A stretch of DNA of 64,000 nt from Haliscomenobacter hydrossis DSM 1100 (lineage in GTDB: Bacteria > Bacteroidota > Bacteroidia > Chitinophagales > Saprospiraceae). The stretch lies in contig NC_015510.1 in NCBI RefSeq assembly GCF_000212735.1, positions 4,651,001-4,715,000 of the forward strand, written 5' to 3'. A program made the translations under genes and the position numbers. Positions 1 to 64,000 of the stretch are shown piece by piece (the first letter of the stretch is position 1; each line of letters begins with the position of its first letter). The notes under the pieces were generated by a model. The model worked only from the letters and a program-made list of their open reading frames with translations. It was not told the origin of the DNA and did not search any database.

Positions 1-1079
1 AAAAGATCGATGGCTCGTTCGCGGCCATTTTTTCCCATTTTTTGTAAGACGGCATCGTCTTCCAAGATGGCTTTGCGCAGGCATTCTTCCAGATGCCACA
101 CGTTCCGCGATTCAACCAACCACCCGTTCCAACCGGGACGGATGGCATCACGACAGCCAGGAACATCGGTAGCAATCACCGGACGGCCCATCGCCATTGC
201 TTCCAAAATGGCCCTCGGCATCCCTTCGCGGTAAGAGGGCAGTACCACCACATGTGCCTTGGCAATGAGGGGCCTTACATCTTCAACTTGCCCAAAATAC
301 TGGATGACACCCTCATCAACCCAATGCTGAAAGGTTTCTGCGGGAATCGCTGCGGGGTGATCGGCTTGCTGGGCACCTGCCACCCAAAATTGCACGCCGT
401 TTGTATCTTTGTGCAGCCGGTTTGCAGCAGCGACCAATTCCATTAATCCTTTGTCATAGAGCAATCGGCCCAAAAATAAAAAGACAAAGGGCTGCTGGTT
501 TGGCACGGGGCTGGGCTGAAAATACTCGGTATCTACTCCCGATCCACCAACTACTACTCCTTGGCCATGGTGCAGAATGTTAAAATCCTTTAGTACTCCA
601 TAGTCAGACTGGTTGTGAAACACTACTTTGTCCAGGCCATTAAAAGCAAAATGGTACAGCCGCCGCACCACCCAGTTAAGCCAACTTTTGTGTAAAAAAG
701 AATAACCCAAACCAGTCACTGTAGGAATCACCAAAATACTCAACCATTTGGCCACGATACTGCCAAAAATATTGGGCTTGAGGGTAAACGTGAACACAGC
801 AGCAGGTTTTTCCTTTTTCAGGAGTACGTACAATTCGCGCAACAAAAGAAAATCCTGGATTGGGTTGGTATGGGTAGGTTTGAGGTTCCGCAGGGGAATC
901 AATTTGCATAGCCCACTGCCACGAATGGAAGGAGCATACTCATCTTCTGGGGCCAATACTACGACCGAATAACCTTGTTCTTTAAGGCTTTCAATCAAAT
1001 TCATCCTGAAATTGTAAACATTCCAACCGGAGTTTGCAATCAGAACCACTTTAGGGATTATGTGCAGAGGCTGCTTCAT
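1..1079 (-). CDS. Glycosyltransferase family 4 (partial, 3' end outside window)
   Basis: Reading the minus strand from an ATG at 1079 gives an uninterrupted frame to the window edge. It starts MKQPLHIIPKVVLIANSGWN and contains the classic GT4 (GT-B fold) C-terminal donor-site block: FLFLGRLLYDKGLMELV, then LPSYREGMPRAILEAMAMG and PVIATDVPGCRD. The EGMPRAILEAMA segment carries the EX7E-type glutamates that bind the nucleotide sugar. These enzymes sit on the inner membrane face and build capsule, O-antigen or exopolysaccharide chains. The sugar and acceptor cannot be told from sequence. The neighbouring GDP-mannose synthesis gene in the same direction, 85 bp upstream, fits a polysaccharide biosynthesis cluster. 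The C-terminus lies beyond base 1. Confidence 0.88.
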   Translation of the reverse strand, partial: MKQPLHIIPKVVLIANSGWNVYNFRMNLIESLKEQGYSVVVLAPEDEYAPSIRGSGLCKLIPLRNLKPTHTNPIQDFLLLRELYVLLKKEKPAAVFTFTLKPNIFGSIVAKWLSILVIPTVTGLGYSFLHKSWLNWVVRRLYHFAFNGLDKVVFHNQSDYGVLKDFNILHHGQGVVVGGSGVDTEYFQPSPVPNQQPFVFLFLGRLLYDKGLMELVAAANRLHKDTNGVQFWVAGAQQADHPAAIPAETFQHWVDEGVIQYFGQVEDVRPLIAKAHVVVLPSYREGMPRAILEAMAMGRPVIATDVPGCRDAIRPGWNGWLVESRNVWHLEECLRKAILEDDAVLQKMGKNGRERAIDL

Positions 1080-1164
1080 TCTCAAGTTTGGTGTATGTCT
1101 TTTCCAGCCCTGAGTACACTCAAGCTGGACAATTTAAAACCTTAAAACCATAAAAATAAGTAAT

Positions 1165-2250
1165 TTAGAGAAAACTTGCCCCGAATTGATTGCCAATCGC
1201 TTCGGTTATTTTTTTGATCTCCTGTTCTTTGGACTTGGGATGAATGAGGAGGATATCGTCTTCATCTACCACAATGTAATCTTCCAAATCAGTGATCACC
1301 ACCAGTTTATCTTTTGGTGCCCGCAACAAACAGTTGTTTACACCGCGCAACAAATGTGGTCCCAAATTTATAACATTATTTTGGGCATCCTGTTCAGCTT
1401 CCGAATGCAATGACGCCCAGGTACCCAAATCCGACCAACCAAAGCTGGAGGGAATCGTAAACACATTGTCCGCCTTCTCCATAATGGCGTAATCAATAGA
1501 AATACTGAGGGTATTGGGGTACACCCGATCAATGTAGGCTTGCTCCGTAGAAGTGTTGTAATGCTCAGGTTCGGCGTCCAGTACATCCAGGATTTCTTTG
1601 GCGTGGCGGGCAAAAGCGGCCAAAAGATGCTCCACTTTCCAGATGAAAATTCCTGCATTCCAAAGGTAATCACCGCTGGCCAAAAAGGCTTGGGCTTGCT
1701 CCAGAGGAGGTTTTTCGGTAAAACGAATCACCTGGTGTACTTCTCCCTCAATTGGCGCTTTTTGGTAATTGATGTAGCCGTAACCCGTATCAGGCCGGGT
1801 AGGCTGAATGCCCAGTGTAAGCAGTGCATCGTGCTGATTGGTAAAATCCAGGGCAGTATTCAAGGCTTCAATGAAGCGGGCTTCATTGAGGATGATGTGG
1901 TCGGATGGCGCAATCACCAAATTGGCCTCAGCGTTTAGCGCTTTTAATTTAAGGGCCGTATAGGCTACACAGGGGGCGGTATTGTTGCGTGAAGGCTCGC
2001 AGAGGATTTGGTTGTCGCTCAATTCGGGCAAGTGTTCCTTGACCAACTCGCGGTAAATGCCATTGGTGACCACAAATATATTTTCAGCAGGGCAAAGTGC
2101 TAAAAAGCGCTCGAAAGTCATCCGCAGCAGCGATTTTCCAATTCCCAGGATGTCCAAAAATTGTTTTGGGGTGGCGGTGCGACTGGCTGGCCAAAATCTT
2201 GAGCCAACCCCTCCGGCCATAATGGCTACGTAATTGTTGTTGTTGGGCAT
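1165..2250 (-). CDS. manC: Mannose-1-phosphate guanylyltransferase
   Basis: 361 residues, the size of short-form ManC/GMP enzymes without the phosphomannose isomerase domain. It joins GTP and mannose-1-phosphate to give GDP-mannose, the donor for mannose-, fucose- or rhamnose-containing glycans. The N-terminal nucleotide-binding signature is clear (YVAIMAGGVGSRFWPASR at about residues 7-24, followed by TPKQFLDILG). Other conserved blocks are VIAPSDHII, RPDTGYGYINY, FTEKP, YLWNAGIFIWK and SIDYAIMEK with FGWSDLGTW. The enzyme is cytoplasmic. It precedes the glycosyltransferase at 1-1079 on the same strand, so the two may be co-transcribed. Confidence 0.93.
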   Translation of the reverse strand: MPNNNNYVAIMAGGVGSRFWPASRTATPKQFLDILGIGKSLLRMTFERFLALCPAENIFVVTNGIYRELVKEHLPELSDNQILCEPSRNNTAPCVAYTALKLKALNAEANLVIAPSDHIILNEARFIEALNTALDFTNQHDALLTLGIQPTRPDTGYGYINYQKAPIEGEVHQVIRFTEKPPLEQAQAFLASGDYLWNAGIFIWKVEHLLAAFARHAKEILDVLDAEPEHYNTSTEQAYIDRVYPNTLSISIDYAIMEKADNVFTIPSSFGWSDLGTWASLHSEAEQDAQNNVINLGPHLLRGVNNCLLRAPKDKLVVITDLEDYIVVDEDDILLIHPKSKEQEIKKITEAIGNQFGASFL

Positions 2251-2321
2251 TTGTTTTCGTGGATTTGAGCGCTTGTTTTAGATGGCAAAATAACGGAGAA
2301 AAACAACACAATAGTGTAATG

Positions 2322-4265
2322 CTAATTTTTTGGGGTCAAAAAAAGCCGCAATTCTTCCAGCCGATCCGTATTGAGCAAATCTACTCCGGCCTGTCGGAGC
2401 GTTTCCCATACTTTTTCGTTTTCTGGCGAAGCCCATAGGCGCAGCTTTTTACCTTCGGCGTGTACCCGTTTGACCAAATCGTTCAGCTTTTGTTTTTCAT
2501 CGGCGGGCATCTCGCCACTGCCCAACCATTTGAACTGATTGCGGTAATTGTCGCTGATGATGGGCATCAGGGCTGGCGCGATCTTTTTCCCCAAATCGCT
2601 GGGGCGGCCATCCAGTGTTGCATACCGTTTGGGCTGTTTGCTGAGCTTTTCAATGGGACGATTGCCCGAAAGTACAATTTGCACTGGAGCCGTACTGCAT
2701 TTTTTGTCGGTACAATTCTGGAGGATATCTGCATAGCGTTGCAACACTTTTTCCATGGCCAGATAGGTGCTGTCAGCTGCCGTTTTGAGGTCGATGAACA
2801 AATAAAAGGGATCAGTAAAACCAGCGTATACTTTCCCGCCTGTTCGCTGGATGTGTGTACGCAAGGGGCGCAGGTACAATTGCTCCAGGGTACGGGCCGG
2901 ATCGCGGTAGAACGGCTTATGGTGCGCCACGTACAATGAATCACCCATTAGGTAAACATCGGCTTCCACACTCGTAAAACCCTGTGCGAGGGCATCAAGC
3001 AGAGGCCGATTGTGCTCATAATCGTTGTGCGCGTGGGCATTGCGGAGGGGCGAAACGGCTGCCAGGGCTGGCAAGTGAAAGGGGGCTACGGGCTGCGTCC
3101 AGGCTACTTCAAAATCGCCGGGAAAATAAGGATTGAATTTGTCCTTATTCGAACTGATTTTGGCGCGAACAAACCATTCATCTCCCCGTAAAGTATAGCT
3201 CACAGAAGCGGGATCATTTCCCTTGATGTTGATTTCTTTGAGCACCTCGCTTTGGGTTTTTCCTTTGAGTACGCCGATGAACTGAACCTTGTACTCGATG
3301 CCTGGCTGGGTTTTGACGCGAAAAGCAATGGCCTGGCTGGATTGCGTCAAATCTTCAATTTCCACTCCCGTAGTGGCATAAAACTGCCCGGCTTCCATGG
3401 CTTCTACAATCGCCCCGCCATGCAACGAATCAGTACGCACCATCACCCAACCCCGCCCGGTGTTCGCATATTTGAGCCCAAAAAAGAGGTAGTTATGGCT
3501 ATCGTCGGTAGCCAGGCCGTACATCAGGGGTTGCCCGATTTGGATGTAATGCAAGTTGATCTGGTCCCACATGGTTTCCAGGTTCACATGGCTGCTGTCG
3601 CCGTAATTGAACACGTCGGGGTGACCGTTGAACACTTCAAAAAAGCGTTCATTTTTGAGCCCCTGCATGTCCTGGGTATTGATGGCAAAGTGAAAATTGG
3701 GGTGATTGATGTGTGGAAACATCGGTTGCCCCGTGATGCGGCGCTGCGCCAATACCGCATCGATGTTGCTTTGCATCACCTCGGTCACGCTGTTCCCACG
3801 TTGTACGGGGATAAAACCTCTGATGTTGGTGGCGTTCAGGTGAATGGGTTTGCCCGCATAGCTGGCCGATATTTCTTCGCTGGGCAAAATGAGGAAACGC
3901 CCAGGCTCCTGAAACAGGGGTACGTATTCTTTGAAGGTTTTGAGCCGCACGCCAAGTGAGTCTCCCCCTCGTTTTTCATAGACGACCCACTCCGGGCCAT
4001 ACTGGTGCAGGTAACGCTCGAAAGCGCGGCGGCGTTCGGGAGCTTTGGGTATCCAGCGCCATTTTTCACCTTCTTGTAGCGTGTTGTGGTCTGAAAGGCC
4101 CACAAAATGATAACCAGAGGCCTTGTACCAGGACATGATCATTTCGGGGTAATCGTCGCCGTCGCTCCACAGGGAGTGGGTGTGCAGGTTGCCTTTGTAC
4201 CATTGTTGGGCACACAAGGGGCTGGCGATCCAGAGGAGGGTGCAGAGCAGCAGCAGGTTTTTCAT
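2322..4265 (-). CDS. Secreted PHP-domain / GDPD-like phosphodiesterase fusion
   Basis: The ATG at 4265 is chosen because it begins a clean signal peptide (MKNLLLLCTLLWIASPLCAQ); an upstream in-frame start at 4328 only adds a non-signal-like leader. The mature protein begins with a PHP-type metallophosphoesterase signature (NLHTHSLWSDGDDYPE at about residues 26-41, then SDHN). From about residue 408 there is a second domain with NAHAHNDYEHNRPLLDAL and VEADVYL followed by AHH, which matches the PI-PLC-like/GDPD TIM-barrel family. The fold would hydrolyse phosphodiesters in the periplasm or outside the cell. Known family members with only one of the two halves are common. The substrate is unknown. 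The protein ends by GVDLLNTDRLEEL, a typical GDPD terminus. Confidence 0.8.
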   Translation of the reverse strand: MKNLLLLCTLLWIASPLCAQQWYKGNLHTHSLWSDGDDYPEMIMSWYKASGYHFVGLSDHNTLQEGEKWRWIPKAPERRRAFERYLHQYGPEWVVYEKRGGDSLGVRLKTFKEYVPLFQEPGRFLILPSEEISASYAGKPIHLNATNIRGFIPVQRGNSVTEVMQSNIDAVLAQRRITGQPMFPHINHPNFHFAINTQDMQGLKNERFFEVFNGHPDVFNYGDSSHVNLETMWDQINLHYIQIGQPLMYGLATDDSHNYLFFGLKYANTGRGWVMVRTDSLHGGAIVEAMEAGQFYATTGVEIEDLTQSSQAIAFRVKTQPGIEYKVQFIGVLKGKTQSEVLKEINIKGNDPASVSYTLRGDEWFVRAKISSNKDKFNPYFPGDFEVAWTQPVAPFHLPALAAVSPLRNAHAHNDYEHNRPLLDALAQGFTSVEADVYLMGDSLYVAHHKPFYRDPARTLEQLYLRPLRTHIQRTGGKVYAGFTDPFYLFIDLKTAADSTYLAMEKVLQRYADILQNCTDKKCSTAPVQIVLSGNRPIEKLSKQPKRYATLDGRPSDLGKKIAPALMPIISDNYRNQFKWLGSGEMPADEKQKLNDLVKRVHAEGKKLRLWASPENEKVWETLRQAGVDLLNTDRLEELRLFLTPKN

Positions 4266-4429
4266 GACCGCGGTTTTATTTTTTAGGACATATGCTGAGA
4301 CATGATAGCCAGGCCTATATTGGCGCATAACGTTGTTTTGTTTGACTGTTTACGATGCACCAATTTAGGTATAAATGCGAAAACTTCGTTTTTATCTCCC
4401 AGGATCAATTTCAACTGAATAGACTTGTT

Positions 4430-4437
4430 TATGTTTG
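4430..4437 (+). promoter_or_regulatory. Possible -7 box (TAnnTTTG) for kynureninase
   Basis: TATGTTTG fits the Bacteroidota -7 consensus TAnnTTTG and lies 18 bp before the kynureninase ATG at 4456. No convincing TTTG -33 element is visible at the right distance, so this is tentative. Confidence 0.35.
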
Positions 4438-4455
4438 TTCCATAAACCAAACCAA

Positions 4456-5754
4456 ATGACCTTTCAACCCACCCTCGATTTCGCCCGTCAAATGGACGCC
4501 CAGGACTCCCTGCGTAGTTTCCGCGATCAATACCTGTTTCCTCAGCATCAGGGGCGCAAGTGTTTGTATTTTTGTGGCAACTCACTGGGACTCCAACCCA
4601 AAAAAGCGGGTGAATTTATTAAAAAAGAACTCCAACACTGGCAAGAACTGGGGGTGGAAGGCCATTTTGAGGGGGAATTGCCCTGGACACAATACCACAA
4701 ATCCCTGGCGCCTGCATCCGCCCACATTGTCGGTGCTCAAGCCGACGAAGTCATCATCATGAATACCCTCACCGTCAATTTACATTTGATGATGGTGAGT
4801 TTTTACCGACCGAATGCTGAGCGCTTCAAAATCATCATGGAGGCGGGGGCTTTCCCTTCCGACCAATACGCCGTAGAAAGCCAGGTGCGCTGGCACGGCT
4901 ACGATCCCGCTGAAGCCATCGTTGAAGTAGCCCCTCGTCCAGGAGAGGCATTGCTACACACCGAAGACATCCTCGCGGCCATTGAGCAACATGGTGCACA
5001 AACCACATTGGTGCTGTTTGCTGGTTTGAATTATTACACCGGGCAAGTGTACGATATGCCTGCGATTACTGCGGCAGGCCATCGGGTAGGGGCGTATGTA
5101 GGTTTTGATTTGGCGCATGCTGCGGGTAATGTTCCCCTGCATTTGCACGATTGGGGCGTCGATTTTGCTGTGTGGTGTACTTACAAGTACATCAACTCTG
5201 GTCCCGGTGCGCCCAGTGGTGCTTTTGTACACGCCAAACACGGGAATAAGCCCCAAACCCCCCGGTTTGCTGGCTGGTGGGGGCACAATGAAGAACGGCG
5301 CTTTTTGATGGAAAAAGGCTTTGACCCCATTCCCGGAGCAGCGGGCTGGCAGTTGAGCAACGCGCCCATTCTGGCGTATGCGCCGATGCGCGCGAGTCAC
5401 GACCTGTTCTTGGAAGCAGGTATGCCAGCGCTGCGGGCCAAAAGTGAAAAGCTCACGGCCTATCTTGAATTCTTGATTGATTCCCTAAATATCGATGAGC
5501 CCCGTTTTGACATCATTACCCCCCGCGATCCGGCACAACGGGGGGCGCAGCTTTCCTTCCTGACTGGCCCTACAGGCAAACAATTGTTTGATTACCTGAC
5601 CCAAAATGGCGTCATCTGTGATTGGCGCGAACACAATTTGCCGGGTGAAAAAGGGGAGAAAGCCGGGGTGATTCGGATTGCTCCGACCCCGATGTACAAT
5701 TCCTTTGAAGATGTATGGCGTTTTGCAGACTTGCTGACAAAGGCACAGTTGTAG
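4456..5754 (+). CDS. kynU: Kynureninase
   Basis: 432 residues from the ATG at 4456 (an in-frame TTG at 4435 is less likely). Kynureninase is a PLP enzyme that cleaves kynurenine or 3-hydroxykynurenine to anthranilates and alanine in tryptophan degradation and in NAD synthesis from tryptophan. Visible family blocks are FCGNSLGLQPKK near the N-terminus, NTLTVNLHLMMVSFYRP, GFDLAHAAGN (the PLP-ring aspartate) and WCTYKYINSGPGAPSG, whose lysine near residue 243 is the expected Schiff-base residue. FAGWWGH and the C-terminal IRIAPTPMYNSFEDV follow. The gene stands alone here, with divergent and unrelated neighbours, so it is probably monocistronic. Confidence 0.96.
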   Translation: MTFQPTLDFARQMDAQDSLRSFRDQYLFPQHQGRKCLYFCGNSLGLQPKKAGEFIKKELQHWQELGVEGHFEGELPWTQYHKSLAPASAHIVGAQADEVIIMNTLTVNLHLMMVSFYRPNAERFKIIMEAGAFPSDQYAVESQVRWHGYDPAEAIVEVAPRPGEALLHTEDILAAIEQHGAQTTLVLFAGLNYYTGQVYDMPAITAAGHRVGAYVGFDLAHAAGNVPLHLHDWGVDFAVWCTYKYINSGPGAPSGAFVHAKHGNKPQTPRFAGWWGHNEERRFLMEKGFDPIPGAAGWQLSNAPILAYAPMRASHDLFLEAGMPALRAKSEKLTAYLEFLIDSLNIDEPRFDIITPRDPAQRGAQLSFLTGPTGKQLFDYLTQNGVICDWREHNLPGEKGEKAGVIRIAPTPMYNSFEDVWRFADLLTKAQL

Positions 5755-5815
5755 AAAAAATGTAGATATTTAGACTATTGCATTAATTTAGTGGGTACAC
5801 CTAATCCTCTTGACC

Positions 5816-6559
5816 ATGAAAAAATGCGTACCCCTACTAATTTTTTTGGCATTGGTGTGCCAGATTAATGCCCAAACGGACACCGTTGAATACAAAAAAT
5901 GGCTCGTGAGCGGTACCTTCGGCTTAGATGTTGCCTTGCAGACGGGTAACTTACAATCCACCTCGATTGGCAGCGATCTCAGCCCAGTTTTTAAAACGAA
6001 ACAACTACAAATCAGCCCCCAGTTTCAATATGCGTATTCGAGGGTGAACAAAAATGTCCTCCAGGACGACATTTTTTCCAAACTTTCGATCGATTTGTTT
6101 TACCGCAAAAAATTCTACCCCAATTTTAGTACGCGTTACGAAGCAACCACCTTACGGGCCATCAAAACGCGCTACAGCCTGGGACCCGGGATTGCCTGGA
6201 GAGTAGCAAAAACGAAAAAAATTGATTTGGTGTTCTTGAATTCGGTTTTTTACCACAAAACCATTTTTAGCCTGAACCGCGAGCGGAGCTTTGACCGCTT
6301 TTTTTATGTACTCAGTACACAAGGCAGTTACAAAGCTTTTGAGGATAAATTGATCCTGACCCATGATATTCAATACGTTCCCTGGTTCAGAAAAGATAGG
6401 TTTGATCAAATCTTGCGCTGCATGGCCACAGCGGCCTTGCCACTGTCGGAGCAATTTTCGGTCAACATCAATGTGGATTACAGCTTCGAAACGATTGTGC
6501 CTCCGACCCGGAACAAAGCAAACTTGAGTACGGCTTTTGGTATTGCGTATTCGTTTTGA
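5816..6559 (+). CDS. DUF481-like outer-membrane beta-barrel protein
   Basis: 247 residues. The ATG at 5816 starts a signal peptide (MKKCVPLLIFLALVCQINAQ), whereas the TTG at 5810 adds only two residues. The mature chain is built of alternating hydrophobic/aromatic stretches (for example LQISPQFQYAYSRVN, KLSIDLFYRKKFYPNFSTRYEA, LSTAFGIAYSF) and ends in an aromatic residue, the usual outer-membrane barrel terminus. The pattern resembles DUF481 (YdiY-like) salt-induced outer-membrane proteins. Assignment is by overall pattern rather than a catalytic motif, and function is unknown. It follows kynureninase by about 60 bp but no functional link is evident. Confidence 0.6.
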   Translation: MKKCVPLLIFLALVCQINAQTDTVEYKKWLVSGTFGLDVALQTGNLQSTSIGSDLSPVFKTKQLQISPQFQYAYSRVNKNVLQDDIFSKLSIDLFYRKKFYPNFSTRYEATTLRAIKTRYSLGPGIAWRVAKTKKIDLVFLNSVFYHKTIFSLNRERSFDRFFYVLSTQGSYKAFEDKLILTHDIQYVPWFRKDRFDQILRCMATAALPLSEQFSVNINVDYSFETIVPPTRNKANLSTAFGIAYSF

Positions 6560-6570
6560 ACGATTAAAAT

Positions 6571-7197
6571 TCAGGATGGATCGGTAACGGATGCGGGCAA
6601 GATGCCCTCTTCTTCAAGAATATCTTTTAAACAAAATGAAAACTCATCGAATAAGGGAACTGTCTCATGCCAGTGGTAAACCTCTAAATTACGCTGGGAG
6701 CGTGCCAGGATGACTTGCTGGTGGCGAGTCAAAATCCAGGCGACCCCATCTACCCCAAAATCAATTAGTTTACTCGATTTTTCAACAATGTAAGACATAC
6801 TTACATCGGTTGCGGGCTCGGTATTGTAATCAATTGGGTCGATTTTTATATCTACTTCAATGATAAACTTTGGAGGAACATTATTGTAAAGTTCCGACTG
6901 AGGATTGGGTAATTTATCTTTTTCTATGACAACGATATCATTCGCCATATTTTCCTTCGGATGGAGGTGTAGTCCTGCTTCATTAGTGGGAACCCAGTAT
7001 TGCTTTTTGGGTAGAATTGTTTTTAAGTAGAATACAACTGCTTGGATAATAAGTGATTGGTAAATGCTGCTGCCCATTATTTCTTCTTCTGTTTTTAATC
7101 CCAACATGACTTGCCGATAGCCTCGCCGAAAGTATTTGCTTCCTCCGAATTCTTCATGCACCAAACTTACAGGTATCGATTGTGTAATCATTTCCAT
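6571..7197 (-). CDS. Uma2-family (DUF820) putative restriction-like endonuclease
   Basis: 208 residues. The order of motifs fits the Uma2/DUF820 PD-(D/E)XK fold: a central MANDIVVIEKD (the D of the nuclease core) and then PPKFIIEVDIKID, the E-x-D/K strand, followed by a helix with YIVEKSSKLIDFGVDGVAWILT. In this family the last segment reads KxxxYxxxGVxxYWxxD. Such proteins are greatly expanded in cyanobacteria and Bacteroidota; their cellular role is unsettled, with transposon or nuclease functions proposed. The gene has its own promoter (7221-7251) and is convergent with the DUF481-like gene, only 11 bp from its stop. Confidence 0.72.
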   Translation of the reverse strand: MEMITQSIPVSLVHEEFGGSKYFRRGYRQVMLGLKTEEEIMGSSIYQSLIIQAVVFYLKTILPKKQYWVPTNEAGLHLHPKENMANDIVVIEKDKLPNPQSELYNNVPPKFIIEVDIKIDPIDYNTEPATDVSMSYIVEKSSKLIDFGVDGVAWILTRHQQVILARSQRNLEVYHWHETVPLFDEFSFCLKDILEEEGILPASVTDPS

Positions 7198-7220
7198 TTA
7201 TGCTATGCGTCTTTTGTACC

Positions 7221-7251
7221 CAAATATAAACCATTATCTTTAACAGGTCAA
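7221..7251 (-). promoter_or_regulatory. Bacteroidota-type promoter of the Uma2 gene
   Basis: On the minus strand TATATTTG (7228-7221) matches the -7 consensus TAnnTTTG. A TTG (7251-7249) lies 20 nt upstream, the expected -33 spacing. The transcript would have a leader of about 15-20 nt before the ATG at 7197. Confidence 0.55.
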
Positions 7252-7296
7252 TCTAACACCATGTTTATCTATCGAAAGAATGAAAACCCATTGACT

Positions 7297-7734
7297 ATGA
7301 ATAGCTTTTTTACTTGCGCTTTGATACTCCTGTTTGGGCTAACGATCACCGCACAAGAAGACGTGGATTTCGCCGCCATCCGCGCCGCCATCCTGAAACA
7401 ACAAGCAGACTGGAACAATGGCGACATCCCGGCCTTCATGGAGGTATATTGGAAGTCTGAAAACCTCCAGTTCATTGGTGCCAATGGTGTCACCAAAGGT
7501 TGGCAACAAACCCTGGACAATTACAAACGCCGCTATCCCGATCGTGACGCCATGGGCCAACTCACTTTTGGTATTGTAAGTATGGAGAAGCTCAGTAAAA
7601 AATCGGTTTTTTTGGTAGGTACCTGGGATCTCAAACGCAAAAACGATGCACCCGGAGGGTATTTCATCCTGATCTGGAAAAAAATAAAGGGCCAGTGGGT
7701 CATCTCCGCCGATCATACTAGCGCCAGAACCTAG
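7297..7734 (+). CDS. Small secreted NTF2-like (SnoaL/DUF4440-type) protein
   Basis: The start at 7297 gives 145 residues beginning with a signal peptide (MNSFFTCALILLFGLTITAQ); starts further upstream run through the divergent promoter region. The mature part has the DUF4440 pattern: an N-terminal helix ending in KQQADWNNGDIPAFMEVYW, then GWQQTLDNYKRRYPD, and beta strands ending in GYFILIWKKIKGQWVISADHTS. These cone-shaped folds bind small ligands or act as small enzymes; the role here is not known. Its stop codon lies inside the left arm of the long inverted repeat at 7731-7896. Confidence 0.72.
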   Translation: MNSFFTCALILLFGLTITAQEDVDFAAIRAAILKQQADWNNGDIPAFMEVYWKSENLQFIGANGVTKGWQQTLDNYKRRYPDRDAMGQLTFGIVSMEKLSKKSVFLVGTWDLKRKNDAPGGYFILIWKKIKGQWVISADHTSART

Positions 7735-7896
7735 TGGCAAGGGCATTAAATAATGCACACCTCTCGATGGCTAGTTTTTAGCTAAGCGTCGTTGCTCATC
7801 AGTCACGTAGCTTTGGCTATGCTCCTTATTCGCGCCTAGCCTAGCTAAAAACTAGCTCGCCCATAAGTATTCATTACTTAATGCCCTTGCCGCTAG
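7731..7896. repeat. Nested inverted-repeat element overlapping a stop codon
   Basis: Outer arms 7731-7755 and 7872-7896 are inverted copies of each other over 25 nt with two mismatches (CTAG-GGCAAGGGCATTAA core). Inner arms 7770-7784 and 7842-7856 (GCTAGTTTTTAGCTA and its complement) match perfectly over 15 nt. The central 57 nt are unique. The left arm supplies the last codons and the TAG of the preceding gene. The remaining intergenic bases to 8086 are AT-rich with nothing else obvious. The whole could be a REP/MITE-like unit or a strong bidirectional RNA hairpin. Confidence 0.8.
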
Positions 7897-8086
7897 CCTT
7901 TAAAAGTTATTGAATTATTTTATGTTTGGGGTTTTGCCAATGAAAATAGGTGAATTGTTGTTGTAAAAAGTACAAAATTCGCCGCTAAGCATATATGGAA
8001 GTTGGTTTGTTCTGAATTGAGGACATTTGTAATGCGCTAAATTTCCTTTATTTTTCAGGATTTAACTTCAAAATGTACAGTAGCTC

Positions 8087-9019
8087 ATGGTTAAACTCAG
8101 CAAACTAGTCTTGATTGTACTAGCCTTTCTTCCTTGTTTGGCCGTAAATGGTCAACAAATAACCCCCACAAAGGAGCAAATCATTGCCCTTACTCCCGAG
8201 TGGAAAGGGGAACGGCTGCCGGATGGTCGGCCCAAAACGAATGACAAATTCATCGAGCGCCTCAAAAAAGTCTCACTCGAAGAGGCCTGGGGTTACTTGC
8301 GCAACAAAGGGTACCACAATCAATTTGAAGGGGACTGGATGATGTTGCGCGCTGAACAAGTCATGGTGGGCCGAGCAGTCACCGCCCAATACATGCCCTT
8401 GCGCCCGGAATGGGACAAAATCATTAAAGCCGCCGGGGAAAAAGAAGGCCGCATCGGAGGCACCAACTCCTGGCCCATCGACGTGTTAAAAACGGGCGAT
8501 GTTTATGTAGCCGATGGTTACGGCAAAATTGTAGATGGTACCCTCATCGGCGACAACCTGGGGAACTCCATTTATGCCAAGTCAAAAAATGGGGTCATTT
8601 TCTATGGTTCGGTACGCGACATCGAAGGCCTGGAAGCCATTCAGGGATTCAATGCCTGGATCAAAGGCGCTGATCCCTCTTACATCCAACAAATGATGCT
8701 GGCTTCGATCAACAATCCCATTCGCATCGGACGCGCTACCGTACTCCCCGGAGACGTGGTTTTGGCCAAAAAAGGGGGAATCGTCTTTATTCCACCACAT
8801 CTATTGGATGATTTGGTGTTAAATTCGGAGTTTGTGGCCCTGCGCGATGCCTTTGGCCACCAGCGCCTGCGCGAAGGCAAATTCACCCCTGGCCAAATTG
8901 ACCGCCAGTGGACCGACGACATCAAAAAAGACTTTCTCAGCTGGCTGGACGCCCACCCCGAAAAACTCCCAATGACCCGCGCCGAACTAGACGCCTACAT
9001 GAAAGAACGCACCTGGTAA
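8087..9019 (+). CDS. Exported RraA-family protein
   Basis: 310 residues with an N-terminal signal peptide (MVKLSKLVLIVLAFLPCLAVNGQQ). The RraA/HMG-aldolase-like core is seen in the middle: GRAVTAQYMPL, TGDVYVADGYGKIVDGTLIGDNLGNSIY, GVIFYGSVRDIEGL and LPGDVVLAKKGGIVFIPPHLLDDLV. The GDNLGN segment and the (G)SVRD arginine-aspartate form the substrate/metal pocket in aldolase and decarboxylase members; RNase-E-inhibitor members share the fold. An exported copy next to a dehydratase-type enolase-superfamily enzyme argues for sugar-acid or keto-acid catabolism rather than RNase regulation; that is inference. It heads a probable three-gene operon to 11759. Confidence 0.8.
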   Translation: MVKLSKLVLIVLAFLPCLAVNGQQITPTKEQIIALTPEWKGERLPDGRPKTNDKFIERLKKVSLEEAWGYLRNKGYHNQFEGDWMMLRAEQVMVGRAVTAQYMPLRPEWDKIIKAAGEKEGRIGGTNSWPIDVLKTGDVYVADGYGKIVDGTLIGDNLGNSIYAKSKNGVIFYGSVRDIEGLEAIQGFNAWIKGADPSYIQQMMLASINNPIRIGRATVLPGDVVLAKKGGIVFIPPHLLDDLVLNSEFVALRDAFGHQRLREGKFTPGQIDRQWTDDIKKDFLSWLDAHPEKLPMTRAELDAYMKERTW

Positions 9020-9125
9020 TGTGCTGATTAGTTAATGTGCTGATGTGCTAATACGGCAATCAGCACATTAACTAATCAGCACATCAGCACATTAACCCAT
9101 CAGCACATTAGTAAATCAGCAAACT
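9019..9125. repeat. Intra-operon inverted repeat of CAGCACATTA words
   Basis: Arms 9019-9044 and 9059-9084 are perfect 26-nt inverted copies separated by 14 nt, starting within the stop codon of the preceding gene. Further CAGCACATTA words continue to about 9125. The RNA would fold into a very stable hairpin between two genes read in the same direction. No U-run follows, so it is not a classical terminator. Confidence 0.85.
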
Positions 9126-9132
9126 AAAAAAC

Positions 9133-10602
9133 ATGACTACACCATCGCAACGCTACCTGCAAAAATTCGGGTTATCAGACCCAGCTCCAAATTCTGTGGA
9201 GCAAACAGACCAACAAGCTGGTCCTAACCGCCGTGATTTTATCAAAAATGTGGGCATGACGGGTTTGGCACTAGGGGCATTCATCAATGCGCCAATCACC
9301 CAGACCATTGAGCATTCTACCTCCAAAGTAAACCGCGCTTCTGCACCCAGCGACCTTAAAATCACCGACATGCGGTATGCCGTGGTGATGAATGGCGGGG
9401 GGCGTTGCCCGGTTATCCGCATCGACACCAACCAGGGCATTTATGGCTTGGGGGAAGTGCGCGATGGTGCCAACTGGCGTTACGCGCTGTTCCTCAAGAG
9501 CCGCATCATGGGCATGAACCCTTGTAGTGTGGAAATGATTTTTAAAAAAATCAAGCAATTTGGTTTCCATGGCCGGCAGGCTGGTGGGGTTTGTGCGGTA
9601 GAAATGGCATTATGGGATTTGGCAGGAAAGGCCTACAATGTACCTGCCTACCAGTTGCTGGGCGGAAAATACCGCGACAAAATTCGTTTGTACGCGGATA
9701 CGCCACGTTTGAATGACCCCGTCGCGTTTGCCGCTAAAATGAAAGACCGGGTAGAAAGCAAAGGCTATACTTTTTTGAAGATGGATTTTGGCATCGAATC
9801 CCTCCACAAAATCCCTGGCACCTTGTCCAATAACAATTTCTGGGATGTCAGCAAACAGTGGGAAAACACCCAAATGACCTACGGCGGTACCGAGCACCCT
9901 TTCACTCAGGTTCAAATTACCGATAAAGGTTTGGAAATTTTGGCCGATTATGTGGGCAAGGTGCGTGAAGCGGTAGGGTATGAGATTCCATTATCCTCAG
10001 ATCACTACGGGCATTTTGACAAAAACAACGCCATCCGCCTCGGACGTGCCGTGGAGAAATACCGCCTGGCCTGGTTGGAAGACCTCATTCCCTGGAAGTA
10101 CACCGAAGATTGGAAAGAAATTTCTCAAGCCATCGAAACACCGACCTTAACCGGCGAAGACATATACCTGAAGGAAGAGTTCATCAAGCTGGTTGACCAT
10201 CGTGCAGTTGATTTGATTCACCCGGATTTGGCCAGCTCAGGAGGCTTATTGGAAACCAAAAAAATTGGCGATTATGCCGAAGAACGTGGGGTAGCAATGG
10301 CGATGCACTTTGCAGGTACACCAATTTCCTTCATGGCCAATGTACATTGTGCGGCAGCTACGCAAAATTTTGTAGCTTTGGAACACCATTCCGTCGACCT
10401 GGCGTATTGGGAAAATTTGGTCAAAAAAACCGATGTGCCTTTGATTGAAAAAGGGTTCGCCAATGTGCCGAATCGTCCGGGACTCGGGGTAGACCTCAAC
10501 GATGAAGAGGTAAAAAAACACCTCGATCCAGAAGACCAAAGCTATTTCAAACCAACCCCGGAATGGGATCAATTCCGTTCCTGGGATCGGCTCTGGAGTT
10601 AA
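9133..10602 (+). CDS. Tat-exported mandelate racemase/muconate lactonizing enzyme (enolase superfamily)
   Basis: 489 residues. A twin-arginine signal is present near residue 32 (NRRDFIKNVGMTGLALGAF), so export in folded form is expected. The C-terminal TIM barrel shows the superfamily metal ligands: an aspartate in SSDHYGHFD (about 289), glutamate in WLEDLIPWKY (about 315) and glutamate in LTGEDIYL (about 341). A histidine follows in AMHFAGTPIS (about 391). Together they suggest an acid-sugar dehydratase (for example the galactonate/mannonate/fuconate type) rather than a cycloisomerase; the exact substrate cannot be read from sequence. It lies between an exported RraA-like protein and a BASS transporter, consistent with a periplasmic pathway for an acidic sugar. 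Confidence 0.85.
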   Translation: MTTPSQRYLQKFGLSDPAPNSVEQTDQQAGPNRRDFIKNVGMTGLALGAFINAPITQTIEHSTSKVNRASAPSDLKITDMRYAVVMNGGGRCPVIRIDTNQGIYGLGEVRDGANWRYALFLKSRIMGMNPCSVEMIFKKIKQFGFHGRQAGGVCAVEMALWDLAGKAYNVPAYQLLGGKYRDKIRLYADTPRLNDPVAFAAKMKDRVESKGYTFLKMDFGIESLHKIPGTLSNNNFWDVSKQWENTQMTYGGTEHPFTQVQITDKGLEILADYVGKVREAVGYEIPLSSDHYGHFDKNNAIRLGRAVEKYRLAWLEDLIPWKYTEDWKEISQAIETPTLTGEDIYLKEEFIKLVDHRAVDLIHPDLASSGGLLETKKIGDYAEERGVAMAMHFAGTPISFMANVHCAAATQNFVALEHHSVDLAYWENLVKKTDVPLIEKGFANVPNRPGLGVDLNDEEVKKHLDPEDQSYFKPTPEWDQFRSWDRLWS

Positions 10603-10623
10603 TACATTTTTCATTTAGTTTGC

Positions 10624-10655
10624 GGGTTGACTTTTTAGAAATGAAAAGTCAACCC
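10624..10655. repeat. Intra-operon hairpin
   Basis: Perfect 12-nt arms (GGGTTGACTTTT at 10624-10635 and its complement at 10644-10655) with an 8-nt loop. It lies between the enolase-superfamily gene and the transporter, without a following U-run. It may tune expression or protect the upstream mRNA. Confidence 0.7.
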
Positions 10656-10673
10656 ACCTATTAACTATACTAT

Positions 10674-11759
10674 ATGTCTACTTCTCTTTACCGGTATTTG
10701 TTGTATGCAGGAATGGCCGTATTGCTTGGCGCGCTGGGTACTTATTTGGCTAGTGCCACTGGTCTGACCGGGCCTTTGCTGGTGCTCGGACTCTTGCTCC
10801 TGGCCCTCGGCATGAAAGGATTTGAACACCTGAAAGGGTTTGCGTACACCACCGTTATTTTTGCGGCGGTTAGTGCGGCTATGTTTTATCCGCAGTATTT
10901 CATTCAAGTTGGCGATTATAAATTGTCCAAACTCATTATGCCCTTATTGCAAGTGATCATGTTTGGCATGGGGACAACCATGACTTTTAACGATTTCATC
11001 GGCATCGTTAAAACGCCCAAAGCAGTGATCATTGGCGTTTTTTGTCAGTTTTTAATCATGCCTTCACTCGGTTTTGCCATTGCTAATTTATTCAATTTTC
11101 CGCCTGAAATTGCCGCAGGAGTCATCCTGATTGGTAGTTCGCCGAGTGGTTTGGCTTCTAATGTAATGGCTTTGATTGCCAAAGCCAACGTTGCACTATC
11201 CATCACCATTACCACCTGTGCCACTTTGTTGGCACCCGTGATGACCCCATTGTTGATGAAAACACTGGCCGGTCAATTCATTGAGATCGATTTTTGGAGC
11301 ATGGTTTGGGACATCACTAAAATCATCATCATCCCCCTGGGCATAGGGTTTATCATCAATCAATATTTGAAAAAAGTAGCCGAGTTTTTGAAAGATTACC
11401 TGCCGCTGATTTCTATGGTGGGTATTGCGTTCATCATTACCATCATCACCGCTGCGGGGCAGGCCTCTTTGTTGAATGTTGGTGGTCTGCTCATGGTGGC
11501 AGTGCTCCTGCACAATATTGGAGGCTTTGTTTTGGGGTATAGTGCCGCCAGGTTGTTCCGAATGCCGGAGCAGGATTGCCGCACGGTAGCCATTGAAGTG
11601 GGTTTACAAAACGCAGGTCTGGCCTCTGGTTTGGCCAATCAAATGGGCAAACTGGCTACCGTCGGTTTGGCCGCAGCACTTTTTGGCCCGATTATGAACA
11701 TTACAGGTTCTGTGTTGGCGAGTTGGTGGGGGCGGAGCAGCGATCCAAAGACTGAGTAA
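10674..11759 (+). CDS. Bile acid:sodium symporter (BASS) family transporter
   Basis: 361 residues, almost wholly hydrophobic with about ten predicted membrane helices. The BASS signature is present: MFGMGTTMTFNDF in the first half, then IGSSPSGLASNVMALIAKANVALSITITTCATLLAPVMTPLL. In the second half FRMPEQDCRTVAIEVGLQNAGLASGLA is the characteristic crossover motif with the conserved E-x-G-x-QN. These inner-membrane carriers move organic anions (keto acids, pantoate, bile acids) with sodium. Position directly after two exported sugar-acid enzymes suggests it takes up their acidic product. Confidence 0.9.
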   Translation: MSTSLYRYLLYAGMAVLLGALGTYLASATGLTGPLLVLGLLLLALGMKGFEHLKGFAYTTVIFAAVSAAMFYPQYFIQVGDYKLSKLIMPLLQVIMFGMGTTMTFNDFIGIVKTPKAVIIGVFCQFLIMPSLGFAIANLFNFPPEIAAGVILIGSSPSGLASNVMALIAKANVALSITITTCATLLAPVMTPLLMKTLAGQFIEIDFWSMVWDITKIIIIPLGIGFIINQYLKKVAEFLKDYLPLISMVGIAFIITIITAAGQASLLNVGGLLMVAVLLHNIGGFVLGYSAARLFRMPEQDCRTVAIEVGLQNAGLASGLANQMGKLATVGLAAALFGPIMNITGSVLASWWGRSSDPKTE

Positions 11760-11808
11760 AGTGAGTGTTATGCTCATGAGATTGAGCAATTAATTAGGAA
11801 ACAATATG

Positions 11809-11840
11809 CCCTAACCTGCCGTAGGCGGGTTAGGGTTTTT
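11809..11840 (+). terminator. Intrinsic terminator of the RraA/enolase/BASS operon
   Basis: Stem CCCTAACCTGCC (11809-11820) pairs with GGCGGGTTAGGG (11824-11835) around a 3-nt loop and is followed by five T. The T-run overlaps the stop region of the convergent UvrA-like gene. Confidence 0.8.
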
Positions 11841-14100
11841 AAATCAAGCCCTGCAAAAACTGTCCGGTTATCGAGCTTTCACAATCCAAAATCCCTTCAA
11901 TCGGCCCGGCATACAGCACTTCCCCGCCTTTTTTGCCGCCTGCCGGGCCCATGTCAATGATCCAGTCGGCATGTTTGATGATGTCGAGGTTGTGTTCGAT
12001 GATGATGACGGTATTGTTGCCATCCACCAGTTTTTTGATGATTTTGAAAAAATGTTCAATGTCTGAAACGTGCAGGCCCGTAGTTGGTTCGTCCATGATG
12101 TAGATGTTGCTTTCTTTTTGCAACTCGGTGGCAATTTTAAGGCGTTGAGATTCTCCGCCGGACAGGGTGCTGAGCGACTGCCCCAATTTCAAATAATCCA
12201 GTCCAACCGCTTGCAACAAGCGCAGGTGTTTGTTGATTTTTTCACTGCGAAAAAACTCCAGCGCTTGAGCCACGCTCATGTCCAGTACTTCGGCGATGTT
12301 TTTGCCTTGAAATTTGTATTCCAGAACCTCGGCCTGGTAGCGCTTCCCTTCACATTCATCACAAAGGGTTTTTACGGCATCCAAAAAACTCAGTTCCATA
12401 CTCACCATGCCCTGGCCATTGCATTTGTGGCAAGCACCTGCGCTGTTGAAGCTGAAAAGCGAGGCAGCAGTATTGGTCGCGCTGGCAAATTCTTTGCGAA
12501 TGTTGTCAAACACACCGAGATAAGTAGCCGGATTGGCGCGTGAGGTTTTTCCCACCGCCGTTTGGTCGATAACAATGGCTTCAGGGTGTTCTTTGGCAAA
12601 ACAGTCGTGAATCAAACTGCTTTTGCCACTCCCGGAAACACCCGTCACACAAGTCAGTACCCCTTGCGGGATGTTTACCGATACATTTTTCAGGTTGTTG
12701 GCATTGGCATTTTTTATTTCGAAAAACTCGACTGCCTTTTTTCTCTGGAAGACGGTTTTTTGCTGGCCGTACAAATATTTACCCGTGATGCTTTCCGTTT
12801 GGGCAATGCCTGCCGTGGGGCCGTTGTACACCACTTCTCCCCCAAACTTGCCCGCTTTGGGACCAATGTCGATGATCCATTCGGCTGCGCGGATGATTTC
12901 GGGATCGTGCTCTACGACGAAGACAGAATTGCCTTTGTCCTTGAGGCGATACAAGAGTGCCAGCAGCTTTTCGGTATCTTTGGGGTGCAGCCCGGTGGAG
13001 GGTTCGTCCAGCACATAGAGCATATCTACCAAATTGCAGTCGAGCTGTTTGGCCATTTTCACCCGCTGGGATTCACCCCCGGAAAGGCTGCCCACGGGGC
13101 GCTCCAGCGACAAATACCCCACGCCAATTTCGATCAATTGCTCCAATACAAACTGCGCTTTGCTGATGATGGTGCTGGCCAGTTCATCCTTAATGGGCTG
13201 TAAAAAAGTGTACACATCACTGAGTTCCATCCGGCACAATTCGTCGAATGACACCCCGTTGACCTGCACTGACCGCGCCCGCTCGTTGATCCTGGAGCCA
13301 TTGCAATGCTCACAAATGGAGTATTTAAATTGCTTGGTGTAGGCATTTTTATCATCTTCCGAAGCTTCGTCTTCGGCCCTTACGGTTACGGCATTTTCCA
13401 GTTTGCGGGCAATGCCTTCAAAGTTTTTCATGTACGTCGTTTTGCCCTCCGGGACTTCAACCGCATATGGTTCGGCGTACAATAATTTGTGTAATTCCGA
13501 CTCGGAAAAGTCTTTTACTTTTTTCTCGGTGTCAAACAATTGCAGGTTGATGATCTCTTTCCACAAAAAACCACCCACTTTAAAATGTGGATGCATGATC
13601 GCACCTTCCCGAATGGATTTTTCTTGATCCAAAAACAAATCGAGGTCAATTTTGGCTTTTTTGCCCAAACCATTGCAGTGTTCGCACATGCCTTCCGGGT
13701 GGTTGAACGAAAACAGGAAGGAGGCGCCAATAGCGGGTTTGCCGATCCGCGAAAACAACAACCGCAAATAAGTATTGACTTCCGTAACCGTGCCTACGGT
13801 GCTCCGCAGGTTATTGCCCATCTTTTTTTGGTCAATGACGATGGAAGTGGAGAGGTTCAAAATATCGTCCACATCGGGCCGGGAGAGTTTGGGCATAAAC
13901 GTGCGGGCAAACGTGGAAAAGGTTTCGATCAATTGTCGTTGCGCCTCGGTGTAAATGGTGTCGAACAATAGGGAAGATTTGCCAGAACCGGACACTCCTG
14001 TAAAAGCAACGACTTTGTGTTTGGGAATTTCCAAACTGAGGTTTTTCAGGTTGTTGGTGTGCGCATTTTGCACAATGATGAAGTCTTTGGTGGTAGACAT
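11839..14100 (-). CDS. UvrA-like ABC ATPase (short UvrA paralogue)
   Basis: 753 residues against about 940 for housekeeping UvrA, which fits the short UvrA2/UvrA-like class. Two ABC modules are seen: Walker A GVSGSGKSSLLFDTIY near residue 35 and signature LSGGESQRVKMAKQL, then Walker A GVSGSGKSSLIHDCF and signature LSGGESQRLKIATEL. Walker B parts are YVLDEPSTGLHP and YIMDEPTTGLHV. Zinc-binding CxxC pairs are present (CEHCNGLGKK, CEHCNGSR, CHKCNGQG and CDECEGKRY). UvrA proteins recognise DNA lesions; short paralogues lack the UvrB-interaction region and are implicated in stress or drug tolerance. Divergent from the NACHT gene with a 227-bp spacer. Confidence 0.9.
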   Translation of the reverse strand: MSTTKDFIIVQNAHTNNLKNLSLEIPKHKVVAFTGVSGSGKSSLLFDTIYTEAQRQLIETFSTFARTFMPKLSRPDVDDILNLSTSIVIDQKKMGNNLRSTVGTVTEVNTYLRLLFSRIGKPAIGASFLFSFNHPEGMCEHCNGLGKKAKIDLDLFLDQEKSIREGAIMHPHFKVGGFLWKEIINLQLFDTEKKVKDFSESELHKLLYAEPYAVEVPEGKTTYMKNFEGIARKLENAVTVRAEDEASEDDKNAYTKQFKYSICEHCNGSRINERARSVQVNGVSFDELCRMELSDVYTFLQPIKDELASTIISKAQFVLEQLIEIGVGYLSLERPVGSLSGGESQRVKMAKQLDCNLVDMLYVLDEPSTGLHPKDTEKLLALLYRLKDKGNSVFVVEHDPEIIRAAEWIIDIGPKAGKFGGEVVYNGPTAGIAQTESITGKYLYGQQKTVFQRKKAVEFFEIKNANANNLKNVSVNIPQGVLTCVTGVSGSGKSSLIHDCFAKEHPEAIVIDQTAVGKTSRANPATYLGVFDNIRKEFASATNTAASLFSFNSAGACHKCNGQGMVSMELSFLDAVKTLCDECEGKRYQAEVLEYKFQGKNIAEVLDMSVAQALEFFRSEKINKHLRLLQAVGLDYLKLGQSLSTLSGGESQRLKIATELQKESNIYIMDEPTTGLHVSDIEHFFKIIKKLVDGNNTVIIIEHNLDIIKHADWIIDMGPAGGKKGGEVLYAGPIEGILDCESSITGQFLQGLI

Positions 14101-14172
14101 GGGTGGTGGTTTGGGTGCTGATGAAGAAACTTCAGGGGGGGGTATTTAAAAAACTAAAAGTTTTAATTATAG

Positions 14173-14180
14173 CAAATGTA
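14173..14180 (-). promoter_or_regulatory. -7 box of the UvrA-like gene
   Basis: TACATTTG on the minus strand matches TAnnTTTG, 73 bp before the ATG at 14100. No -33 TTTG at the standard distance was found. Confidence 0.4.
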
Positions 14181-14243
14181 AGGTGTTTTTATTTAAAAAA
14201 CCACACAAAAATTGAATTTAAAGCAAAAAGACAGCATAGGCAC

Positions 14244-14275
14244 TTTATGAAAGCGCAAGAATAGTGATACATTTG
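14244..14275 (+). promoter_or_regulatory. Promoter of the NACHT gene
   Basis: TTTA (14244-14247), 20 nt, then TACATTTG (14268-14275) closely fits the Bacteroidota -33/-7 promoter. The leader to the ATG at 14328 is about 45 nt. Confidence 0.5.
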
Positions 14276-14327
14276 GAAAACATCCATAATTAGCCCATTT
14301 TGGCAGGACTAAACAGCCAATGTTTAT

Positions 14328-16571
14328 ATGAACTTAAAGCAACAGGTAGAAAACAAATTAGCTGAAAACAACATAGACCTGGCGTTGGAACTGCTCCAAT
14401 CTCAACCAAACATTGATGTAAATTACCACAATGATCTCACCATTTTACAACAAAATTACCAGGAAATTCTGCATCGGGAGCAGATGTCTTTTTTAACCTA
14501 TGAAGAAGCCAAGCGAGAAAAAAACAAACTCAGTTTAAGCATTTTACAATTAACCGACCGGATCACCGCGGGAAAACCACCGATTACCATTACCAATTTT
14601 CTGGAACAAACCCCCTCTAAAAACCTGGTTTTAATTGTTTTGGCACTTGAAATCGCCATTGGCATTTTGGGCGAATTATTCCCGGAAAAGGTAAAAGTCA
14701 ATATCGAAAATGTCTTTGGCTCTTCTTACAACATTATGTATTTCGCCGCGTTGGCGCTAACGATTGTGGCCTTTTTATGGTTGTCTTTGAGAAAAGAAAA
14801 ACCAAAAACACGCCTTGTCGCAACCGATATTTTTTCAAAAGAAGAAGATGGTATCCGCAAAGCATTATTGGATCGATATCGAAGCAGATTAAAACAAAAA
14901 ACCGATTATCGCCTCCCGGTTACGCTCACCCTGACCTATACCAAAGAAGGCAGTAGCCCCGATTACCTGCATTTTTCCGAAGGCATCGTAGAGGAACAAA
15001 GTATTGAAGGCGACCTGGTGGCTACGCTCAAAAAACATCAGCATTTACTCATCATTGGTGACCCCGGTGCCGGAAAAACCACCCAACTTTTAGAATTGGC
15101 CAAAGCCTGGTTGGAAAATGGGGAAAACGAAAAAATTCCGGTCATTTTCAACCTCGCGGCCTGGAAAGCAGACGCGCAGCGTTTTGATGAATGGCTGCAA
15201 GCGGCCCTTGTCTCCGGCTATGGTTTTTCGAAGGCCTTGGCGAGTGAAGCCATTTTTAAAAGCAAAATCCTGCCTTTGTTGGATGGTTTGGATGAGGTTG
15301 GCCGGGACATGCAGACCAAAGCTGAGCAAGCCGAAATGCGCGGCCAATGTTTAAAAGCAATTGATAATTACCTGTCCTTGTTTGATGTCAACTATTTGGC
15401 GATTTGTAGTCGCCGTGAGGAATATGCCGCTACAAAGGCGGATGCTCCGGTGAAAGCCACGGTTTTGGTCAATCCGCTAAGCCCCGCTGAAATCAGAGCC
15501 ACCCTCAAAAAAGCTTTGGCTCAAAAAATCAGCACCAAAGATGAAACTGCTGCGACCACCCTTTTGAACCTGTTGCCCAAACACCCTAGCCTGGAAACGG
15601 TGCTTTGTACCCCCTTTTATTACAATATCGCGCTGGAGGTTTTTGATGTGCGGACTGGGGCTCATGAACTACCCGCAGAAAATACGGCGTTGCAGCAATA
15701 CCTCGTCGAGCATTTTGTGGCCGAAAAATTAGGTCAAACGCCCAATCCGAAAGGGTTTATGGAGGCCAAAACGCGTCATTCTCTGGCTTGGTTGGCGTTT
15801 ATATTAAATGCTGAAAGTAGGGTGAATTTTGAATTGGTGGATTTTCAACCGCGTCATTTGGAAAAAAAGTGGATGGGTAATTTGGTCTATGGTTTGGTTT
15901 TTGGTTTGGTCTTTGGTTTGGTTCTTGGTTTGGTTGTCGGTTTGATTGGAGTTTTGGTCTTCGGTTTGGTCTTCGGTTTCGTAGTCGGCTGGAACTTATA
16001 TTCGGATGTAAGACCTCAAGAAATAAGAAAGATCAGGTGGTCAAATTTGACAAATAAATCATTGTGGTTAAGCGTTTGGGTCAAAGCTTTGTTCTTCGGT
16101 TTGTACTTAGGTTTAATGTCAGAGTCGGTTATCGGTTCGGCCCTCGGTTTGGTTATCGGTTTGAATATAGATTTGGCTGAACATGCTGCTTTTTCTGCCG
16201 TAAAAACGCCTTACCATCGGCTTAACAGTAGGATCATAGCTGAGGCATCTAGATGGATGATCATAGCTTTATGTATGCTTTTATTAATACAGTATGGTGC
16301 TGACTCAATACAAAAATTTTATGATTTTCTTTACTATTTAGGATTCGGAATTCCGATAAGTATATTCCTAGGTTTAACCTTAACTGCCTTCTTCAAACAT
16401 CTCATCCTCCGCCTCTGCCTCTACTGGGAAAAAAAACTCCCCCTCCGTTGGGTTTCCTTTTTTAGCTACGCCACTTCTGCCCGCATCCTGGAGCAAGACG
16501 GTGGGCAATGGCGTTTTCGGCATCAAATTTTGCAGGATTATTTTGCGGGGAAGTTGAAGCGGGTATCGTAA
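14328..16571 (+). CDS. Membrane-anchored NACHT ATPase with EAD11-like N-terminus
   Basis: 747 residues. Residues 1-80 form a helical domain (LALELLQSQPNID and MSFLTYEEAKREKNKLSLSILQLTDRI) resembling Effector-Associated Domain 11, an adaptor that recruits effectors by like-like interaction. Two membrane helices follow (about 99-117 and 135-153). The NACHT module has Walker A GDPGAGKTT (244-252) and Walker B ILPLLDGLDEVG (314-325), the NACHT D-G-L-D-E-V form. The C-terminal third is strongly hydrophobic, with a G-L-V-x-G repeat segment (about 520-565) and further helices to about 700. Bacterial NACHT proteins are known in antiphage defence and conflict systems. No separate effector gene is adjacent, so the partner must be elsewhere or absent. 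Confidence 0.82.
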   Translation: MNLKQQVENKLAENNIDLALELLQSQPNIDVNYHNDLTILQQNYQEILHREQMSFLTYEEAKREKNKLSLSILQLTDRITAGKPPITITNFLEQTPSKNLVLIVLALEIAIGILGELFPEKVKVNIENVFGSSYNIMYFAALALTIVAFLWLSLRKEKPKTRLVATDIFSKEEDGIRKALLDRYRSRLKQKTDYRLPVTLTLTYTKEGSSPDYLHFSEGIVEEQSIEGDLVATLKKHQHLLIIGDPGAGKTTQLLELAKAWLENGENEKIPVIFNLAAWKADAQRFDEWLQAALVSGYGFSKALASEAIFKSKILPLLDGLDEVGRDMQTKAEQAEMRGQCLKAIDNYLSLFDVNYLAICSRREEYAATKADAPVKATVLVNPLSPAEIRATLKKALAQKISTKDETAATTLLNLLPKHPSLETVLCTPFYYNIALEVFDVRTGAHELPAENTALQQYLVEHFVAEKLGQTPNPKGFMEAKTRHSLAWLAFILNAESRVNFELVDFQPRHLEKKWMGNLVYGLVFGLVFGLVLGLVVGLIGVLVFGLVFGFVVGWNLYSDVRPQEIRKIRWSNLTNKSLWLSVWVKALFFGLYLGLMSESVIGSALGLVIGLNIDLAEHAAFSAVKTPYHRLNSRIIAEASRWMIIALCMLLLIQYGADSIQKFYDFLYYLGFGIPISIFLGLTLTAFFKHLILRLCLYWEKKLPLRWVSFFSYATSARILEQDGGQWRFRHQILQDYFAGKLKRVS
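15880..15990 (+). repeat. In-frame TTTGGT-type tandem repeat
   Basis: About a dozen degenerate units of GGTTTGGT-like DNA encode a run of Gly-Leu-Val-Phe-Gly steps in the NACHT protein's membrane part. Six-base periodicity preserves frame and could let repeat number vary. Confidence 0.6.
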
Positions 16572-16609
16572 GCGTTTGCGCCAAACCATCCGAATCGCGT
16601 AGCGATGAG

Positions 16610-16770
16610 CCATTTTGTAGCGGCGGGTTTTAACCCGCCATCAATAGCGTAATGGTGTTTTGGCGTGCCGTAGGTACGACCCATAATCCATCAAAATGTA
16701 CCGTACCTACGGCACTGTGTTGAAAATCGGGCATTCCATCGGCGGGTTGAAACCCGCCGCTACAAAATGG
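16610..16770. repeat. Nested inverted-repeat element with 30-nt arms
   Basis: Outer arms 16610-16639 and 16741-16770 are complementary with one mismatch (CCATTTTGTAGCGGCGGGTT start). Each arm is itself a small hairpin around GGCGGGTTNNAACCCGCC. Inner arms 16665-16678 and 16702-16715 (GTGCCGTAGGTACG and complement) are perfect. The layout repeats that of the 7731-7896 element with unrelated sequence. Confidence 0.85.
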
Positions 16771-16827
16771 GTCGTCGCCAAGCGACTGCATTTTTCGGGA
16801 GCTGAAATTTTAGAGCATCCAGTTGCA

Positions 16828-16864
16828 TTTCCAATTGTGAAACTACCCGTTTCGCAATTGGAAA
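16828..16864. repeat. Hairpin in convergent intergenic region
   Basis: TTTCCAATTGTGAAAC (16828-16843) pairs with 16849-16864 with one mismatch and a 5-nt loop. No U-run follows on either strand; role unknown. Confidence 0.6.
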
Positions 16865-16929
16865 CGCAAGTAATCAAACCGGAATACATGCTCAATACTG
16901 TTTCATTAATTTCGCCACTGCCAGTGGCG

Positions 16930-16964
16930 AAAAAAAAACCGCCCCCTGATACACAGAAGGCGGC
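16930..16964 (-). terminator. Probable intrinsic terminator of the efflux operon
   Basis: On the minus strand GCCGCC and GGGGGCGG enclose a 15-nt loop and are followed by a run of nine T (16938-16930). It lies about 120 nt past the RND stop codon. Confidence 0.6.
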
Positions 16965-17080
16965 GTTCCTGGGCTTAAAAACCCATCAAGCATTGCATTT
17001 ATTTGTCTTACTACGGGTTAAGATTGTATTAGGAGTTCTACTTTGCGCTGCAAATGGCAAACCAGAATTCCTAACACAAT

Positions 17081-20000
17081 CTAAGCGATCAATTCCGAAT
17101 CCAGTACTTCCACTTTGGGGTTACTGTCCTCTATTGGGGTTCCCGTTCCTCCATTGCCTTTGCGGCGGCTGAACAACAACCCAATCCGGTCAACGATGGC
17201 ATATACAGCGGGGATCACCACCAGGGTCAGCAACATGGAGCTGGTCAAACCACCCACCAGGGCCCAGGCCAGGGCATTTTTCCATTCGGCGCCAGCTCCT
17301 TTGGCCAGCGCGATCGGGAGCATCCCCGCTACCATGGCGATGGTGGTCATCAGGATCGGGCGGAGACGGGTGCGGCCCGCCAGGATCAGTGCTTCTTTGT
17401 AGTGGTGGCCTTCAGCTTTCATCTGGTTGGCGAAGTCGACCAACAAGATGGCGTTTTTGGCCACCAAACCAATCAACATGATCATCCCCAACATCGCAAA
17501 AATATCCAGCGTTTGCATGGTCAGGGCCATCGCCAGCAAGGCACCAACCATGGCTACGGGGATGGAAAACATCACCACCAGGGGATAAATCCAGTTGTCG
17601 TAAAGGGCGACCATGATCAGGTACATGAACAATAGCGCCGCGGCCATCGCAATCAACAAGCTGCCAAAGCCTTCGCTTTGGTTTTTGAGGTCACCCTCAT
17701 ACGAAATAGTAACCCCTGGAGGAGGAGGGTTTTCTGCCATTTTGGCCTGGATCTCCGCACCGATGGTACCCGAAGGACGACCGAGTACAAAAGATTTCAC
17801 GGTTACGGATGCTGCACGGTCTTTGCGTTCGAGCATAGAAGGACCCGTGGTTTGATAAATCCGCGCGAATTGCTCCAGACGGATGAGTTCACCTGCAGGG
17901 TTCACAAATCCAACTTGTGATACATCGTCGATGTTTTTGCGGTCGAAATCATCCATCAAGATGTTGATGTCGTATTCGTAAGCTCCGTCGCGGTATTTAG
18001 CGTTGTTGTTGCCACTAAAAGCTGTTTGCATGGTGGCACCTACCGTTTGGATATTGAGGCCAAGCTCCGCCATGCGTTGGCGGTCGATGTCGACTTTGAT
18101 TTCTGGGTTTCCTTCTTCCACGGAGACTTCAGGAGCCAAGGTACCGGGTACTTCTTTAAAAAAGCCCAGTAATTTATTGGCGTATTGCATGGCATCTTCC
18201 AGCTTGGTAGCGCCTACAATGACTTGCAAAGGTGCTTCATCGGCTCCACCAAAAAAGCTTACCTGTACCGTTTGGACTTTTACCCCGGGCAGCGCCTTTT
18301 CCAACTCGTTGCGTACTTGTTGGGCGTAAACGTCGGCGCGCAGGGCCCGTTCTTCCTTTGGCACCATTTTTACGTTTACCTCCGCCAAATAAGGCGTGGC
18401 TTGTCCGCTCAACACCCCGGTAGTACGGCCAATGGTGCTGAAAATATCGGTGATCTCTGGCTTTTTGGCCAGGTATTCTTCCACTTTGTTTACCGCCAGG
18501 TTGGTCTCTTTTAAAGTACCATCTTTGGGCAATTCCACCTTGATGATGAACTGACCAGCGTCACTTTGGGAAATAAAGGCTGCTCCAATGTAGCCCCCAC
18601 CAATCAACCCGAAAGAAGCAATCAGCATGACAAAGGCTATGGCCACAACGGCCAAACTACCCGCCCAATGCCGGAGAACGACCTTCAGCAAATCGGCGTA
18701 AGCATCGGTCATCCACACCAAAAAGCGTTCGAAGCCAATGAGCAGCAAGTGCCCAGGGTTTTTAGGGTTCAGCTTGGTGACTTTGGCTACCCGTGAAGCC
18801 AACATGGGGGTGACCGTAAAGGAGACCAAGAGCGACATCAAGGTAGAGAACACCACCACCCAGGCAAACTGGCCCATGATGTTGCCTACAATACCTCCGG
18901 CCAGCGTAATTGGGAAAAACACCACCACGTCCACCAGGGTAATGGCCAAGGCGGTAAAACCGATTTCATTTCGGCCATCGGCAGCCGCCTGTCGACGGTT
19001 TTTGCCCATTTCGAGGTGGCGGTAAATGTTTTCCAAAACCACAATCGAGTCATCCACGAGGATACCAATGACCAAAGACATGGCCAAAAGGGTCATCAGG
19101 TTGAGGGTAAAACCCATCAGGTACATGCCAATGAAGGTAGACACCAAAGAGGCCGGAATGGCCACCATGACAATCAGTGAGTTGCGCAAACTGTGCAAGA
19201 ACACCAACATCACCAGCGCCACCAGAATAATCGCCAGACCAATGTCGTGCATGACCGCATCTACCGCGTCACGGGTAAAGTCGGTGGAGTCATTGGCGAT
19301 GTTGAATTTGAGGTTTTCTTTTTTAAAGGACTCCTCCAAACTAGCAATTTTTGCCTTGATGCCGTCCGACATCGTCACCGCGTTGGCATCGGGTTGCTTG
19401 AGGACGGTGATGCCAATCGCCGACTTGCTGTTGAGGCGCGAGAGGTCAACCATTTCTTTCAGGTCGTCCGAGACCTCGGCTACATCGCGCACTTTGATCA
19501 GGGTTCCGGAGTTGGAAACACCTACGGTTACGTCTTTGATGTCTTCCAGGGAGAGGAATTTACCCGCCAGACGCACGGTGATCTGTTCGTTCTCAGACTT
19601 TACCTTACCCGTCGGGAATTCCAGGTTGGCCGATTGGATGGCCATCACCAGGTTCAACAAAGACAAACCCTGGCTTTCTAGTTTTTGGCGGTTGATCTGC
19701 ACTTTGATTTCCCGCTCTTGCCCCCCAATCAAGTTGACCTGACCCACACCGTCTACCTGCGAAAGGGCAGGTTTGATGCGTTGTTTGATCAAATCGTACT
19801 GCTGAGCCTGCGGCAAATTGGTGTTTACCGCAATACTCATGATGGGAAAATCATCCGAGCTGAATTTGCCCAGCGCGGGGTCTTTGGCATCTTCTGGCAA
19901 AGTGGATTTTACGGCGTTGATTTTGCGTTGCACATCTTGCAGCGCCACATCGGTATTGATCCCGTCTTTGAATTCAACGATTACCGTAGACAAACCCTCG

Positions 20001-20254
20001 AAGGAAGTAGAGCGGATCGAAACGATCTTTTCTACCCCGGAGATGGCATCTTCAATGGGTTTGGTCAACGAGTTTTCAACCTCCGAAGGCGAAGCACCGG
20101 GATAAATGGTACTGACCAGAACGATCGGGGCGTTGAACTTGGGGATGAGCTCGTAGCTCAAATAGGAATAGGAAACTAACCCTAGGAAGGTCATCACCGC
20201 AAAAAATACGATGATGAGCGAGGGGCGTTTGATGGCGATTTCGGTTAGTGTCAT
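17081..20254 (-). CDS. RND multidrug efflux transporter, inner-membrane pump
   Basis: 1057 residues from the ATG at 20254 (MTLTEIAIKRPSLIIVFFAV). A longer in-frame extension would translate an intergenic inverted repeat and is rejected. This is the AcrB/HAE1 class: proton-driven trimeric pump spanning inner membrane and periplasm. The TM4 proton-relay aspartates are visible in GILVDDSIVVLENIYRH, along with the AcrB-type N-terminus and the C-terminal block RLRPILMTTIAMVAGMLPIALAKG. Two large periplasmic loops lie between TM1-2 and TM7-8. Last gene of the TetR-TolC-MFP-RND operon. Drug specificity cannot be inferred. Confidence 0.95.
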   Translation of the reverse strand: MTLTEIAIKRPSLIIVFFAVMTFLGLVSYSYLSYELIPKFNAPIVLVSTIYPGASPSEVENSLTKPIEDAISGVEKIVSIRSTSFEGLSTVIVEFKDGINTDVALQDVQRKINAVKSTLPEDAKDPALGKFSSDDFPIMSIAVNTNLPQAQQYDLIKQRIKPALSQVDGVGQVNLIGGQEREIKVQINRQKLESQGLSLLNLVMAIQSANLEFPTGKVKSENEQITVRLAGKFLSLEDIKDVTVGVSNSGTLIKVRDVAEVSDDLKEMVDLSRLNSKSAIGITVLKQPDANAVTMSDGIKAKIASLEESFKKENLKFNIANDSTDFTRDAVDAVMHDIGLAIILVALVMLVFLHSLRNSLIVMVAIPASLVSTFIGMYLMGFTLNLMTLLAMSLVIGILVDDSIVVLENIYRHLEMGKNRRQAAADGRNEIGFTALAITLVDVVVFFPITLAGGIVGNIMGQFAWVVVFSTLMSLLVSFTVTPMLASRVAKVTKLNPKNPGHLLLIGFERFLVWMTDAYADLLKVVLRHWAGSLAVVAIAFVMLIASFGLIGGGYIGAAFISQSDAGQFIIKVELPKDGTLKETNLAVNKVEEYLAKKPEITDIFSTIGRTTGVLSGQATPYLAEVNVKMVPKEERALRADVYAQQVRNELEKALPGVKVQTVQVSFFGGADEAPLQVIVGATKLEDAMQYANKLLGFFKEVPGTLAPEVSVEEGNPEIKVDIDRQRMAELGLNIQTVGATMQTAFSGNNNAKYRDGAYEYDINILMDDFDRKNIDDVSQVGFVNPAGELIRLEQFARIYQTTGPSMLERKDRAASVTVKSFVLGRPSGTIGAEIQAKMAENPPPPGVTISYEGDLKNQSEGFGSLLIAMAAALLFMYLIMVALYDNWIYPLVVMFSIPVAMVGALLAMALTMQTLDIFAMLGMIMLIGLVAKNAILLVDFANQMKAEGHHYKEALILAGRTRLRPILMTTIAMVAGMLPIALAKGAGAEWKNALAWALVGGLTSSMLLTLVVIPAVYAIVDRIGLLFSRRKGNGGTGTPIEDSNPKVEVLDSELIA

Positions 20255-20260
20255 TTTTTT

Positions 20261-20380
20261 TAGGTTCGGGGGATTTAGGGTTCGGGGGTTCGGGGGTTCA
20301 GAGGTTCGAAGAATGGCACCTCGGCTACGCTCGGCGACCATTCTTCGAACCTTCGAACTACGAACCTTCGAACCCTCTTT
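20261..20380. repeat. Intra-operon inverted repeat of GGTTCG words
   Basis: Perfect 15-nt arms (AGGTTCGAAGAATGG at 20302-20316 and its complement at 20338-20352). Reiterated GGGGTTCG words lie to the left and CTTCGAAC words to the right. Located between the MFP and RND genes of one operon. Confidence 0.8.
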
Positions 20381-20391
20381 CCCCTGGTTAA

Positions 20392-21459
20392 TTATTCTTC
20401 AACTTTCACCTTCATGTTGTCTTCCAGGTTGATCTGTCCGGAGCTGACCACAGTTTCGCCAGCTTTGAGGCCGGAAAGCACCGCAGCAAAATCGCCGTAG
20501 ATGTTGCCAAGCTGGACTGGGCGCAATTTGGCCACACCATTTTCTACCACAAACACCTTGGCATCACGGGCACTACCGACGATGCACTCGCGGGGCAAGG
20601 CCAGAATCGAAGCAGAGCGACCCGTATTGAACTCGGCCACACCATCCATACCCGCCTTGAGGGGCGTAGCGGAAGGGTTGGCCAATTCAACTTCTACCAA
20701 AAAGCGTTGGGCATTGTCGGCTTTGACATCGATTAGGTTGACTACTCCGACAAAGGCTTTGTTGGGGTACACATCCGTACGGAGTTCTACGCGCTGGCCT
20801 TTTTTGATTTGCAACACTTCGTCATCGGTGAGGTAGGCAGCCATTTTGAGGCGGCGAATGTCGATGATGTCCATGATTTTCATCGCTGGGGCGAGGAAAG
20901 CACCTTTTTCAACGGTTTTTCCTGAAACGGTACCAGAAATGGGTGCTCTCACGTAGGTCATGCTGATTTGCTTCTCCAACCCACGGATATTGGCTTTGAT
21001 GTTCTCAATTCCATTTTCGGCATCATCCACTTGTTGTTGGGTTACCCCCCCATCGCCAAGCAGATTTTTGAGGCGAGTCACATCGTTTTCGGCTTTTTTG
21101 AGGTTGATGCGCGCCAGGTCGAGTTGGTTTTTCAGCAAATCGTTGTCAACGGCCAGGATCACCGCACCTTCACTTACAAAACTGCCATCCTTGACATTGA
21201 GTTGGGTAATGCGGCCCTGGGCCTCACTCATTACTGCCAACTGCTTATAGGGCTGAAACGTACCATTGATCTCAAAACCACCTTGAATGGTTTGGGTGCT
21301 CATGGTGGTTACTTTTACCGGGATTTCGACGGTGCGTACCTGGGTCAGTTTGCCGTCGGCTTCAATTTTTTTCTTGTTATCCCCAAGTTTCCAGGCTACG
21401 GCTGCAGTCAGGCCACCGAGAACAACCAATGTAATGAGGATACGGATGATATTTTTCAT
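20392..21459 (-). CDS. RND efflux periplasmic adaptor subunit (membrane fusion protein)
   Basis: 355 residues with an N-terminal membrane anchor (MKNIIRILITLVVLGGLTAAVAWKL). The HlyD/AcrA architecture is clear: a barrel-sandwich half (EINGTFQPYKQLAVMSEAQGRITQLNVKDGSFV), an alpha-hairpin coiled coil (about 110-155) and the second lipoyl half (ISMTYVRAPISGTVSGKTVEKGAFL). A beta-barrel and a C-terminal domain ending in AGETVVSSGQINLEDNMKVKV complete it. It bridges the RND pump and the TolC-like channel, whose genes flank it on the same strand. Confidence 0.93.
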   Translation of the reverse strand: MKNIIRILITLVVLGGLTAAVAWKLGDNKKKIEADGKLTQVRTVEIPVKVTTMSTQTIQGGFEINGTFQPYKQLAVMSEAQGRITQLNVKDGSFVSEGAVILAVDNDLLKNQLDLARINLKKAENDVTRLKNLLGDGGVTQQQVDDAENGIENIKANIRGLEKQISMTYVRAPISGTVSGKTVEKGAFLAPAMKIMDIIDIRRLKMAAYLTDDEVLQIKKGQRVELRTDVYPNKAFVGVVNLIDVKADNAQRFLVEVELANPSATPLKAGMDGVAEFNTGRSASILALPRECIVGSARDAKVFVVENGVAKLRPVQLGNIYGDFAAVLSGLKAGETVVSSGQINLEDNMKVKVEE

Positions 21460-21495
21460 TGCGGTATGTTTGATAAAAAGGGTTATCAGGATTGA

Positions 21496-22857
21496 TTATT
21501 TGTACAATTGAGGAATTTTGCCGTTGGCGTAATCCAGGTCAACTTTTGCCAGTTGGTATTGCAGCAGGTTGCTCAGGAAATTGGACTGCACTTCGCGCAT
21601 GGTTCTTTCGGCCACCAATACTTCGGTCACATTGGCCACACCTTCTTTGTAGCGCTTTTGGGTCACGTTGTACACCTCTTCGGCTACTTTGCGGTTTTCG
21701 CGCAAGGCATTCAAGGTATTCCAGTAGCTGAGTACTTGTTGTTTGGCCTGGCTGTGCTGTAGCTGTAGCGATTGCATGGTTTGTTTGCGGTCTTCAGCAA
21801 TCTTCAACATGTCAATTTTGACCTGTTCTACCTTGCTTTTGCGGTAAAAACCATCAAAGATGGGAATGTTGACATTGAGTCCGATGGCCGAGAAGCTAAA
21901 CCAGTTTTGGTCTTTACCCAATTCGCCAAATCCATTGCCTTGCCCCTGGAAATTGTAATTGCCAAAAGCACGGAGGGTAGGCCAGGAGGTTGCCCGAAGT
22001 TGGTCGGCATTGAGTTGTTGCAGGGTGGTTTGTTGATCCAGCAAGGTCAGGTCCAGTTTGTTCTGGTAGCCAGCTTCCAGGAAAGTGGGATCAACGTTGG
22101 GCATCACGATTTCGCTGAGTGTATCACTCAACACAAGTTGAGTTTCCTGAGGCATACTCATCGCAAACTTCAGGGCTTGCAGGCCTTGCTCGTAGTTCAG
22201 CTCAAGGTTTTGCAGCTGGGTTTGCAGGGTGATCTGGTTGACGCGCAATTGGTCTACATCCAGCTTTTTGGCCAATCCGTTTTTGTACTGCAAATCGGTT
22301 GCTTTCAGCAAACCACCCACTTGTTGGAGGTTGGCTTCAATCAAGTCTTTCTGCTTGGAAATGGTTTGTACCTGGTAATAGAGCTTCACCACGTTGTAGG
22401 CGACGTCCTCTTCGGTTTTGAGTTCCACCGTGCTGTTGAAGTTGCCCACCGCTTTAATTGCTTTGATGCCTACCCAGTATTGCTGGCTGTACAGCAATTG
22501 GTTTACTTCAGCGCCAGCAGTGGTGTTGAGGTCGGTACCAAATTGCACGGGAACCAGTTCGTCGGGTTTGCCCTGAAAAAAGTTGGGAATCAGCTGGGTG
22601 GGTAACTTTGCGTTGTAGGTAAAACCCAAACTTGCATTTACCTGCGGCAATCCGGTACTTTTGTATTCGCGTATTTGCTCCAAAGATTTGCGGGTCTCCA
22701 GTTTTGCTTTCTGCAAGATGGGACTGTTTTTTACAGCAAATTGAACACTTTCTTTTACAGATAAAGTGCTTTGTGCAAAGAGGGTACCACTGAAAACGCT
22801 TACCAGCAGTACCAACGCCACGCGAAGAGAATTTAGGGATCCATCATAATAACTCAT
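21496..22857 (-). CDS. TolC-family outer-membrane efflux protein
   Basis: 453 residues from ATG 22857, which gives a usable signal peptide ending in VSVFSGTLFAQ; an in-frame ATG at 22917 would add 20 residues and cannot be excluded. The two OEP repeats are seen as long helical stretches with the pattern SVKESVQFAVKNSPILQKAKLETRKS and NGLAKKLDVDQLRVNQITLQTQLQNLE. In the second half GLNVNIPIFDGFYRKSKVEQVK and YKEGVANVTEVLVAERTMREVQ correspond. It forms the trimeric exit duct for the downstream MFP/RND pair. It lies 72 bp after the TetR gene, in the same operon. Confidence 0.93.
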   Translation of the reverse strand: MSYYDGSLNSLRVALVLLVSVFSGTLFAQSTLSVKESVQFAVKNSPILQKAKLETRKSLEQIREYKSTGLPQVNASLGFTYNAKLPTQLIPNFFQGKPDELVPVQFGTDLNTTAGAEVNQLLYSQQYWVGIKAIKAVGNFNSTVELKTEEDVAYNVVKLYYQVQTISKQKDLIEANLQQVGGLLKATDLQYKNGLAKKLDVDQLRVNQITLQTQLQNLELNYEQGLQALKFAMSMPQETQLVLSDTLSEIVMPNVDPTFLEAGYQNKLDLTLLDQQTTLQQLNADQLRATSWPTLRAFGNYNFQGQGNGFGELGKDQNWFSFSAIGLNVNIPIFDGFYRKSKVEQVKIDMLKIAEDRKQTMQSLQLQHSQAKQQVLSYWNTLNALRENRKVAEEVYNVTQKRYKEGVANVTEVLVAERTMREVQSNFLSNLLQYQLAKVDLDYANGKIPQLYK

Positions 22858-22929
22858 GGCAGTAGTCGGTTTATCTCCACAAATCACATTGTGGGTAATT
22901 GTTAAAGGGTTATACATTGGTGATTCAAC

Positions 22930-23574
22930 CTATAAACCTCCAGCCGCTTGTTTGGCTTCCTGGAGGTATTTGGTCATTTTATCCAGTCCTTGTTCGGAGG
23001 CTACCCCGCGTACAAAGTGATAGATGTATTCTTTAAAAACCTGATCCGGTTGGAATTCCCGCACCGGAAACAGGGATTGATCAATGGGCAAATAAAGGCT
23101 GCCTACGTGCAGGCGGGCCATGATTTCGGGGTTGAGGTCCTTGCGGTAATCTCCTTCGGTCATTCCGCGCTTGAGGTTGTCCAAAATCGATTGATACACA
23201 TGCTCGCGTTGCATTTTATCAATCATTTCCCAGGCTTCGGGGTAGTATTTTTTGAGGTCGTACACTACACTTGGCGTCAGTTCCTGAAACTGTCCGATGA
23301 TGTGCCGCGCCAGCAACATGATCTCTTGCAAGGCATTCGCTGCACCCGCCTGGATCAAGTCCATATCGCATACTTCATCGTGAAGATGACTCTCGATGGT
23401 TCTGAGGATCAGGTCTTCTTTGTTCTCAAAAAACTGGTACAACGTCTTTTTGGATATTCCGAGTTCCCGGGCAATATCATCCATGCTCACACTTTTGATG
23501 CCGTACCGCATAAAGAGTGATTCTGCTCTGCGCATTATTTGCTTGCTCGTGTCCTTGTTGTCCTTGTTTTCCAT
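22930..23574 (-). CDS. TetR/AcrR-family repressor of the efflux operon
   Basis: 214 residues. The N-terminal HTH is typical: RRAESLFMRYGIKSVSMDDIARELGISKKTLYQFFENKEDL (about residues 15-55), followed by a helical ligand-binding half. It is the first gene of the TetR-TolC-MFP-RND operon. A promoter overlapped by a long palindrome sits directly upstream, so autorepression with release by a pump substrate is the natural inference. Confidence 0.93.
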   Translation of the reverse strand: MENKDNKDTSKQIMRRAESLFMRYGIKSVSMDDIARELGISKKTLYQFFENKEDLILRTIESHLHDEVCDMDLIQAGAANALQEIMLLARHIIGQFQELTPSVVYDLKKYYPEAWEMIDKMQREHVYQSILDNLKRGMTEGDYRKDLNPEIMARLHVGSLYLPIDQSLFPVREFQPDQVFKEYIYHFVRGVASEQGLDKMTKYLQEAKQAAGGL

Positions 23575-23582
23575 ATTCGGTG

Positions 23583-23590
23583 CAAATGTA
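23583..23590 (-). promoter_or_regulatory. -7 box of the efflux operon
   Basis: TACATTTG on the minus strand matches TAnnTTTG and ends 8 bp before the TetR ATG at 23574. It abuts the palindrome at 23594-23646, so bound repressor would block it. Confidence 0.5.
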
Positions 23591-23593
23591 CAA

Positions 23594-23646
23594 CTTAAAA
23601 ACTTTGGAAACTTGAAAAGGTTTTAAAGTTTCCAAAGTTTTTTAAG
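23594..23646. promoter_or_regulatory. Candidate TetR operator (long palindrome)
   Basis: CTTAAAAACTTTGGAAACTT (23594-23613) is complementary to 23626-23646 with a single-base length difference, around 12 nt containing a further AAAAGGTTTT. It covers the -33 region of the operon promoter. Position and symmetry are what a TetR autoregulatory site looks like. Confidence 0.6.
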
Positions 23647-23773
23647 TTTCTGGACAAAAGACAAGATAAGCCCGATGAAAGTTTCCGATTGGACGATATT
23701 TTTTTTGATGGGAGGGAGGGGATGTTGTAAAACGTACGTTGGAAATTACCACCTTGATTGAAAAAACTAAAAA

Positions 23774-24946
23774 CTAAACCGACGATGAATCATGCGTTAC
23801 CACATCATTGTTGTCGTTTTTCAAAGTGATTTTTAAACTCAAAAAACCAATTAGCCCGGCGATTAATGACGAAAGCAAGATGACAAATTTTGCTTTGTTG
23901 ATGATGTCTTCGTCGTCGAAAGCCAGTAAGGTGATGAAAATGGACATGGTGAATCCAATTCCGCCTAAAAATCCCACACCTAAAATGGATTTCCAGTTCA
24001 GGTCGTCAGGAAGTTTACAAAGTCCGAAGGTGACGGACAAAAAAGTCAGCAGGAAAATGCCCAATGGCTTGCCCACAATGAGCCCAAGTGCAATGCCGAT
24101 GCTGTAATTTTGGGTCAGGGTATGCCCAATATCTGAACTTAAAACAATGGCTGTATTGGCCAGGGCGAAAATGGGCAAAATGACAAACGCAACGGGTTTG
24201 TGCAAGATGTGTTGCAAAATATAAGAAGTGGATTTTTCACCTCCGTTGCCAAACGGGATGGCAAAAGCCAATAACACACCCGTAATCGTGGCGTGAACTC
24301 CCGAGTGGAGCATAAAATACCACATGCCTATTCCCCCGACCAGATAAGGAATCAGGTTTCTAACCTTCAATCGGTTGAATGCCAAGAGCAAAGCAAAAAT
24401 GCCCAGGGCAATAAACAGGTTGGTCCAGAGCAGGGTTTTGGTATAAAAAATGGCAATGATCATGATGGCGCCCAGGTCATCAATCACCGCCAACGCGGTC
24501 AAAAATACTTTTAAAGAAGTGGGTACCCGGCTGCCCAACAACGCCAAAATACCCAAGGCAAAGGCAATGTCCGTCGCCATCGGAATTCCTGCCCCCGATT
24601 GGGTTGGCGTCCCATAATTGAGCAATAAAAAAAGTCCGGCGGGTACAAAAATACCACCCAGTGCGGCAAACAGGGGCAACAAGGCGTCTTTGACTTTGGA
24701 AAGTTCACCTTGATAAATTTCCCGTTCCAACTCCAATCCAATCAGCAAAAAGAAAATCGTCATCAGCCCATCGTTGATCCAGTGTTCAAGGCTGAGTCCG
24801 GCATAGCGAAGTTCCCAGAAATGGTGGTATTCTGCGCCCAGGTTTGAATTGGCTACGATTAGCGACAGAATGGTGCATGCGATCAAAATGAGCCCACCAG
24901 CTTTTTCACTGTTGAAAAATTCGTTGAATAGTTTGGTTGCTTGCAT
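23774..24946 (-). CDS. nhaA: Na+/H+ antiporter NhaA
   Basis: 390 residues from ATG 24946 (MQATKLFNEFFNSEKAGG), the family's usual length; the longer frame start adds an unlikely leader. The ion-binding core is present: MATDIAFALGILALLG, then ALAVIDDLGAIMIIAIFYT with the paired aspartates of the transport site, and the C-terminal GFLGGIGFTMSIFITLLAF. It is an inner-membrane electrogenic antiporter for pH and sodium homeostasis. It appears monocistronic. Confidence 0.95.
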   Translation of the reverse strand: MQATKLFNEFFNSEKAGGLILIACTILSLIVANSNLGAEYHHFWELRYAGLSLEHWINDGLMTIFFLLIGLELEREIYQGELSKVKDALLPLFAALGGIFVPAGLFLLLNYGTPTQSGAGIPMATDIAFALGILALLGSRVPTSLKVFLTALAVIDDLGAIMIIAIFYTKTLLWTNLFIALGIFALLLAFNRLKVRNLIPYLVGGIGMWYFMLHSGVHATITGVLLAFAIPFGNGGEKSTSYILQHILHKPVAFVILPIFALANTAIVLSSDIGHTLTQNYSIGIALGLIVGKPLGIFLLTFLSVTFGLCKLPDDLNWKSILGVGFLGGIGFTMSIFITLLAFDDEDIINKAKFVILLSSLIAGLIGFLSLKITLKNDNNDVVTHDSSSV

Positions 24947-25108
24947 GTCGTTTTGTCGTTTTGTTTGCTTGGGATAGAAGGTATAATACAACAAACACAT
25001 GCTTGGAAAGATAGGTTCTTTAGATTTGGTAGAATACTTATCTGGGTTTTAGTAGACATATTTTGGTATCATCCGGTTTTGTTCCCCTGCATTGGACCAA
25101 AGCCCCTT

Positions 25109-26248
25109 TCACTCCCCCTTCAAAAACCCCTCCACCACATACCGCTCCGCAAAACCCGTATTCTTCGCCGCCGCTTCCAAACGCGCGCGCACTGACTTAC
25201 TCAGCCGATTTTTATTTTCCGCCAAATGCCCCAAAAACACTGTCAACTGATTTTTGGACATTTTTTCCACCTCATTCACCAGGATTTCCGTCACCTTTTC
25301 ATGGCTGTATTTCAGGTTGTTCAGCAGCAGGGTGCGGGTGTTGATGTCGGTGCTGGTGAAGGTTTGGAAAAAAGGGAGCGCCACCTGCTCCGTCTTCCAG
25401 CTTTCTTTGGGCAGCTTTTTTAGGATGTAAATCCTGGTCAGAGGAGACGCCGTGGCGAAAATCTCCTGAATCCGCGGCAGGTTTTGCGCGAAGGCTGTTG
25501 CATCCAGTTGTTTAAGGGCAAAAAACTGGTAATCCTCGTAAGGGGAATGCAAAAAAGCCAGGGCCAGGGCCGGGGTGTAAAGACCCAACAAGTGCTGGAC
25601 GATTTTTTCCTTCACCTCCCCGTGCGCCAAATGCCAGGCCGTGAAGCAGGAATACAAGGCCCCTTCCACCACCGATTCTTTGATCTCCGTTTTGGTTGCG
25701 CCCGAAACGGCGTCTACCTCTTTGCCCTGGAAAGTGATTTTTTCGGTGGCCTGTACGTTTTGGTCAAACAGGTCAGCCATGTTTTTGCGCTCCAGGATGG
25801 AGTGTTTGTTGAGCAACAGTTCGTGGAATTTGGTGTAGTCTTTGGTTTCAAAAGGTTCGTGGTCGAACTTGGTCAACAAATTATCCTGAAATACCCCGTA
25901 ACCCACGTAATCACCCACCAGGCTCCAATACAAGGTGAGGTACATGGGTTTGCACAGCCCGTCGATGCACACCGGGGTGATGATGTCCGCAGCGTAGAGC
26001 AGGGGCTGTTTTGCTGCATCCGACAAGAGATAAACCGGGTGCTTCAGCAGGCTGTCGCTGCCCTGGAGTTCAAATACCAGTTGTTCGGAGGCGATGCGCT
26101 GGTATTCCGGGTTCATGGCGATGTAGAGTGGCGGGTTTTTGGCCAGTTTGGAAGGCTGTATGTACAAAAATCCCAGGCCTAGGACTGCCACAAAAGCAAG
26201 GCGCAACAACAAGTGGAAGTTCATATTTGGCAAAATCATAGTATTCAT
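25109..26248 (-). CDS. Membrane-anchored FMN-binding-like protein with helical C-terminus
   Basis: 379 residues (or 371 from ATG 26224). A hydrophobic N-terminal segment (about residues 11-30) serves as anchor or signal. Around residues 175-190 VDAVSGATKTEI strongly resembles the FMN-binding domain motif in which the threonine of S-G-A-T carries covalent flavin; the upstream LYWSLVGDYVGYGVF strand fits the same fold. From about residue 215 the chain is helical and repetitive (LHSPYEDYQFFALKQLDA, LTRIYILKKLPKESW, NTRTLLLNNLKYSHEKV), suggesting HEAT-like repeats. Function is unknown; an envelope electron-transfer role is a guess. I do not recognise a named family for the full-length protein. 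Confidence 0.6.
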   Translation of the reverse strand: MNTMILPNMNFHLLLRLAFVAVLGLGFLYIQPSKLAKNPPLYIAMNPEYQRIASEQLVFELQGSDSLLKHPVYLLSDAAKQPLLYAADIITPVCIDGLCKPMYLTLYWSLVGDYVGYGVFQDNLLTKFDHEPFETKDYTKFHELLLNKHSILERKNMADLFDQNVQATEKITFQGKEVDAVSGATKTEIKESVVEGALYSCFTAWHLAHGEVKEKIVQHLLGLYTPALALAFLHSPYEDYQFFALKQLDATAFAQNLPRIQEIFATASPLTRIYILKKLPKESWKTEQVALPFFQTFTSTDINTRTLLLNNLKYSHEKVTEILVNEVEKMSKNQLTVFLGHLAENKNRLSKSVRARLEAAAKNTGFAERYVVEGFLKGE

Positions 26249-26252
26249 AAAG

Positions 26253-26488
26253 CGACATTTTTTTACCGCAGAGTAACGGAGTACACGCGGAGTTGCACGG
26301 AGTTTTTAGGTTAGACCATCTGCGATGGCCAAGAGTACTCAGAGGCCGCATCGAACGATGGCTAGTACGAAACAATCAAATTTCAATCGTACCCGAACTC
26401 CAGCTACCGCAGGTGGCAAACTCCTTAAAACTAAAAAAACTCCGTGCAACTCCGCGTGCACTCCGTTACTCCGCGGTAAAATATGTCG
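26253..26488. repeat. Large inverted repeat with ~58-nt arms
   Basis: 26253-26309 and 26431-26488 are near-perfect inverted copies made of ACTCCG/GCGGAGT words (right arm has CTCCGTTACTCCGCGGTAAA). They enclose a 121-nt unique loop. It fills most of the gap between the FAD oxidoreductase and FMN-binding-like genes, which point the same way. The rest of the 309-bp gap is AT-rich with no gene. Confidence 0.88.
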
Positions 26489-26557
26489 TGGTAAAAATAT
26501 ATCGCTCTTATGCCTAGAACAAGCCCAGTGGCATCGAAACCGGACATTTTTCCTGCA

Positions 26558-28342
26558 TTAAGGTTTGATTACCTGCTGTTTTTCAATCGTCTCCATGTAC
26601 TCCTGCAAATAAGTCTCATAAATCGCCCGCGGATACACCTTGTATTTGTGGCAAAGCGCGGCCGCAAAACCCACCGCAGCACCCATTTGTCCGGTGGTAC
26701 GCATCACCCGCGGCCCGCCCAGTCCAATGTGCGAGCAACTGAAGCAACGCCCCGCCATAAACAGGTTGCTGATGTTTTGGGAGTACAAACTCCGATAGGG
26801 GATGTAGTAGCGGTTGGTTTTGTAAAACAAGGCTTTGGACAAAAAATCCGGGGTTTCCTCGGTTTGCAAATTCTGCTGAAAATGCACGTCGATCTCCCGT
26901 TTTTCCACTACTACCGAATCCGGAAATTGCGCATTGTTGACCACGTCTTTGAAAGTAAAAACATGGTCGCCCACCAGGCGTCGCGACTCCCGTTTGCCCA
27001 ACAAATACGAGACCCATTGCAGCTGGTATTTTTCGTTGCCCGCGACTTGTTTGGCATTGGAAAAGGAGCCGTAAATCGCTTTCAACAAGTGGTCGCGGAT
27101 CTCCTCACCGTCTTCAATCTGGTGGAGGTCGTTGCGCGAAAACTCCCAGTACCACTCGCCCGCGGTAGCCTTGTGGTCTTTGGCGATCTCTTTGGCCCAG
27201 GGCAATTGTGGAAAGGTTTGGGGCGTCTCGGCAATTTCCGTGCGCCATAAAATCGAGGAACCCATCACGAAGTTATCGGGTTCTTCAGGGCTCCAGAGTT
27301 CCCCCCATTCGTTCCAGGCTTCGCCGTATTTGTAGACACTTTCGCGGCCATAAGAATACAGGGCGCCCGCCCAAAAACCGATCCAGCCGTCACCCGTAGC
27401 GTCTACAAAGAGGGGCGCTTTGAAGCGGATACGTTTTCCGTTGGAGGTATGCTGGGCATCCACGTATTGAATCACCTGGCTGTCGGCCACGGCATTGTAA
27501 GCCCGCCAGTTGTAGTGGATGTCGATGTTTTTGTAGCGTTGTACGTTTTGGTCCCTTTTTTCCTGGTCTTTTTGCGCTTCCGGCGAGCCATTGGGGTAAT
27601 GTTCGGTGTCGATCATGCGCAGGATGCGTTCAAACTTGCCGTAAATGCCCAGGGTGTGGACGCGGATTTCACTGCTGGCGTTGCCTCCCAAAACGGGGCG
27701 GTCGTGAATCAAGGCGACTTTAAGTCCTTTTTCGGCGGCGGCAATGGCGGCGGCACAGCCCGAGAGACCACCACCGGTGACGACCAGATCGTAGGACTTG
27801 GTGGTTTCCGGAGACAGGGGTTCTTTCAGCTTCTTTTTGCGCCATTCGGCCAATTCTGGGCCTCCCACTGGCGGCTGTACTTTGACTTTGCTCAGATAAA
27901 TAGCGTCGCAGCGGGCATTGAACCCGGTGAGGTCGATCAGTTCGATGGACATTTCTTTGGAGGGCAGTACCACTTCGCCAGCGTATTCCCAGGTCCAGTT
28001 GGGGGTTTTGCCAAAAATAAAGTCCAGCGTTTTGCCGTTGATGGCCATCTTGAATTGGCCGGGGGCATCCCAGTTGCCGGGCGCCCAGTTTTTGGTTCTG
28101 GCCCAAAGGTGGTATTTGCCTTTGGCGGGCATGGCCACTTTGGTGGAGGCATTTTTGACGGGGGTGCCCATGCCGTGCGCCATCAGGTAAGTGGAGCCCA
28201 TTTGCTGGATGAACTGGGGGTCGGTGACCCAGTAGCCCTTGTCGATGAAGCTTTCGGCTTCAATGAGGGCGTCTTTTTGGGCAAAAGTCAAGAGGGGGAA
28301 CAATAACAAAATGAGTAGGCCAATTGGTTTTTTGCTTTTCAT
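26558..28342 (-). CDS. Secreted FAD-dependent oxidoreductase (PF12831-type)
   Basis: 594 residues from ATG 28342, which begins a signal peptide (MKSKKPIGLLILLLFPLLTF then AQ). Residues about 20-165 form a beta-rich module (ALIEAESFIDKGYWV, GKYHLWARTKNW, ELIDLTGFNARCDAIYLSK) like carbohydrate-associated domains. Then comes the FAD-binding Rossmann motif YDLVVTGGGLSGCAAAIAAA and LIHDRPVLGGNASSEIRVH. APLFVDATGDGWIGFWAG and NLFMAGRCFSCSHIGLGGPRVM are characteristic of the FAD_oxidored family. The substrate is unknown, probably a sugar or glycan-derived compound. It is paralogous to the gene at 53214 and shares an upstream cis-element with susC (39779-39886). Confidence 0.82.
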   Translation of the reverse strand: MKSKKPIGLLILLLFPLLTFAQKDALIEAESFIDKGYWVTDPQFIQQMGSTYLMAHGMGTPVKNASTKVAMPAKGKYHLWARTKNWAPGNWDAPGQFKMAINGKTLDFIFGKTPNWTWEYAGEVVLPSKEMSIELIDLTGFNARCDAIYLSKVKVQPPVGGPELAEWRKKKLKEPLSPETTKSYDLVVTGGGLSGCAAAIAAAEKGLKVALIHDRPVLGGNASSEIRVHTLGIYGKFERILRMIDTEHYPNGSPEAQKDQEKRDQNVQRYKNIDIHYNWRAYNAVADSQVIQYVDAQHTSNGKRIRFKAPLFVDATGDGWIGFWAGALYSYGRESVYKYGEAWNEWGELWSPEEPDNFVMGSSILWRTEIAETPQTFPQLPWAKEIAKDHKATAGEWYWEFSRNDLHQIEDGEEIRDHLLKAIYGSFSNAKQVAGNEKYQLQWVSYLLGKRESRRLVGDHVFTFKDVVNNAQFPDSVVVEKREIDVHFQQNLQTEETPDFLSKALFYKTNRYYIPYRSLYSQNISNLFMAGRCFSCSHIGLGGPRVMRTTGQMGAAVGFAAALCHKYKVYPRAIYETYLQEYMETIEKQQVIKP

Positions 28343-28636
28343 AGTCCGTTGAAAAAGTGGTGAAAAGATGAATGGGTGTAAAGAGCACGCCCGGATTGCT
28401 CGCCGCAAGGCTTCCAGATACCAAACCAATGATTTGGTTAAAAAGCACAATACTAGCGGATTTATTGACCGAAAATAAGGCGAGTTTCAAAATAATAAAT
28501 GGCATCAATTGGTCGGATCGAGAGAAAACCTATCGGGAACCTTCTCGAAACGGGTAGCGGTAGAGATTTTTGTTGAATAGGGTTGTCTAATAATTTAGTG
28601 TGTGTAAATTCTAAAGACTAAAGGAATCCAAAGTAC
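28343..28636. other. Upstream region of the FAD oxidoreductase
   Basis: Carries the bipartite element shared with the susC promoter (28456-28563). Apart from this nothing else is recognised. Confidence 0.6.
28456..28563 (-). promoter_or_regulatory. Bipartite cis-element, copy 1 (FAD oxidoreductase)
   Basis: Read on the minus strand, block A (28563-28530, 34 nt, containing CTACCCGTTTCGAGAAG and TTCCCGATAG) matches 39779-39812 at 32 of 34 positions. Then comes a 29-nt unrelated spacer, and block B (28500-28456, 45 nt, containing ATTATTTTGAAACT and TCAATAAATC) matches 39842-39886 at 38 of 45. Both copies point toward the following gene (ATG 28342, 113 bp away). Confidence 0.8.
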
Positions 28637-29650
28637 TTATTGGCGGTAATGATCTACAGAAGCTTGAAGCCTAGTTTTAATTTTTTCTCTAAGATATTCT
28701 GGACTTTTAACCTGAATCCCCTCACCATAAGAAAGAATTAATTGCTCCAGTTCATAGTTCGGGATAACCTCAATCTGGAGGGTTAAGCCATTTTCATCTT
28801 GATTAAGTTTTTTCTGTGAGCCATGCAATGGTTTGGTTAGAATGTAAGGAGCAAGTTGAGAACTGATAACAAGCTGAATTGTTTCTAATGTCGCTTCTTT
28901 AGGCCGTGTGACACCTATAATGTCTTCAAAATATTCATCAAAATCAACAAATTTATTTTCGAGATAAGGTGTCTTTAGCTCCTCAATATGTTCGATCCGG
29001 TCCAAAGCCAAATTGGAGATTTCGGCAAAAGCGGGATTGTATCCAAATACGAACCAACGATTGTTGTATTGCTTCAAGAAATAAGGATGCAGCGTGAATT
29101 GCAACAAGTCATTTTTTCGAAAAGACTGATAATCAATTTTTAATACTTTTTCATACAAAACAGCATGGAACAACTCTTCTAACCAACCAATCCCACGGAG
29201 AAATTCATTGTTGCTAAACGCCATAAATTCTTTGCCTGGCTTAGTAGTGCCAAATGATTGCTCCAAACGAGGAATTAATTCGTTAAGCCATTCAAATTGT
29301 GGCATCCCTTTCATCCTACTCAGCACCATCATTGCTGATCTTAATTGATGGGCTTCTGTTTCATTGATGGGTTGGTTGTTGATAGAAAAGCTAAAATCTG
29401 CATAACGGTAATAAGCTTTTCTTCCTTCCCGAAAACGCTCTAAAGGAATAGACCATCCTTGCTCACTTTCCATAAATTTTATGTCTTCAAAAAGCTGTCG
29501 CCTTTGAATTTGGCTATTAAGGCCATTAAATTCGTAAAGGGCGTGATTACATTCTGCTAAAAGATCTTCCCAAAAATACCTTCGCCCAGGGTTGCGAAAA
29601 CACCGGTCTAGTACTTGATAGCGGATGTAAGCATTCTTATTTACAGACAT
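28637..29650 (-). CDS. WYL-domain transcriptional regulator
   Basis: 337 residues. The N-terminal third (about 1-90) is a winged-helix-type module (IRYQVLDRCFRNPGRRYFWEDLL, RRQLFEDIKFMESEQGWSIPL). Then comes the WYL domain (about 160-240), with VLKIDYQSFRKNDLLQFTLHPYFLKQYNNRWFVFGYN containing the ligand-contact strands. A WCX-type C-terminal domain (about 255-335) ends LILSYGEGIQVKSPEYLREKI. WYL repressors such as BrxR and CapW control phage-defence operons and sense nucleic-acid signals. This gene is divergent from the retron-like operon, with a near-palindrome spanning both -7 boxes (29698-29713), so it is probably that operon's regulator. Confidence 0.88.
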   Translation of the reverse strand: MSVNKNAYIRYQVLDRCFRNPGRRYFWEDLLAECNHALYEFNGLNSQIQRRQLFEDIKFMESEQGWSIPLERFREGRKAYYRYADFSFSINNQPINETEAHQLRSAMMVLSRMKGMPQFEWLNELIPRLEQSFGTTKPGKEFMAFSNNEFLRGIGWLEELFHAVLYEKVLKIDYQSFRKNDLLQFTLHPYFLKQYNNRWFVFGYNPAFAEISNLALDRIEHIEELKTPYLENKFVDFDEYFEDIIGVTRPKEATLETIQLVISSQLAPYILTKPLHGSQKKLNQDENGLTLQIEVIPNYELEQLILSYGEGIQVKSPEYLREKIKTRLQASVDHYRQ

Positions 29651-29697
29651 AGCCTATTATTTTCTTACCGATGCAGATCAAATGCACTGTAACTTTT

Positions 29698-29713
29698 TAC
29701 TTTTGCAAACGTA
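29698..29713. promoter_or_regulatory. Overlapping divergent -7 boxes forming a candidate WYL operator
   Basis: TACTTTTGCAAACGTA is a 16-bp inverted repeat with one mismatched pair (14 of 16 bases symmetric). Its left half TACTTTTG is a -7 box reading toward the retron RNA, and its right half, read on the minus strand as TACGTTTG, is the -7 box of the WYL gene. A dimeric regulator bound here would shut both promoters. Confidence 0.6.
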
Positions 29714-29736
29714 TTTACTAGGGAATTGGTTACAAA
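29706..29736 (-). promoter_or_regulatory. Promoter of the WYL regulator
   Basis: On the minus strand TTTG (29736-29733), 19 nt, then TACGTTTG (29713-29706): an exact match to the Bacteroidota TTTG-N19-21-TAnnTTTG promoter. The leader to ATG 29650 is about 50 nt. Confidence 0.7.
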
Positions 29737-29752
29737 TTCCTAATGATTCTTT

Positions 29753-29958
29753 GAATGCCTGTCTAAAGATATTGATCGTGCATGCTGTATTTCGGCATGT
29801 CTCCTGGCTTTTAGCCAGGTGAACGTTTTGAGGTCATTGTTGAAGATGATTGGTCATCTGCTTGTTTATTGTGATGATAAATAATGATGGTTGATTTGTT
29901 TTTGATGATGATATGGTTGAATTTTACTCCATACGAAAGAGTATCATGGCAGGCATTC
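29753..29958 (+). ncRNA. Putative retron msr-msd non-coding RNA
   Basis: The segment is bounded by complementary ends, as retron a1/a2 repeats are: GAATGCCTGTC (29753-29763) and GGCAGGCATTC (29948-29958), 11 pairs with one G-U. After the left repeat come two compact hairpins. The first is CATGCTG/CGGCATG with loop TATTT (29781-29799); it ends in the word TTTCGGCAT, which also occurs, as I recall it, in the second msr hairpin of retron Ec86. The second is CCTGGCT/AGCCAGG with a TTT loop (29803-29819). The remaining ~125 nt, rich in G and T, would be the msd template. Its fold is unclear, with only short stems such as TACTC/GAGTA (29925-29943). It lies 13 bp before the reverse transcriptase, the standard retron arrangement. 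Confidence 0.68.
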
Positions 29959-29971
29959 TTATTTTTCCTTT

Positions 29972-32230
29972 ATGCAATTGGAACAGGAGCAAGTCGAGAT
30001 CATCCGAACTATGTTTCAGCAAATCAAGAGTAAGAATGATTTGCTGAAGCTCATCAACTTTGCCAAGAAATTGCTCTTTGGCGAGGCGGCTCATGCTGTT
30101 CCGTTAAAAACACTGACTTATTATGGTAATGCAAATCTTGCGTCTGATGCGTACAGAACTTTCAGTATCCGCAAAAAATCAGGCGGAAAACGGCCGATTC
30201 ATGCACCTGTTAAAGGATTAAAGCCTATTCAAAAAGCTTTGAATCTTATTTTACAGTGTTTGTTTACGCCGCATCATGCAGCTAATGGTTTTGTTCCAGA
30301 AAGATCGATTGTAGACAATGCCAAAGTACACCAAGGTGCTCACTATGTGTATAACATTGACCTCAAGGATTTTTTTCCTAGCATCGACCTTAGTCGGGTG
30401 GCCGCTTGCTTGCGCTTGCCGCCATTCAATTTGATCGACACAGCGGAAGAACCCCTTGCTTTTTTGGTTGCCAATCTTTGCTGTACCCCTATTTTAGTAG
30501 AACGGCAAAATGAATCTGGCGAATGGATCAATAAAATTCTAAATGTGTTGCCTCAAGGAGCCCCTACATCGCCAACCATCACGAACATTGTAGCCCAACG
30601 CTTAGATAAACGTTTGACCGGCCTAGCGCGTAGATTTGGAGCCAACTTCTCGCGCTATGCAGATGACATCACTTTTTCGTCTATGCACAATATTTATAAG
30701 CAGGATGAAGCATTCACCATTGAATTAACCCGAATCATCGAGAGCCAAGGTTTTTACATCAACCCTAGCAAAACACGCCTCCAGAAAACTGGTTTTCGAC
30801 AAGAAGTGACCGGGCTCGTTGTGAATGAAAAGGTGAATGTGCATCGCAGGTACGTCAAACAAATCCGCCATTGGCTTTACCTCTGGGAACGTTATGGTTA
30901 TGCCCAAGCAGAGCAGATTTTCAAGCGCGAATATGTAAAAGACAAAGGTTACGCCAAAAAGGGTAATCCAAAATTGGAAAATGTACTGGAGGGTAAGTTG
31001 TTGTTTATGAAGATGGTGAAAGGGGGGGAAGATGGGACTTTTTTGGGATTGTGGAGGAGGTTTGATCATCTTTTGATAGAACTAAATGAGGTAAGAGACA
31101 ATACTTCAATCCCAGAGGAGGCTTTTACAGAAAAAGAGCAATTAACAAGAACGATTAAAATTTCACTCTTACCTATTGATGATGGTAAATTTATTCAAAC
31201 ACTCCAACATGATAAGCTAATACCGATGGGAGTTGCACTTCCGTATGAGGAAACATTCGAAAATAATATTGAGGAAACCTATGAAAAACCTTCTTTACAA
31301 CATAACCCTATCAATACAATGAATTTTCTAAAAAATTTCAAATATGACAATGCTTCTGGATTTAAAGAACTTGTACATGCTCCATTTGATGTCGATAATT
31401 TTGATTTTGAAAAAATTCTTGACACTGTAAAAAATCATCCCAATTTTATTTTAACTTTTAAAAATACGAGAGCAGAAAAATTTACTGGAGAACTGCCTCT
31501 GGGGCTTTGGAAAAAAGCTAAAGAATTAATTAATCATCTCAGTACAGAAGGATTAGATCTCTTTAAGCTGACTAAACAACACCCAATTGAAAGTGAAAAA
31601 TTCTTAACAGAAATTCAAGATTTTAAAAAAAATTATAGATTTAGTAGTGACGATACAGAGTCTTCTATACTAAAAAAACTAATTATACACGTTGCAAAGA
31701 AGGCTGAACACAAAAACTCAGACAAAAACATTGTATTTTCATTTGGAAACACAGATCAATCTGGACAATTTAGTGATGACCAATTAGTTTTTTTACCTGA
31801 TGAAAGAATATTCGGATTAAGATCTGGTTTTTTCACTTGGGTTCCTAATGTCAGGAATACACTAGCATGGATTTTTAAAGGTATTTTACAACACTCTAAT
31901 GTTAATGGAAGTAGGACCTTTGAGAAAAAATCAAAAAAGATAGTGGTAGAAATTAATAGATTCAGGGATAAAGATATAGGGCTTACTAAAGTGCAATTAA
32001 CCATTTCAGACGAATTTAGTGTGCTTAAAAAGAGCCCTGATCAATTCTTGGAAGATTTATTAAATTCAGAACCATGTAAACACTATCTAAGAAATATTGC
32101 TGATTGGGCGATTGAATGTGATTGCGATAATGGGGAATCTTATCTTTTCCAAATACTACCTAAAAACGATTATAAACGTTTAGAAAGGAAAGTAAATTCA
32201 TTCAAGCATATAATTACTTTTTATGACTAA
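29972..32230 (+). CDS. Retron-type reverse transcriptase fused to a histidine-kinase-ATPase-like C-terminus
   Basis: 752 residues, about twice a normal retron RT. RT hallmarks are: RPIHAPVKGLKPIQKAL (about 74-90), the retron NAxxH motif as NAKVH (116-120), DLKDFFPS (130-137), LPQGAPTSPTITN (193-205) and catalytic YADD (229-232). The retron VTG motif follows as VTGLVVN (279-285). The RT ends near residue 370 (EGKLLFMKMVKG, LWRRFDHLL). The extra 380 residues are AT-rich in codon use. Residues about 625-733 follow the order of a GHKL ATPase: an N-box-like NTLAWIFKGILQHSN, alternating strands, VQLTISDEF where DxGxG is expected, and a terminal NGESYLFQILP. The ATP-lid glycines are missing, so it would be a degenerate, possibly non-catalytic domain; this is inference. 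The stop overlaps the next gene by 8 bp. Confidence 0.85.
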   Translation: MQLEQEQVEIIRTMFQQIKSKNDLLKLINFAKKLLFGEAAHAVPLKTLTYYGNANLASDAYRTFSIRKKSGGKRPIHAPVKGLKPIQKALNLILQCLFTPHHAANGFVPERSIVDNAKVHQGAHYVYNIDLKDFFPSIDLSRVAACLRLPPFNLIDTAEEPLAFLVANLCCTPILVERQNESGEWINKILNVLPQGAPTSPTITNIVAQRLDKRLTGLARRFGANFSRYADDITFSSMHNIYKQDEAFTIELTRIIESQGFYINPSKTRLQKTGFRQEVTGLVVNEKVNVHRRYVKQIRHWLYLWERYGYAQAEQIFKREYVKDKGYAKKGNPKLENVLEGKLLFMKMVKGGEDGTFLGLWRRFDHLLIELNEVRDNTSIPEEAFTEKEQLTRTIKISLLPIDDGKFIQTLQHDKLIPMGVALPYEETFENNIEETYEKPSLQHNPINTMNFLKNFKYDNASGFKELVHAPFDVDNFDFEKILDTVKNHPNFILTFKNTRAEKFTGELPLGLWKKAKELINHLSTEGLDLFKLTKQHPIESEKFLTEIQDFKKNYRFSSDDTESSILKKLIIHVAKKAEHKNSDKNIVFSFGNTDQSGQFSDDQLVFLPDERIFGLRSGFFTWVPNVRNTLAWIFKGILQHSNVNGSRTFEKKSKKIVVEINRFRDKDIGLTKVQLTISDEFSVLKKSPDQFLEDLLNSEPCKHYLRNIADWAIECDCDNGESYLFQILPKNDYKRLERKVNSFKHIITFYD

Positions 32231-32600
32231 GCAAAAACCTATTTTGTTCTTTGACGAAGGGAATGTAGAAAAGACTGATGTATTTAGAGTGCTCTCACTC
32301 AAAGAGACATGTTCTGATTATGAACCTATTGTTGGTTTTTTTACAGAACTTAATCAGCATTTCGATTTTGCCGACGGCAGTGGAAACGAGGTAAATATAT
32401 TGTTTTCGGTTGATGAAATTGACTATATATTTATTCACCATAGTTTCAACATGCCCTATTCTATACCTTCAAATTGTTTTGATCTTTTAAGAGAACAGTT
32501 AGGTGAAAAATTGGTAGTCTTTTCTGGAGAAACAGCTAACGACCTCAAAGTCAATCGTCTTAAAAGGGACGATACATATAAGAATTTTAATTTTTTTTAG
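32223..32600 (+). CDS. Small degenerate receiver-like protein
   Basis: 125 residues, start overlapping the reverse transcriptase stop by 8 bp, so translation is probably coupled. I do not recognise a named family. The strand order resembles a response-regulator receiver: ILFFDEGN at the N-terminus (place of the acidic pair) and DYIFIHHSFNMP in the middle, where the phospho-acceptor aspartate would normally stand but histidine is found. KLVVFSGETAND follows at the position of the conserved Thr/Ser strand. If this reading is right it cannot be phosphorylated in the usual way and would act as a binding module, perhaps for the kinase-like tail of the RT. Codon use is AT-rich like its neighbours. 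Confidence 0.6.
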   Translation: MTKQKPILFFDEGNVEKTDVFRVLSLKETCSDYEPIVGFFTELNQHFDFADGSGNEVNILFSVDEIDYIFIHHSFNMPYSIPSNCFDLLREQLGEKLVVFSGETANDLKVNRLKRDDTYKNFNFF

Positions 32601-32608
32601 AAGTTTTT

Positions 32609-32857
32609 ATGCTACTTGGTGAGTATCGTTTAGAAGTTTTTACAGAAAGAAATTTTTACAGATTATTAGCTGAAGAATATTTAGAGGAATTTAGATCAAT
32701 TATCGAAGAAAGTAAAGAAAAAGCGTTTTCAAGTGTTGTGTTTAAAAAATTATCAAAACTTACAGGCAATGATATAGAAGCATTAGCCCAAAGGCTTGTT
32801 ACTATGAGTGAGGAAGAAATAATTCTATTTATTGACCAGCAAATTGCAACCTTATGA
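32609..32857 (+). CDS. Conserved-looking small helical protein, unknown function
   Basis: 82 residues, fully helical by composition with many Glu, Leu and Lys (for example YLEEFRSIIEESKEKAF and DIEALAQRLVTMSEEEIILFIDQQI). No motif recognised and no membrane segment. It lies 8 bp after the receiver-like gene and overlaps the next gene by the ATGA tetranucleotide, a sign of coupled translation. Its place in the operon suggests a role as adaptor, antitoxin-like or regulatory subunit, but that is only inference. An in-frame start is clear at 32609. Confidence 0.6.
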   Translation: MLLGEYRLEVFTERNFYRLLAEEYLEEFRSIIEESKEKAFSSVVFKKLSKLTGNDIEALAQRLVTMSEEEIILFIDQQIATL

Positions 32858-34854
32858 TAAATGATCTGATACTAGTCACGAACTCAGCCAATTCTGCTTC
32901 TTCTAGAAAGCATTTCACTGACATACTTAACTTTGGCGAATATCTTGAGCTCGCTATCCCAGCAGAATGGAAGGCTCAGCCGCGTGAGTTTTATCTTTAT
33001 ATTACTTACAGTGAACTTGAGCCAAAGTTAGCAGCCACACAATTTAAAGGCATAGTAATCGATTTGTTTTTAGAAAATTCAAAATCCACAGATTCTAATA
33101 TTGCGGTAGATTTAGCTGCCTTCCTAAGGCTTTGCGATATTGATTTACCTATCATTATTGTTTCCGAAAAGCATTTAACATCCGAGAAATATGGCTTGGA
33201 TATTGATCCTAGGAGCTATCAAATACTAAATGACTTCAAAGTAGGAAAGTTCTTGACTTACGACCAAGCATTTAACAAAGAATTATCTGTTGATGACCCC
33301 CAACATTTTCCAATTTATAAACACATAAGGGGATATAAATTTAACATAGCTGAATTTCTAAAAAACTTTTCGGTTATTCCTTCTGATGATCGCCATCAAA
33401 TGACAAATGAATGGGGTGCTATTAAACTTGCATTTAATGCAGGCTATACATTGGAGGACATTGGTTACAATTTTCCTCAAAACACCTATTTTAAATACCT
33501 TCAAAAGAAATTCTCGCTTGATTTTTTGACCTTTGCAGAAAGAGAAGAACTGCTAAAGGAATATTCATTGCCTACTACTCAAAATAAAATCAATCTATCT
33601 ACTTTCCTGAAAAACAAAAAAATATTACTTGTTGATGATAATGCTGAAAAAGGTTGGGCAAGCGTCCTAGAGAAGATTTTTGACGCGAGAATAGTTAGTA
33701 TGTCTAGTATTCATGATTGTTTAAAAATTGATCACAAAGAATACGCTTCTTTTGATCTTGTGTTTTTAGATTTATACATGCCCAATTTTCACGGAAATTT
33801 AAAGGAAAAAGAAAACTCTATTAAACTATTAGAGACTTTTAAAATTGGGTTTCCTCAAATCCCTATTATTGTATTTACGGCTTCCAACAAATCTTGGACA
33901 TTAGACGAAGTTCTAGAGAAAGGCGCAGATGGAATGTATGTCAAAGAATCTCCAGAATATGCTGGGAATGCTACTTATTCTAGAGAAAATTTCAAAAACT
34001 TCTTCTCTACCATTGCTAATTGCTTGAAACGCTATAAAACGCTTCAACCTTATTGGAGTAATATTGATTTTATCTTTCAAAATTTTCTTCCCGAAATCGA
34101 CGATATAAATGCTTTCAAGTTTAAATCTAGAATTAAAGAACGGCTAGAAATGTTTTTTGGTCTACTAAAAAGGGGGCTTGAAGAGAAGGGTTTTAACTCT
34201 AGAAAGTTCTATTTTTCTGATAATGAATTGGCTTTTATAACTCTTTGGAGTATACTGAATGAAATTTCACAAGCCTATTATGAAAAATCTCGACCTAATA
34301 TTCAGATTAGAGACCCTAAGGGTAATTTAATCTCTGCACATCCTTCAGGTACACTAATCGAATACTCTCCTCGGCATTATAAATGGAGTATCAAAAATCA
34401 GCAAGATGTTTTTCTTGAGTATGTTTATTTTTTTGAAATAGAGCGGGAAAAAATTGTATTGCACTCAAATAAAAATTATTACAAGCTTAATTGTAAGTCT
34501 AAATCCATATTCAAGTTTCATCGTGGTAAAGGAACTGTGCTGCATCAACCTAGCGTGCCAGACGTAGATTATTCAAGAAGTCTGTATGTTCAAATTGCTT
34601 TTTTGTTAGAAAAGAAAATAACTCTTCTAAGTCCAAAGAAAGATAGACTACAAGAAAAATTAAGTCAATTAAATGAAAAAAGGAATAAACTTTTTTTAAC
34701 ACATGGAGAAGAAGATTCTAGGTTCTACAATAAAACTGAAAAGAGCAAGAGGAGCGAAAGAAGCTATGAAATAACTCCAAATGGAGACATAAAAGAATTA
34801 TTTGAGTTAGTTGGTTTTCTCTTGACAGGCAAAGAAATTGTGCTTAATATTTAG
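32854..34854 (+). CDS. Multidomain protein with intact response-regulator receiver domain
   Basis: 666 residues in three parts. Part 1 (about 1-110) looks like a degenerate receiver: QFKGIVIDLFLENS with D70, then DLPIIIVSEKHL. A linker with a helical stretch leads to part 2 (about 255-370), a canonical receiver: KKILLVDDNAEKG (D261/D262), DLVFLDLYMPNFHG (phospho-acceptor D306), IPIIVFTASN (T342) and GADGMYVKES (K364). Part 3 (about 371-666) is a helical then mixed region without a recognised fold. It has a basic, coiled-coil-like stretch (KDRLQEKLSQLNEKRNKLF) near the end and no DNA-binding HTH that I can see. It probably acts as the output or effector of the retron operon; the effector chemistry is unknown. 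Confidence 0.72.
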   Translation: MINDLILVTNSANSASSRKHFTDILNFGEYLELAIPAEWKAQPREFYLYITYSELEPKLAATQFKGIVIDLFLENSKSTDSNIAVDLAAFLRLCDIDLPIIIVSEKHLTSEKYGLDIDPRSYQILNDFKVGKFLTYDQAFNKELSVDDPQHFPIYKHIRGYKFNIAEFLKNFSVIPSDDRHQMTNEWGAIKLAFNAGYTLEDIGYNFPQNTYFKYLQKKFSLDFLTFAEREELLKEYSLPTTQNKINLSTFLKNKKILLVDDNAEKGWASVLEKIFDARIVSMSSIHDCLKIDHKEYASFDLVFLDLYMPNFHGNLKEKENSIKLLETFKIGFPQIPIIVFTASNKSWTLDEVLEKGADGMYVKESPEYAGNATYSRENFKNFFSTIANCLKRYKTLQPYWSNIDFIFQNFLPEIDDINAFKFKSRIKERLEMFFGLLKRGLEEKGFNSRKFYFSDNELAFITLWSILNEISQAYYEKSRPNIQIRDPKGNLISAHPSGTLIEYSPRHYKWSIKNQQDVFLEYVYFFEIEREKIVLHSNKNYYKLNCKSKSIFKFHRGKGTVLHQPSVPDVDYSRSLYVQIAFLLEKKITLLSPKKDRLQEKLSQLNEKRNKLFLTHGEEDSRFYNKTEKSKRSERSYEITPNGDIKELFELVGFLLTGKEIVLNI

Positions 34855-34920
34855 CGTATGCACAATCTGTGCACTTCTCTCATTTTTCCCATGCTCCATG
34901 ACATCAAAAAACTCTAATTT

Positions 34921-36960
34921 ATGAACATCCACCACCACTTTCCAAACCTCCAACTCACCCAAGACCAACAAACCACCCTTGGCCAAGTAGAAGCATTTTT
35001 GGAAGGTGGTGACCAAATATTTCTCCTCAAAGGGTATGCAGGCACAGGTAAAACCACTTTATTACATGGCATCTGTCGCTATTTAGCAGCAAAACAATCT
35101 GATTTTAGGTTGATGGCTCCTACTGGTCGAGCTGCGATGATTTTGGCGCGCAAAACTGCGATAAAGTCTTGCACCATCCATCGGGGCATCTACAATATGG
35201 ATCAATTGGAAGAGAAAGAAGAAGGTACCTCCTTCAAGTTTTTTTATGCGCTCAAAACCAATGAAGATAGTTCTCGCTGTGTTTATCTCGTAGATGAAGC
35301 ATCAATGGTTTCTGATGTTTACAGCGATGATGAGTTTTTTACTTTTGGCTCTGGTTTGCTGTTAAAAGACCTTATAACCTATACCCTTCAAGGAGAAAAC
35401 CACCATAAGATCATATTTGTAGGGGACGACGCACAATTACCCCCCGTAAATATGCCATTCTCTCCAGCCCTTGAGACACACTATTTACAGAATCAATACG
35501 GCTTGCAAGTACAAACTGCGCAGCTTACTCAAGTTGTAAGACAGGCACACCAAAGTGGCATTCTGACCACTGCCACTTATTTGCGCCAAGCTATCGCAGC
35601 CAATAAATTTAATGCTTTTTCCATCCATACTCAGTATAATGACGTACACACTATTCAACCTGAGCAAGTTGTAGAGGAGTATGTCTCAATGGTGAAGCAA
35701 CAAGGAATTCAAAACACCATTATTATCACCCACTCTAATCGCCAAGCATTAGAATACAATCAACTCATCCGGCAACGCCGCTATGGAGAAAATGGAAGTC
35801 AACTTCAGAAAGAGGACATTTTGCTGATTACCCGGAATAACTATAATGGTTCGCTTGAACTGTTTAATGGGATGTTTGCCAGAGTTCTTGAAGTTGGTGG
35901 AATAGAGTATACGGCGTCTCCTCGTTTCAAAATAGAAGGTGGTACCACTATTCAACGTGAACTTGTTTTTCGATCCTTAAGAGTAGAAATTACCGCTATC
36001 GACGGCAGCATCCATCAACTCAAAACTACAGTACTTGATCCTTTTTTAACTGCTAGTGAAGGTAAATTACACCCTTATGATCAACGTGCTTTATACATTG
36101 ACTTTAAGATGCGAGCCATTGCTAAGGGATTGCATCCTAAAAGTGAAGCCTTTCGTGAAGCGTTAAAAAAAGATGTCTATTTCAATGCCTTACAAGCCAA
36201 ATACGGCTATGCCATTACTTGCCACAAATCTCAAGGTGGCGAATGGACTGGAGTGTTAGTCGATTTTAAAGTTTTCATTGGCAAATTGAGTTCAAGTTTT
36301 TTCCGTTGGTCTTACACCGCGATTACTCGCAGTAGCAAAGCATTATTATGTATTGATGCTCCAAACTATAATGCGCTTAGTGAGTTTGTAGTCCACGACA
36401 TCACTAAGCTCGGCAAAGTTCTACCAGAGAGTTACTATGTTCCGGATGGGTTAAATTTTTTGGAATATCGTAAGTCCCGACTGCAACAAATCTGCCAGCG
36501 GCAGGAGTTAACAATGCTGATTGTAGAGCATAGTTACCAATTGGAAGTAGGGTTCCAGCAAGGGAATGAATCCGGTAAAGTACAGCTTTGGTACACTAAA
36601 ACAGGGTTTTCGAGCGTGACTTGGGTAACCTTTTCAAGCCCTGAATTCAAAAATTTGATCGATGAACTTTTAATTGAATCTCTTTTACCAGAAAGCATTC
36701 CTTTTGTACCAAAATTTGATTTTCAAAAAGACTTACACCTTTATTTTCTGGAAATTCTATCCGAATGTAACCTTCCGTTAACCAATGTCGTACAAAGAGA
36801 ATGGAGTGATTTATACTGCATCCGCACAGATGCAGATTGTGCTGCTGTAGAGTTCTTTTTTAACGGTAATCACATGTACACATTTGCTATACCTAAATCG
36901 ACGGCAGGGGCAGACGATGTAAAACTCCAGGAAGTGATAAACAAGCTACGTGGATTGTAA
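34921..36960 (+). CDS. SF1 helicase, RecD/Pif1-like
   Basis: 679 residues. Superfamily-1B motifs are all present: Walker A LLKGYAGTGKTTLL (38-46 core), Ia RLMAPTGRAA, II YLVDEASMV (124-130), III FVGDDAQLPP (168-175), IV-like TQVVRQ and V AITCHKSQGGEW. Motif VI is RWSYTAITRS. The long insertion between motifs IV and V and about 180 extra C-terminal residues are not recognised. ATP-driven 5'-3' DNA (or RNA-DNA) translocation is expected. It follows the receiver protein by 66 bp in the same direction and precedes a TPR/OB-like gene by 20 bp. It may be part of the same defence operon or a linked second module. Confidence 0.87.
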   Translation: MNIHHHFPNLQLTQDQQTTLGQVEAFLEGGDQIFLLKGYAGTGKTTLLHGICRYLAAKQSDFRLMAPTGRAAMILARKTAIKSCTIHRGIYNMDQLEEKEEGTSFKFFYALKTNEDSSRCVYLVDEASMVSDVYSDDEFFTFGSGLLLKDLITYTLQGENHHKIIFVGDDAQLPPVNMPFSPALETHYLQNQYGLQVQTAQLTQVVRQAHQSGILTTATYLRQAIAANKFNAFSIHTQYNDVHTIQPEQVVEEYVSMVKQQGIQNTIIITHSNRQALEYNQLIRQRRYGENGSQLQKEDILLITRNNYNGSLELFNGMFARVLEVGGIEYTASPRFKIEGGTTIQRELVFRSLRVEITAIDGSIHQLKTTVLDPFLTASEGKLHPYDQRALYIDFKMRAIAKGLHPKSEAFREALKKDVYFNALQAKYGYAITCHKSQGGEWTGVLVDFKVFIGKLSSSFFRWSYTAITRSSKALLCIDAPNYNALSEFVVHDITKLGKVLPESYYVPDGLNFLEYRKSRLQQICQRQELTMLIVEHSYQLEVGFQQGNESGKVQLWYTKTGFSSVTWVTFSSPEFKNLIDELLIESLLPESIPFVPKFDFQKDLHLYFLEILSECNLPLTNVVQREWSDLYCIRTDADCAAVEFFFNGNHMYTFAIPKSTAGADDVKLQEVINKLRGL

Positions 36961-36980
36961 AACCTCTAAAAACTGGGCTT

Positions 36981-38537
36981 ATGTCATTTATTCAAGTGAA
37001 AGAATTACGGCAAGCAGGTAAATTGGATGAGGCCTACCAGGTTGCATTACAATACTTGGCAGAAAAAACCCCAACTAGGGTAATAAACAATCCAGCTTTT
37101 GCAAAATTATTTCAGAATCCCCCAGATTTGATTTGGGCAAAACGGGCACTTGCATGGGTACTTTACGAGTATCTTAAGCAAAGTGAGATCCAGGAAAATT
37201 ATGAAGCTTATTTTAGATACCTGACAGAACTGGTTCAACTTGAGTTGCCTAGCTCTGAGGTAATGGTTTTTGATGCTATGGCTTGGCAGATTGGTAAACT
37301 TGTTTTTGAGCTTCAAAAACAAGAAAAAATTGAGTATCAGAAGATAGATCTACTATTTGAAGTCATCCAAAAATTTCATTTTACCAAGCCTTCTCCCGCT
37401 TATTCTTTTTTGTACAAAGCGTTCCACAAGGGGCATCAAGGCTGGTCTAATTACTTGGAATTTGCGAATTGGTGGAATTTCGAGTACTTCGAGGCAGCAG
37501 ACTATCTAGAGGAAGAACTACCCAAGAATGGTAAAAAAGTTATGGCTTTGGTAGAGCAGGCTTATATCGCTTACTCCAAGAAATTACTGGAAAAAGCCGT
37601 AGGAAGTTTAGATAGAGATAAGATAGCTGCGTTTTTACCTATGCTGGATACGCTTATTGAGAAGTATCCTCGATATCGATACCTTCCCTATTTCAAGGCT
37701 AAATTGCTATTGGCAATAGGTGATCCAGAGGATGCATTTAGTGCATTTTTACCTTTTGCAAAAGCGAAGAAAAGTGAGTTCTGGGTATGGGATGTGATGG
37801 CGGAGATGTTCACAAACAAGCCTGACAAACAAATAGCTTGTTATTGTAAAGCTATTTCCTGTGGCACTTCGGAAGAGTATCTTATTAAAGTTAGAACCAA
37901 ACTAGCGGCATTGCTCATTGAAACTGAGAAATATAGTGAGGCAAAAACGGAAATAAACTTTGTGCTGAATATCGATGAACAACAAGGTTGGAAAGTATCT
38001 CGTCAAGTTTCACAGTGGCTTAATTCACCCTGGTACAAAGAAGCTGATGTTCAAAAAGATAATCTAATTTTATACCGAATGCATGCCCCATTGGCAGAAC
38101 AGCTCCTTTTTGCCAACTTACCCGAAGAGATTGCCGTCGTTGAATTTGTGAATCGGGATAAAAAAATGCTCAATTTTATCATAAACTTGAAGCGATATGG
38201 TTTCCTTAAATATGACGGTTTTTTAAAGGAAGTTAATATTGGCGATGTTATTGCCGTTAGATTAGATAGTGGGTCATCCGATGGCTATTATACTGCTTTA
38301 ACGCTGCAACAAACCGATAAAAAGCCAGATAACAGTGTGCTAAAAAACTTTCAAGGGCTGCTTGATATCAGAAATGATAATCCATTCGGGTTTGTGGAAA
38401 ATATCATGGTAGATTCTAAGTTACTTCAAGAATATCGACTGAATAATGGTGATTTTATCAAGGGAACAGCCATTGCTTCTTTTAACAAAAAGAAACAAGA
38501 ATGGGGGTGGAAAGCAACCCATTTGGAGCGTTTATAA
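36981..38537 (+). CDS. Helical-repeat (TPR-like) protein with C-terminal OB-like region
   Basis: 518 residues. The first 350 residues are helical-repeat in character (VKELRQAGKLDEAYQVALQYLAEKTP, RYLPYFKAKLLLAIGDPEDAFSAFLPFAKA, IETEKYSEAKTEINFVLNID), as in tetratricopeptide arrays. From about residue 390 the composition changes to beta-strands: VVEFVNRDKKMLNFIINLKRYGFLKYDGFLKEVNIGDVIAVRL and GFVENIMVDSKLLQEYRLNNGDFIKGTAIASFNKKKQEWGWKA. These look like two cold-shock/OB-fold modules that would bind nucleic acid. It is coupled to the helicase (20-bp gap), suggesting a helicase accessory factor. No catalytic motif seen. Convergent with the LacI-type gene, only 2 bp away. Confidence 0.65.
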   Translation: MSFIQVKELRQAGKLDEAYQVALQYLAEKTPTRVINNPAFAKLFQNPPDLIWAKRALAWVLYEYLKQSEIQENYEAYFRYLTELVQLELPSSEVMVFDAMAWQIGKLVFELQKQEKIEYQKIDLLFEVIQKFHFTKPSPAYSFLYKAFHKGHQGWSNYLEFANWWNFEYFEAADYLEEELPKNGKKVMALVEQAYIAYSKKLLEKAVGSLDRDKIAAFLPMLDTLIEKYPRYRYLPYFKAKLLLAIGDPEDAFSAFLPFAKAKKSEFWVWDVMAEMFTNKPDKQIACYCKAISCGTSEEYLIKVRTKLAALLIETEKYSEAKTEINFVLNIDEQQGWKVSRQVSQWLNSPWYKEADVQKDNLILYRMHAPLAEQLLFANLPEEIAVVEFVNRDKKMLNFIINLKRYGFLKYDGFLKEVNIGDVIAVRLDSGSSDGYYTALTLQQTDKKPDNSVLKNFQGLLDIRNDNPFGFVENIMVDSKLLQEYRLNNGDFIKGTAIASFNKKKQEWGWKATHLERL

Positions 38538-38539
38538 CC

Positions 38540-39694
38540 TCACCCCTTTCGCATCGACGATTTCCGCACAATCAAGCGTGTAGCCAGCATCCGCTTCTCC
38601 ACCGTCGGCTGCTCCATCTGCTCCAACAACAGCCGCGCCGATTCCTCACCAATTTTCCACACGGGTTGTTCCACCGTGGTCAACGAAGGCTCAATGATGG
38701 CCGAAATGGGGTCATTGCTGAACCCCACTATGCCCAAATCCTGGGGAATGTTGATGCCCCGTTCCTTGGCGATTAGCATAATTTCAATGGCGCAAGGGTC
38801 ATTCACCGCAAAAATGGCATCCGGTGGCTGGGGCAGATCCAGCAATTGCCGAGTGCAAATTCGGGCGTGTTCCTCGGTCAAATCGTGGTACACGATCAAA
38901 TCCTGATCCAGCGGCAACTGATGTTTTTGCAAGGCATCAACATAGCCCTGCAAACGCAGCCGACTGACCTGCAAGGTGACCGGACCAGCCAGGTGCGCAA
39001 TGCGCCGATAGCCCTGTTCAATCAGGTGTTCCACGGCCTGGAATGCCCCTGAATAGTCGTCAATGATCACTTGCGGCGTATCCAGTTCGGGGCAAACGCG
39101 GTTGAAAAACACCAGGGGTATTTCCTTCTGCATGACCGTCCGGAAGTGATCAAAATTATCGGTTTTGGCGGTGATGGACACCAAAAGTCCATCCACGCGG
39201 CTCCGCAAAAGTGCTTTTACATTGGCCACTTCGGTTTCGTACGACTCATCCGACTGGCAAATCATGACATTGTACCCCGCCTTCGAAAGCACCTCTTGTG
39301 CCCCCATAATGAAGGTGGGAAAAAAGTAATGCCGAAACTCGGGCACCAGGATACCCACAATGTTGGTCTGGCGTTTCAAGAGGGCATTGGCCAAGGGATT
39401 GGGCTGATAATCAAGTTCTTGTGCCAAATCCAGAATCATCTTGCGCGTTCCTTCATGGATGTCGGCATGCCCACGCAGCGCCCGTGAAACCGTTGACTTG
39501 GAAATGCCCAACTGCTGGGCAAGATCCATGATGGTGACCTCGTGAGGGCGACGGTTTTCCTGGGGTACTGCCGTTTCGTTGATGGTAAAATGAAAATCAC
39601 AGGACTTGCAGTAGTAACGCTGCTTTCCCCTCATAATCCCGGATTTTTGGATGAACTCAATCTGATTGCACTTTTTACATTTGATCATTCCCAT
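38540..39694 (-). CDS. LacI-family regulator with fused N-terminal zinc ribbon
   Basis: 384 residues, about 45 more than usual. Residues 1-40 form a four-cysteine zinc ribbon (CKKC at 6-9, then YYCKSC at 27-32, with GKQRYYCKSCDFHF), similar to the N-terminal fingers of IS1/InsA-type transposase proteins. Then comes the LacI HTH (VTIMDLAQQLGISKSTVSRALRG at 53-75) and hinge (YQPNPLANAL). The periplasmic-binding-like core has NIVGILVPEFRHYFFP, GLLVSITAK, AGPVTLQVSRLRLQGY and GIVGFSNDPISAIIEPSLTTVEQP. Divergent from susC, it probably senses a sugar released by the adjacent polysaccharide locus and represses or activates it. Confidence 0.9.
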   Translation of the reverse strand: MGMIKCKKCNQIEFIQKSGIMRGKQRYYCKSCDFHFTINETAVPQENRRPHEVTIMDLAQQLGISKSTVSRALRGHADIHEGTRKMILDLAQELDYQPNPLANALLKRQTNIVGILVPEFRHYFFPTFIMGAQEVLSKAGYNVMICQSDESYETEVANVKALLRSRVDGLLVSITAKTDNFDHFRTVMQKEIPLVFFNRVCPELDTPQVIIDDYSGAFQAVEHLIEQGYRRIAHLAGPVTLQVSRLRLQGYVDALQKHQLPLDQDLIVYHDLTEEHARICTRQLLDLPQPPDAIFAVNDPCAIEIMLIAKERGINIPQDLGIVGFSNDPISAIIEPSLTTVEQPVWKIGEESARLLLEQMEQPTVEKRMLATRLIVRKSSMRKG

Positions 39695-39778
39695 GGACTA
39701 CGAATTGATAAAAAAAGAGAAAGTACAGAATATCACCAAAATTTTTCCGGCAAATCTTCTGCTCGCTAATAATTATTA

Positions 39779-39886
39779 CTATCGCTACCCGTTTCGAGAA
39801 GCTTCCCGATAGTTTTTGTGCAACACTGCTTGCTGGAAGCCATTAATTATTTTGAAACTGAGCTTAATTTCGATCAATAAATCTGC
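39779..39886 (+). promoter_or_regulatory. Bipartite cis-element, copy 2 (susC promoter region)
   Basis: Block A 39779-39812 and block B 39842-39886, separated by 29 nt, match the copy at 28563-28456 upstream of the FAD oxidoreductase (32/34 and 38/45) with the same spacing and same orientation to the gene. Block A is partly symmetric (CTATCG at one end, CGATAG at the other). It lies between the divergent LacI-type and susC genes, so it is a candidate operator. Confidence 0.8.
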
Positions 39887-39919
39887 AAATCGATCTTTTT
39901 TAAACTAAATGATCGATTT
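39887..39919. promoter_or_regulatory. Inverted repeat in susC upstream region
   Basis: AAATCGATC (39887-39895) and GATCGATTT (39911-39919) are perfect inverted copies 15 nt apart, 38 bp before the susC start. It could be a regulator site or leader hairpin. Not present in the 28 kb copy of the cis-element. Confidence 0.5.
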
Positions 39920-39957
39920 TGAAAATCACTCATTTTGGACTTTAACCGTATACATCT

Positions 39958-42900
39958 ATGTCAGGCAAATTACAAATATGGCTTGTGTTTTTTGGTCTGC
40001 TGACCACCGCGCAAGCCCAGAACCTCTCCCTGCGGGGAAAAATATCCGATTCCAGCGGAGAAGCACTACCCGGCGCCAGTATCGCGGTAAAGGGCACAAC
40101 CAGTGGAGCTGTCTCTGAACTGGATGGCACCTACCAACTGGAGGGCGTTTCGGCGCAAGCCACGCTGGTTATTTCCTACACCGGGTACCTTAGTCAGGAG
40201 ATTGCGGTCAACAACCGCACCCTCATTGACGTAGTACTCAGCCTGGATGTGGAAGCACTCAATGAAGTGGTCGTGGTGGGTTATGGTACCCAGCGCAAAG
40301 CGGGTACTACGGGTTCCATTGCTTCGGTGAAAGCAGCCGACCTCGTCCAAACCCCTGTGGCCAACCTTGCCCAGGGGCTGCAAGCCCGGGTGTCGGGGAT
40401 TCAAATCAACCAAAACTCAGGATCGCCAGGGGGTAACGTCAGTGTGCGCATTCGGGGTACCAACTCCATCAATGGCACTTCGGAGCCATTGTACGTAGTG
40501 GATGGCATCCAGATTTCCAATGGAGGGGGCATCAATGATGTCAGCCCACTTTCAACCATTAACCCCAACGACATTGAGAGCATCGAAGTGCTCAAGGATG
40601 CCTCGGCCTCGGCCATTTATGGGGCCCGGGCAGCCAACGGGGTGGTCTTGATCACGACCAAACGGGGTAAATCCGGCGTGACCAGAGTCACTTTTGACAG
40701 CTACTACGGCACCCAAAAAGTGACCAAAACCATCCCTACCCTCAATGCGGCGCAGTTTGCCCAATTGGAAAATGAGGTGTTTAAAAATACCTACTACAAA
40801 GACCCGGCTTCTTTGGGTCAGGGGGTCAATTGGCAGGACATTATCTTCCGGGAAGCCCCGATCCAAAACCACCAATTGTCCGTCAACGGGGGCAACGAAA
40901 AGACCCAACTGGCCATGTCGCTCAATTATTTCAACCAGGACGGGGTCATCATCAGTTCCAATTTCAAACGGTATTCGTACCGTCTGAACCTCGACCACAA
41001 AATCAGCAAAAACGTCAAAGTGGGTACGAGTATGTTGGGTAGTTACTCGATCAACTCCGGAGTACAAACCGGCTCAACCAGTCAGGGCGACGGTGATGTG
41101 GTAGTCGGAAGTATTTTGGGTGCAGCCATTGGTGCACCACCCAACTTAAAACCTTACCGCGCTGACGGCACCATTTTCCCTTTCGGCGAACAAGAGGATG
41201 GTCGTTACCGCGAGGTAGCCAACCCCTTGGGTATTGCCTCGGTGTTGATCCAAACCGCCTTAAAAAGAACCTTGACCAATATTTACGGTGAAGTGAACAT
41301 CTTGAAGGGCCTTACCTATCGGGCTTCCTTTAACATCGATTTGCAGAGCAACACCGCCGATCGGTATTCTCCCCGCTCGATCGTTAGCATTCGGGATTTG
41401 AATGACAACTCCGGTTCGGGCTCAAAATCAAATTCGAATTTCACCGGCTTACTGCACGAGAGTATTTTGACTTATAGCCAAACCCTGGCTGAGGTACACA
41501 GCTTGAAGTTTACGGGGGTATTTGCTACTCAATCAGATTTGTCCAACGCCAACTCGATTAGTGCGTCGGGATTTCCCAATGATGCCACCCGCAACGAGGC
41601 CCTGCAATTGGCCCTCAACCGCACGGTGAGTAGCAGTCGCAGCAAACAACGCCTGGATTCATACATGGGCCGGATCAACTACGGCTTCAACGACAAGTAC
41701 TTCATCGATTTGACCGCCCGCGTCGACGGTTCCAGCCGTTTTGGGGCCGAAAACAAATATGGCTTTTTTCCGGCTGTTTCTGCCGCCTGGAGGATCATTC
41801 AAGAGCCTTTCCTGGACAATGCAAAATGGCTTTCTGACCTCAAAATCCGCGCCAGCTACGGTTTGACCGGGAATGCCGGGGGTATTTCGCCTTACCAATC
41901 GCTTAGTACAGTGGCTTCGGTGGGTAGCGATTACGTCTTCAACAATGCCTATATAACGGGGATCAACCCTACCGGGATTGCCAACCCGGCACTGCGCTGG
42001 GAAAAATCGACCCAAACCAACATTGGTCTGGACCTCGGTTTGTGGGACAATCGCCTGAGCCTGGTGGTAGATGTGTACAATAAAAAAACCGACGACCTGC
42101 TGTACATCAAAACCCTGCCCCTCAGTTCCGGTTATGGCAGCATCACGGGCAACTATGCCTCTCTGGAAAACCGGGGAATTGAATTCGCGGCCAATGCCCG
42201 TATTCTGCAAGGAAAGATCAAGTGGAATGTAGCCGCTAATGTAACCATGAACCGCAACAAGGTCTTGGATCTGGATGGAGGTACAACTGCCGAACGTTTC
42301 ATCACCAGTTATACGGTGCTGAAAGTGGGTCAACCCTTGGGTTTGATCAAATCTTTTGTTTTTGATGGCATCAATCAATCTGGTGAGACCATTCTGCCCG
42401 GTTATGATGGCCGTTTGGGTGGGCACAAAATCAAAGACCTGAATGGAGATGGCACCATTAGTTCCCTGGATCAAATTATTACCGGCGATCCCAATCCAGA
42501 CCTCATTTTTGGTTTTTCTACCAATGTTTCTTTCAAAGGGTTTGATGTGAGCACCTTCTGGTCGGGAACCCAGGGCAACGACATTTACAACCTGAGCCGT
42601 TTGTCTTTTGAAAACCCACTGGGGCAACGCAACCTGTTTAAGGTCGTAGAAAACCGCTGGACTCCAACCAACCCCAGCAATCAATACGTGAGCCCGGCAC
42701 AAGGTGGCCGCTTACCCGTGAGTGATTATTATGTGGAGGATGGTTCTTACATCCGCTGCAAAAACATCACCCTGGGTTACACCGTAACCAGCATCAAAGG
42801 CATCCAAAACCTGCGGGTATACGTGAGTGGCAACAACCTGATCACCATTACCGACTACACTGGTTTTGACCCCGAAGTCAATACTTTTGCGGGGTCCAAC

Positions 42901-42975
42901 ACGGTAATCGGGATCGACAACCTGGTGTATCCACAAGCGCGCTCAATCCTGGGTGGAATTCAAGTCACTTTTTAA
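39958..42975 (+). CDS. SusC/RagA-family TonB-linked outer-membrane protein
   Basis: 1005 residues with signal peptide (MSGKLQIWLVFFGLLTTAQAQ). A carboxypeptidase-like regulatory domain follows (LRGKISDSSGEALPGASIAVKGT...), then EVVVVGYGTQRKAGTTGSIASV as TonB box region and plug (VSGIQINQNSGSPGGNVSVRIRG, PLYVVDGIQI, IESIEVLKDASASAIYGARAANG). The rest is a 22-strand barrel of about 800 residues, with the SusC-type ending (SYIRCKNITLGYTV, LRVYVSGNNLITITDYTGFDPE) and a terminal phenylalanine. It imports oligosaccharides across the outer membrane with TonB energy, together with the SusD partner directly downstream. Confidence 0.96.
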   Translation: MSGKLQIWLVFFGLLTTAQAQNLSLRGKISDSSGEALPGASIAVKGTTSGAVSELDGTYQLEGVSAQATLVISYTGYLSQEIAVNNRTLIDVVLSLDVEALNEVVVVGYGTQRKAGTTGSIASVKAADLVQTPVANLAQGLQARVSGIQINQNSGSPGGNVSVRIRGTNSINGTSEPLYVVDGIQISNGGGINDVSPLSTINPNDIESIEVLKDASASAIYGARAANGVVLITTKRGKSGVTRVTFDSYYGTQKVTKTIPTLNAAQFAQLENEVFKNTYYKDPASLGQGVNWQDIIFREAPIQNHQLSVNGGNEKTQLAMSLNYFNQDGVIISSNFKRYSYRLNLDHKISKNVKVGTSMLGSYSINSGVQTGSTSQGDGDVVVGSILGAAIGAPPNLKPYRADGTIFPFGEQEDGRYREVANPLGIASVLIQTALKRTLTNIYGEVNILKGLTYRASFNIDLQSNTADRYSPRSIVSIRDLNDNSGSGSKSNSNFTGLLHESILTYSQTLAEVHSLKFTGVFATQSDLSNANSISASGFPNDATRNEALQLALNRTVSSSRSKQRLDSYMGRINYGFNDKYFIDLTARVDGSSRFGAENKYGFFPAVSAAWRIIQEPFLDNAKWLSDLKIRASYGLTGNAGGISPYQSLSTVASVGSDYVFNNAYITGINPTGIANPALRWEKSTQTNIGLDLGLWDNRLSLVVDVYNKKTDDLLYIKTLPLSSGYGSITGNYASLENRGIEFAANARILQGKIKWNVAANVTMNRNKVLDLDGGTTAERFITSYTVLKVGQPLGLIKSFVFDGINQSGETILPGYDGRLGGHKIKDLNGDGTISSLDQIITGDPNPDLIFGFSTNVSFKGFDVSTFWSGTQGNDIYNLSRLSFENPLGQRNLFKVVENRWTPTNPSNQYVSPAQGGRLPVSDYYVEDGSYIRCKNITLGYTVTSIKGIQNLRVYVSGNNLITITDYTGFDPEVNTFAGSNTVIGIDNLVYPQARSILGGIQVTF

Positions 42976-42987
42976 GTCAAACTTTCA

Positions 42988-44487
42988 ATGCGAAACAACA
43001 TGCGAAATTACCATAAACTCATTGGCTTGTGTTTGGCTTTTGCCCTGCTGAACACCTCCTGTGAACTGGAAGAAACCATTTATTCTTCCATTTACACCGA
43101 AGCTTTTTACAAAACCGCTGCCGACGCCGAAAAAGGCCTGGTCGCCGTATATGATCCCCTGGCAGACCTGTGTTCCGGCCCGGCGCTGACTTTGGTTTCA
43201 GATTTTAGCGCCGACCAATGTTACCCCCGTGCCGTAGTAGGTCGCAATACCTTGACCTTGTTTGAATACGACGCCAACTACACCACCCAACGGACGGCCG
43301 GGCGGACCAACGAGTCACCACAGCAAATCTGGATTTCTTGCTACGACGGCATTGAAAAAGCCAACTGGATCATCGCCAAAGTACCCGATGCAATCATGGA
43401 TGCAACCCGTAAAGGACAAATCATCGGCGAGGCTTATTTTTTGCGGGCATATTACCTCTGGACCTTGACCAAAACCTTTGGGGATGTGCCGATCAAAACG
43501 ATGCCCAGCACCTCGGAGGAAGAGGCCATCGTGGGCAAAAGCCCCAAGGCCGATGTGTACAAACAGATTTACAGTGACCTGGATCAGGCTACGTCCGCTG
43601 GCTTGTTGTCATATCCAAGTGTAGAAAAAGGTCGGCCCTCCAAAGAAGTCGTCAGTGCCTTGTATGCCAAGGCCGCCCTGTACAACGAAGATTGGCAAAA
43701 AGCCTTACAAAAAGCCCAGGAAGTGATTAGCTCCGGCAAATACAGCCTGATGCCCGATGTACGCGATGTGTACCGCTACGACAAAGAAGACGCGGCGCGG
43801 ATCGAAAACATGTGGGCTTTTGAATCAGCACCCATCTCTCCTGGTAGAGGACATCAATTGTCGGGTTTGTGTGGCCCGACGGGCAGTGCAGGGGTTGATT
43901 ATTCCCGCAACTCGTTTGGTTCCATGTTCGCGTACCAAACTTTTTACGATTCCTTTGATCCCAAAGACAAGCGCCGCTTGTTGCTGGATACCACTTATGT
44001 CAATCGCGCTGGTGCCACCGTTCCGCAACGCAGCATTACCCCCATTACCACCAAAGGGGTATTGATCAAAAAATACCAAGATCCCATCTCTACAATCGGG
44101 TTGATCAACAACATTCCGCTGTTCAGATTGCCCGACATGTACCTGATTGCCGCCGAAGCGGAGGCACGCCTCAATGGCGCTTCGGCTAATGCCTATGGTT
44201 TTGTCAATGTCATCCGCAAACGGGCGGGTTTGGATGATCTGGCTGCCGGACTAAGCAAAGAGGCTTTCATCAATGCGGTAATCCAGGAACGCGCTTGGGA
44301 GTTTTTTGCCGAAGGCGATCGTTGGTATGACCTTACCCGCACCGGAACATTTCTTGCGGTAGTACCCAAGGCGGTGAACAACGTATATCCTGTACGTAAC
44401 CCTACTGCCAAGAACAAGTACTTCCCGATTCCGCAAGACGAGATCAACGCCAACCCTAAAATTGAGCAGAATCCAGATTGGAAATAA
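42988..44487 (+). CDS. SusD/RagB-family outer-membrane lipoprotein
   Basis: 499 residues with a lipoprotein signal ending in LLNTSCELEE (lipobox cysteine near residue 26). SusD features are: FYKTAADAEKGLVAVYDPLAD, GEAYFLRAYYLWTLTKTFGDVPIKTMPS, the TPR-like KASVVSALYAKAALYNEDWQKALQKAQEVIS-type helices and LFRLPDMYLIAAEAEARLNG. It ends with ERAWEFFAEGDRWYDLTRTGTF and PIPQDEINANPKIEQNPDW. It is the glycan-capturing lid of the SusC pore. It follows susC by 12 bp and is succeeded by a strong terminator. Confidence 0.96.
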   Translation: MRNNMRNYHKLIGLCLAFALLNTSCELEETIYSSIYTEAFYKTAADAEKGLVAVYDPLADLCSGPALTLVSDFSADQCYPRAVVGRNTLTLFEYDANYTTQRTAGRTNESPQQIWISCYDGIEKANWIIAKVPDAIMDATRKGQIIGEAYFLRAYYLWTLTKTFGDVPIKTMPSTSEEEAIVGKSPKADVYKQIYSDLDQATSAGLLSYPSVEKGRPSKEVVSALYAKAALYNEDWQKALQKAQEVISSGKYSLMPDVRDVYRYDKEDAARIENMWAFESAPISPGRGHQLSGLCGPTGSAGVDYSRNSFGSMFAYQTFYDSFDPKDKRRLLLDTTYVNRAGATVPQRSITPITTKGVLIKKYQDPISTIGLINNIPLFRLPDMYLIAAEAEARLNGASANAYGFVNVIRKRAGLDDLAAGLSKEAFINAVIQERAWEFFAEGDRWYDLTRTGTFLAVVPKAVNNVYPVRNPTAKNKYFPIPQDEINANPKIEQNPDWK

Positions 44488-44502
44488 GTATAATATTCAT
44501 GT

Positions 44503-44538
44503 CCCCGGTAAAGTCTAATGTTTTACCGGGGCTTTTTT
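44503..44538 (+). terminator. Strong intrinsic terminator between susD and the enzymes
   Basis: CCCCGGTAAA (44503-44512) and TTTACCGGGG (44522-44531) form a perfect 10-bp stem with a 9-nt loop, followed by C and six T. The next gene starts only 7 bp later in the same direction, so this probably attenuates rather than ends the operon. Confidence 0.85.
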
Positions 44539-44544
44539 CACCCA

Positions 44545-46452
44545 ATGAGCGCAATTCACACCTTAGTTTTTCTGCTTGTAGGCCTCGTGGCCTTCTCCCA
44601 AAACAAACCTTTGGTCAATCAAGCGGGATACAACCTGGGCGAAGCCAAACGGTTCGTTTGTGTAGGTGCCAAAGACGGCACCAAATTTAAAGTCCTCAAC
44701 AACACCAGCAATAAGCTTGAGTTCGAGGGCGAAATACTGAATCAGGAAGGCTGGTTTACGGCCTTTAATCCAGTCACCAAAAACGAATTCCGCATTGAAG
44801 TAGCAGAGCACGGTACTTCCGTCCCTTTTTGGATTGCCGACCATTTGATGGAAAAAATATCGGCCAAACTAGCCTACGATTTTTTCATCGATGTACGTGG
44901 TTCCGAAGACGCCACTATCGCGGATTTGAGTAAAATCTACGGCGGCGGCCCCTCCCGCGATGGCGGAGCTTATGGCCTGGAAACCGTTTTTGAATGCCTG
45001 TACTACGCCTCCAATCCCGCACTATTTGATCGCTGGAAAGGGGAATTTGGCGACGATAAAGTGCCGGATTTGATCGACCTGATCCTCTGGCATGCCGAGT
45101 TTGCCTATGCCCATGTCGCCTACCAAGGCCCCGTGGCCAATCGGCACGGCAGCCTGGGCTACGAGGGCCAACCTAGGATGCAGTACGATTATTGGAATCA
45201 CCTGGACCAACTGGCAGTGGTTTGTGCGGCTTACCACGATTTTTTAAAACCTTACCTGTCACGCGAAAAATACCTCCAGTACCGCCAGATTTGCAACGAA
45301 AAATGGCTGGAGTACGAACGCCACAAAGTAGTGCGCTACTGGACCTACAGCACCAAATGGGTGGACATCGGGTTTCAGGAATTCAACGAAATGGGCAATG
45401 CCTATGGGCAGTCGGTATTCAGCAACCTGTTCATGTATTATTGTGAAAAAAACGAGCCCCAGGGCAACCCGGGGAAATACCTCAAATGGGCGCAGGAAAG
45501 TGCAAGCGACATCATCCAGAACTGGGACTTCAACAACCCACGCCACATGTGGTGGATTCGCAATGCTGAGCACATCACGCCGCAAGCCCTGGCTTATTTC
45601 CTACTCCTTGCTCCCGAACAGGCCCCCAAAGGAACACGTGAAAAACTGAGCGCATGGGCCATCCACATGCAACAAAAAACCAATAATTTTTGGAAATACC
45701 GGGTACACAGTGACACGGAATGGGCGCACCCCAAAACCAAAGAACTAGGCGGAGCACCGGCGCTCGGTGGATCGATGTTTGCGGTAGCACACTTGCTGAA
45801 GAATAAACGCTTGCGCGACATCGGGTGGGCACAGGTGGATTTCGTCTTTGGGATAAACCCCCTGGGCGCGCATTTGAGCAACAAAAGCCAGGATCGTTTG
45901 GATATTGGCGGCTACTGGGCTGGGGTTGAACAAGGTTGGCCCGCCGCACACCCCAATGGCTACGGGCAATTGGGTAAAGCGCGCGGCACCCTGGATGGCT
46001 CACCGCTGGACAAGGATTTTCAGAAAAAAGCGAGCGAAGCTGCTGGACAAGAACCCCAAGACCAGATTGGCAAGGATGCCTACGCCACCGAAGGCTGGTG
46101 TGTGTCCAATCGAGGCTGGATGGCCACCTTGACCTTTTCTACTTTGGGTAGCCAACAGGTCAAAATTTTGAACACCCGTGGCACCGCCATCACCCAGGCC
46201 AAAGTTGCTGAAACCGTGACCATTGAACTAAAAGCTGCGTTGAACCTGGATTGGGATCAGGTAGAAAAAGGTAAGGTTTGGGTGAAAGTGGATCAAAAAC
46301 CCGCGATTGCTCTTGAAGTGACGGAAACTGGCGAAAATACCGGCATTTTTAGGGCCAACTACAAAGTGCCCAGCCCTGGACGTTCCTTGCAAGTTAGCTA
46401 CGGCTCTTTTGGATTTGCCCAAAAAGCCAGCATCAATATAAAGGCACTGTAA
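44545..46452 (+). CDS. Glycoside hydrolase family 9-like enzyme
   Basis: 635 residues from ATG 44545, which gives a signal peptide (MSAIHTLVFLLVGLVAFSQ). A cellulase-type Ig-like module comes first (PLVNQAGYNLGEAKRFVCVGA). It is followed by the (alpha/alpha)6 barrel: SRDGGAYGLETVFECLYYASNP, VPDLIDLILWHAEFAY, AHVAYQGPV and QALAYFLLLAP. DFVFGINPLGAHLSN and TEGWCVSNRGWMATL are typical GH9 C-terminal elements. The acidic catalytic residues are not placed with confidence, and the usual D-A-G-D motif is replaced by a D-G-G segment, so the substrate may not be cellulose. A C-terminal Ig-like tail is present from about residue 555. It is secreted or surface-bound and part of the locus starting with susC. 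Confidence 0.72.
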   Translation: MSAIHTLVFLLVGLVAFSQNKPLVNQAGYNLGEAKRFVCVGAKDGTKFKVLNNTSNKLEFEGEILNQEGWFTAFNPVTKNEFRIEVAEHGTSVPFWIADHLMEKISAKLAYDFFIDVRGSEDATIADLSKIYGGGPSRDGGAYGLETVFECLYYASNPALFDRWKGEFGDDKVPDLIDLILWHAEFAYAHVAYQGPVANRHGSLGYEGQPRMQYDYWNHLDQLAVVCAAYHDFLKPYLSREKYLQYRQICNEKWLEYERHKVVRYWTYSTKWVDIGFQEFNEMGNAYGQSVFSNLFMYYCEKNEPQGNPGKYLKWAQESASDIIQNWDFNNPRHMWWIRNAEHITPQALAYFLLLAPEQAPKGTREKLSAWAIHMQQKTNNFWKYRVHSDTEWAHPKTKELGGAPALGGSMFAVAHLLKNKRLRDIGWAQVDFVFGINPLGAHLSNKSQDRLDIGGYWAGVEQGWPAAHPNGYGQLGKARGTLDGSPLDKDFQKKASEAAGQEPQDQIGKDAYATEGWCVSNRGWMATLTFSTLGSQQVKILNTRGTAITQAKVAETVTIELKAALNLDWDQVEKGKVWVKVDQKPAIALEVTETGENTGIFRANYKVPSPGRSLQVSYGSFGFAQKASINIKAL

Positions 46453-46472
46453 GCAAACAAAAAGCAGTAGAC

Positions 46473-48980
46473 ATGAAATTTTTATTCTCATTTTTGTTCA
46501 GCAGCATGATCCTGTGCCTCGCGGCGCAAACGCCGCAGGTGCTCAACCTGGCCAATGCCAATCTACGCCTGCGTTGGGAAAACAGCGGATCGGGCTGGCG
46601 CATCAAAACCATTGCCGTTAAAAAAGGCCAGACCTGGGTCAACCTGGAGCAGCCCTCAGGAGAACACACTTTACTGTACAGTGCCGAAAAGCCCAAAACG
46701 GAACCCGATTCCACCTTCAAAAGCATCACCGGGCAAAAATTCCCCGAAGACCTTTACCATTACCAACAAAAGATTTGGGCGGAAAGCATCAACCCGGTTT
46801 CCCTCAACACCGCCGGGCAGGCGCTGCATTTTTTTGCGCAAAAAGGGCAGCAAATTGAGCCCAATCAACTGCGTTTTGAGCAAACAACCGAGCAAGGCAT
46901 CTTGGTGGCCGAATGGAAGTTTGACCCCAAGTTTCCCAACGACATCCTCCTGACTCAAACCCTCAAAGTAAAAAAAGACGGCTACTACTCTTTGGCCACG
47001 CCGAGTTTGGCCAACATCAGCGAAAGCAACCTGGCCTGGGCTTCAGTGCCGGGCTATTTTCATGGGAATGCCATTCAACCCAACTTTGCCTTATCCTACG
47101 CTTATGGGCATGGGGTGCCTGCATTACCCGTGGTTTACCGCGAACGTTCGGCCAGCACACTGGCTCCGTTGGTCAGTACCAAAACTGGACTGACCCTGGC
47201 CCTGATTGCCGACCCCAGCCTGTGCCGCGATCCCTGGGCCAAAGACAAAAACACGCTCCACGACTGGAATATTGGCCTTTCGCACAAAAACCGCAAGGCG
47301 CAGTTGTCGCCTACACTGTACTATCCCGTTTTGGACGAGCCTAAATCTTTGCTGAAAGCTGGTGAAGAAATCACCTACACCTCCCGCTATCACCTTGGCC
47401 CTGGCGATTGGTTTCAGGCCATCAAACACGCGGCCTATGATGTGTACCAGCTCAAATCTGCCCTGGCCTTGCGCCAAAGCAAACAATCCCTGACCAGTCG
47501 CATCCAACAAATGCACCACTACCTGACCGATCCACAAACTTCGCTATGGAACATTGAAGAATTTCAGGGGCGAAAAATTGGGGCGCAGTCCTACCTCGGC
47601 GGGGTAGTGGGTTCGAACAAAGACGCCATGAAAAACTCCGATTACGGTGCCATGTGGATGCTGGCAAATGCGACTCGGGACACTTTGCTGACCAAAAATG
47701 TACTGCCCTACGCGCTCAATTTCAAATTTGTGCAACAAATCAGCGAGCCCGGTTTTTTCAACGGCTCGCTCGCCGGACAATATTATCTGGCCAAAAGCAA
47801 AAAATTCGTAGAAGAATGGGGCGAGGTGGTAGAGCCCATCGCCGTGACCTATTACACCATGCTCGACATTGGCAACATCCTGCTTTTTGAACCCAACAAC
47901 GCCGAATTGAAAGCGCGGCTACGCGCCGGGGCAGAGTGGTTACTGAAAAACCAAAAGCCCGATGGCAGTTGGGTCGTAGCCTACGACCGCAAAAACGAAG
48001 CGGAATTGTACAAAGACATCAAGGATTTGCGGGCTACTTTTTACGGTTTGATTGTGGCTTACCGCATTTTAAAAGACCAGAGATACCTGGTTGCTGCGCA
48101 AAAGGGAGCAGATTGGTTGTTGCAGTCCGCCGTAGCTAAGGGGAGCTACCTGGGCGTATGTGGGGATGCGCGTTACGCCCCCGATTTTGCCACGGCGCAA
48201 ACCGCTCAGGCATTTCTGGATCTTTTTGACCTGACCCAACAAGCAAAATATAAAACTGCTGCCATCAGTGCGGCCAAGGTATACACGACTTCCATTTATA
48301 CCCATCCCATTCCTACTACTGCTGCTAAAACCGTAAATGGAGTGGAGCGACAGGACTGGGAGATTGCCCAGTATGGACTCAACTTTGAACACGGCGGGAT
48401 TTTTGGCTCTTCCAATATCCATGGGCCGATTCAATTGTGCAGCCACGCGGGTTTGTTCATCCGCATGTACCAATTGACCAAAGAGCCCATCTTCGCCGAT
48501 CTGGCGCGAGCGGGTGCCTGGGGCCGCGATGCTTTTGTGGATGCCAAAACCAGTGTCGCTTCTTATTATTGGAACGCGATGAACCGGGGCGCCGGGCCAT
48601 ATCCACACCACGCCTGGTGGCAAATTGGCTGGTTGACCGACTACCTGATGGCCGAAGCGGAATTGCGTTCGAATGGGCAGGTGCGTTTTCCCCGGGGCTT
48701 TGTAACCCCAAAAGTGGGACCACACCAGTCCTACGGTTTTGCGCCTGGCATCATCAATGGGCAAAAAGCGCAGCTGATTGTGGATGAAAACCTGGTCAAA
48801 GTGGATCATCCGGCGATTGATTACATTCTGGCGATTACTGAAAAAAAGGACAAAATCTTTGTGGTTTTGCTCAATAACCGGGCGCAGGCGACGGATTTTC
48901 AAATCAGCATCAAGGGCGCTGCGGCAAAGGCCAAGCAGTTGCCAGCACTAGGTTTTGAAATCCTGACGATTGTACTTTGA
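46473..48980 (+). CDS. Secreted six-hairpin glycosidase-like protein
   Basis: 835 residues with signal peptide (MKFLFSFLFSSMILCLAAQ). The first ~330 residues are beta-rich (LNLANANLRLRWENSGSGWRI, QTLKVKKDGYYSLATPS). The centre and end form an (alpha/alpha) toroid: SDYGAMWMLANATRDTLL, RAGAEWLLKNQKPDGSWVVAYDRKN, DWLLQSAVAKGSYLGVCGDARYAPDFATAQTAQAFL and YPHHAWWQIGWLTDYLMAEAELR. This is the shape of six-hairpin glycosidases and polysaccharide lyases. I cannot name a CAZy family or catalytic residue. It follows the GH9-like gene by 20 bp and so belongs to the same enzyme set. Confidence 0.6.
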   Translation: MKFLFSFLFSSMILCLAAQTPQVLNLANANLRLRWENSGSGWRIKTIAVKKGQTWVNLEQPSGEHTLLYSAEKPKTEPDSTFKSITGQKFPEDLYHYQQKIWAESINPVSLNTAGQALHFFAQKGQQIEPNQLRFEQTTEQGILVAEWKFDPKFPNDILLTQTLKVKKDGYYSLATPSLANISESNLAWASVPGYFHGNAIQPNFALSYAYGHGVPALPVVYRERSASTLAPLVSTKTGLTLALIADPSLCRDPWAKDKNTLHDWNIGLSHKNRKAQLSPTLYYPVLDEPKSLLKAGEEITYTSRYHLGPGDWFQAIKHAAYDVYQLKSALALRQSKQSLTSRIQQMHHYLTDPQTSLWNIEEFQGRKIGAQSYLGGVVGSNKDAMKNSDYGAMWMLANATRDTLLTKNVLPYALNFKFVQQISEPGFFNGSLAGQYYLAKSKKFVEEWGEVVEPIAVTYYTMLDIGNILLFEPNNAELKARLRAGAEWLLKNQKPDGSWVVAYDRKNEAELYKDIKDLRATFYGLIVAYRILKDQRYLVAAQKGADWLLQSAVAKGSYLGVCGDARYAPDFATAQTAQAFLDLFDLTQQAKYKTAAISAAKVYTTSIYTHPIPTTAAKTVNGVERQDWEIAQYGLNFEHGGIFGSSNIHGPIQLCSHAGLFIRMYQLTKEPIFADLARAGAWGRDAFVDAKTSVASYYWNAMNRGAGPYPHHAWWQIGWLTDYLMAEAELRSNGQVRFPRGFVTPKVGPHQSYGFAPGIINGQKAQLIVDENLVKVDHPAIDYILAITEKKDKIFVVLLNNRAQATDFQISIKGAAAKAKQLPALGFEILTIVL

Positions 48981-48994
48981 CGCCTGCGGCGTGG

Positions 48995-49272
48995 AGCGAC
49001 TTAATGGGAACGCAGATGACGCGGATTGGGCGGATTTACGCGGATATTGGGGCTGTATCATAAGGTCGAAAAATGATAAAATTCAAAAATTCAGTCATTT
49101 TTTAGGGTCTAAAAAAAAGCTGAGTAAATAATTGAATAAATCAGCATGTTTTAAAATTGCCTACTTATGATACAGCCCCTTTTGATTGTTAGTCTGCTCA
49201 TGCCGAAGGCGTGAGCCCTTATCCGCGTAAATCCGCTTAATCCGCGTCATCTGCGTTCCCATTAATGTCGCT
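48995..49272. repeat. Large inverted repeat of GCGGATT words, ~52-nt arms
   Basis: 48995-49046 and 49220-49272 are near-perfect inverted copies (AGCGAC, GGGAACGCAGATGACGCGGA and GCGGATTTACGCGGAT words). The loop is interrupted by a 131-bp element with its own terminal inverted repeats. It lies between two genes read in the same direction. Confidence 0.88.
49049..49179. mobile_element. MITE-like element with 16-bp terminal inverted repeats
   Basis: Perfect TIRs GGGGCTGTATCATAAG (49049-49064) and its complement (49164-49179) enclose 99 bp of AT-rich non-coding DNA. GGGGCTGT ends resemble those of several IS families (for example IS1182-type). No transposase. Only TT is shared by the flanks, so target duplication is unclear. 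Confidence 0.65.
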
Positions 49273-49363
49273 TTAGAAAAATGTGCGCAGCACAAAAACC
49301 TTATATTCGTCGTGCTGAATTACCCCGCAGCGAAGCTGCACCAAAAACAAGCTTTACAAACTC

Positions 49364-51076
49364 ATGTTGAACGCCTACATCGATACCGCCGTCATTTTTA
49401 TCTTCTCTGCCTTTGTGTTGGGAATTGGCTTGCTTTTTGCACGCACTGGCCGCAACCTCAAATCTTTTTTTGCCGGAGGCGAAGCGGTGCCCTGGTTCAT
49501 CGGCGGGCTGTCCCTGTTCATGTCCTTTTTTTCGGCGGGCACCTTTGTAGCCTGGGGTTCCATTGCCTACAAACACGGTTGGGTAGCGGTCACCATCCAA
49601 TGGACGATGTGCCTGGGTGCTTTGGTAACGGGTTTGTTCCTGTCGCCCCGCTGGCGGGCTACGGGCAACCTCACGGCTGCCGAGTTCATTCGCGAGAGAC
49701 TGGGCGAAAACGTGCAGAAGTTTTACATCGGCATTTTCACGCTGGTATCGGTTTTTATCAAAGGTTCGGTGTTGTACCCAGTGGCCAAACTGGTGAGTGT
49801 ATCGCTGGGTTATCCACTGTTTGAGTCCACGATTGTACTGGGTTTGTTCATGATTTCCTACACGGCGGTGGGTGGATTGTGGGCGGTCATGGTGACCGAT
49901 ATCCTGCAATTTGTGATCCTGACGGCGGCGGTATTCATTTTGCTGCCCCTTTCGCTGGGTCAGGTGGGTGGATTTGCCAACTTTACGCAGCAGGTTCCCG
50001 ACGATTTTTTTAACCTCCTCAACGGGGAATATACCTTGGGTTTTGTGCTGGCTTTTGTGCTGTACCACATTGCCTACATTGGCGGCAACTGGACCTTTGT
50101 GCAGCGCTACACCAGCGTAGACAGCCCCAAATCCGCCCGCAAAGTGGCCTTTCTTTTTGCAGGCTTGTACCTGATCAGTCCGATGATCTGGATGTTGCCC
50201 CCGATGATTTATCGGGCCATCAATCCTGATTTGACCGGGCTGGATACCGAAAATGCCTACTTGTTGATTTGCCAAAAAGTATTGCCTCCGGGCTTGCTGG
50301 GGCTGATGCTTACGGGCATGTATTTTTCTACTTCGGCCAGTGCGAACACAACCTTGAACGTGGTTTCGGCGGTATTCACCAACGACATTTATAAAGGGTT
50401 TGTCAAGCCGGATGCATCCGACAGGCAACTGATCCGGGTAGCCAGGCTGTCTTCATGGGGCTTCGGGCTGGGCATGATTGGCATCGCTCTGCTGGTGCCA
50501 GCGGCCGGGGGGATTGTGGAAGTAGTGCTGAGCATTTCGGCCATCTCGGGTGGTCCTTTATTGGCGCCGCCGCTTTGGGCGCTGTTTTCCAAACGGCTCA
50601 ATGGCAAAACCACCTTTTGGATTACGGTGATTGGCCTCTCGGTCAACCTGTTTTTCAAAATCCTGTCGCCAATGTTGCTCGACTTCAAGTTGAGTCGTGC
50701 GCTGGAAACGATCATCGGCATTGGCCTGCCCTTGCTGCTGCTGTTGGCCTACGAGCTTTATGCTCGTTCCAAAAACCTGACTGCGATAGAATACTTGCGG
50801 TACACCCACACGAAAGCCCAGCGCATTGCCGATGCGCTGGAAGCCAATCCTGCGGAAGCCCTCGAAATCAAAAAGCAAAACCGCTACGGCATGCAGGTGA
50901 TTGCTGGTGCCCTGGTTTTTGTGGCCATGATTCTGCTGATTTTGAGTTTTTTGACCAGCTCGGGAGGGCTGGTGACTCGGATCATTTCGATGGTGATTTT
51001 GCTGGGGGCGATCATTCCCTGGCAGGCAGCGCGGAAGATTCAAATTGAAAATATCGCCCATGAACCTAAGCTCTAA
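49364..51076 (+). CDS. Sodium:solute symporter (SSS family)
   Basis: 570 residues, about 13 membrane helices. SSS features are: FFAGGEAVPWFIGGLSLFMSFFSAGTFVAWGSIAYKHGW in TM1-2, AAEFIRERLGENVQKFY, VGGLWAVMVTDILQFVIL and LTGMYFSTSASANTTLNVVSAVFTNDIYKGF. The last contains the TM8 serine/threonine residues that bind sodium. It transports a sugar, sugar acid or amino-sugar across the inner membrane. It lies between the six-hairpin enzyme and GH2, so it probably carries the released mono- or disaccharide. The stop lies 10 bp before the GH2 start. Confidence 0.92.
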   Translation: MLNAYIDTAVIFIFSAFVLGIGLLFARTGRNLKSFFAGGEAVPWFIGGLSLFMSFFSAGTFVAWGSIAYKHGWVAVTIQWTMCLGALVTGLFLSPRWRATGNLTAAEFIRERLGENVQKFYIGIFTLVSVFIKGSVLYPVAKLVSVSLGYPLFESTIVLGLFMISYTAVGGLWAVMVTDILQFVILTAAVFILLPLSLGQVGGFANFTQQVPDDFFNLLNGEYTLGFVLAFVLYHIAYIGGNWTFVQRYTSVDSPKSARKVAFLFAGLYLISPMIWMLPPMIYRAINPDLTGLDTENAYLLICQKVLPPGLLGLMLTGMYFSTSASANTTLNVVSAVFTNDIYKGFVKPDASDRQLIRVARLSSWGFGLGMIGIALLVPAAGGIVEVVLSISAISGGPLLAPPLWALFSKRLNGKTTFWITVIGLSVNLFFKILSPMLLDFKLSRALETIIGIGLPLLLLLAYELYARSKNLTAIEYLRYTHTKAQRIADALEANPAEALEIKKQNRYGMQVIAGALVFVAMILLILSFLTSSGGLVTRIISMVILLGAIIPWQAARKIQIENIAHEPKL

Positions 51077-51086
51077 TCCAAATACC

Positions 51087-53096
51087 ATGCGACTGATTGG
51101 CTTCTTTTTATTGTTATCCATCACCAGTTTTGCCCAGTTTACCCTGCGGCAACCCGATGCCATTCCCTTGCATGGCCAATGGGCTTTTGCGCTGGATACC
51201 CGGGAGGTGGGGGAAGCACGGGGTTGGTACCAGGAGACTTTTGCCACCAATGGTTGGGATCAGGTCACGGTACCCCATTGTTTTTCGGTTGACCCACGGT
51301 ATCAGTTTTATACCGGGACGGTTTGGTACCGGAAGAGTTTTCCCTGGCAACCCCAGGCGGGCAAACGCGTCTTGCTACATTTCGACGCGGCGTATTACGC
51401 TGCCACCATTTGGCTCAACAACCAAAAAGTGGGTAGCCACGAAGGTGGATATACGCCTTTCCATTTTGACGTCACTAAGCTGCTCAAGGCTGGCGACAAC
51501 TTTTTGTCCATCTCTATCAACAACGACACCTGGCAAGTCGGCTCTATTCCAGGAGCCAAAGACAACGGCAATCCCAACGACCCCTTCACGGGCTGGATGA
51601 ATTACGGCGGACTCAACCGCCCGGTTTATTTGACCGTCGAACCGGAAATGTACCTGGAAAACCTCAAAGTAGAGGCAATGCCTGATTTGGTCAAAGGGAC
51701 GGCCCTTTTACGGGTCAAAGCCCGGGTGCGCAACGCCTCGGCGCAAAGCAGTATTGCCAAAATCAATCCACTGGTTTCGTTCGGAAACCAGCAACTCAAG
51801 TTGACTTGGAAGGCTGGTTCGGCCACCATTGCTGCTGGACAAACCGCAGTGGTAGAAGCCGAAGTCAGCCTCAAAACCACCGAAGTCAAACTTTGGAACC
51901 TCGACGATCCCAATTTGTACCAACTCAAAGTGGGTTTGGGGGCAGATACCCTGAGTAGCGCATTTGGCATCCGCAAACTGGAAGTCCAGAACGCCCAATT
52001 GCTGCTCAACGGCGTGCCGATCCGCGTGGGCGGCGGCAACCGCGTGGTGGACTATCCTGGCCAGGGGGCCCTGGAACCAGACTGGTTGGTAGAAAAAGAT
52101 TTCCGTCTGATGAAAGAAGCCGGGATGGAATTTCAACGCCTGACCCATTACCCGCCCAGCGAAAGTTTTTACGATTGGGCCGACCGCTACGGCATGTTGA
52201 TCATTACAGAGCCGGGTAATTGGCAACTTACGCCGCGCCATATGGACAATGACACCTTCCGCCGCAAGTTTCAACAACAATTCCGCGAGATGATGGAACG
52301 CGACTGGAATCACCCCAGCGTAATCGCCTACAGCGTGGGCAATGAATACCTGTCGGAAACACCCGCTGGTCAGCGCTGGACCAAGGACATGATTGCCTAT
52401 GGCCGGAGCCTTGACGCCACCCGTTTGTACACTTTTGCCAGCATGCGCCTCAATATTTTGCCGCAAAAACCGGAAGACGAAGCCAGTCAATACTGTGATT
52501 TTGTGTGCACCAATACCTACGGCGGACACGCCAAAGCGCTGGATCACATCCACAAATTGTATCCCGACAAACCCATCCTGATCAGCGAGTGGGGCATCCG
52601 CGCCGACAATGCTGCCGGTGAAGCCGGGCAAGTGACCCACTTTGAAAATGTTATGGCGGAAATCCGCAAACGCCCCTACGTAGTGGGCGCGGCTTGGTGG
52701 ACCTACAATGATTACCAAAGCCGCTACGTGGGCACCAATCCTAATGGTTACCGCCCCTGGGGTTTGGTTGGCCCAGATCGCAGTCCCCGGCAACTCTATG
52801 CGGCGCACCGCCGTGAAATGGCCCCCTTGACCCTGGAAAAAATAAGTTTCCAGGCAGGTGGGCAAGGGCAACACGAACTGATTGTAAGGGTGAGTGCCCG
52901 CAACGATTTCCCGGCTTATCCCCTGAAAGGTTACACCTTCAAAACCAAAGATGCCAGCGTAAAAATTCCCGATTTACAACCCGGACAAAGCACCGAAGTC
53001 AAAATCCCGGTACGGGGTTTTGACAAAAGCCTCAAACTGGAAATCTGGAAAGCGACGGGCTTCTCGGTACTGAACGAAAATTTTGAATTGAAATAA
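51087..53096 (+). CDS. Glycoside hydrolase family 2 (beta-galactosidase/glucuronidase type)
   Basis: 669 residues from ATG 51087, which gives signal peptide MRLIGFFLLLSITSFAQ; an ATG at 51060 is possible but lacks a good signal. The GH2 order is seen: jelly-roll domain (HGQWAFALDTREVG, TVWYRKSFPW, WLNNQKVGSHEGGYTPFHFDVT), an Ig-like domain ending in AFGIRKLEV and a TIM barrel. The acid/base glutamate lies in YSVGNEYLSE (about residue 417) and the nucleophile in ILISEWGIRA (about 499). It cleaves terminal beta-linked sugars (galactose, glucuronate or mannose) in the periplasm. Confidence 0.93.
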   Translation: MRLIGFFLLLSITSFAQFTLRQPDAIPLHGQWAFALDTREVGEARGWYQETFATNGWDQVTVPHCFSVDPRYQFYTGTVWYRKSFPWQPQAGKRVLLHFDAAYYAATIWLNNQKVGSHEGGYTPFHFDVTKLLKAGDNFLSISINNDTWQVGSIPGAKDNGNPNDPFTGWMNYGGLNRPVYLTVEPEMYLENLKVEAMPDLVKGTALLRVKARVRNASAQSSIAKINPLVSFGNQQLKLTWKAGSATIAAGQTAVVEAEVSLKTTEVKLWNLDDPNLYQLKVGLGADTLSSAFGIRKLEVQNAQLLLNGVPIRVGGGNRVVDYPGQGALEPDWLVEKDFRLMKEAGMEFQRLTHYPPSESFYDWADRYGMLIITEPGNWQLTPRHMDNDTFRRKFQQQFREMMERDWNHPSVIAYSVGNEYLSETPAGQRWTKDMIAYGRSLDATRLYTFASMRLNILPQKPEDEASQYCDFVCTNTYGGHAKALDHIHKLYPDKPILISEWGIRADNAAGEAGQVTHFENVMAEIRKRPYVVGAAWWTYNDYQSRYVGTNPNGYRPWGLVGPDRSPRQLYAAHRREMAPLTLEKISFQAGGQGQHELIVRVSARNDFPAYPLKGYTFKTKDASVKIPDLQPGQSTEVKIPVRGFDKSLKLEIWKATGFSVLNENFELK

Positions 53097-53105
53097 CCAT
53101 TGTAT

Positions 53106-53205
53106 GAGTTGAGAAAGTTGAGGGAGGTTGAGAAGGTTTAGGCTACCGCAGTTGCTTAGACGTAGCCTTCTCAACCTCCTCAACCTCCTCAACCTCCTCA
53201 ACTAC
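53106..53205. repeat. Intra-operon inverted repeat of GTTGAGG words
   Basis: Left arm 53106-53146 (GTTGAGAAAGTTGAGGGAGG start) and right arm 53162-53205 (GTAGCCTTCTCAACCTCCTC start) pair over about 40 nt around a 15-nt loop. It lies between GH2 and the FAD oxidoreductase. Confidence 0.85.
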
Positions 53206-53213
53206 TTAAGATC

Positions 53214-55532
53214 ATGATAAAAGCAACAGCAAGCGATAAACGAAGCCCCAAAAACATCGCCCTGCACAGCGATCTGGTGATGGTTGGCGGCGGACTGGCG
53301 GGTTTGTGCGGTGCCATCACCGCGGCTCGGGCAGGCATTAAAGTGGTACTGGTGACCGATCGCCCCGTTTTGGGCGGCAACTCCTCCAGCGAGGTGCGGC
53401 TCTGGGTATTGGGCGCCACTTCGCACATGGGCAACAACAATCGCTGGGCCCGGGAAGGTGGCGTAATCGATGAATTGTTGGTAGAAAACATGTACCGCAA
53501 TCCCGATAGCAATCCGCTCATTTTTGATACCATTCTGTTGGAAAAAGTAGTGAGCGAGCCCAATATCACCCTGCTGTTGAATACCGCTGTGTACGATTTG
53601 GAAAAATCCGATCCCGATACCATCTCCAAAGTTTACGCTTTTTGCTCGCAAAATTCTACCCGCTACGAGTTGACCGCACCACTTTTCAGCGATGCCTCCG
53701 GTGATGGCATTTTAGGCTTTTTGGCGGGTGCAGCCTTTCGCATGGGTGCAGAGGCACAAGAGGAGTTTGGGGAAAAATTTGCCCCAACCCAAGCTTATGG
53801 CGAACTCCTGGGGCACAGCCTTTATTTTTATTCCAAAGACGTGGGCAAACCCATCTCCTTTGTGGCTCCCAGTTTTGCGCACGACGTGACGCAGAAGATC
53901 CCCAAGTTCCGCTCGTTCAACACCCAGGAATTTGGTTGCCGCCTTTGGTGGATCGAATACGGCGGACGATTGGACACCGTGCACGACACCGAAACCATCA
54001 AGTGGGAACTCTGGAAAGTGGTGTACGGCGTATGGAACTACATCAAAAACTCCGGCAACTTCCCCGAAGCCGCCAACCTGACCCTCGAATGGGTGGGACA
54101 TATTCCCGGCAAGCGGGAAAGCCGTCGTTTTGAAGGCGATTACATGCTCATCCAGCAAGACGTAGTGGAGCAACGCGCCCATTACGACAACGTGGCTTTT
54201 GGCGGTTGGTCGATTGACCTGCACCCTGCTGATGGCGTTTTTTCTGAAAAAGAATTATCCAGTTGTAATCAGTGGCACAGCAAAGGGATTTACGGGATTC
54301 CTTACCGCTGTTATTATTCCAAAAACATCAGCAATTTGTTCCTCGCGGGACGCATCATTTCGGCCAGTCACGTGGCCTTTGCTTCTTCCCGCGTGATGGC
54401 GACCAGCGCCCATGGCGGGCAGGTGGTGGGCATGGCTGCAAAATTGTGTACCGAACATGGCTTGTTGCCGCGTGATCTGGCCGATCCGACGCGCATAACA
54501 TCCTTGCAACAAGCTCTGCTCAAAACGGGGCAACACATCCCCCATTTGTCTTTGCACGATGCCGAAGACCTGGTGCAAAGTGCCCACATTTCGGCTAGTA
54601 GCGAACTGAAACTGGCCGAAATGCATGCCGCTGGCGAACCGCAAGAAATGAGTTTTGCCCTGGCGCAAATGATCCCCTTGCAGTTTGGATCAACCGCGCA
54701 GCCCCTACAGGTCATCATTCACCCGCATGCGGAAGCGGCTACGGAATTGGAGTTGGAACTGCGTGTGTCGAGCAAGCTGGACAACCACACGCCGGATATA
54801 GTGCTGGACAAACAAGTCATTCCCCTGCAAGCAGGCCGCAATTGTGTACCCCTGACTTTTTCGCTGACCAATCATCCCCTGAGCAGCCAGAGTACCATTC
54901 AGGCCTACGCTTTTGTAACCGTACACAAAAACCCGCTGGTGAAGCTTTTTTTCTCCGATCAACGGATTACAGGCGTGGTAACGGTGTTCAACGCCATCAA
55001 CAAGGCGGTTTCCAATTACGGGAAACAGGAACCCTTGGAAGACATCGGCGTGGAGGCATTCGAGTTTTGGTGCCCACAACGGCGCCCGGCAGGCAAAAAC
55101 CTGGCGTTGAAATTCACACCTGCACTGGCAGTTTTTGCTGCCGAAAACATCCGCAACGGGTTGCAACGCCCTACGAACCAGCCGAATGCTTGGGTAGCTG
55201 ATCCTGCCGACGAACGCCCAAGTTTGCACCTAAGCTGGGAGGAGCCTCAAAATATCCGACAACTTGTCCTGCATTTTGACACAGATTTTGATCATCCCAT
55301 GGAAACGGTCTTGATGGCACACCCGGAAAATGAAATGCCTTTTTGTGTGAAAAGAGTGCGGGTGTGGAATGATCGGGAGGAGTTGGTGGCGGAGATTTTG
55401 GATAACCATCAGAGTCAGCGGAGGATTCATTTCGCCGAGGCAGTACATACAAAGATGTTGCGGATAGAGGTGGAGCATCCTTCAGCGTTGGTGCCTGCGG
55501 CGCTGTTGGAGGTGAGGTGTTATGGGGGGTGA
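53214..55532 (+). CDS. FAD-dependent oxidoreductase (PF12831-type) with C-terminal beta domains
   Basis: 772 residues, no signal peptide (starts MIKATASDKRSPKNIALHSD), unlike its paralogue at 26558. The FAD-binding GxGxxG motif is in LVMVGGGLAGLCGAITAARAGI near residue 22, followed by VLVTDRPVLGGNSSSEVRLWV and later APLFSDASGDGILGFLAG. NLFLAGRIISASHVAFASSRVMAT (about 375) closes the FAD fold. From about residue 455 the chain is beta-rich, with a discoidin-like end (LHLSWEEPQNIRQLVLHFDTDF, KMLRIEVEHP). Probably oxidises a sugar derivative of this locus; substrate unknown. Confidence 0.82.
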   Translation: MIKATASDKRSPKNIALHSDLVMVGGGLAGLCGAITAARAGIKVVLVTDRPVLGGNSSSEVRLWVLGATSHMGNNNRWAREGGVIDELLVENMYRNPDSNPLIFDTILLEKVVSEPNITLLLNTAVYDLEKSDPDTISKVYAFCSQNSTRYELTAPLFSDASGDGILGFLAGAAFRMGAEAQEEFGEKFAPTQAYGELLGHSLYFYSKDVGKPISFVAPSFAHDVTQKIPKFRSFNTQEFGCRLWWIEYGGRLDTVHDTETIKWELWKVVYGVWNYIKNSGNFPEAANLTLEWVGHIPGKRESRRFEGDYMLIQQDVVEQRAHYDNVAFGGWSIDLHPADGVFSEKELSSCNQWHSKGIYGIPYRCYYSKNISNLFLAGRIISASHVAFASSRVMATSAHGGQVVGMAAKLCTEHGLLPRDLADPTRITSLQQALLKTGQHIPHLSLHDAEDLVQSAHISASSELKLAEMHAAGEPQEMSFALAQMIPLQFGSTAQPLQVIIHPHAEAATELELELRVSSKLDNHTPDIVLDKQVIPLQAGRNCVPLTFSLTNHPLSSQSTIQAYAFVTVHKNPLVKLFFSDQRITGVVTVFNAINKAVSNYGKQEPLEDIGVEAFEFWCPQRRPAGKNLALKFTPALAVFAAENIRNGLQRPTNQPNAWVADPADERPSLHLSWEEPQNIRQLVLHFDTDFDHPMETVLMAHPENEMPFCVKRVRVWNDREELVAEILDNHQSQRRIHFAEAVHTKMLRIEVEHPSALVPAALLEVRCYGG

Positions 55533-55560
55533 TGTGTTTGAAAACCTCGTAATTGTATAG

Positions 55561-55628
55561 TTATAGCTAAAATGACTCTTTCATTTTAGCTATAACTGGT
55601 CTTTTTGACCAACTTATAGCTGAGTTGG
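55561..55628. terminator. Hairpin cluster between convergent genes (likely bidirectional terminator)
   Basis: A perfect 15-bp stem (TTATAGCTAAAATGA at 55561-55575 with 55581-55595), then GGTC-TTTTT-GACC (about 55598-55610). CCAACT/AGTTGG (55609-55628) follows. It lies between the FAD oxidoreductase and the minus-strand membrane protein; U-runs are short. Confidence 0.6.
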
Positions 55629-55648
55629 TGAAAATTTGATAGTTTAAA

Positions 55649-56434
55649 CTAGCGCCTCAACTGATTGAACACCGTTCGTTCCAACTCTTCAATCAGTCTC
55701 GATGAATCTCTTTTTTTGGCAGGGCATCTATGAATTATCGAAAGGAGTTTAACCTGCACATTCTTTTCTCGGGTTTCAAAAATTGATACATAAGCATCCA
55801 AGTCATTAAAGCAAAAACCCGAAAGCACAGTAAGCCTAATTGTATCTGGATTTGTTGCCATGGAGTCGGGTTTGAAATTTGCATAAACAGAATCAATCAA
55901 CCTGGTATTTATCAGTGTTTCCAGGCTGTCTTTTGAAAAGGGATAGGTATAGGTTTTATCTACCATAACATTAGAATGATAACTCGTCGCCACAAAAGCA
56001 AAGCATGCCACCAACATAGGCAAAATTGGGTTAAACTTAAGCTCTGGTACTTTCGGCACTGTTTTGGAATATAATCCAGCGAGGGGCAACATCAACAAGG
56101 CAAAAAGATCAGTATAATCAACAACACGATGAATGCTGAAAATGGAGAGGTTATTCCAAAAATTTATACACGGCTGTGAAAAAGGTGATTTCCAAAAAAT
56201 GAACAAAATGCCCGTAGCGTACAGTACAGTTTGCTTGCGCTTTGGAAAAAAGGCGATAAAAAACAGCGAAAAAGCAAACAATCCAGCAAAGTCAGATAGT
56301 TTGCCAGTCAACCAATTGCCATATAGGTTTTTCAAAATAAAATCGTTCAACAACAAAATGGAAAGGGCAATGATAAATCCATAAGAGTTTAGAATGGAGG
56401 TGTTGTTTGAAGGGTAAGCTTTTTCCTTATGCAT
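55649..56434 (-). CDS. Membrane protein of unknown function
   Basis: 261 residues. There are about four or five N-terminal hydrophobic helices (SYGFIIALSILLLNDFILKNLYG, LSDFAGLFAFSLFFIAFFP, VLYATGILFIFWK, DYTDLFALLMLPLAGLYS, PMLVACFAFVATSYH). A soluble C-terminal part of about 110 residues rich in charged residues and short strands follows. I do not recognise a family. The DFxLKN and LSDFAGLF segments look like conserved helix caps of a small membrane-protein family. It abuts the toxin-like gene upstream (ATG at the very base after that gene's stop region), suggesting co-transcription with the toxin-antitoxin pair. Confidence 0.5.
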   Translation of the reverse strand: MHKEKAYPSNNTSILNSYGFIIALSILLLNDFILKNLYGNWLTGKLSDFAGLFAFSLFFIAFFPKRKQTVLYATGILFIFWKSPFSQPCINFWNNLSIFSIHRVVDYTDLFALLMLPLAGLYSKTVPKVPELKFNPILPMLVACFAFVATSYHSNVMVDKTYTYPFSKDSLETLINTRLIDSVYANFKPDSMATNPDTIRLTVLSGFCFNDLDAYVSIFETREKNVQVKLLSIIHRCPAKKRDSSRLIEELERTVFNQLRR

Positions 56435-56889
56435 TATTTAAATCCGAATTTTTTCTTGATATTATTTGAGATGGTATAGGCAATTTTTATTTTGTCGACT
56501 AAATTGGTTAAGTCAGCTGTATCCAGTTCTCCAATACAAATTGCAGGGTCTTTTATAAGCATTGATTTTATAGTTGTGACATCTATTTCCCTAATCTGGG
56601 AACAATCAACATAGGAAGTATGGTCTAGATAATCTCGATTATTCCCATCTAGCTCCAAATGTAAATCCTTCATTTTTTGAATAGGAAACTTGTTGGGATT
56701 AATTTCACTATTTATTAGCACAGAAGCCAAAGCTATATTTTGGCTGTCAAAACCAACAATAACTAGTCTCTTCACTTTAGGGGGAGTTGTAAAAGTAACA
56801 GGTATCCTTAAAACAGTACCAACTTTCAGGTTATTATTTGCAAATTGTTCTTTCAATTCATCTGGGAAGAAGTCACTAAAATTCTGCAT
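56434..56889 (-). CDS. Candidate toxin partner of the Panacea antitoxin
   Basis: 151 residues. The first ~70 residues are beta-rich (LKVGTVLRIPVTFTTPPKVKRLVIVGFDSQNIALASVLINSEINPN), recalling small beta-barrel toxins of the PemK/MazF type, but I cannot assign a family. The rest includes YLDHTSYVDCSQIREID and a helical tail. Its start overlaps the preceding DUF4065 gene by 14 bp. DUF4065 (SocA/PanA) antitoxins pair with very diverse toxins in this overlapping order, so this is the natural toxin candidate. Identification rests on context. Confidence 0.6.
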   Translation of the reverse strand: MQNFSDFFPDELKEQFANNNLKVGTVLRIPVTFTTPPKVKRLVIVGFDSQNIALASVLINSEINPNKFPIQKMKDLHLELDGNNRDYLDHTSYVDCSQIREIDVTTIKSMLIKDPAICIGELDTADLTNLVDKIKIAYTISNNIKKKFGFK

Positions 56890-57430
56890 GTTCTTTTAGT
56901 AGTATTTGGTTCTCAATGTTCAGCATAATGTAATTTAGCATTTCTTCATTTACGTTTACCTCCTTAGCAATGTCCTCAACCTTCATCTCGTTGTCAAAAT
57001 TTGATGCATCATTTCTAGCTTTCTCCCAAGCAGATTTATGGGATTTATCGACCAATTGTTGAAAGGTTAAATCTTTGTTTTCAGCAATTGCTTCGAGCAA
57101 ACATTCAACATCACTCTCAGCGAGCTCATCCATGTCTGGCATTTGTTTGGCAATTACGATATGATCCTCAACCTCAAATAAGTCACTATACTCTTTACTT
57201 GCAGTCCAAAAACTATCACCCCTTATTGCTTTTAAAACATCATACGACTTTGAAGGTACTGGACCATGCGGCATTGCTATATAGTAGTCACCTGTGATTG
57301 GGAAACCATATGTAGCAAGATGTTTTTGGTCAGCGAAATATAAGATTTTGAATATTTTATGCAAATCACTCTCACCTCCCAATTTGTTTAAGACAAAGAG
57401 AATTGAATGAATTATTTTCCCATTATCCAT
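56876..57430 (-). CDS. Panacea (DUF4065, SocA-like) antitoxin
   Basis: 184 residues from ATG 57430 (MDNGKIIHSILFVLNKLGG); two earlier in-frame ATGs (57448, 57454) are possible. The DUF4065 signature is clear: LGGESDLHKIFKILYFADQKHLATYGFPITGDYYIAMPHGPVPSKSYDVLKAIRG, with the conserved H-G-P-V and G-x-x-Y-x-A elements. This domain is a hyper-promiscuous antitoxin core that neutralises unrelated toxins. The C-terminal helices (about 115-184) include SDVECLLEAIAENKDLTFQQLVDKSHKSAWEKAR. Co-transcribed with its candidate toxin, which it overlaps. Confidence 0.85.
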   Translation of the reverse strand: MDNGKIIHSILFVLNKLGGESDLHKIFKILYFADQKHLATYGFPITGDYYIAMPHGPVPSKSYDVLKAIRGDSFWTASKEYSDLFEVEDHIVIAKQMPDMDELAESDVECLLEAIAENKDLTFQQLVDKSHKSAWEKARNDASNFDNEMKVEDIAKEVNVNEEMLNYIMLNIENQILLKEHAEF

Positions 57431-57677
57431 TTTATATCGTCCGAACATGTGCATGATTTTCGATTCAAGTTAATAAAACATTTTTAAAGATCAAAATTAA
57501 AACAAAAATTAAATAAAATTGTTTAAAAAATGTTGGTTTAAAAAATGTTGTTCAATTAATTCATAGTGCAACAAATCAATATTCGCTAGGCTTGGTACAA
57601 AATGAGTTGAAGATGGATGTGCTGTTTGAAGGGTAGGATCCGTGTAAAATCTGCGCGAAATAAAATCATCCAGCCTG

Positions 57678-60131
57678 TCATTCCCCTTTCGCGGCATCCA
57701 TTTTTGCATACTGCCAATTGTGGTCAAAAAAGCCCGTCGCCCGGATGGCTTTTGCCCCATCTTTGGGCATTTCTGCTGAAAAAATCAGGTAATCGGGGAA
57801 ACCACTCCCCGCCGCAAAATACTGATTGGCCCAGGCTGCTTTCATTCCCATCAAACCAGTGCCCGCAACGACCGAAACGGAAGCCTGTGGACTATCCGCA
57901 CGAGGATAGGTAAAATAAATCCCCAAGTCAGCACCTGAATACTCCTCATCGCCCAATTTTACCTTCCCCCGCTGGACCTGGACAGGGCAATTGGCCAACA
58001 ATTTGGGCCAGGCACTATTGGTAGTCGCGTTGCCAAAAAGGATGATGCCCCGGTTGGGATAGGCCGCCGGATTGAAGTCTTTGTCCGCAATCAAATCCAC
58101 CGCGCCATTGCCGCGATAATACCAGGTTTCGGCATCAAACACGGCCTTTTGGTAGGCCCATTCATTCTCTTCTTTGGTGCCAGTAGTACCGTAAACAAAC
58201 ACCATCTGATGCTGGAATGCCTCTTTAAAAGTTCCATTGCGTTGGGCGTTGCGCTGTTGAGGAGAAGGTGCCTCGGCGGCTTGCCAGCTGGTATTTTTTA
58301 CAAAAAACAGGGGTGCAGCGCCAATTTTACAAGTTGTACATACTTCTTGTCCGTCGATGCTCAGTTTGAAGGATTCACCTGTGGCAAAAGCGCCCGGCAG
58401 TAACTTGAGTACCCGGACGTTTTTGCTGGCAATCGAGATGCTTTTGTTGGTCTTATTTCGTCTGACCTGAATGTTGCTGTATTGAAGGGGCTGTTCTTGC
58501 TGTTCGATGCCAATCCACTGGTAAGTAGCGGAAATGGCTGGATTGGCCGTTGTGAAATTCAAGGTGTCTATCTCCTCTGCTTTGGGGATCGTATGCCATT
58601 TGAAAAAATCAAACAGGGCGGGCCAATCGACGCTGTGGTCGCCGTACCAATGCGCCCCATTGGGGTATTCGTAGTAAGAAAAGTCTGGATGAAACGAACT
58701 CAGCACCTTGCGCATTTCGCGGGCGTATTCCACGGAAACCGTGCGGTCGGCGTCGCCATGCAGGATGTAGATGCCGCTGGCCTTGTAGTTGGCAGCCAGG
58801 GCTAGAACGTTGCTGGGGCTACTGGCCCGCAAGAGCATTTGTTCGGCTGGATTTTGGCTGCTTTCGGGAATTTTGCCATCGGCAGACCCGTACCCCATCA
58901 AGGTGGGGTACCCGGCGCAGGGCGCTACTCCGGCCCATTTCCCGGGGTAAGTGGCCCCCAAATACCAGGAACCATGACCGCCCATGGAATGCCCGGTCAG
59001 GTAGATTTTTTGTGGATCGGGTTGGAAGCGTTTTTGGGCAATGTCCAGCACTTCCAGGGCATCCAGTCGCCCCCAATCTTCCCAGTTGAAGCCCCGCGGC
59101 CGGCGATTGGTGGGCGCTACGAGGGAGCCCCAATCTTTGGGTTTGTAGGCCCGCGCCTGGCCAATGGCTTCTACTTCGGCACCATGAACCGATAAAAACA
59201 GGGCAGCGCCCGGCTTGACCCCGCCACTTTGTGGGGCTACGGCGTAATACTGCACGCTGCCATCGATGGCGCTAATGAAGGTATTGCTGTGGTGCTCGCT
59301 GGCGGATAGGGCGGTTAATTTGATGATTTTTTCATCCACCACCTGCTCATTTTGCAACAAGGTGAGGGTACAGGCCACCTCTCCTTTTTGCGTAACGCTG
59401 GCGGGATTCATTTGAAAAGGGACTTTGCGCGTCGTCATCGGGCTGATCAGGGGCACCTCGGTCACGAGGGTGTTTCCGCCGATACTGGCGCGAAGTTTGA
59501 GGTTTTTCAAAGGCTTCTCGCTCAGGTTGATCAAAACAATGCCTCCCCACAGCGGCTCGGTTGTGCGTTCAACCAGGATATGGGGCAAAGTGGCATCGGG
59601 GGTACTGATGGCGACGGGTTTTTCCGGAAAAATCAATTTGGCGCTAATCCCCTGGAAGCGCCCGCCAAAACCCATGCGCACGTACAGTTCATTCAGCCCT
59701 TTTTTCAGTTTGACCGGATGAAACAACCAGCCGTAACGGTACATGTCGCCGGAAAGGGGGACGCCGTTGAAAAACAGTCCACCATGACCCGCCACCTGCA
59801 ACAAGGCCAGCTTTTCTTCTTTGGATTGGTGGCTCAGGTACAGGTAACCATTGGTCAATACGGCATCGCGCAGGCGGTTGGCAGTATCTGCTTGGATACG
59901 TTTCCAGGTGATGGGTTTGCCTTGTTTGTCGTTCGTCAAGGTGCTTCCCTCCGTGGGGGTACTGAGTTTACCCTGGATGAGCTGATGCACCAAAAGGTCG
60001 GTATACAGGGCTTCCCGTCCGTATTGATGACATGGCCCTGCGCCAAAACCTTCGGTAAAAGTGTAGGTGCTTTGGGCAAAAATAGCCTGGCAAAAAAGGA
60101 GGAAGAGGAGGATGAAATGGGTGCTTTTCAT
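57678..60131 (-). CDS. Secreted alpha/beta-hydrolase (prolyl-oligopeptidase/esterase type)
   Basis: 817 residues with signal peptide (MKSTHFILLFLLFCQAIFAQ). The first ~270 residues are beta-sandwich modules. The hydrolase domain follows: nucleophile serine in YLTGHSMGGHGSWYLG (about residue 380), aspartate in ILHGDADRTVSVEY (about 458) and histidine in PNGAHWYGDHSVDW (about 491). A C-terminal ~250-residue extension contains GRGIILFGNATTNSAW-like and YSGADLGIYFTYPRADS segments. Peptidase-like esterases of this build occur in glycan-utilisation clusters and may deacylate polysaccharides; substrate unknown. Confidence 0.78.
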   Translation of the reverse strand: MKSTHFILLFLLFCQAIFAQSTYTFTEGFGAGPCHQYGREALYTDLLVHQLIQGKLSTPTEGSTLTNDKQGKPITWKRIQADTANRLRDAVLTNGYLYLSHQSKEEKLALLQVAGHGGLFFNGVPLSGDMYRYGWLFHPVKLKKGLNELYVRMGFGGRFQGISAKLIFPEKPVAISTPDATLPHILVERTTEPLWGGIVLINLSEKPLKNLKLRASIGGNTLVTEVPLISPMTTRKVPFQMNPASVTQKGEVACTLTLLQNEQVVDEKIIKLTALSASEHHSNTFISAIDGSVQYYAVAPQSGGVKPGAALFLSVHGAEVEAIGQARAYKPKDWGSLVAPTNRRPRGFNWEDWGRLDALEVLDIAQKRFQPDPQKIYLTGHSMGGHGSWYLGATYPGKWAGVAPCAGYPTLMGYGSADGKIPESSQNPAEQMLLRASSPSNVLALAANYKASGIYILHGDADRTVSVEYAREMRKVLSSFHPDFSYYEYPNGAHWYGDHSVDWPALFDFFKWHTIPKAEEIDTLNFTTANPAISATYQWIGIEQQEQPLQYSNIQVRRNKTNKSISIASKNVRVLKLLPGAFATGESFKLSIDGQEVCTTCKIGAAPLFFVKNTSWQAAEAPSPQQRNAQRNGTFKEAFQHQMVFVYGTTGTKEENEWAYQKAVFDAETWYYRGNGAVDLIADKDFNPAAYPNRGIILFGNATTNSAWPKLLANCPVQVQRGKVKLGDEEYSGADLGIYFTYPRADSPQASVSVVAGTGLMGMKAAWANQYFAAGSGFPDYLIFSAEMPKDGAKAIRATGFFDHNWQYAKMDAAKGE

Positions 60132-60353
60132 TGGTGGTGATGGTTGAGGGCTGCAGTTGGGTAGATTTTAAACTCAAGGTAAGGAGAGGTGCTGAATGTA
60201 TTTGAATTGGGTGGGGTGTTTTTTCAAAAATTGGCAAATGGCAGGGTACAGCGCCATCACGATTTTGATTTTCAAATAATTTCTCTTTACATTCGCATGA
60301 GGATAGTTTGTCTTATCTAAATGATTGACTTAAACCATTAAAAAACTCCGCTA

Positions 60354-60769
60354 ATGAAAAAATCGATCCCTACTCAAATCAACGAGTTTCTCCAATTGGA
60401 TTACGTAGAGGACGATAGTTTGTGGATCTCTGGAGGTCGCACGCTTCGCCGATGGATCGGCATTTTGGGTATGGCACTGCCCTGGTTGTTGTACCTTTTT
60501 CTTTATGTTGATACCAGATTTGGTTCACCGCTGCCATCGATCAGCCATTATTATTTCACCAGAGTTAGTAGTGTTTTTGTGCTGATTTTGAGTGTATTGG
60601 CTGTTTTTCTTTTCATTTATAAAGGCAAAGAACCGATTGATTTTTACACATTATCCCTACCAAGTGGTATGAGGAACATGAAATGACTTTCTGGATGGAG
60701 ACCCTGGCAGTTGAAAGTTTTGGCTTCTCATGGCTGGTCAAAGGGGAGACAATATTCCGAGATGAGTAG
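60354..60769 (+). pseudogene. Membrane-protein gene with internal deletion and frameshift
   Basis: The frame from ATG 60354 encodes a plausible N-terminus (DDSLWISGGRTLRRWIGILGM, three hydrophobic helices, ending KGKEPIDFY near 60645) and then stops at 60686 after unrelated residues. Directly afterwards another frame (60641-60769) reads HIIPTKWYEEHEMTFWMETL and AVESFGFSWLVKGETIFRDE then TAG, which looks like the C-terminus of the same kind of membrane protein. The middle of the gene seems to be lost and the frame shifted by deletion. Interpretation rests on reading the two halves; the 110-residue product may still be made. Confidence 0.55.
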
Positions 60770-60872
60770 GTTTTTCCCAAACATTCCCTCTGCTTTTGAA
60801 AAAACACCCTAAGCGTAAGTAAAAAAATCAGATTTTGACAAAATAAAAGTAGGCCATCAGCACGATCCTCTT

Positions 60873-60880
60873 TATGTTTG
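60873..60880 (+). promoter_or_regulatory. Possible -7 box of the GH88-like operon
   Basis: TATGTTTG fits TAnnTTTG, 21 bp before ATG 60902. No good -33 element seen. Confidence 0.35.
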
Positions 60881-60901
60881 CAACAAACAATAAGTAAAGA
60901 A

Positions 60902-62284
60902 ATGATCAGTCTGGATGAAAAACGCACACCCAAAGACCTGTCAGGCAAACTCAAACGATTCTGGGAACTTTCGGAACAAAAAATCAACCTGATCGATTCA
61001 AAATACGATGAATCAAAAGGTTCGCCGGTATTTACGGTAGCGGGGGAATACACCACCCGCGGCTGGACGGAATGGACCCAGGGCTTTCAATACGGCTCGG
61101 CCATTCTGCAATACGATGCAACCGGTGACCAGCAGATTCTGGAAAGAGCCAAACGCCAAACCCTCACCAAAATGGCGCCTCACGTGAGCCATATCGGCGT
61201 TCACGACCACGGATTCAATAACGTCAGTACTTATGGAAACCTCCTGCGCTTGATGCGTGAAGGCAAAATGCCCTTTAACGAGTGGGAGAAAAACTTCTAT
61301 GAATTGGCCCTGAAAATTTCCGGGGCAGTTCAGGCGAGTCGTTGGACCAGCATCAAAACGGGCGGCTTTATCCATTCTTTCAACGGGGCACATTCCTTGT
61401 TTGTAGACACCATCCGCTCTTGCCGGGCTTTAACGGTCAGTCATGAATTGGGGCATGTTTTTCAAGGTGAAGGCGACGTAAAAATAAGCATGTTGGAAAG
61501 GGCTTTGTTGCACATTCAAGCCACCGCTCAATATTCGGTCTTTTATGGTGAAGGCCGGGATAGCTACGACATTTGGGGACGCACCGCGCATGAAAGCGTG
61601 TTCAATGTAAAAGACGGCAATTTCCGTTGCCCCAATTCGCAACAAGGCTATACGGGTTTTACCACCTGGACTCGTGGCCTGGCCTGGGCGATGTGTGGTT
61701 TTGCGGAGCAACTGGAATGGTTGGATACCGCGGATGAAGTGACTTTGACTCCTTTTGGCGGCAAAGCAGCGCTGGAAAAAATGATGTTGAAAGCGGCACA
61801 AGCCACCTGCGATTTTTACATTGAGCATACCCCCGTTGATGGGGTTCCGTATTGGGATACTGGCGCGCCTAATTTGTATAAGCTGGGCGATTATTTGGCC
61901 AAACCCGCAGATCCTTTTAATGATTTTGAACCCGTGGACAGTTCTGCGGCTGCCATTGGCGCCCAGGGTTTATTGCGTTTGGGCAAATACCTGACGGAAA
62001 AAGGAAATACTGCGGCGGGTGAAAAGTATACCCAGGCCGGGCTGGCCGTGGTCAATACCTTATTGGATGAGCCTTATTTGAGCACCGCTGAAAACCACCA
62101 GGGCTTGTTGTTGCATACCATTTATCACCAGCCCAACGGCTGGGATTATGTGCCCCAAGGCAGTAAAATTGCCTATGGCGAATCGTGTATGTGGGGCGAC
62201 TACCACATTCGGGAAGTTTGCCTTTACCTGCAACGCATGATCAACAATGAGTCTTATTACACTTTTTTCAATTGTGTTAAATGA
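60902..62284 (+). CDS. GH88-like unsaturated glucuronyl hydrolase family protein
   Basis: 460 residues from ATG 60902 (a TTG at 60878 is the alternative). No signal peptide. The (alpha/alpha)6-barrel family features are visible: QFQYGSAILQYDATGDQQILERAK-like helices, HVSHIGVHDHGFNNVSTYGNLLRL and TSIKTGGFIHSFNGAHSLFVDTIRSCRAL. The hallmark C-terminal block is DGVPYWDTGAP, then DPFNDFEPVDSSAAAIGAQGLLRLGKYL. Enzymes of GH88/GH105 remove unsaturated uronyl residues left by polysaccharide lyases. It overlaps the next gene by ATGA, so the two are translationally coupled. Confidence 0.8.
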   Translation: MISLDEKRTPKDLSGKLKRFWELSEQKINLIDSKYDESKGSPVFTVAGEYTTRGWTEWTQGFQYGSAILQYDATGDQQILERAKRQTLTKMAPHVSHIGVHDHGFNNVSTYGNLLRLMREGKMPFNEWEKNFYELALKISGAVQASRWTSIKTGGFIHSFNGAHSLFVDTIRSCRALTVSHELGHVFQGEGDVKISMLERALLHIQATAQYSVFYGEGRDSYDIWGRTAHESVFNVKDGNFRCPNSQQGYTGFTTWTRGLAWAMCGFAEQLEWLDTADEVTLTPFGGKAALEKMMLKAAQATCDFYIEHTPVDGVPYWDTGAPNLYKLGDYLAKPADPFNDFEPVDSSAAAIGAQGLLRLGKYLTEKGNTAAGEKYTQAGLAVVNTLLDEPYLSTAENHQGLLLHTIYHQPNGWDYVPQGSKIAYGESCMWGDYHIREVCLYLQRMINNESYYTFFNCVK

Positions 62285-63114
62285 GCCACGAACCCATTAC
62301 TGACTTGTCCAAACTTTGTATTCATACCATCACCACCAAGCCCTGGGCCATTGAAGAAGCGGCCAAAAATTTTGCGGCAGCAGGCGTAAAGGGCATCACC
62401 GTGTGGCGCGATACACTGGCGGGTAGAGACATCAAAAAAACGGGCGACCTGCTCAGAGCACATGATTTGTCGATTGTGTCGCTGTGTCGGGGTGGTTTTT
62501 TTCCCAGTATTGACAAAACCAAACGACAGGCCGCCATCGACGACAACCGCAAAGCCATCGAAGAGGCTCATCAGTTGGGGACACAATTGATTGTCCTCGT
62601 CTGCGGGGCCGACCCTGCACAATCGCTGGAAGATTCCCGCCAACAGATTCAGGACGGGATTGAAGCGGTTCTGCCCGAAGCGTCGGCGGCGGGCGTACGG
62701 CTGGCCATTGAGCCCCTGCATCCGATGTATGCCGACACCCGCTCGGCCATCAATACCCTCGCACAAGCCAATGACATGACCGAGGCGATCAACTCGCCCT
62801 GGGTGGGTGTAGCCGTGGATGTGTACCATCTTTGGTGGGATCCGAATTTGGAGCAGGAGATCAAACGCTGCGGCAACAACGAGGCCTTGTTCGCCTTTCA
62901 CATCTGTGATTGGAAATCCCCTACCGTGGACATGCTCAATGACCGCGGACTGATGGGCGAAGGCTGTATTCCCCTCAAAAAAATCAGGTCCTGGGTAGAA
63001 GCAACCGGATTTGACGGCTTCCGCGAAGTGGAGATTTTTTCCACGGAATACTGGCAACAAGATCAATCCCAATTTTTGCAAAAAATAATCACTGGATACA
63101 AAAATCATGCTTAG
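62281..63114 (+). CDS. Sugar phosphate isomerase/epimerase (xylose-isomerase-like TIM barrel)
   Basis: 277 residues. An AP-endonuclease-2/xylose-isomerase-like barrel: TITTKPWAIEEAAKNFAAAGVKGITVWRD at the start, then LIVLVCGADPAQS, GVRLAIEPLHPMYAD (metal-binding glutamate in AIEPLHP) and VGVAVDVYHLWWDPNLEQEI (VDVYHLWWD with the His/Asp ligands). AFHICDWKSPTVDMLNDRGLMGEGCI and GFREVEIFS (last metal-site glutamate) close the barrel. It probably isomerises an open-chain sugar or keto-sugar. It is coupled to the GH88-like gene, followed by a word-palindrome and a Gfo/Idh/MocA gene. Confidence 0.85.
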   Translation: MSHEPITDLSKLCIHTITTKPWAIEEAAKNFAAAGVKGITVWRDTLAGRDIKKTGDLLRAHDLSIVSLCRGGFFPSIDKTKRQAAIDDNRKAIEEAHQLGTQLIVLVCGADPAQSLEDSRQQIQDGIEAVLPEASAAGVRLAIEPLHPMYADTRSAINTLAQANDMTEAINSPWVGVAVDVYHLWWDPNLEQEIKRCGNNEALFAFHICDWKSPTVDMLNDRGLMGEGCIPLKKIRSWVEATGFDGFREVEIFSTEYWQQDQSQFLQKIITGYKNHA

Positions 63115-63194
63115 CGGTCAGCTATGAGCTGTCAGCAATCAGCCCCACGCAAAGTGTGCTGAAAGCTGAAAGCTCATAGCTGACTGCTGACCGC
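63114..63194. repeat. Intra-operon inverted repeat of CAGCTATGAGCT words
   Basis: GCGGTCAGCTATGAGCTGTC (63114-63133) and further CAGC words pair with 63158-63194 (ending GCTGACTGCTGACCGC). It begins at the last base of the isomerase stop codon and lies just before the next start. Confidence 0.8.
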
Positions 63195-63209
63195 TCAAAG
63201 CTTAACAAC

Positions 63210-64000
63210 ATGAAGCAACACACCGTCGGTATCATCATGAATGGCGTTACCGGGCGCATGGGCACCAACCAACATTTGCTGCGCTCCATTGCCGAAATCA
63301 TCAAACAAGGAGGCGTTAAAGTGGGCGCTGGGGAAACCATCATGCCCGACCCGATTCTGATTGGCAGGGATGTAAACAAATTAAAAAGGCTTTGTGACCT
63401 AACGGGCATTACCAAGATGAGTACCGATTTAGACGAAGCCTTGGCAAACCCCTACTTCAGCATCTATTTTGATGCCCAAACGACGGGCCGACGGGCCGAT
63501 GCCGTCAAAGCAGCCATCAAAGCAGGGAAACACATTTATTGCGAAAAACCGATTGCCGTCAGCACGGAATCGGCGATGGAGTTGTACGATTTGGCCACCC
63601 AGGCTGGGCTCAAAAACGGGGTGGTGCAGGATAAATTATGGCTTCCGGGCATTGTGAAAATAAAACGCCTGATTGAGCAAGGTTTTTTTGGCAAAATCCT
63701 CTCGGTTCGTGGCGAGTTTGGGTACTGGGTATTTGAGGGCGATAACATCGCCGCACAACGCCCTTCCTGGAACTACCGCAAAGAAGATGATGGAGGCATT
63801 ATTGTGGACATGTTGTGCCATTGGCGGTATGTTTTAGACGAGGTATTCGGCGAAGTAAAATCCGTTTCTTGCCTGGGTGCTACCCATATTCCTACCCGGG
63901 TAGATGAAAATGGAAACCAATACGAGTGTACGGCGGATGACTCCGCTTATGCCACTTTTGAACTGAAAAACGGGGTCATTGCACATTTCAATTCCTCCTG
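63210..64000 (+). CDS. Gfo/Idh/MocA-family oxidoreductase (partial, 3' end outside window)
   Basis: Frame from ATG 63210 is open to the edge (263 codons). The N-terminus (MKQHTVGIIMNGVTGRMGTN) carries the nucleotide-binding glycine-rich loop; YFSIYFDAQTTGRRADAVKAA and AGKHIYCEKPIAVS give the hallmark E-K-P motif near residue 112. NYRKEDDGGIIVDMLCHWRYVLDEVFGEVKSV, with the active-site D-x-x-x-H, follows. It acts as an NAD(P)-dependent sugar dehydrogenase in the cytoplasm. Part of the GH88-isomerase operon for uronate or rare-sugar catabolism. Confidence 0.88.
   Translation, partial: MKQHTVGIIMNGVTGRMGTNQHLLRSIAEIIKQGGVKVGAGETIMPDPILIGRDVNKLKRLCDLTGITKMSTDLDEALANPYFSIYFDAQTTGRRADAVKAAIKAGKHIYCEKPIAVSTESAMELYDLATQAGLKNGVVQDKLWLPGIVKIKRLIEQGFFGKILSVRGEFGYWVFEGDNIAAQRPSWNYRKEDDGGIIVDMLCHWRYVLDEVFGEVKSVSCLGATHIPTRVDENGNQYECTADDSAYATFELKNGVIAHFNSS

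Follow-up and report, generated by a model that had tools for sequence, protein, structure and literature searches.

Results

Genes and features at the locus

The window, by which we mean the whole 64,000-nt stretch of Haliscomenobacter hydrossis DSM 1100 analysed here (GCF_000212735.1, NC_015510.1, forward-strand positions 4,651,001-4,715,000), holds a PUL whose first gene, susC (39958..42975, +; domain search), is followed by susD and the genes for a CelD_N protein, an 835-aa protein, an SSF symporter, a GH2 and FAD oxidoreductase 2 (42988..55532, +), which would form one transcript. Only weak hints toward the PUL substrate came from the 835-aa protein. FAD oxidoreductase 2 (53214-55532) belongs to PF12831, the same Pfam family as FAD oxidoreductase 1 (26558..28342, -; domain search), whose start is more probably the ATG at 28342 (MKSKKPIG...) than the TTG at 28450. 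Domain and sequence searches identified a LacI-type regulator with an N-terminal zinc ribbon (CxxC...CxxC) at 38540..39694 (-), divergent from susC. The interval from FAD oxidoreductase 1 to the LacI gene (28637-38537) carries WYL, reverse transcriptase (RT)/HisKin-conflict, response-regulator, TOTE-type helicase and DUF7017/TOTE genes, likely a conflict system; an EAD11/NACHT protein (14328-16571) and a SocA/Panacea-type antitoxin domain (56876-57454) are likewise likely of the defence type.

Two copies of a bipartite element

A bipartite element occurs twice, 11 kb apart: copy 1 (28563-28456, -) upstream of FAD oxidoreductase 1, and copy 2 (39779-39886, +) between susC and the divergent LacI gene, each pointing toward its gene, the orientation that the first-pass annotation had given. 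Its counts were also reproduced on our recount, with 32/34 identities in block 1, 38/45 in block 2, and a 29-nt gap in both copies; only its description of this spacer as unrelated proved slightly too strong, since 13/29 positions are identical. Aligned over 108 nt without gaps, the copies agree at 83/108 positions, and the next best place for either copy on both strands of the window reaches 48/108; the two look homologous, with a diverged spacer.

Patterns built on the cores of the two blocks, allowing 3 mismatches at most, gave 2 matches each, where shuffles predict 0.02 and 0.00. No further copy was found in the genome (8,771,651 bases, 4 contigs): a 24-nt core searched at the same tolerance gave 2 matches against 0 in the backwards control, and blastn of the whole genome returned the two copies (E 8e-59 and 9e-17) followed by 17 matches with E 0.9 or worse. 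Among 398 genomes of the family, near-full-length matches were confined to the genome holding the window (G000; two) and to G003, G004 and G300, each with one at the blastn level; in 22 further family genomes with E of 0.01 or less, the matches span at most 41 nt of the 123-nt query. Searching a wider contig collection with a 21-nt core gave 5 matches, all inspected: three are the elements of G003, G004 and G300, and the remaining two, one of them inside an ORF that we take to be gltX-like, stand alone, with nothing else of the element around them, and appear to be chance matches.

We also weighed whether the element might be a dispersed repeat, the end of a mobile element, an RNA leader or a terminator. 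Its outer arms (CTATCG/CGATAG) are complementary and are followed by TTTT in five aligned copies, as such readings would have it; however, copies at many random sites, which the first-pass annotation had named as the mark of a dispersed repeat, were looked for in this genome and its relatives and not found, the counts above being two here and one in each of three relatives. There was, moreover, no Rfam match in the window, folding z-scores were -1.0 and +0.66, and no terminator-like site lay at copy 1. We regard these readings as scarcely credible.

The surroundings of the element differ among the relatives. G300 keeps the gene order found here, with an FAD oxidoreductase cut by the contig end, the element, WYL, RT and part of the LacI gene, all 97-99% identical to the window genes except for the RT at 88%. 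No match to WYL or RT was obtained in the 19-kb stretches around the LacI genes of G003 and G004, nor to susC, susD or CelD_N in the 19-kb stretch of G004 (L047). In this last stretch the predicted operator-promoter immediately precedes the 835-aa gene.

Block 1 resembles a LacI operator and co-occurs with the zinc-ribbon LacI

The most plausible reading of block 1 is as the operator of the neighbouring zinc-ribbon LacI-type protein, the binder that the first-pass annotation had proposed and that both the half-sites and their distribution support at the level of sequence. In copy 2, the predicted 34-bp LacI operator (39779..39812, +) has half-sites at 39779-39789 and 39802-39812 with 12 nt (39790-39801) between them, and in copy 1 (28530..28563, -) the half-sites lie at 28563-28553 and 28540-28530. 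The block contains TTTCGAGAASSTTCCCGATA, which resembles both TTTCGGAAACGTTCCCGATA of the paralogue L083 and GGGAAYRTTCCC, found upstream of sister LacI genes that have no ribbon and whose recognition helix is nearly the same (SKSTVSR[AV]L). The half-site CGGGAA/TTCCCG recurs upstream of other LacI genes, including that paralogue in this genome, where the centre of TTTCGGAAACGTTCCCGATA lies 111 nt from the matched start of the LacI gene, as compared with 107 nt for the operator here. More widely, from a family set of 94 LacI loci (92 with a DNA-binding domain), an operator-like palindrome with a score of at least 7 was found upstream in 62/92, for example ATGCAAACGTTTGCAT, TTGCGCAAGCGCTTGCGCAA and AACGTAAACGTTTACGTT.

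Zero-mismatch GRGAASSTTCCCGATAG sites in the five genomes of the genus were limited to susC and FAD oxidoreductase 1 in G000, the same two genes in G003, and the LacI/835-aa locus in G004; G001 (86% complete) and G002 had no such site and, at best identities of 39-42%, no LacI closely orthologous to this one. The perfect cores are thereby confined to genomes with a close orthologue. In G003, FAD oxidoreductase 1 lies on another contig from susC and the element is not conserved beyond the core (a single palindrome only, with a loose box at 53), so its core provides separate support for the oxidoreductase as a member of the regulon. Because the full element is missing there, copy 1 may have arisen by capture of a duplicated susC promoter. 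Candidates for further members were rejected: a 17-nt core with up to 2 mismatches gave 30 sites in the five genomes vs 21 in the backwards control, of the 21 loci checked for context, which carried one or two mismatches or stood at FAD oxidoreductase 1, many fell within ORFs, and the five sites with a single mismatch (GGGAACGTTCCCGATAA; in G001, G003 and G004) look like the operators of another LacI.

Since, as the L083 paralogue demonstrates, similar half-sites serve other LacI proteins of this genome, block 1 could also be read by a different regulator and lie next to the LacI gene by accident. We hold this to be very improbable, given that the sites and this LacI occur together in G000, G003 and G004 and are both missing from G001 and G002, and that zinc-ribbon LacI genes of another family have the same layout alongside.

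The zinc ribbon is accompanied by a 34-bp operator layout

The best models for the ribbon were the zinc domains of IS1/IS1595 and IS256, all below cut-offs. Such a ribbon is present in 6/92 family LacI loci, and a search with the first 112 residues over 386 genomes of the order and 394 genomes of another family (f20) added 15 loci (L204-L209, L220-L228) to those known; none was found in viral contigs. The first of the new loci suggested a 34-bp consensus, CTATCGnnnAC - 12 nt - GTnnnCGATAG, and only L220-L228 were unseen when this layout was proposed, from which L225 was dropped for want of upstream DNA.

When site lengths of 22-50 were scanned, 34 gave the best mean score in the suggesting set (14.0; next 13.08 at 22) as well as in the held-out set (12.5; next 11.62 at 22), and it was not the best in ribbon-less LacI loci (9.67 vs 10.22). 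At a score of at least 13, the layout was found at 11/12 suggesting loci, 5/8 testable held-out loci and 0/9 ribbon-less loci. The five held-out sites (L222, L223, L224, L226 and L228) each scored above the best of 100 shuffles, and the layout was absent from the held-out L220, L221 and L227. The one suggesting locus that departs from the layout, L081, has its half-sites separated by 22 nt. In L205, L206, L222 and L223, a 22-bp site ties with or beats the 34-bp site; these ties fit overlapping sites, but they also show that these loci do contain 22-bp sites. Positions 3, 9, 11, 17, 26 and 33 do not vary across 14 chosen sites.

In the arrangement that we propose, the two inverted 11-nt half-sites of block 1 with 12 nt between them would amount to a pair of LacI-type centres spaced 12 bp apart, with overlapping inner half-sites. 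Of the two halves of block 1, the left bears a weak likeness to a half-site (P ~0.01 in copy 2, ~0.03 in copy 1 and 0.12 in G300). The dimer centres at 39795/39796 and 39801/39802 each have some support, and a single dimer at the former instead of the latter was dropped as an alternative, the composite 34-bp site spanning both. The central CG pair usual in LacI operators does not occur at centre 2, which is GG, GC or CC in the five aligned copies; at zinc-ribbon sites, G follows centre 2 in 12/14 and C precedes it in 11/14. Palindromes whose central pair differs from CG are given for 49 regulators in the excerpted text of Ravcheev et al. 2014 (PMC4052901).

Ribbon-less sisters whose recognition helix is almost the same (L211-L218 without L214) carry two GGGAAYRTTCCC-like sites 19-20 bp apart in 7/7 cases, one of the two being imperfect in L213 and L218. 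A FastTree phylogeny of the LacI part (one run, 56/57 proteins, L228 being too short) did not place the ribbon-bearing proteins in one group (group 2 split 1.0; group 1 plus ribbon-less sisters 0.937), and the 34-bp site occurs in both ribbon-bearing groups. L210 and L068 are one and the same gene, and L065 is a near-copy of L210. Separately, we noted that L079, a LacI without a zinc ribbon, has upstream a nearly perfect 34-bp palindrome (16/17 pairs).

Block 2 resembles a promoter at fixed distances from the operator

Sigma-A promoters of Bacteroidota have a -7 box, TAnnTTTG, at -12 to -5 (PMC9723704, as excerpted). By its sequence, block 2 appears to be mainly a core promoter with a -7 box of this type, TANNTTCG, one base off TAnnTTTG and present in both copies, in G003 and G004 and, by alignment, in G300. 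In copy 2 (predicted core promoter 39842..39886, +) the box is TAATTTCG at 39865-39872, and in copy 1 (28456..28500, -) it is TATTTTCG at 28477-28470; if the placement in PMC9723704 is carried over, transcription would start near 39877 and near 28465, respectively. The -33 TTG lies 19 nt upstream in G003 and G004 and is replaced by TTA in copy 2 and TTT in copy 1. A sigma-70 promoter at copy 1 was rejected: the one consensus match is on the other strand, and 0.9 would be expected by chance. Within block 2 (39842-39886; 28500-28456), TTATTTTGAAACT, immediately 5' of the -7 box, is as conserved as the box itself, and a core promoter does not explain it; the motif GAAANT-N6-ANTTTC within block 2 could be a further site.

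The first-pass annotation had read the element as two sites under selection at fixed geometry, and the constant position of the box in block 2 points the same way: in both window copies, and also in G003 and G004, the distance from the second operator centre to the start of TANNTTCG is 63 nt. Among the remaining zinc-ribbon sites, the start of a loose box (TA..[AT]T) falls at 51-52 in 8 loci and at 62-63 in L207, L209, L210 and L228. Where the box is of the stricter type, a TTG stands 16-23 nt upstream in G003, G004 and L205. Overall, a box start at 51, 52, 62 or 63 nt from the second centre was found in 16/16 sites, several of them close relatives (shuffle mean 1.34, largest 5 in 500 shuffles; loose box, positions chosen after looking), and other offsets reach 8 at most, except for the overlapping offset 52 (13). 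Stricter boxes at those positions were less frequent (TA..[AT]T[TC]G in 9/16 and TA..TT[TC]G in 4/16). These 16 sites exclude L220, L221, L225 and L227 (no 34-bp site or no upstream DNA), L081 (22 nt between half-sites), L065 and G300; in L081, TATTTTTG lies 74 nt from the first centre and 52 nt from the second. The spacers themselves are diverged, with pairwise identities of 14-48% among ten loci apart from two pairs at 62 and 83%.

We also examined the LacI family as a whole. Helical phasing of operator-box distances over all family LacI operators was looked for and not seen. With bins set after looking, and with 36/92 loci counted in 25 clusters (L055-L171), TANNTTYG boxes lay 10-30 nt from operator centres in 4/25 clusters (0.57 expected) and 50-80 nt away in 7/25 clusters (0.92 expected), one of the latter being the LacI described here. 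These two classes suggest that the family contains repressor-like and activator-like LacI proteins.

Discussion

We reasoned that the element is probably the operator-plus-promoter module of a small local regulon, in which the zinc-ribbon LacI would bind the 34-bp block 1 and block 2 would supply the promoter, with its -7 box TANNTTCG and a -33 TTG that is weak or missing. The LacI-type protein would probably sense a sugar released by the PUL, and would switch the susC operon and FAD oxidoreductase 1 together. The pairing of zinc-ribbon LacI proteins with such enzymes appears to recur outside the genus, because the LacI genes of L207 and L209 stand divergently to genes for FAD oxidoreductases that share 75% and 73% identity with FAD oxidoreductase 2 of the PUL.

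As to how the switch would operate, LacI-family proteins are most often known as repressors, and the same operator and binder could act by classical repression, with either a promoter beside block 1 (the TAGKTTTT right of the operator) being covered or a loop being formed to a second site until the sugar releases the protein. The TAGKTTTT is present in all five aligned copies, and the enrichment of boxes 10-30 nt from operator centres in the family (given above) is as expected of repressor sites; however, TAGKTTTT lacks the final G of TAnnTTTG, is not preceded by a TTG at the usual spacing and has its TTTT changed to AAAA at FAD oxidoreductase 1 of G003, whereas the box of block 2 is kept at a constant distance in distant loci with diverged spacers. 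We consider repression unlikely and lean modestly toward the LacI-type protein being an activator that contacts RNA polymerase rather than a blocker of the promoter, a preference that follows from geometry, because the two distances lie 11 bp apart (one helical turn) over a free spacer sequence. With the -12 to -5 placement of PMC9723704, the second operator centre would sit at about -64 or -75 relative to the predicted start.

Class I activators, CRP among them, bind upstream of the promoter with their sites centred at a set of discrete distances that step by one helical turn. The module described here resembles them in its discrete distances, and the fixed helical phase to the promoter was found at every site with the loose box and at fewer with the stricter ones, at positions chosen after looking; the regulator here is LacI-type, and activation is read from geometry alone. 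Local sugar regulons of the LacI family, as excerpted from PMC4052901, are alike in that an inverted-repeat site stands beside the regulator gene and is common to a few co-regulated operons. Compared with those sites, the one here is 34 bp long with centres 12 bp apart and degenerate inner half-sites, the regulator has an N-terminal zinc ribbon, and the promoter box stands at two fixed distances. The predicted LacI regulons of Bacteroides (KdgR, UxaR, UxmR and UxuR; PMC3878776) likewise comprise LacI-type regulators of carbohydrate genes in the phylum; those serve monosaccharide/uronate pathways, however, and the excerpted text mentions neither a zinc ribbon nor a 34-bp site. Block 2, in turn, resembles the sigma-A promoter of PMC9723704, as excerpted, in TANNTTCG and in the TTG 19 nt upstream in G003 and G004, but departs from it in that TTTG is changed to TTCG, both window copies lack the TTG, and the stretch between the TTG position and the box is itself conserved.

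Zinc-ribbon LacI proteins may even be a distinct kind of regulator, in which the transposase-like ribbon resets the two DNA-reading heads, such that they bind a 34-bp split operator with half-sites 12 bp further apart than in an ordinary operator and activate via RNA polymerase from two positions one helical turn apart. We advance this only tentatively and think it somewhat doubtful as a whole. What appears to be new here is the zinc-ribbon-linked 34-bp operator with phased promoter spacing. No description of a zinc-ribbon LacI regulator was found among the open-access papers listed for it, which does not show it to be unpublished, and the full-text matches for Saprospiraceae together with a LacI regulator were, judging by their excerpts, community or ecology studies.

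For a polysaccharide locus of the Saprospiraceae, the regulator, operator, promoter and two targets would make up a control circuit that is complete and testable. The 34-bp layout also bears on a point left open in PMC4052901, where, as excerpted, overlapping sites ~13 bp apart are described upstream of 110 operons, namely how LacI dimers use sites ~13 bp apart with overlapping contact zones, and it suggests that LacI operator geometry can shift when a domain is added to the protein.
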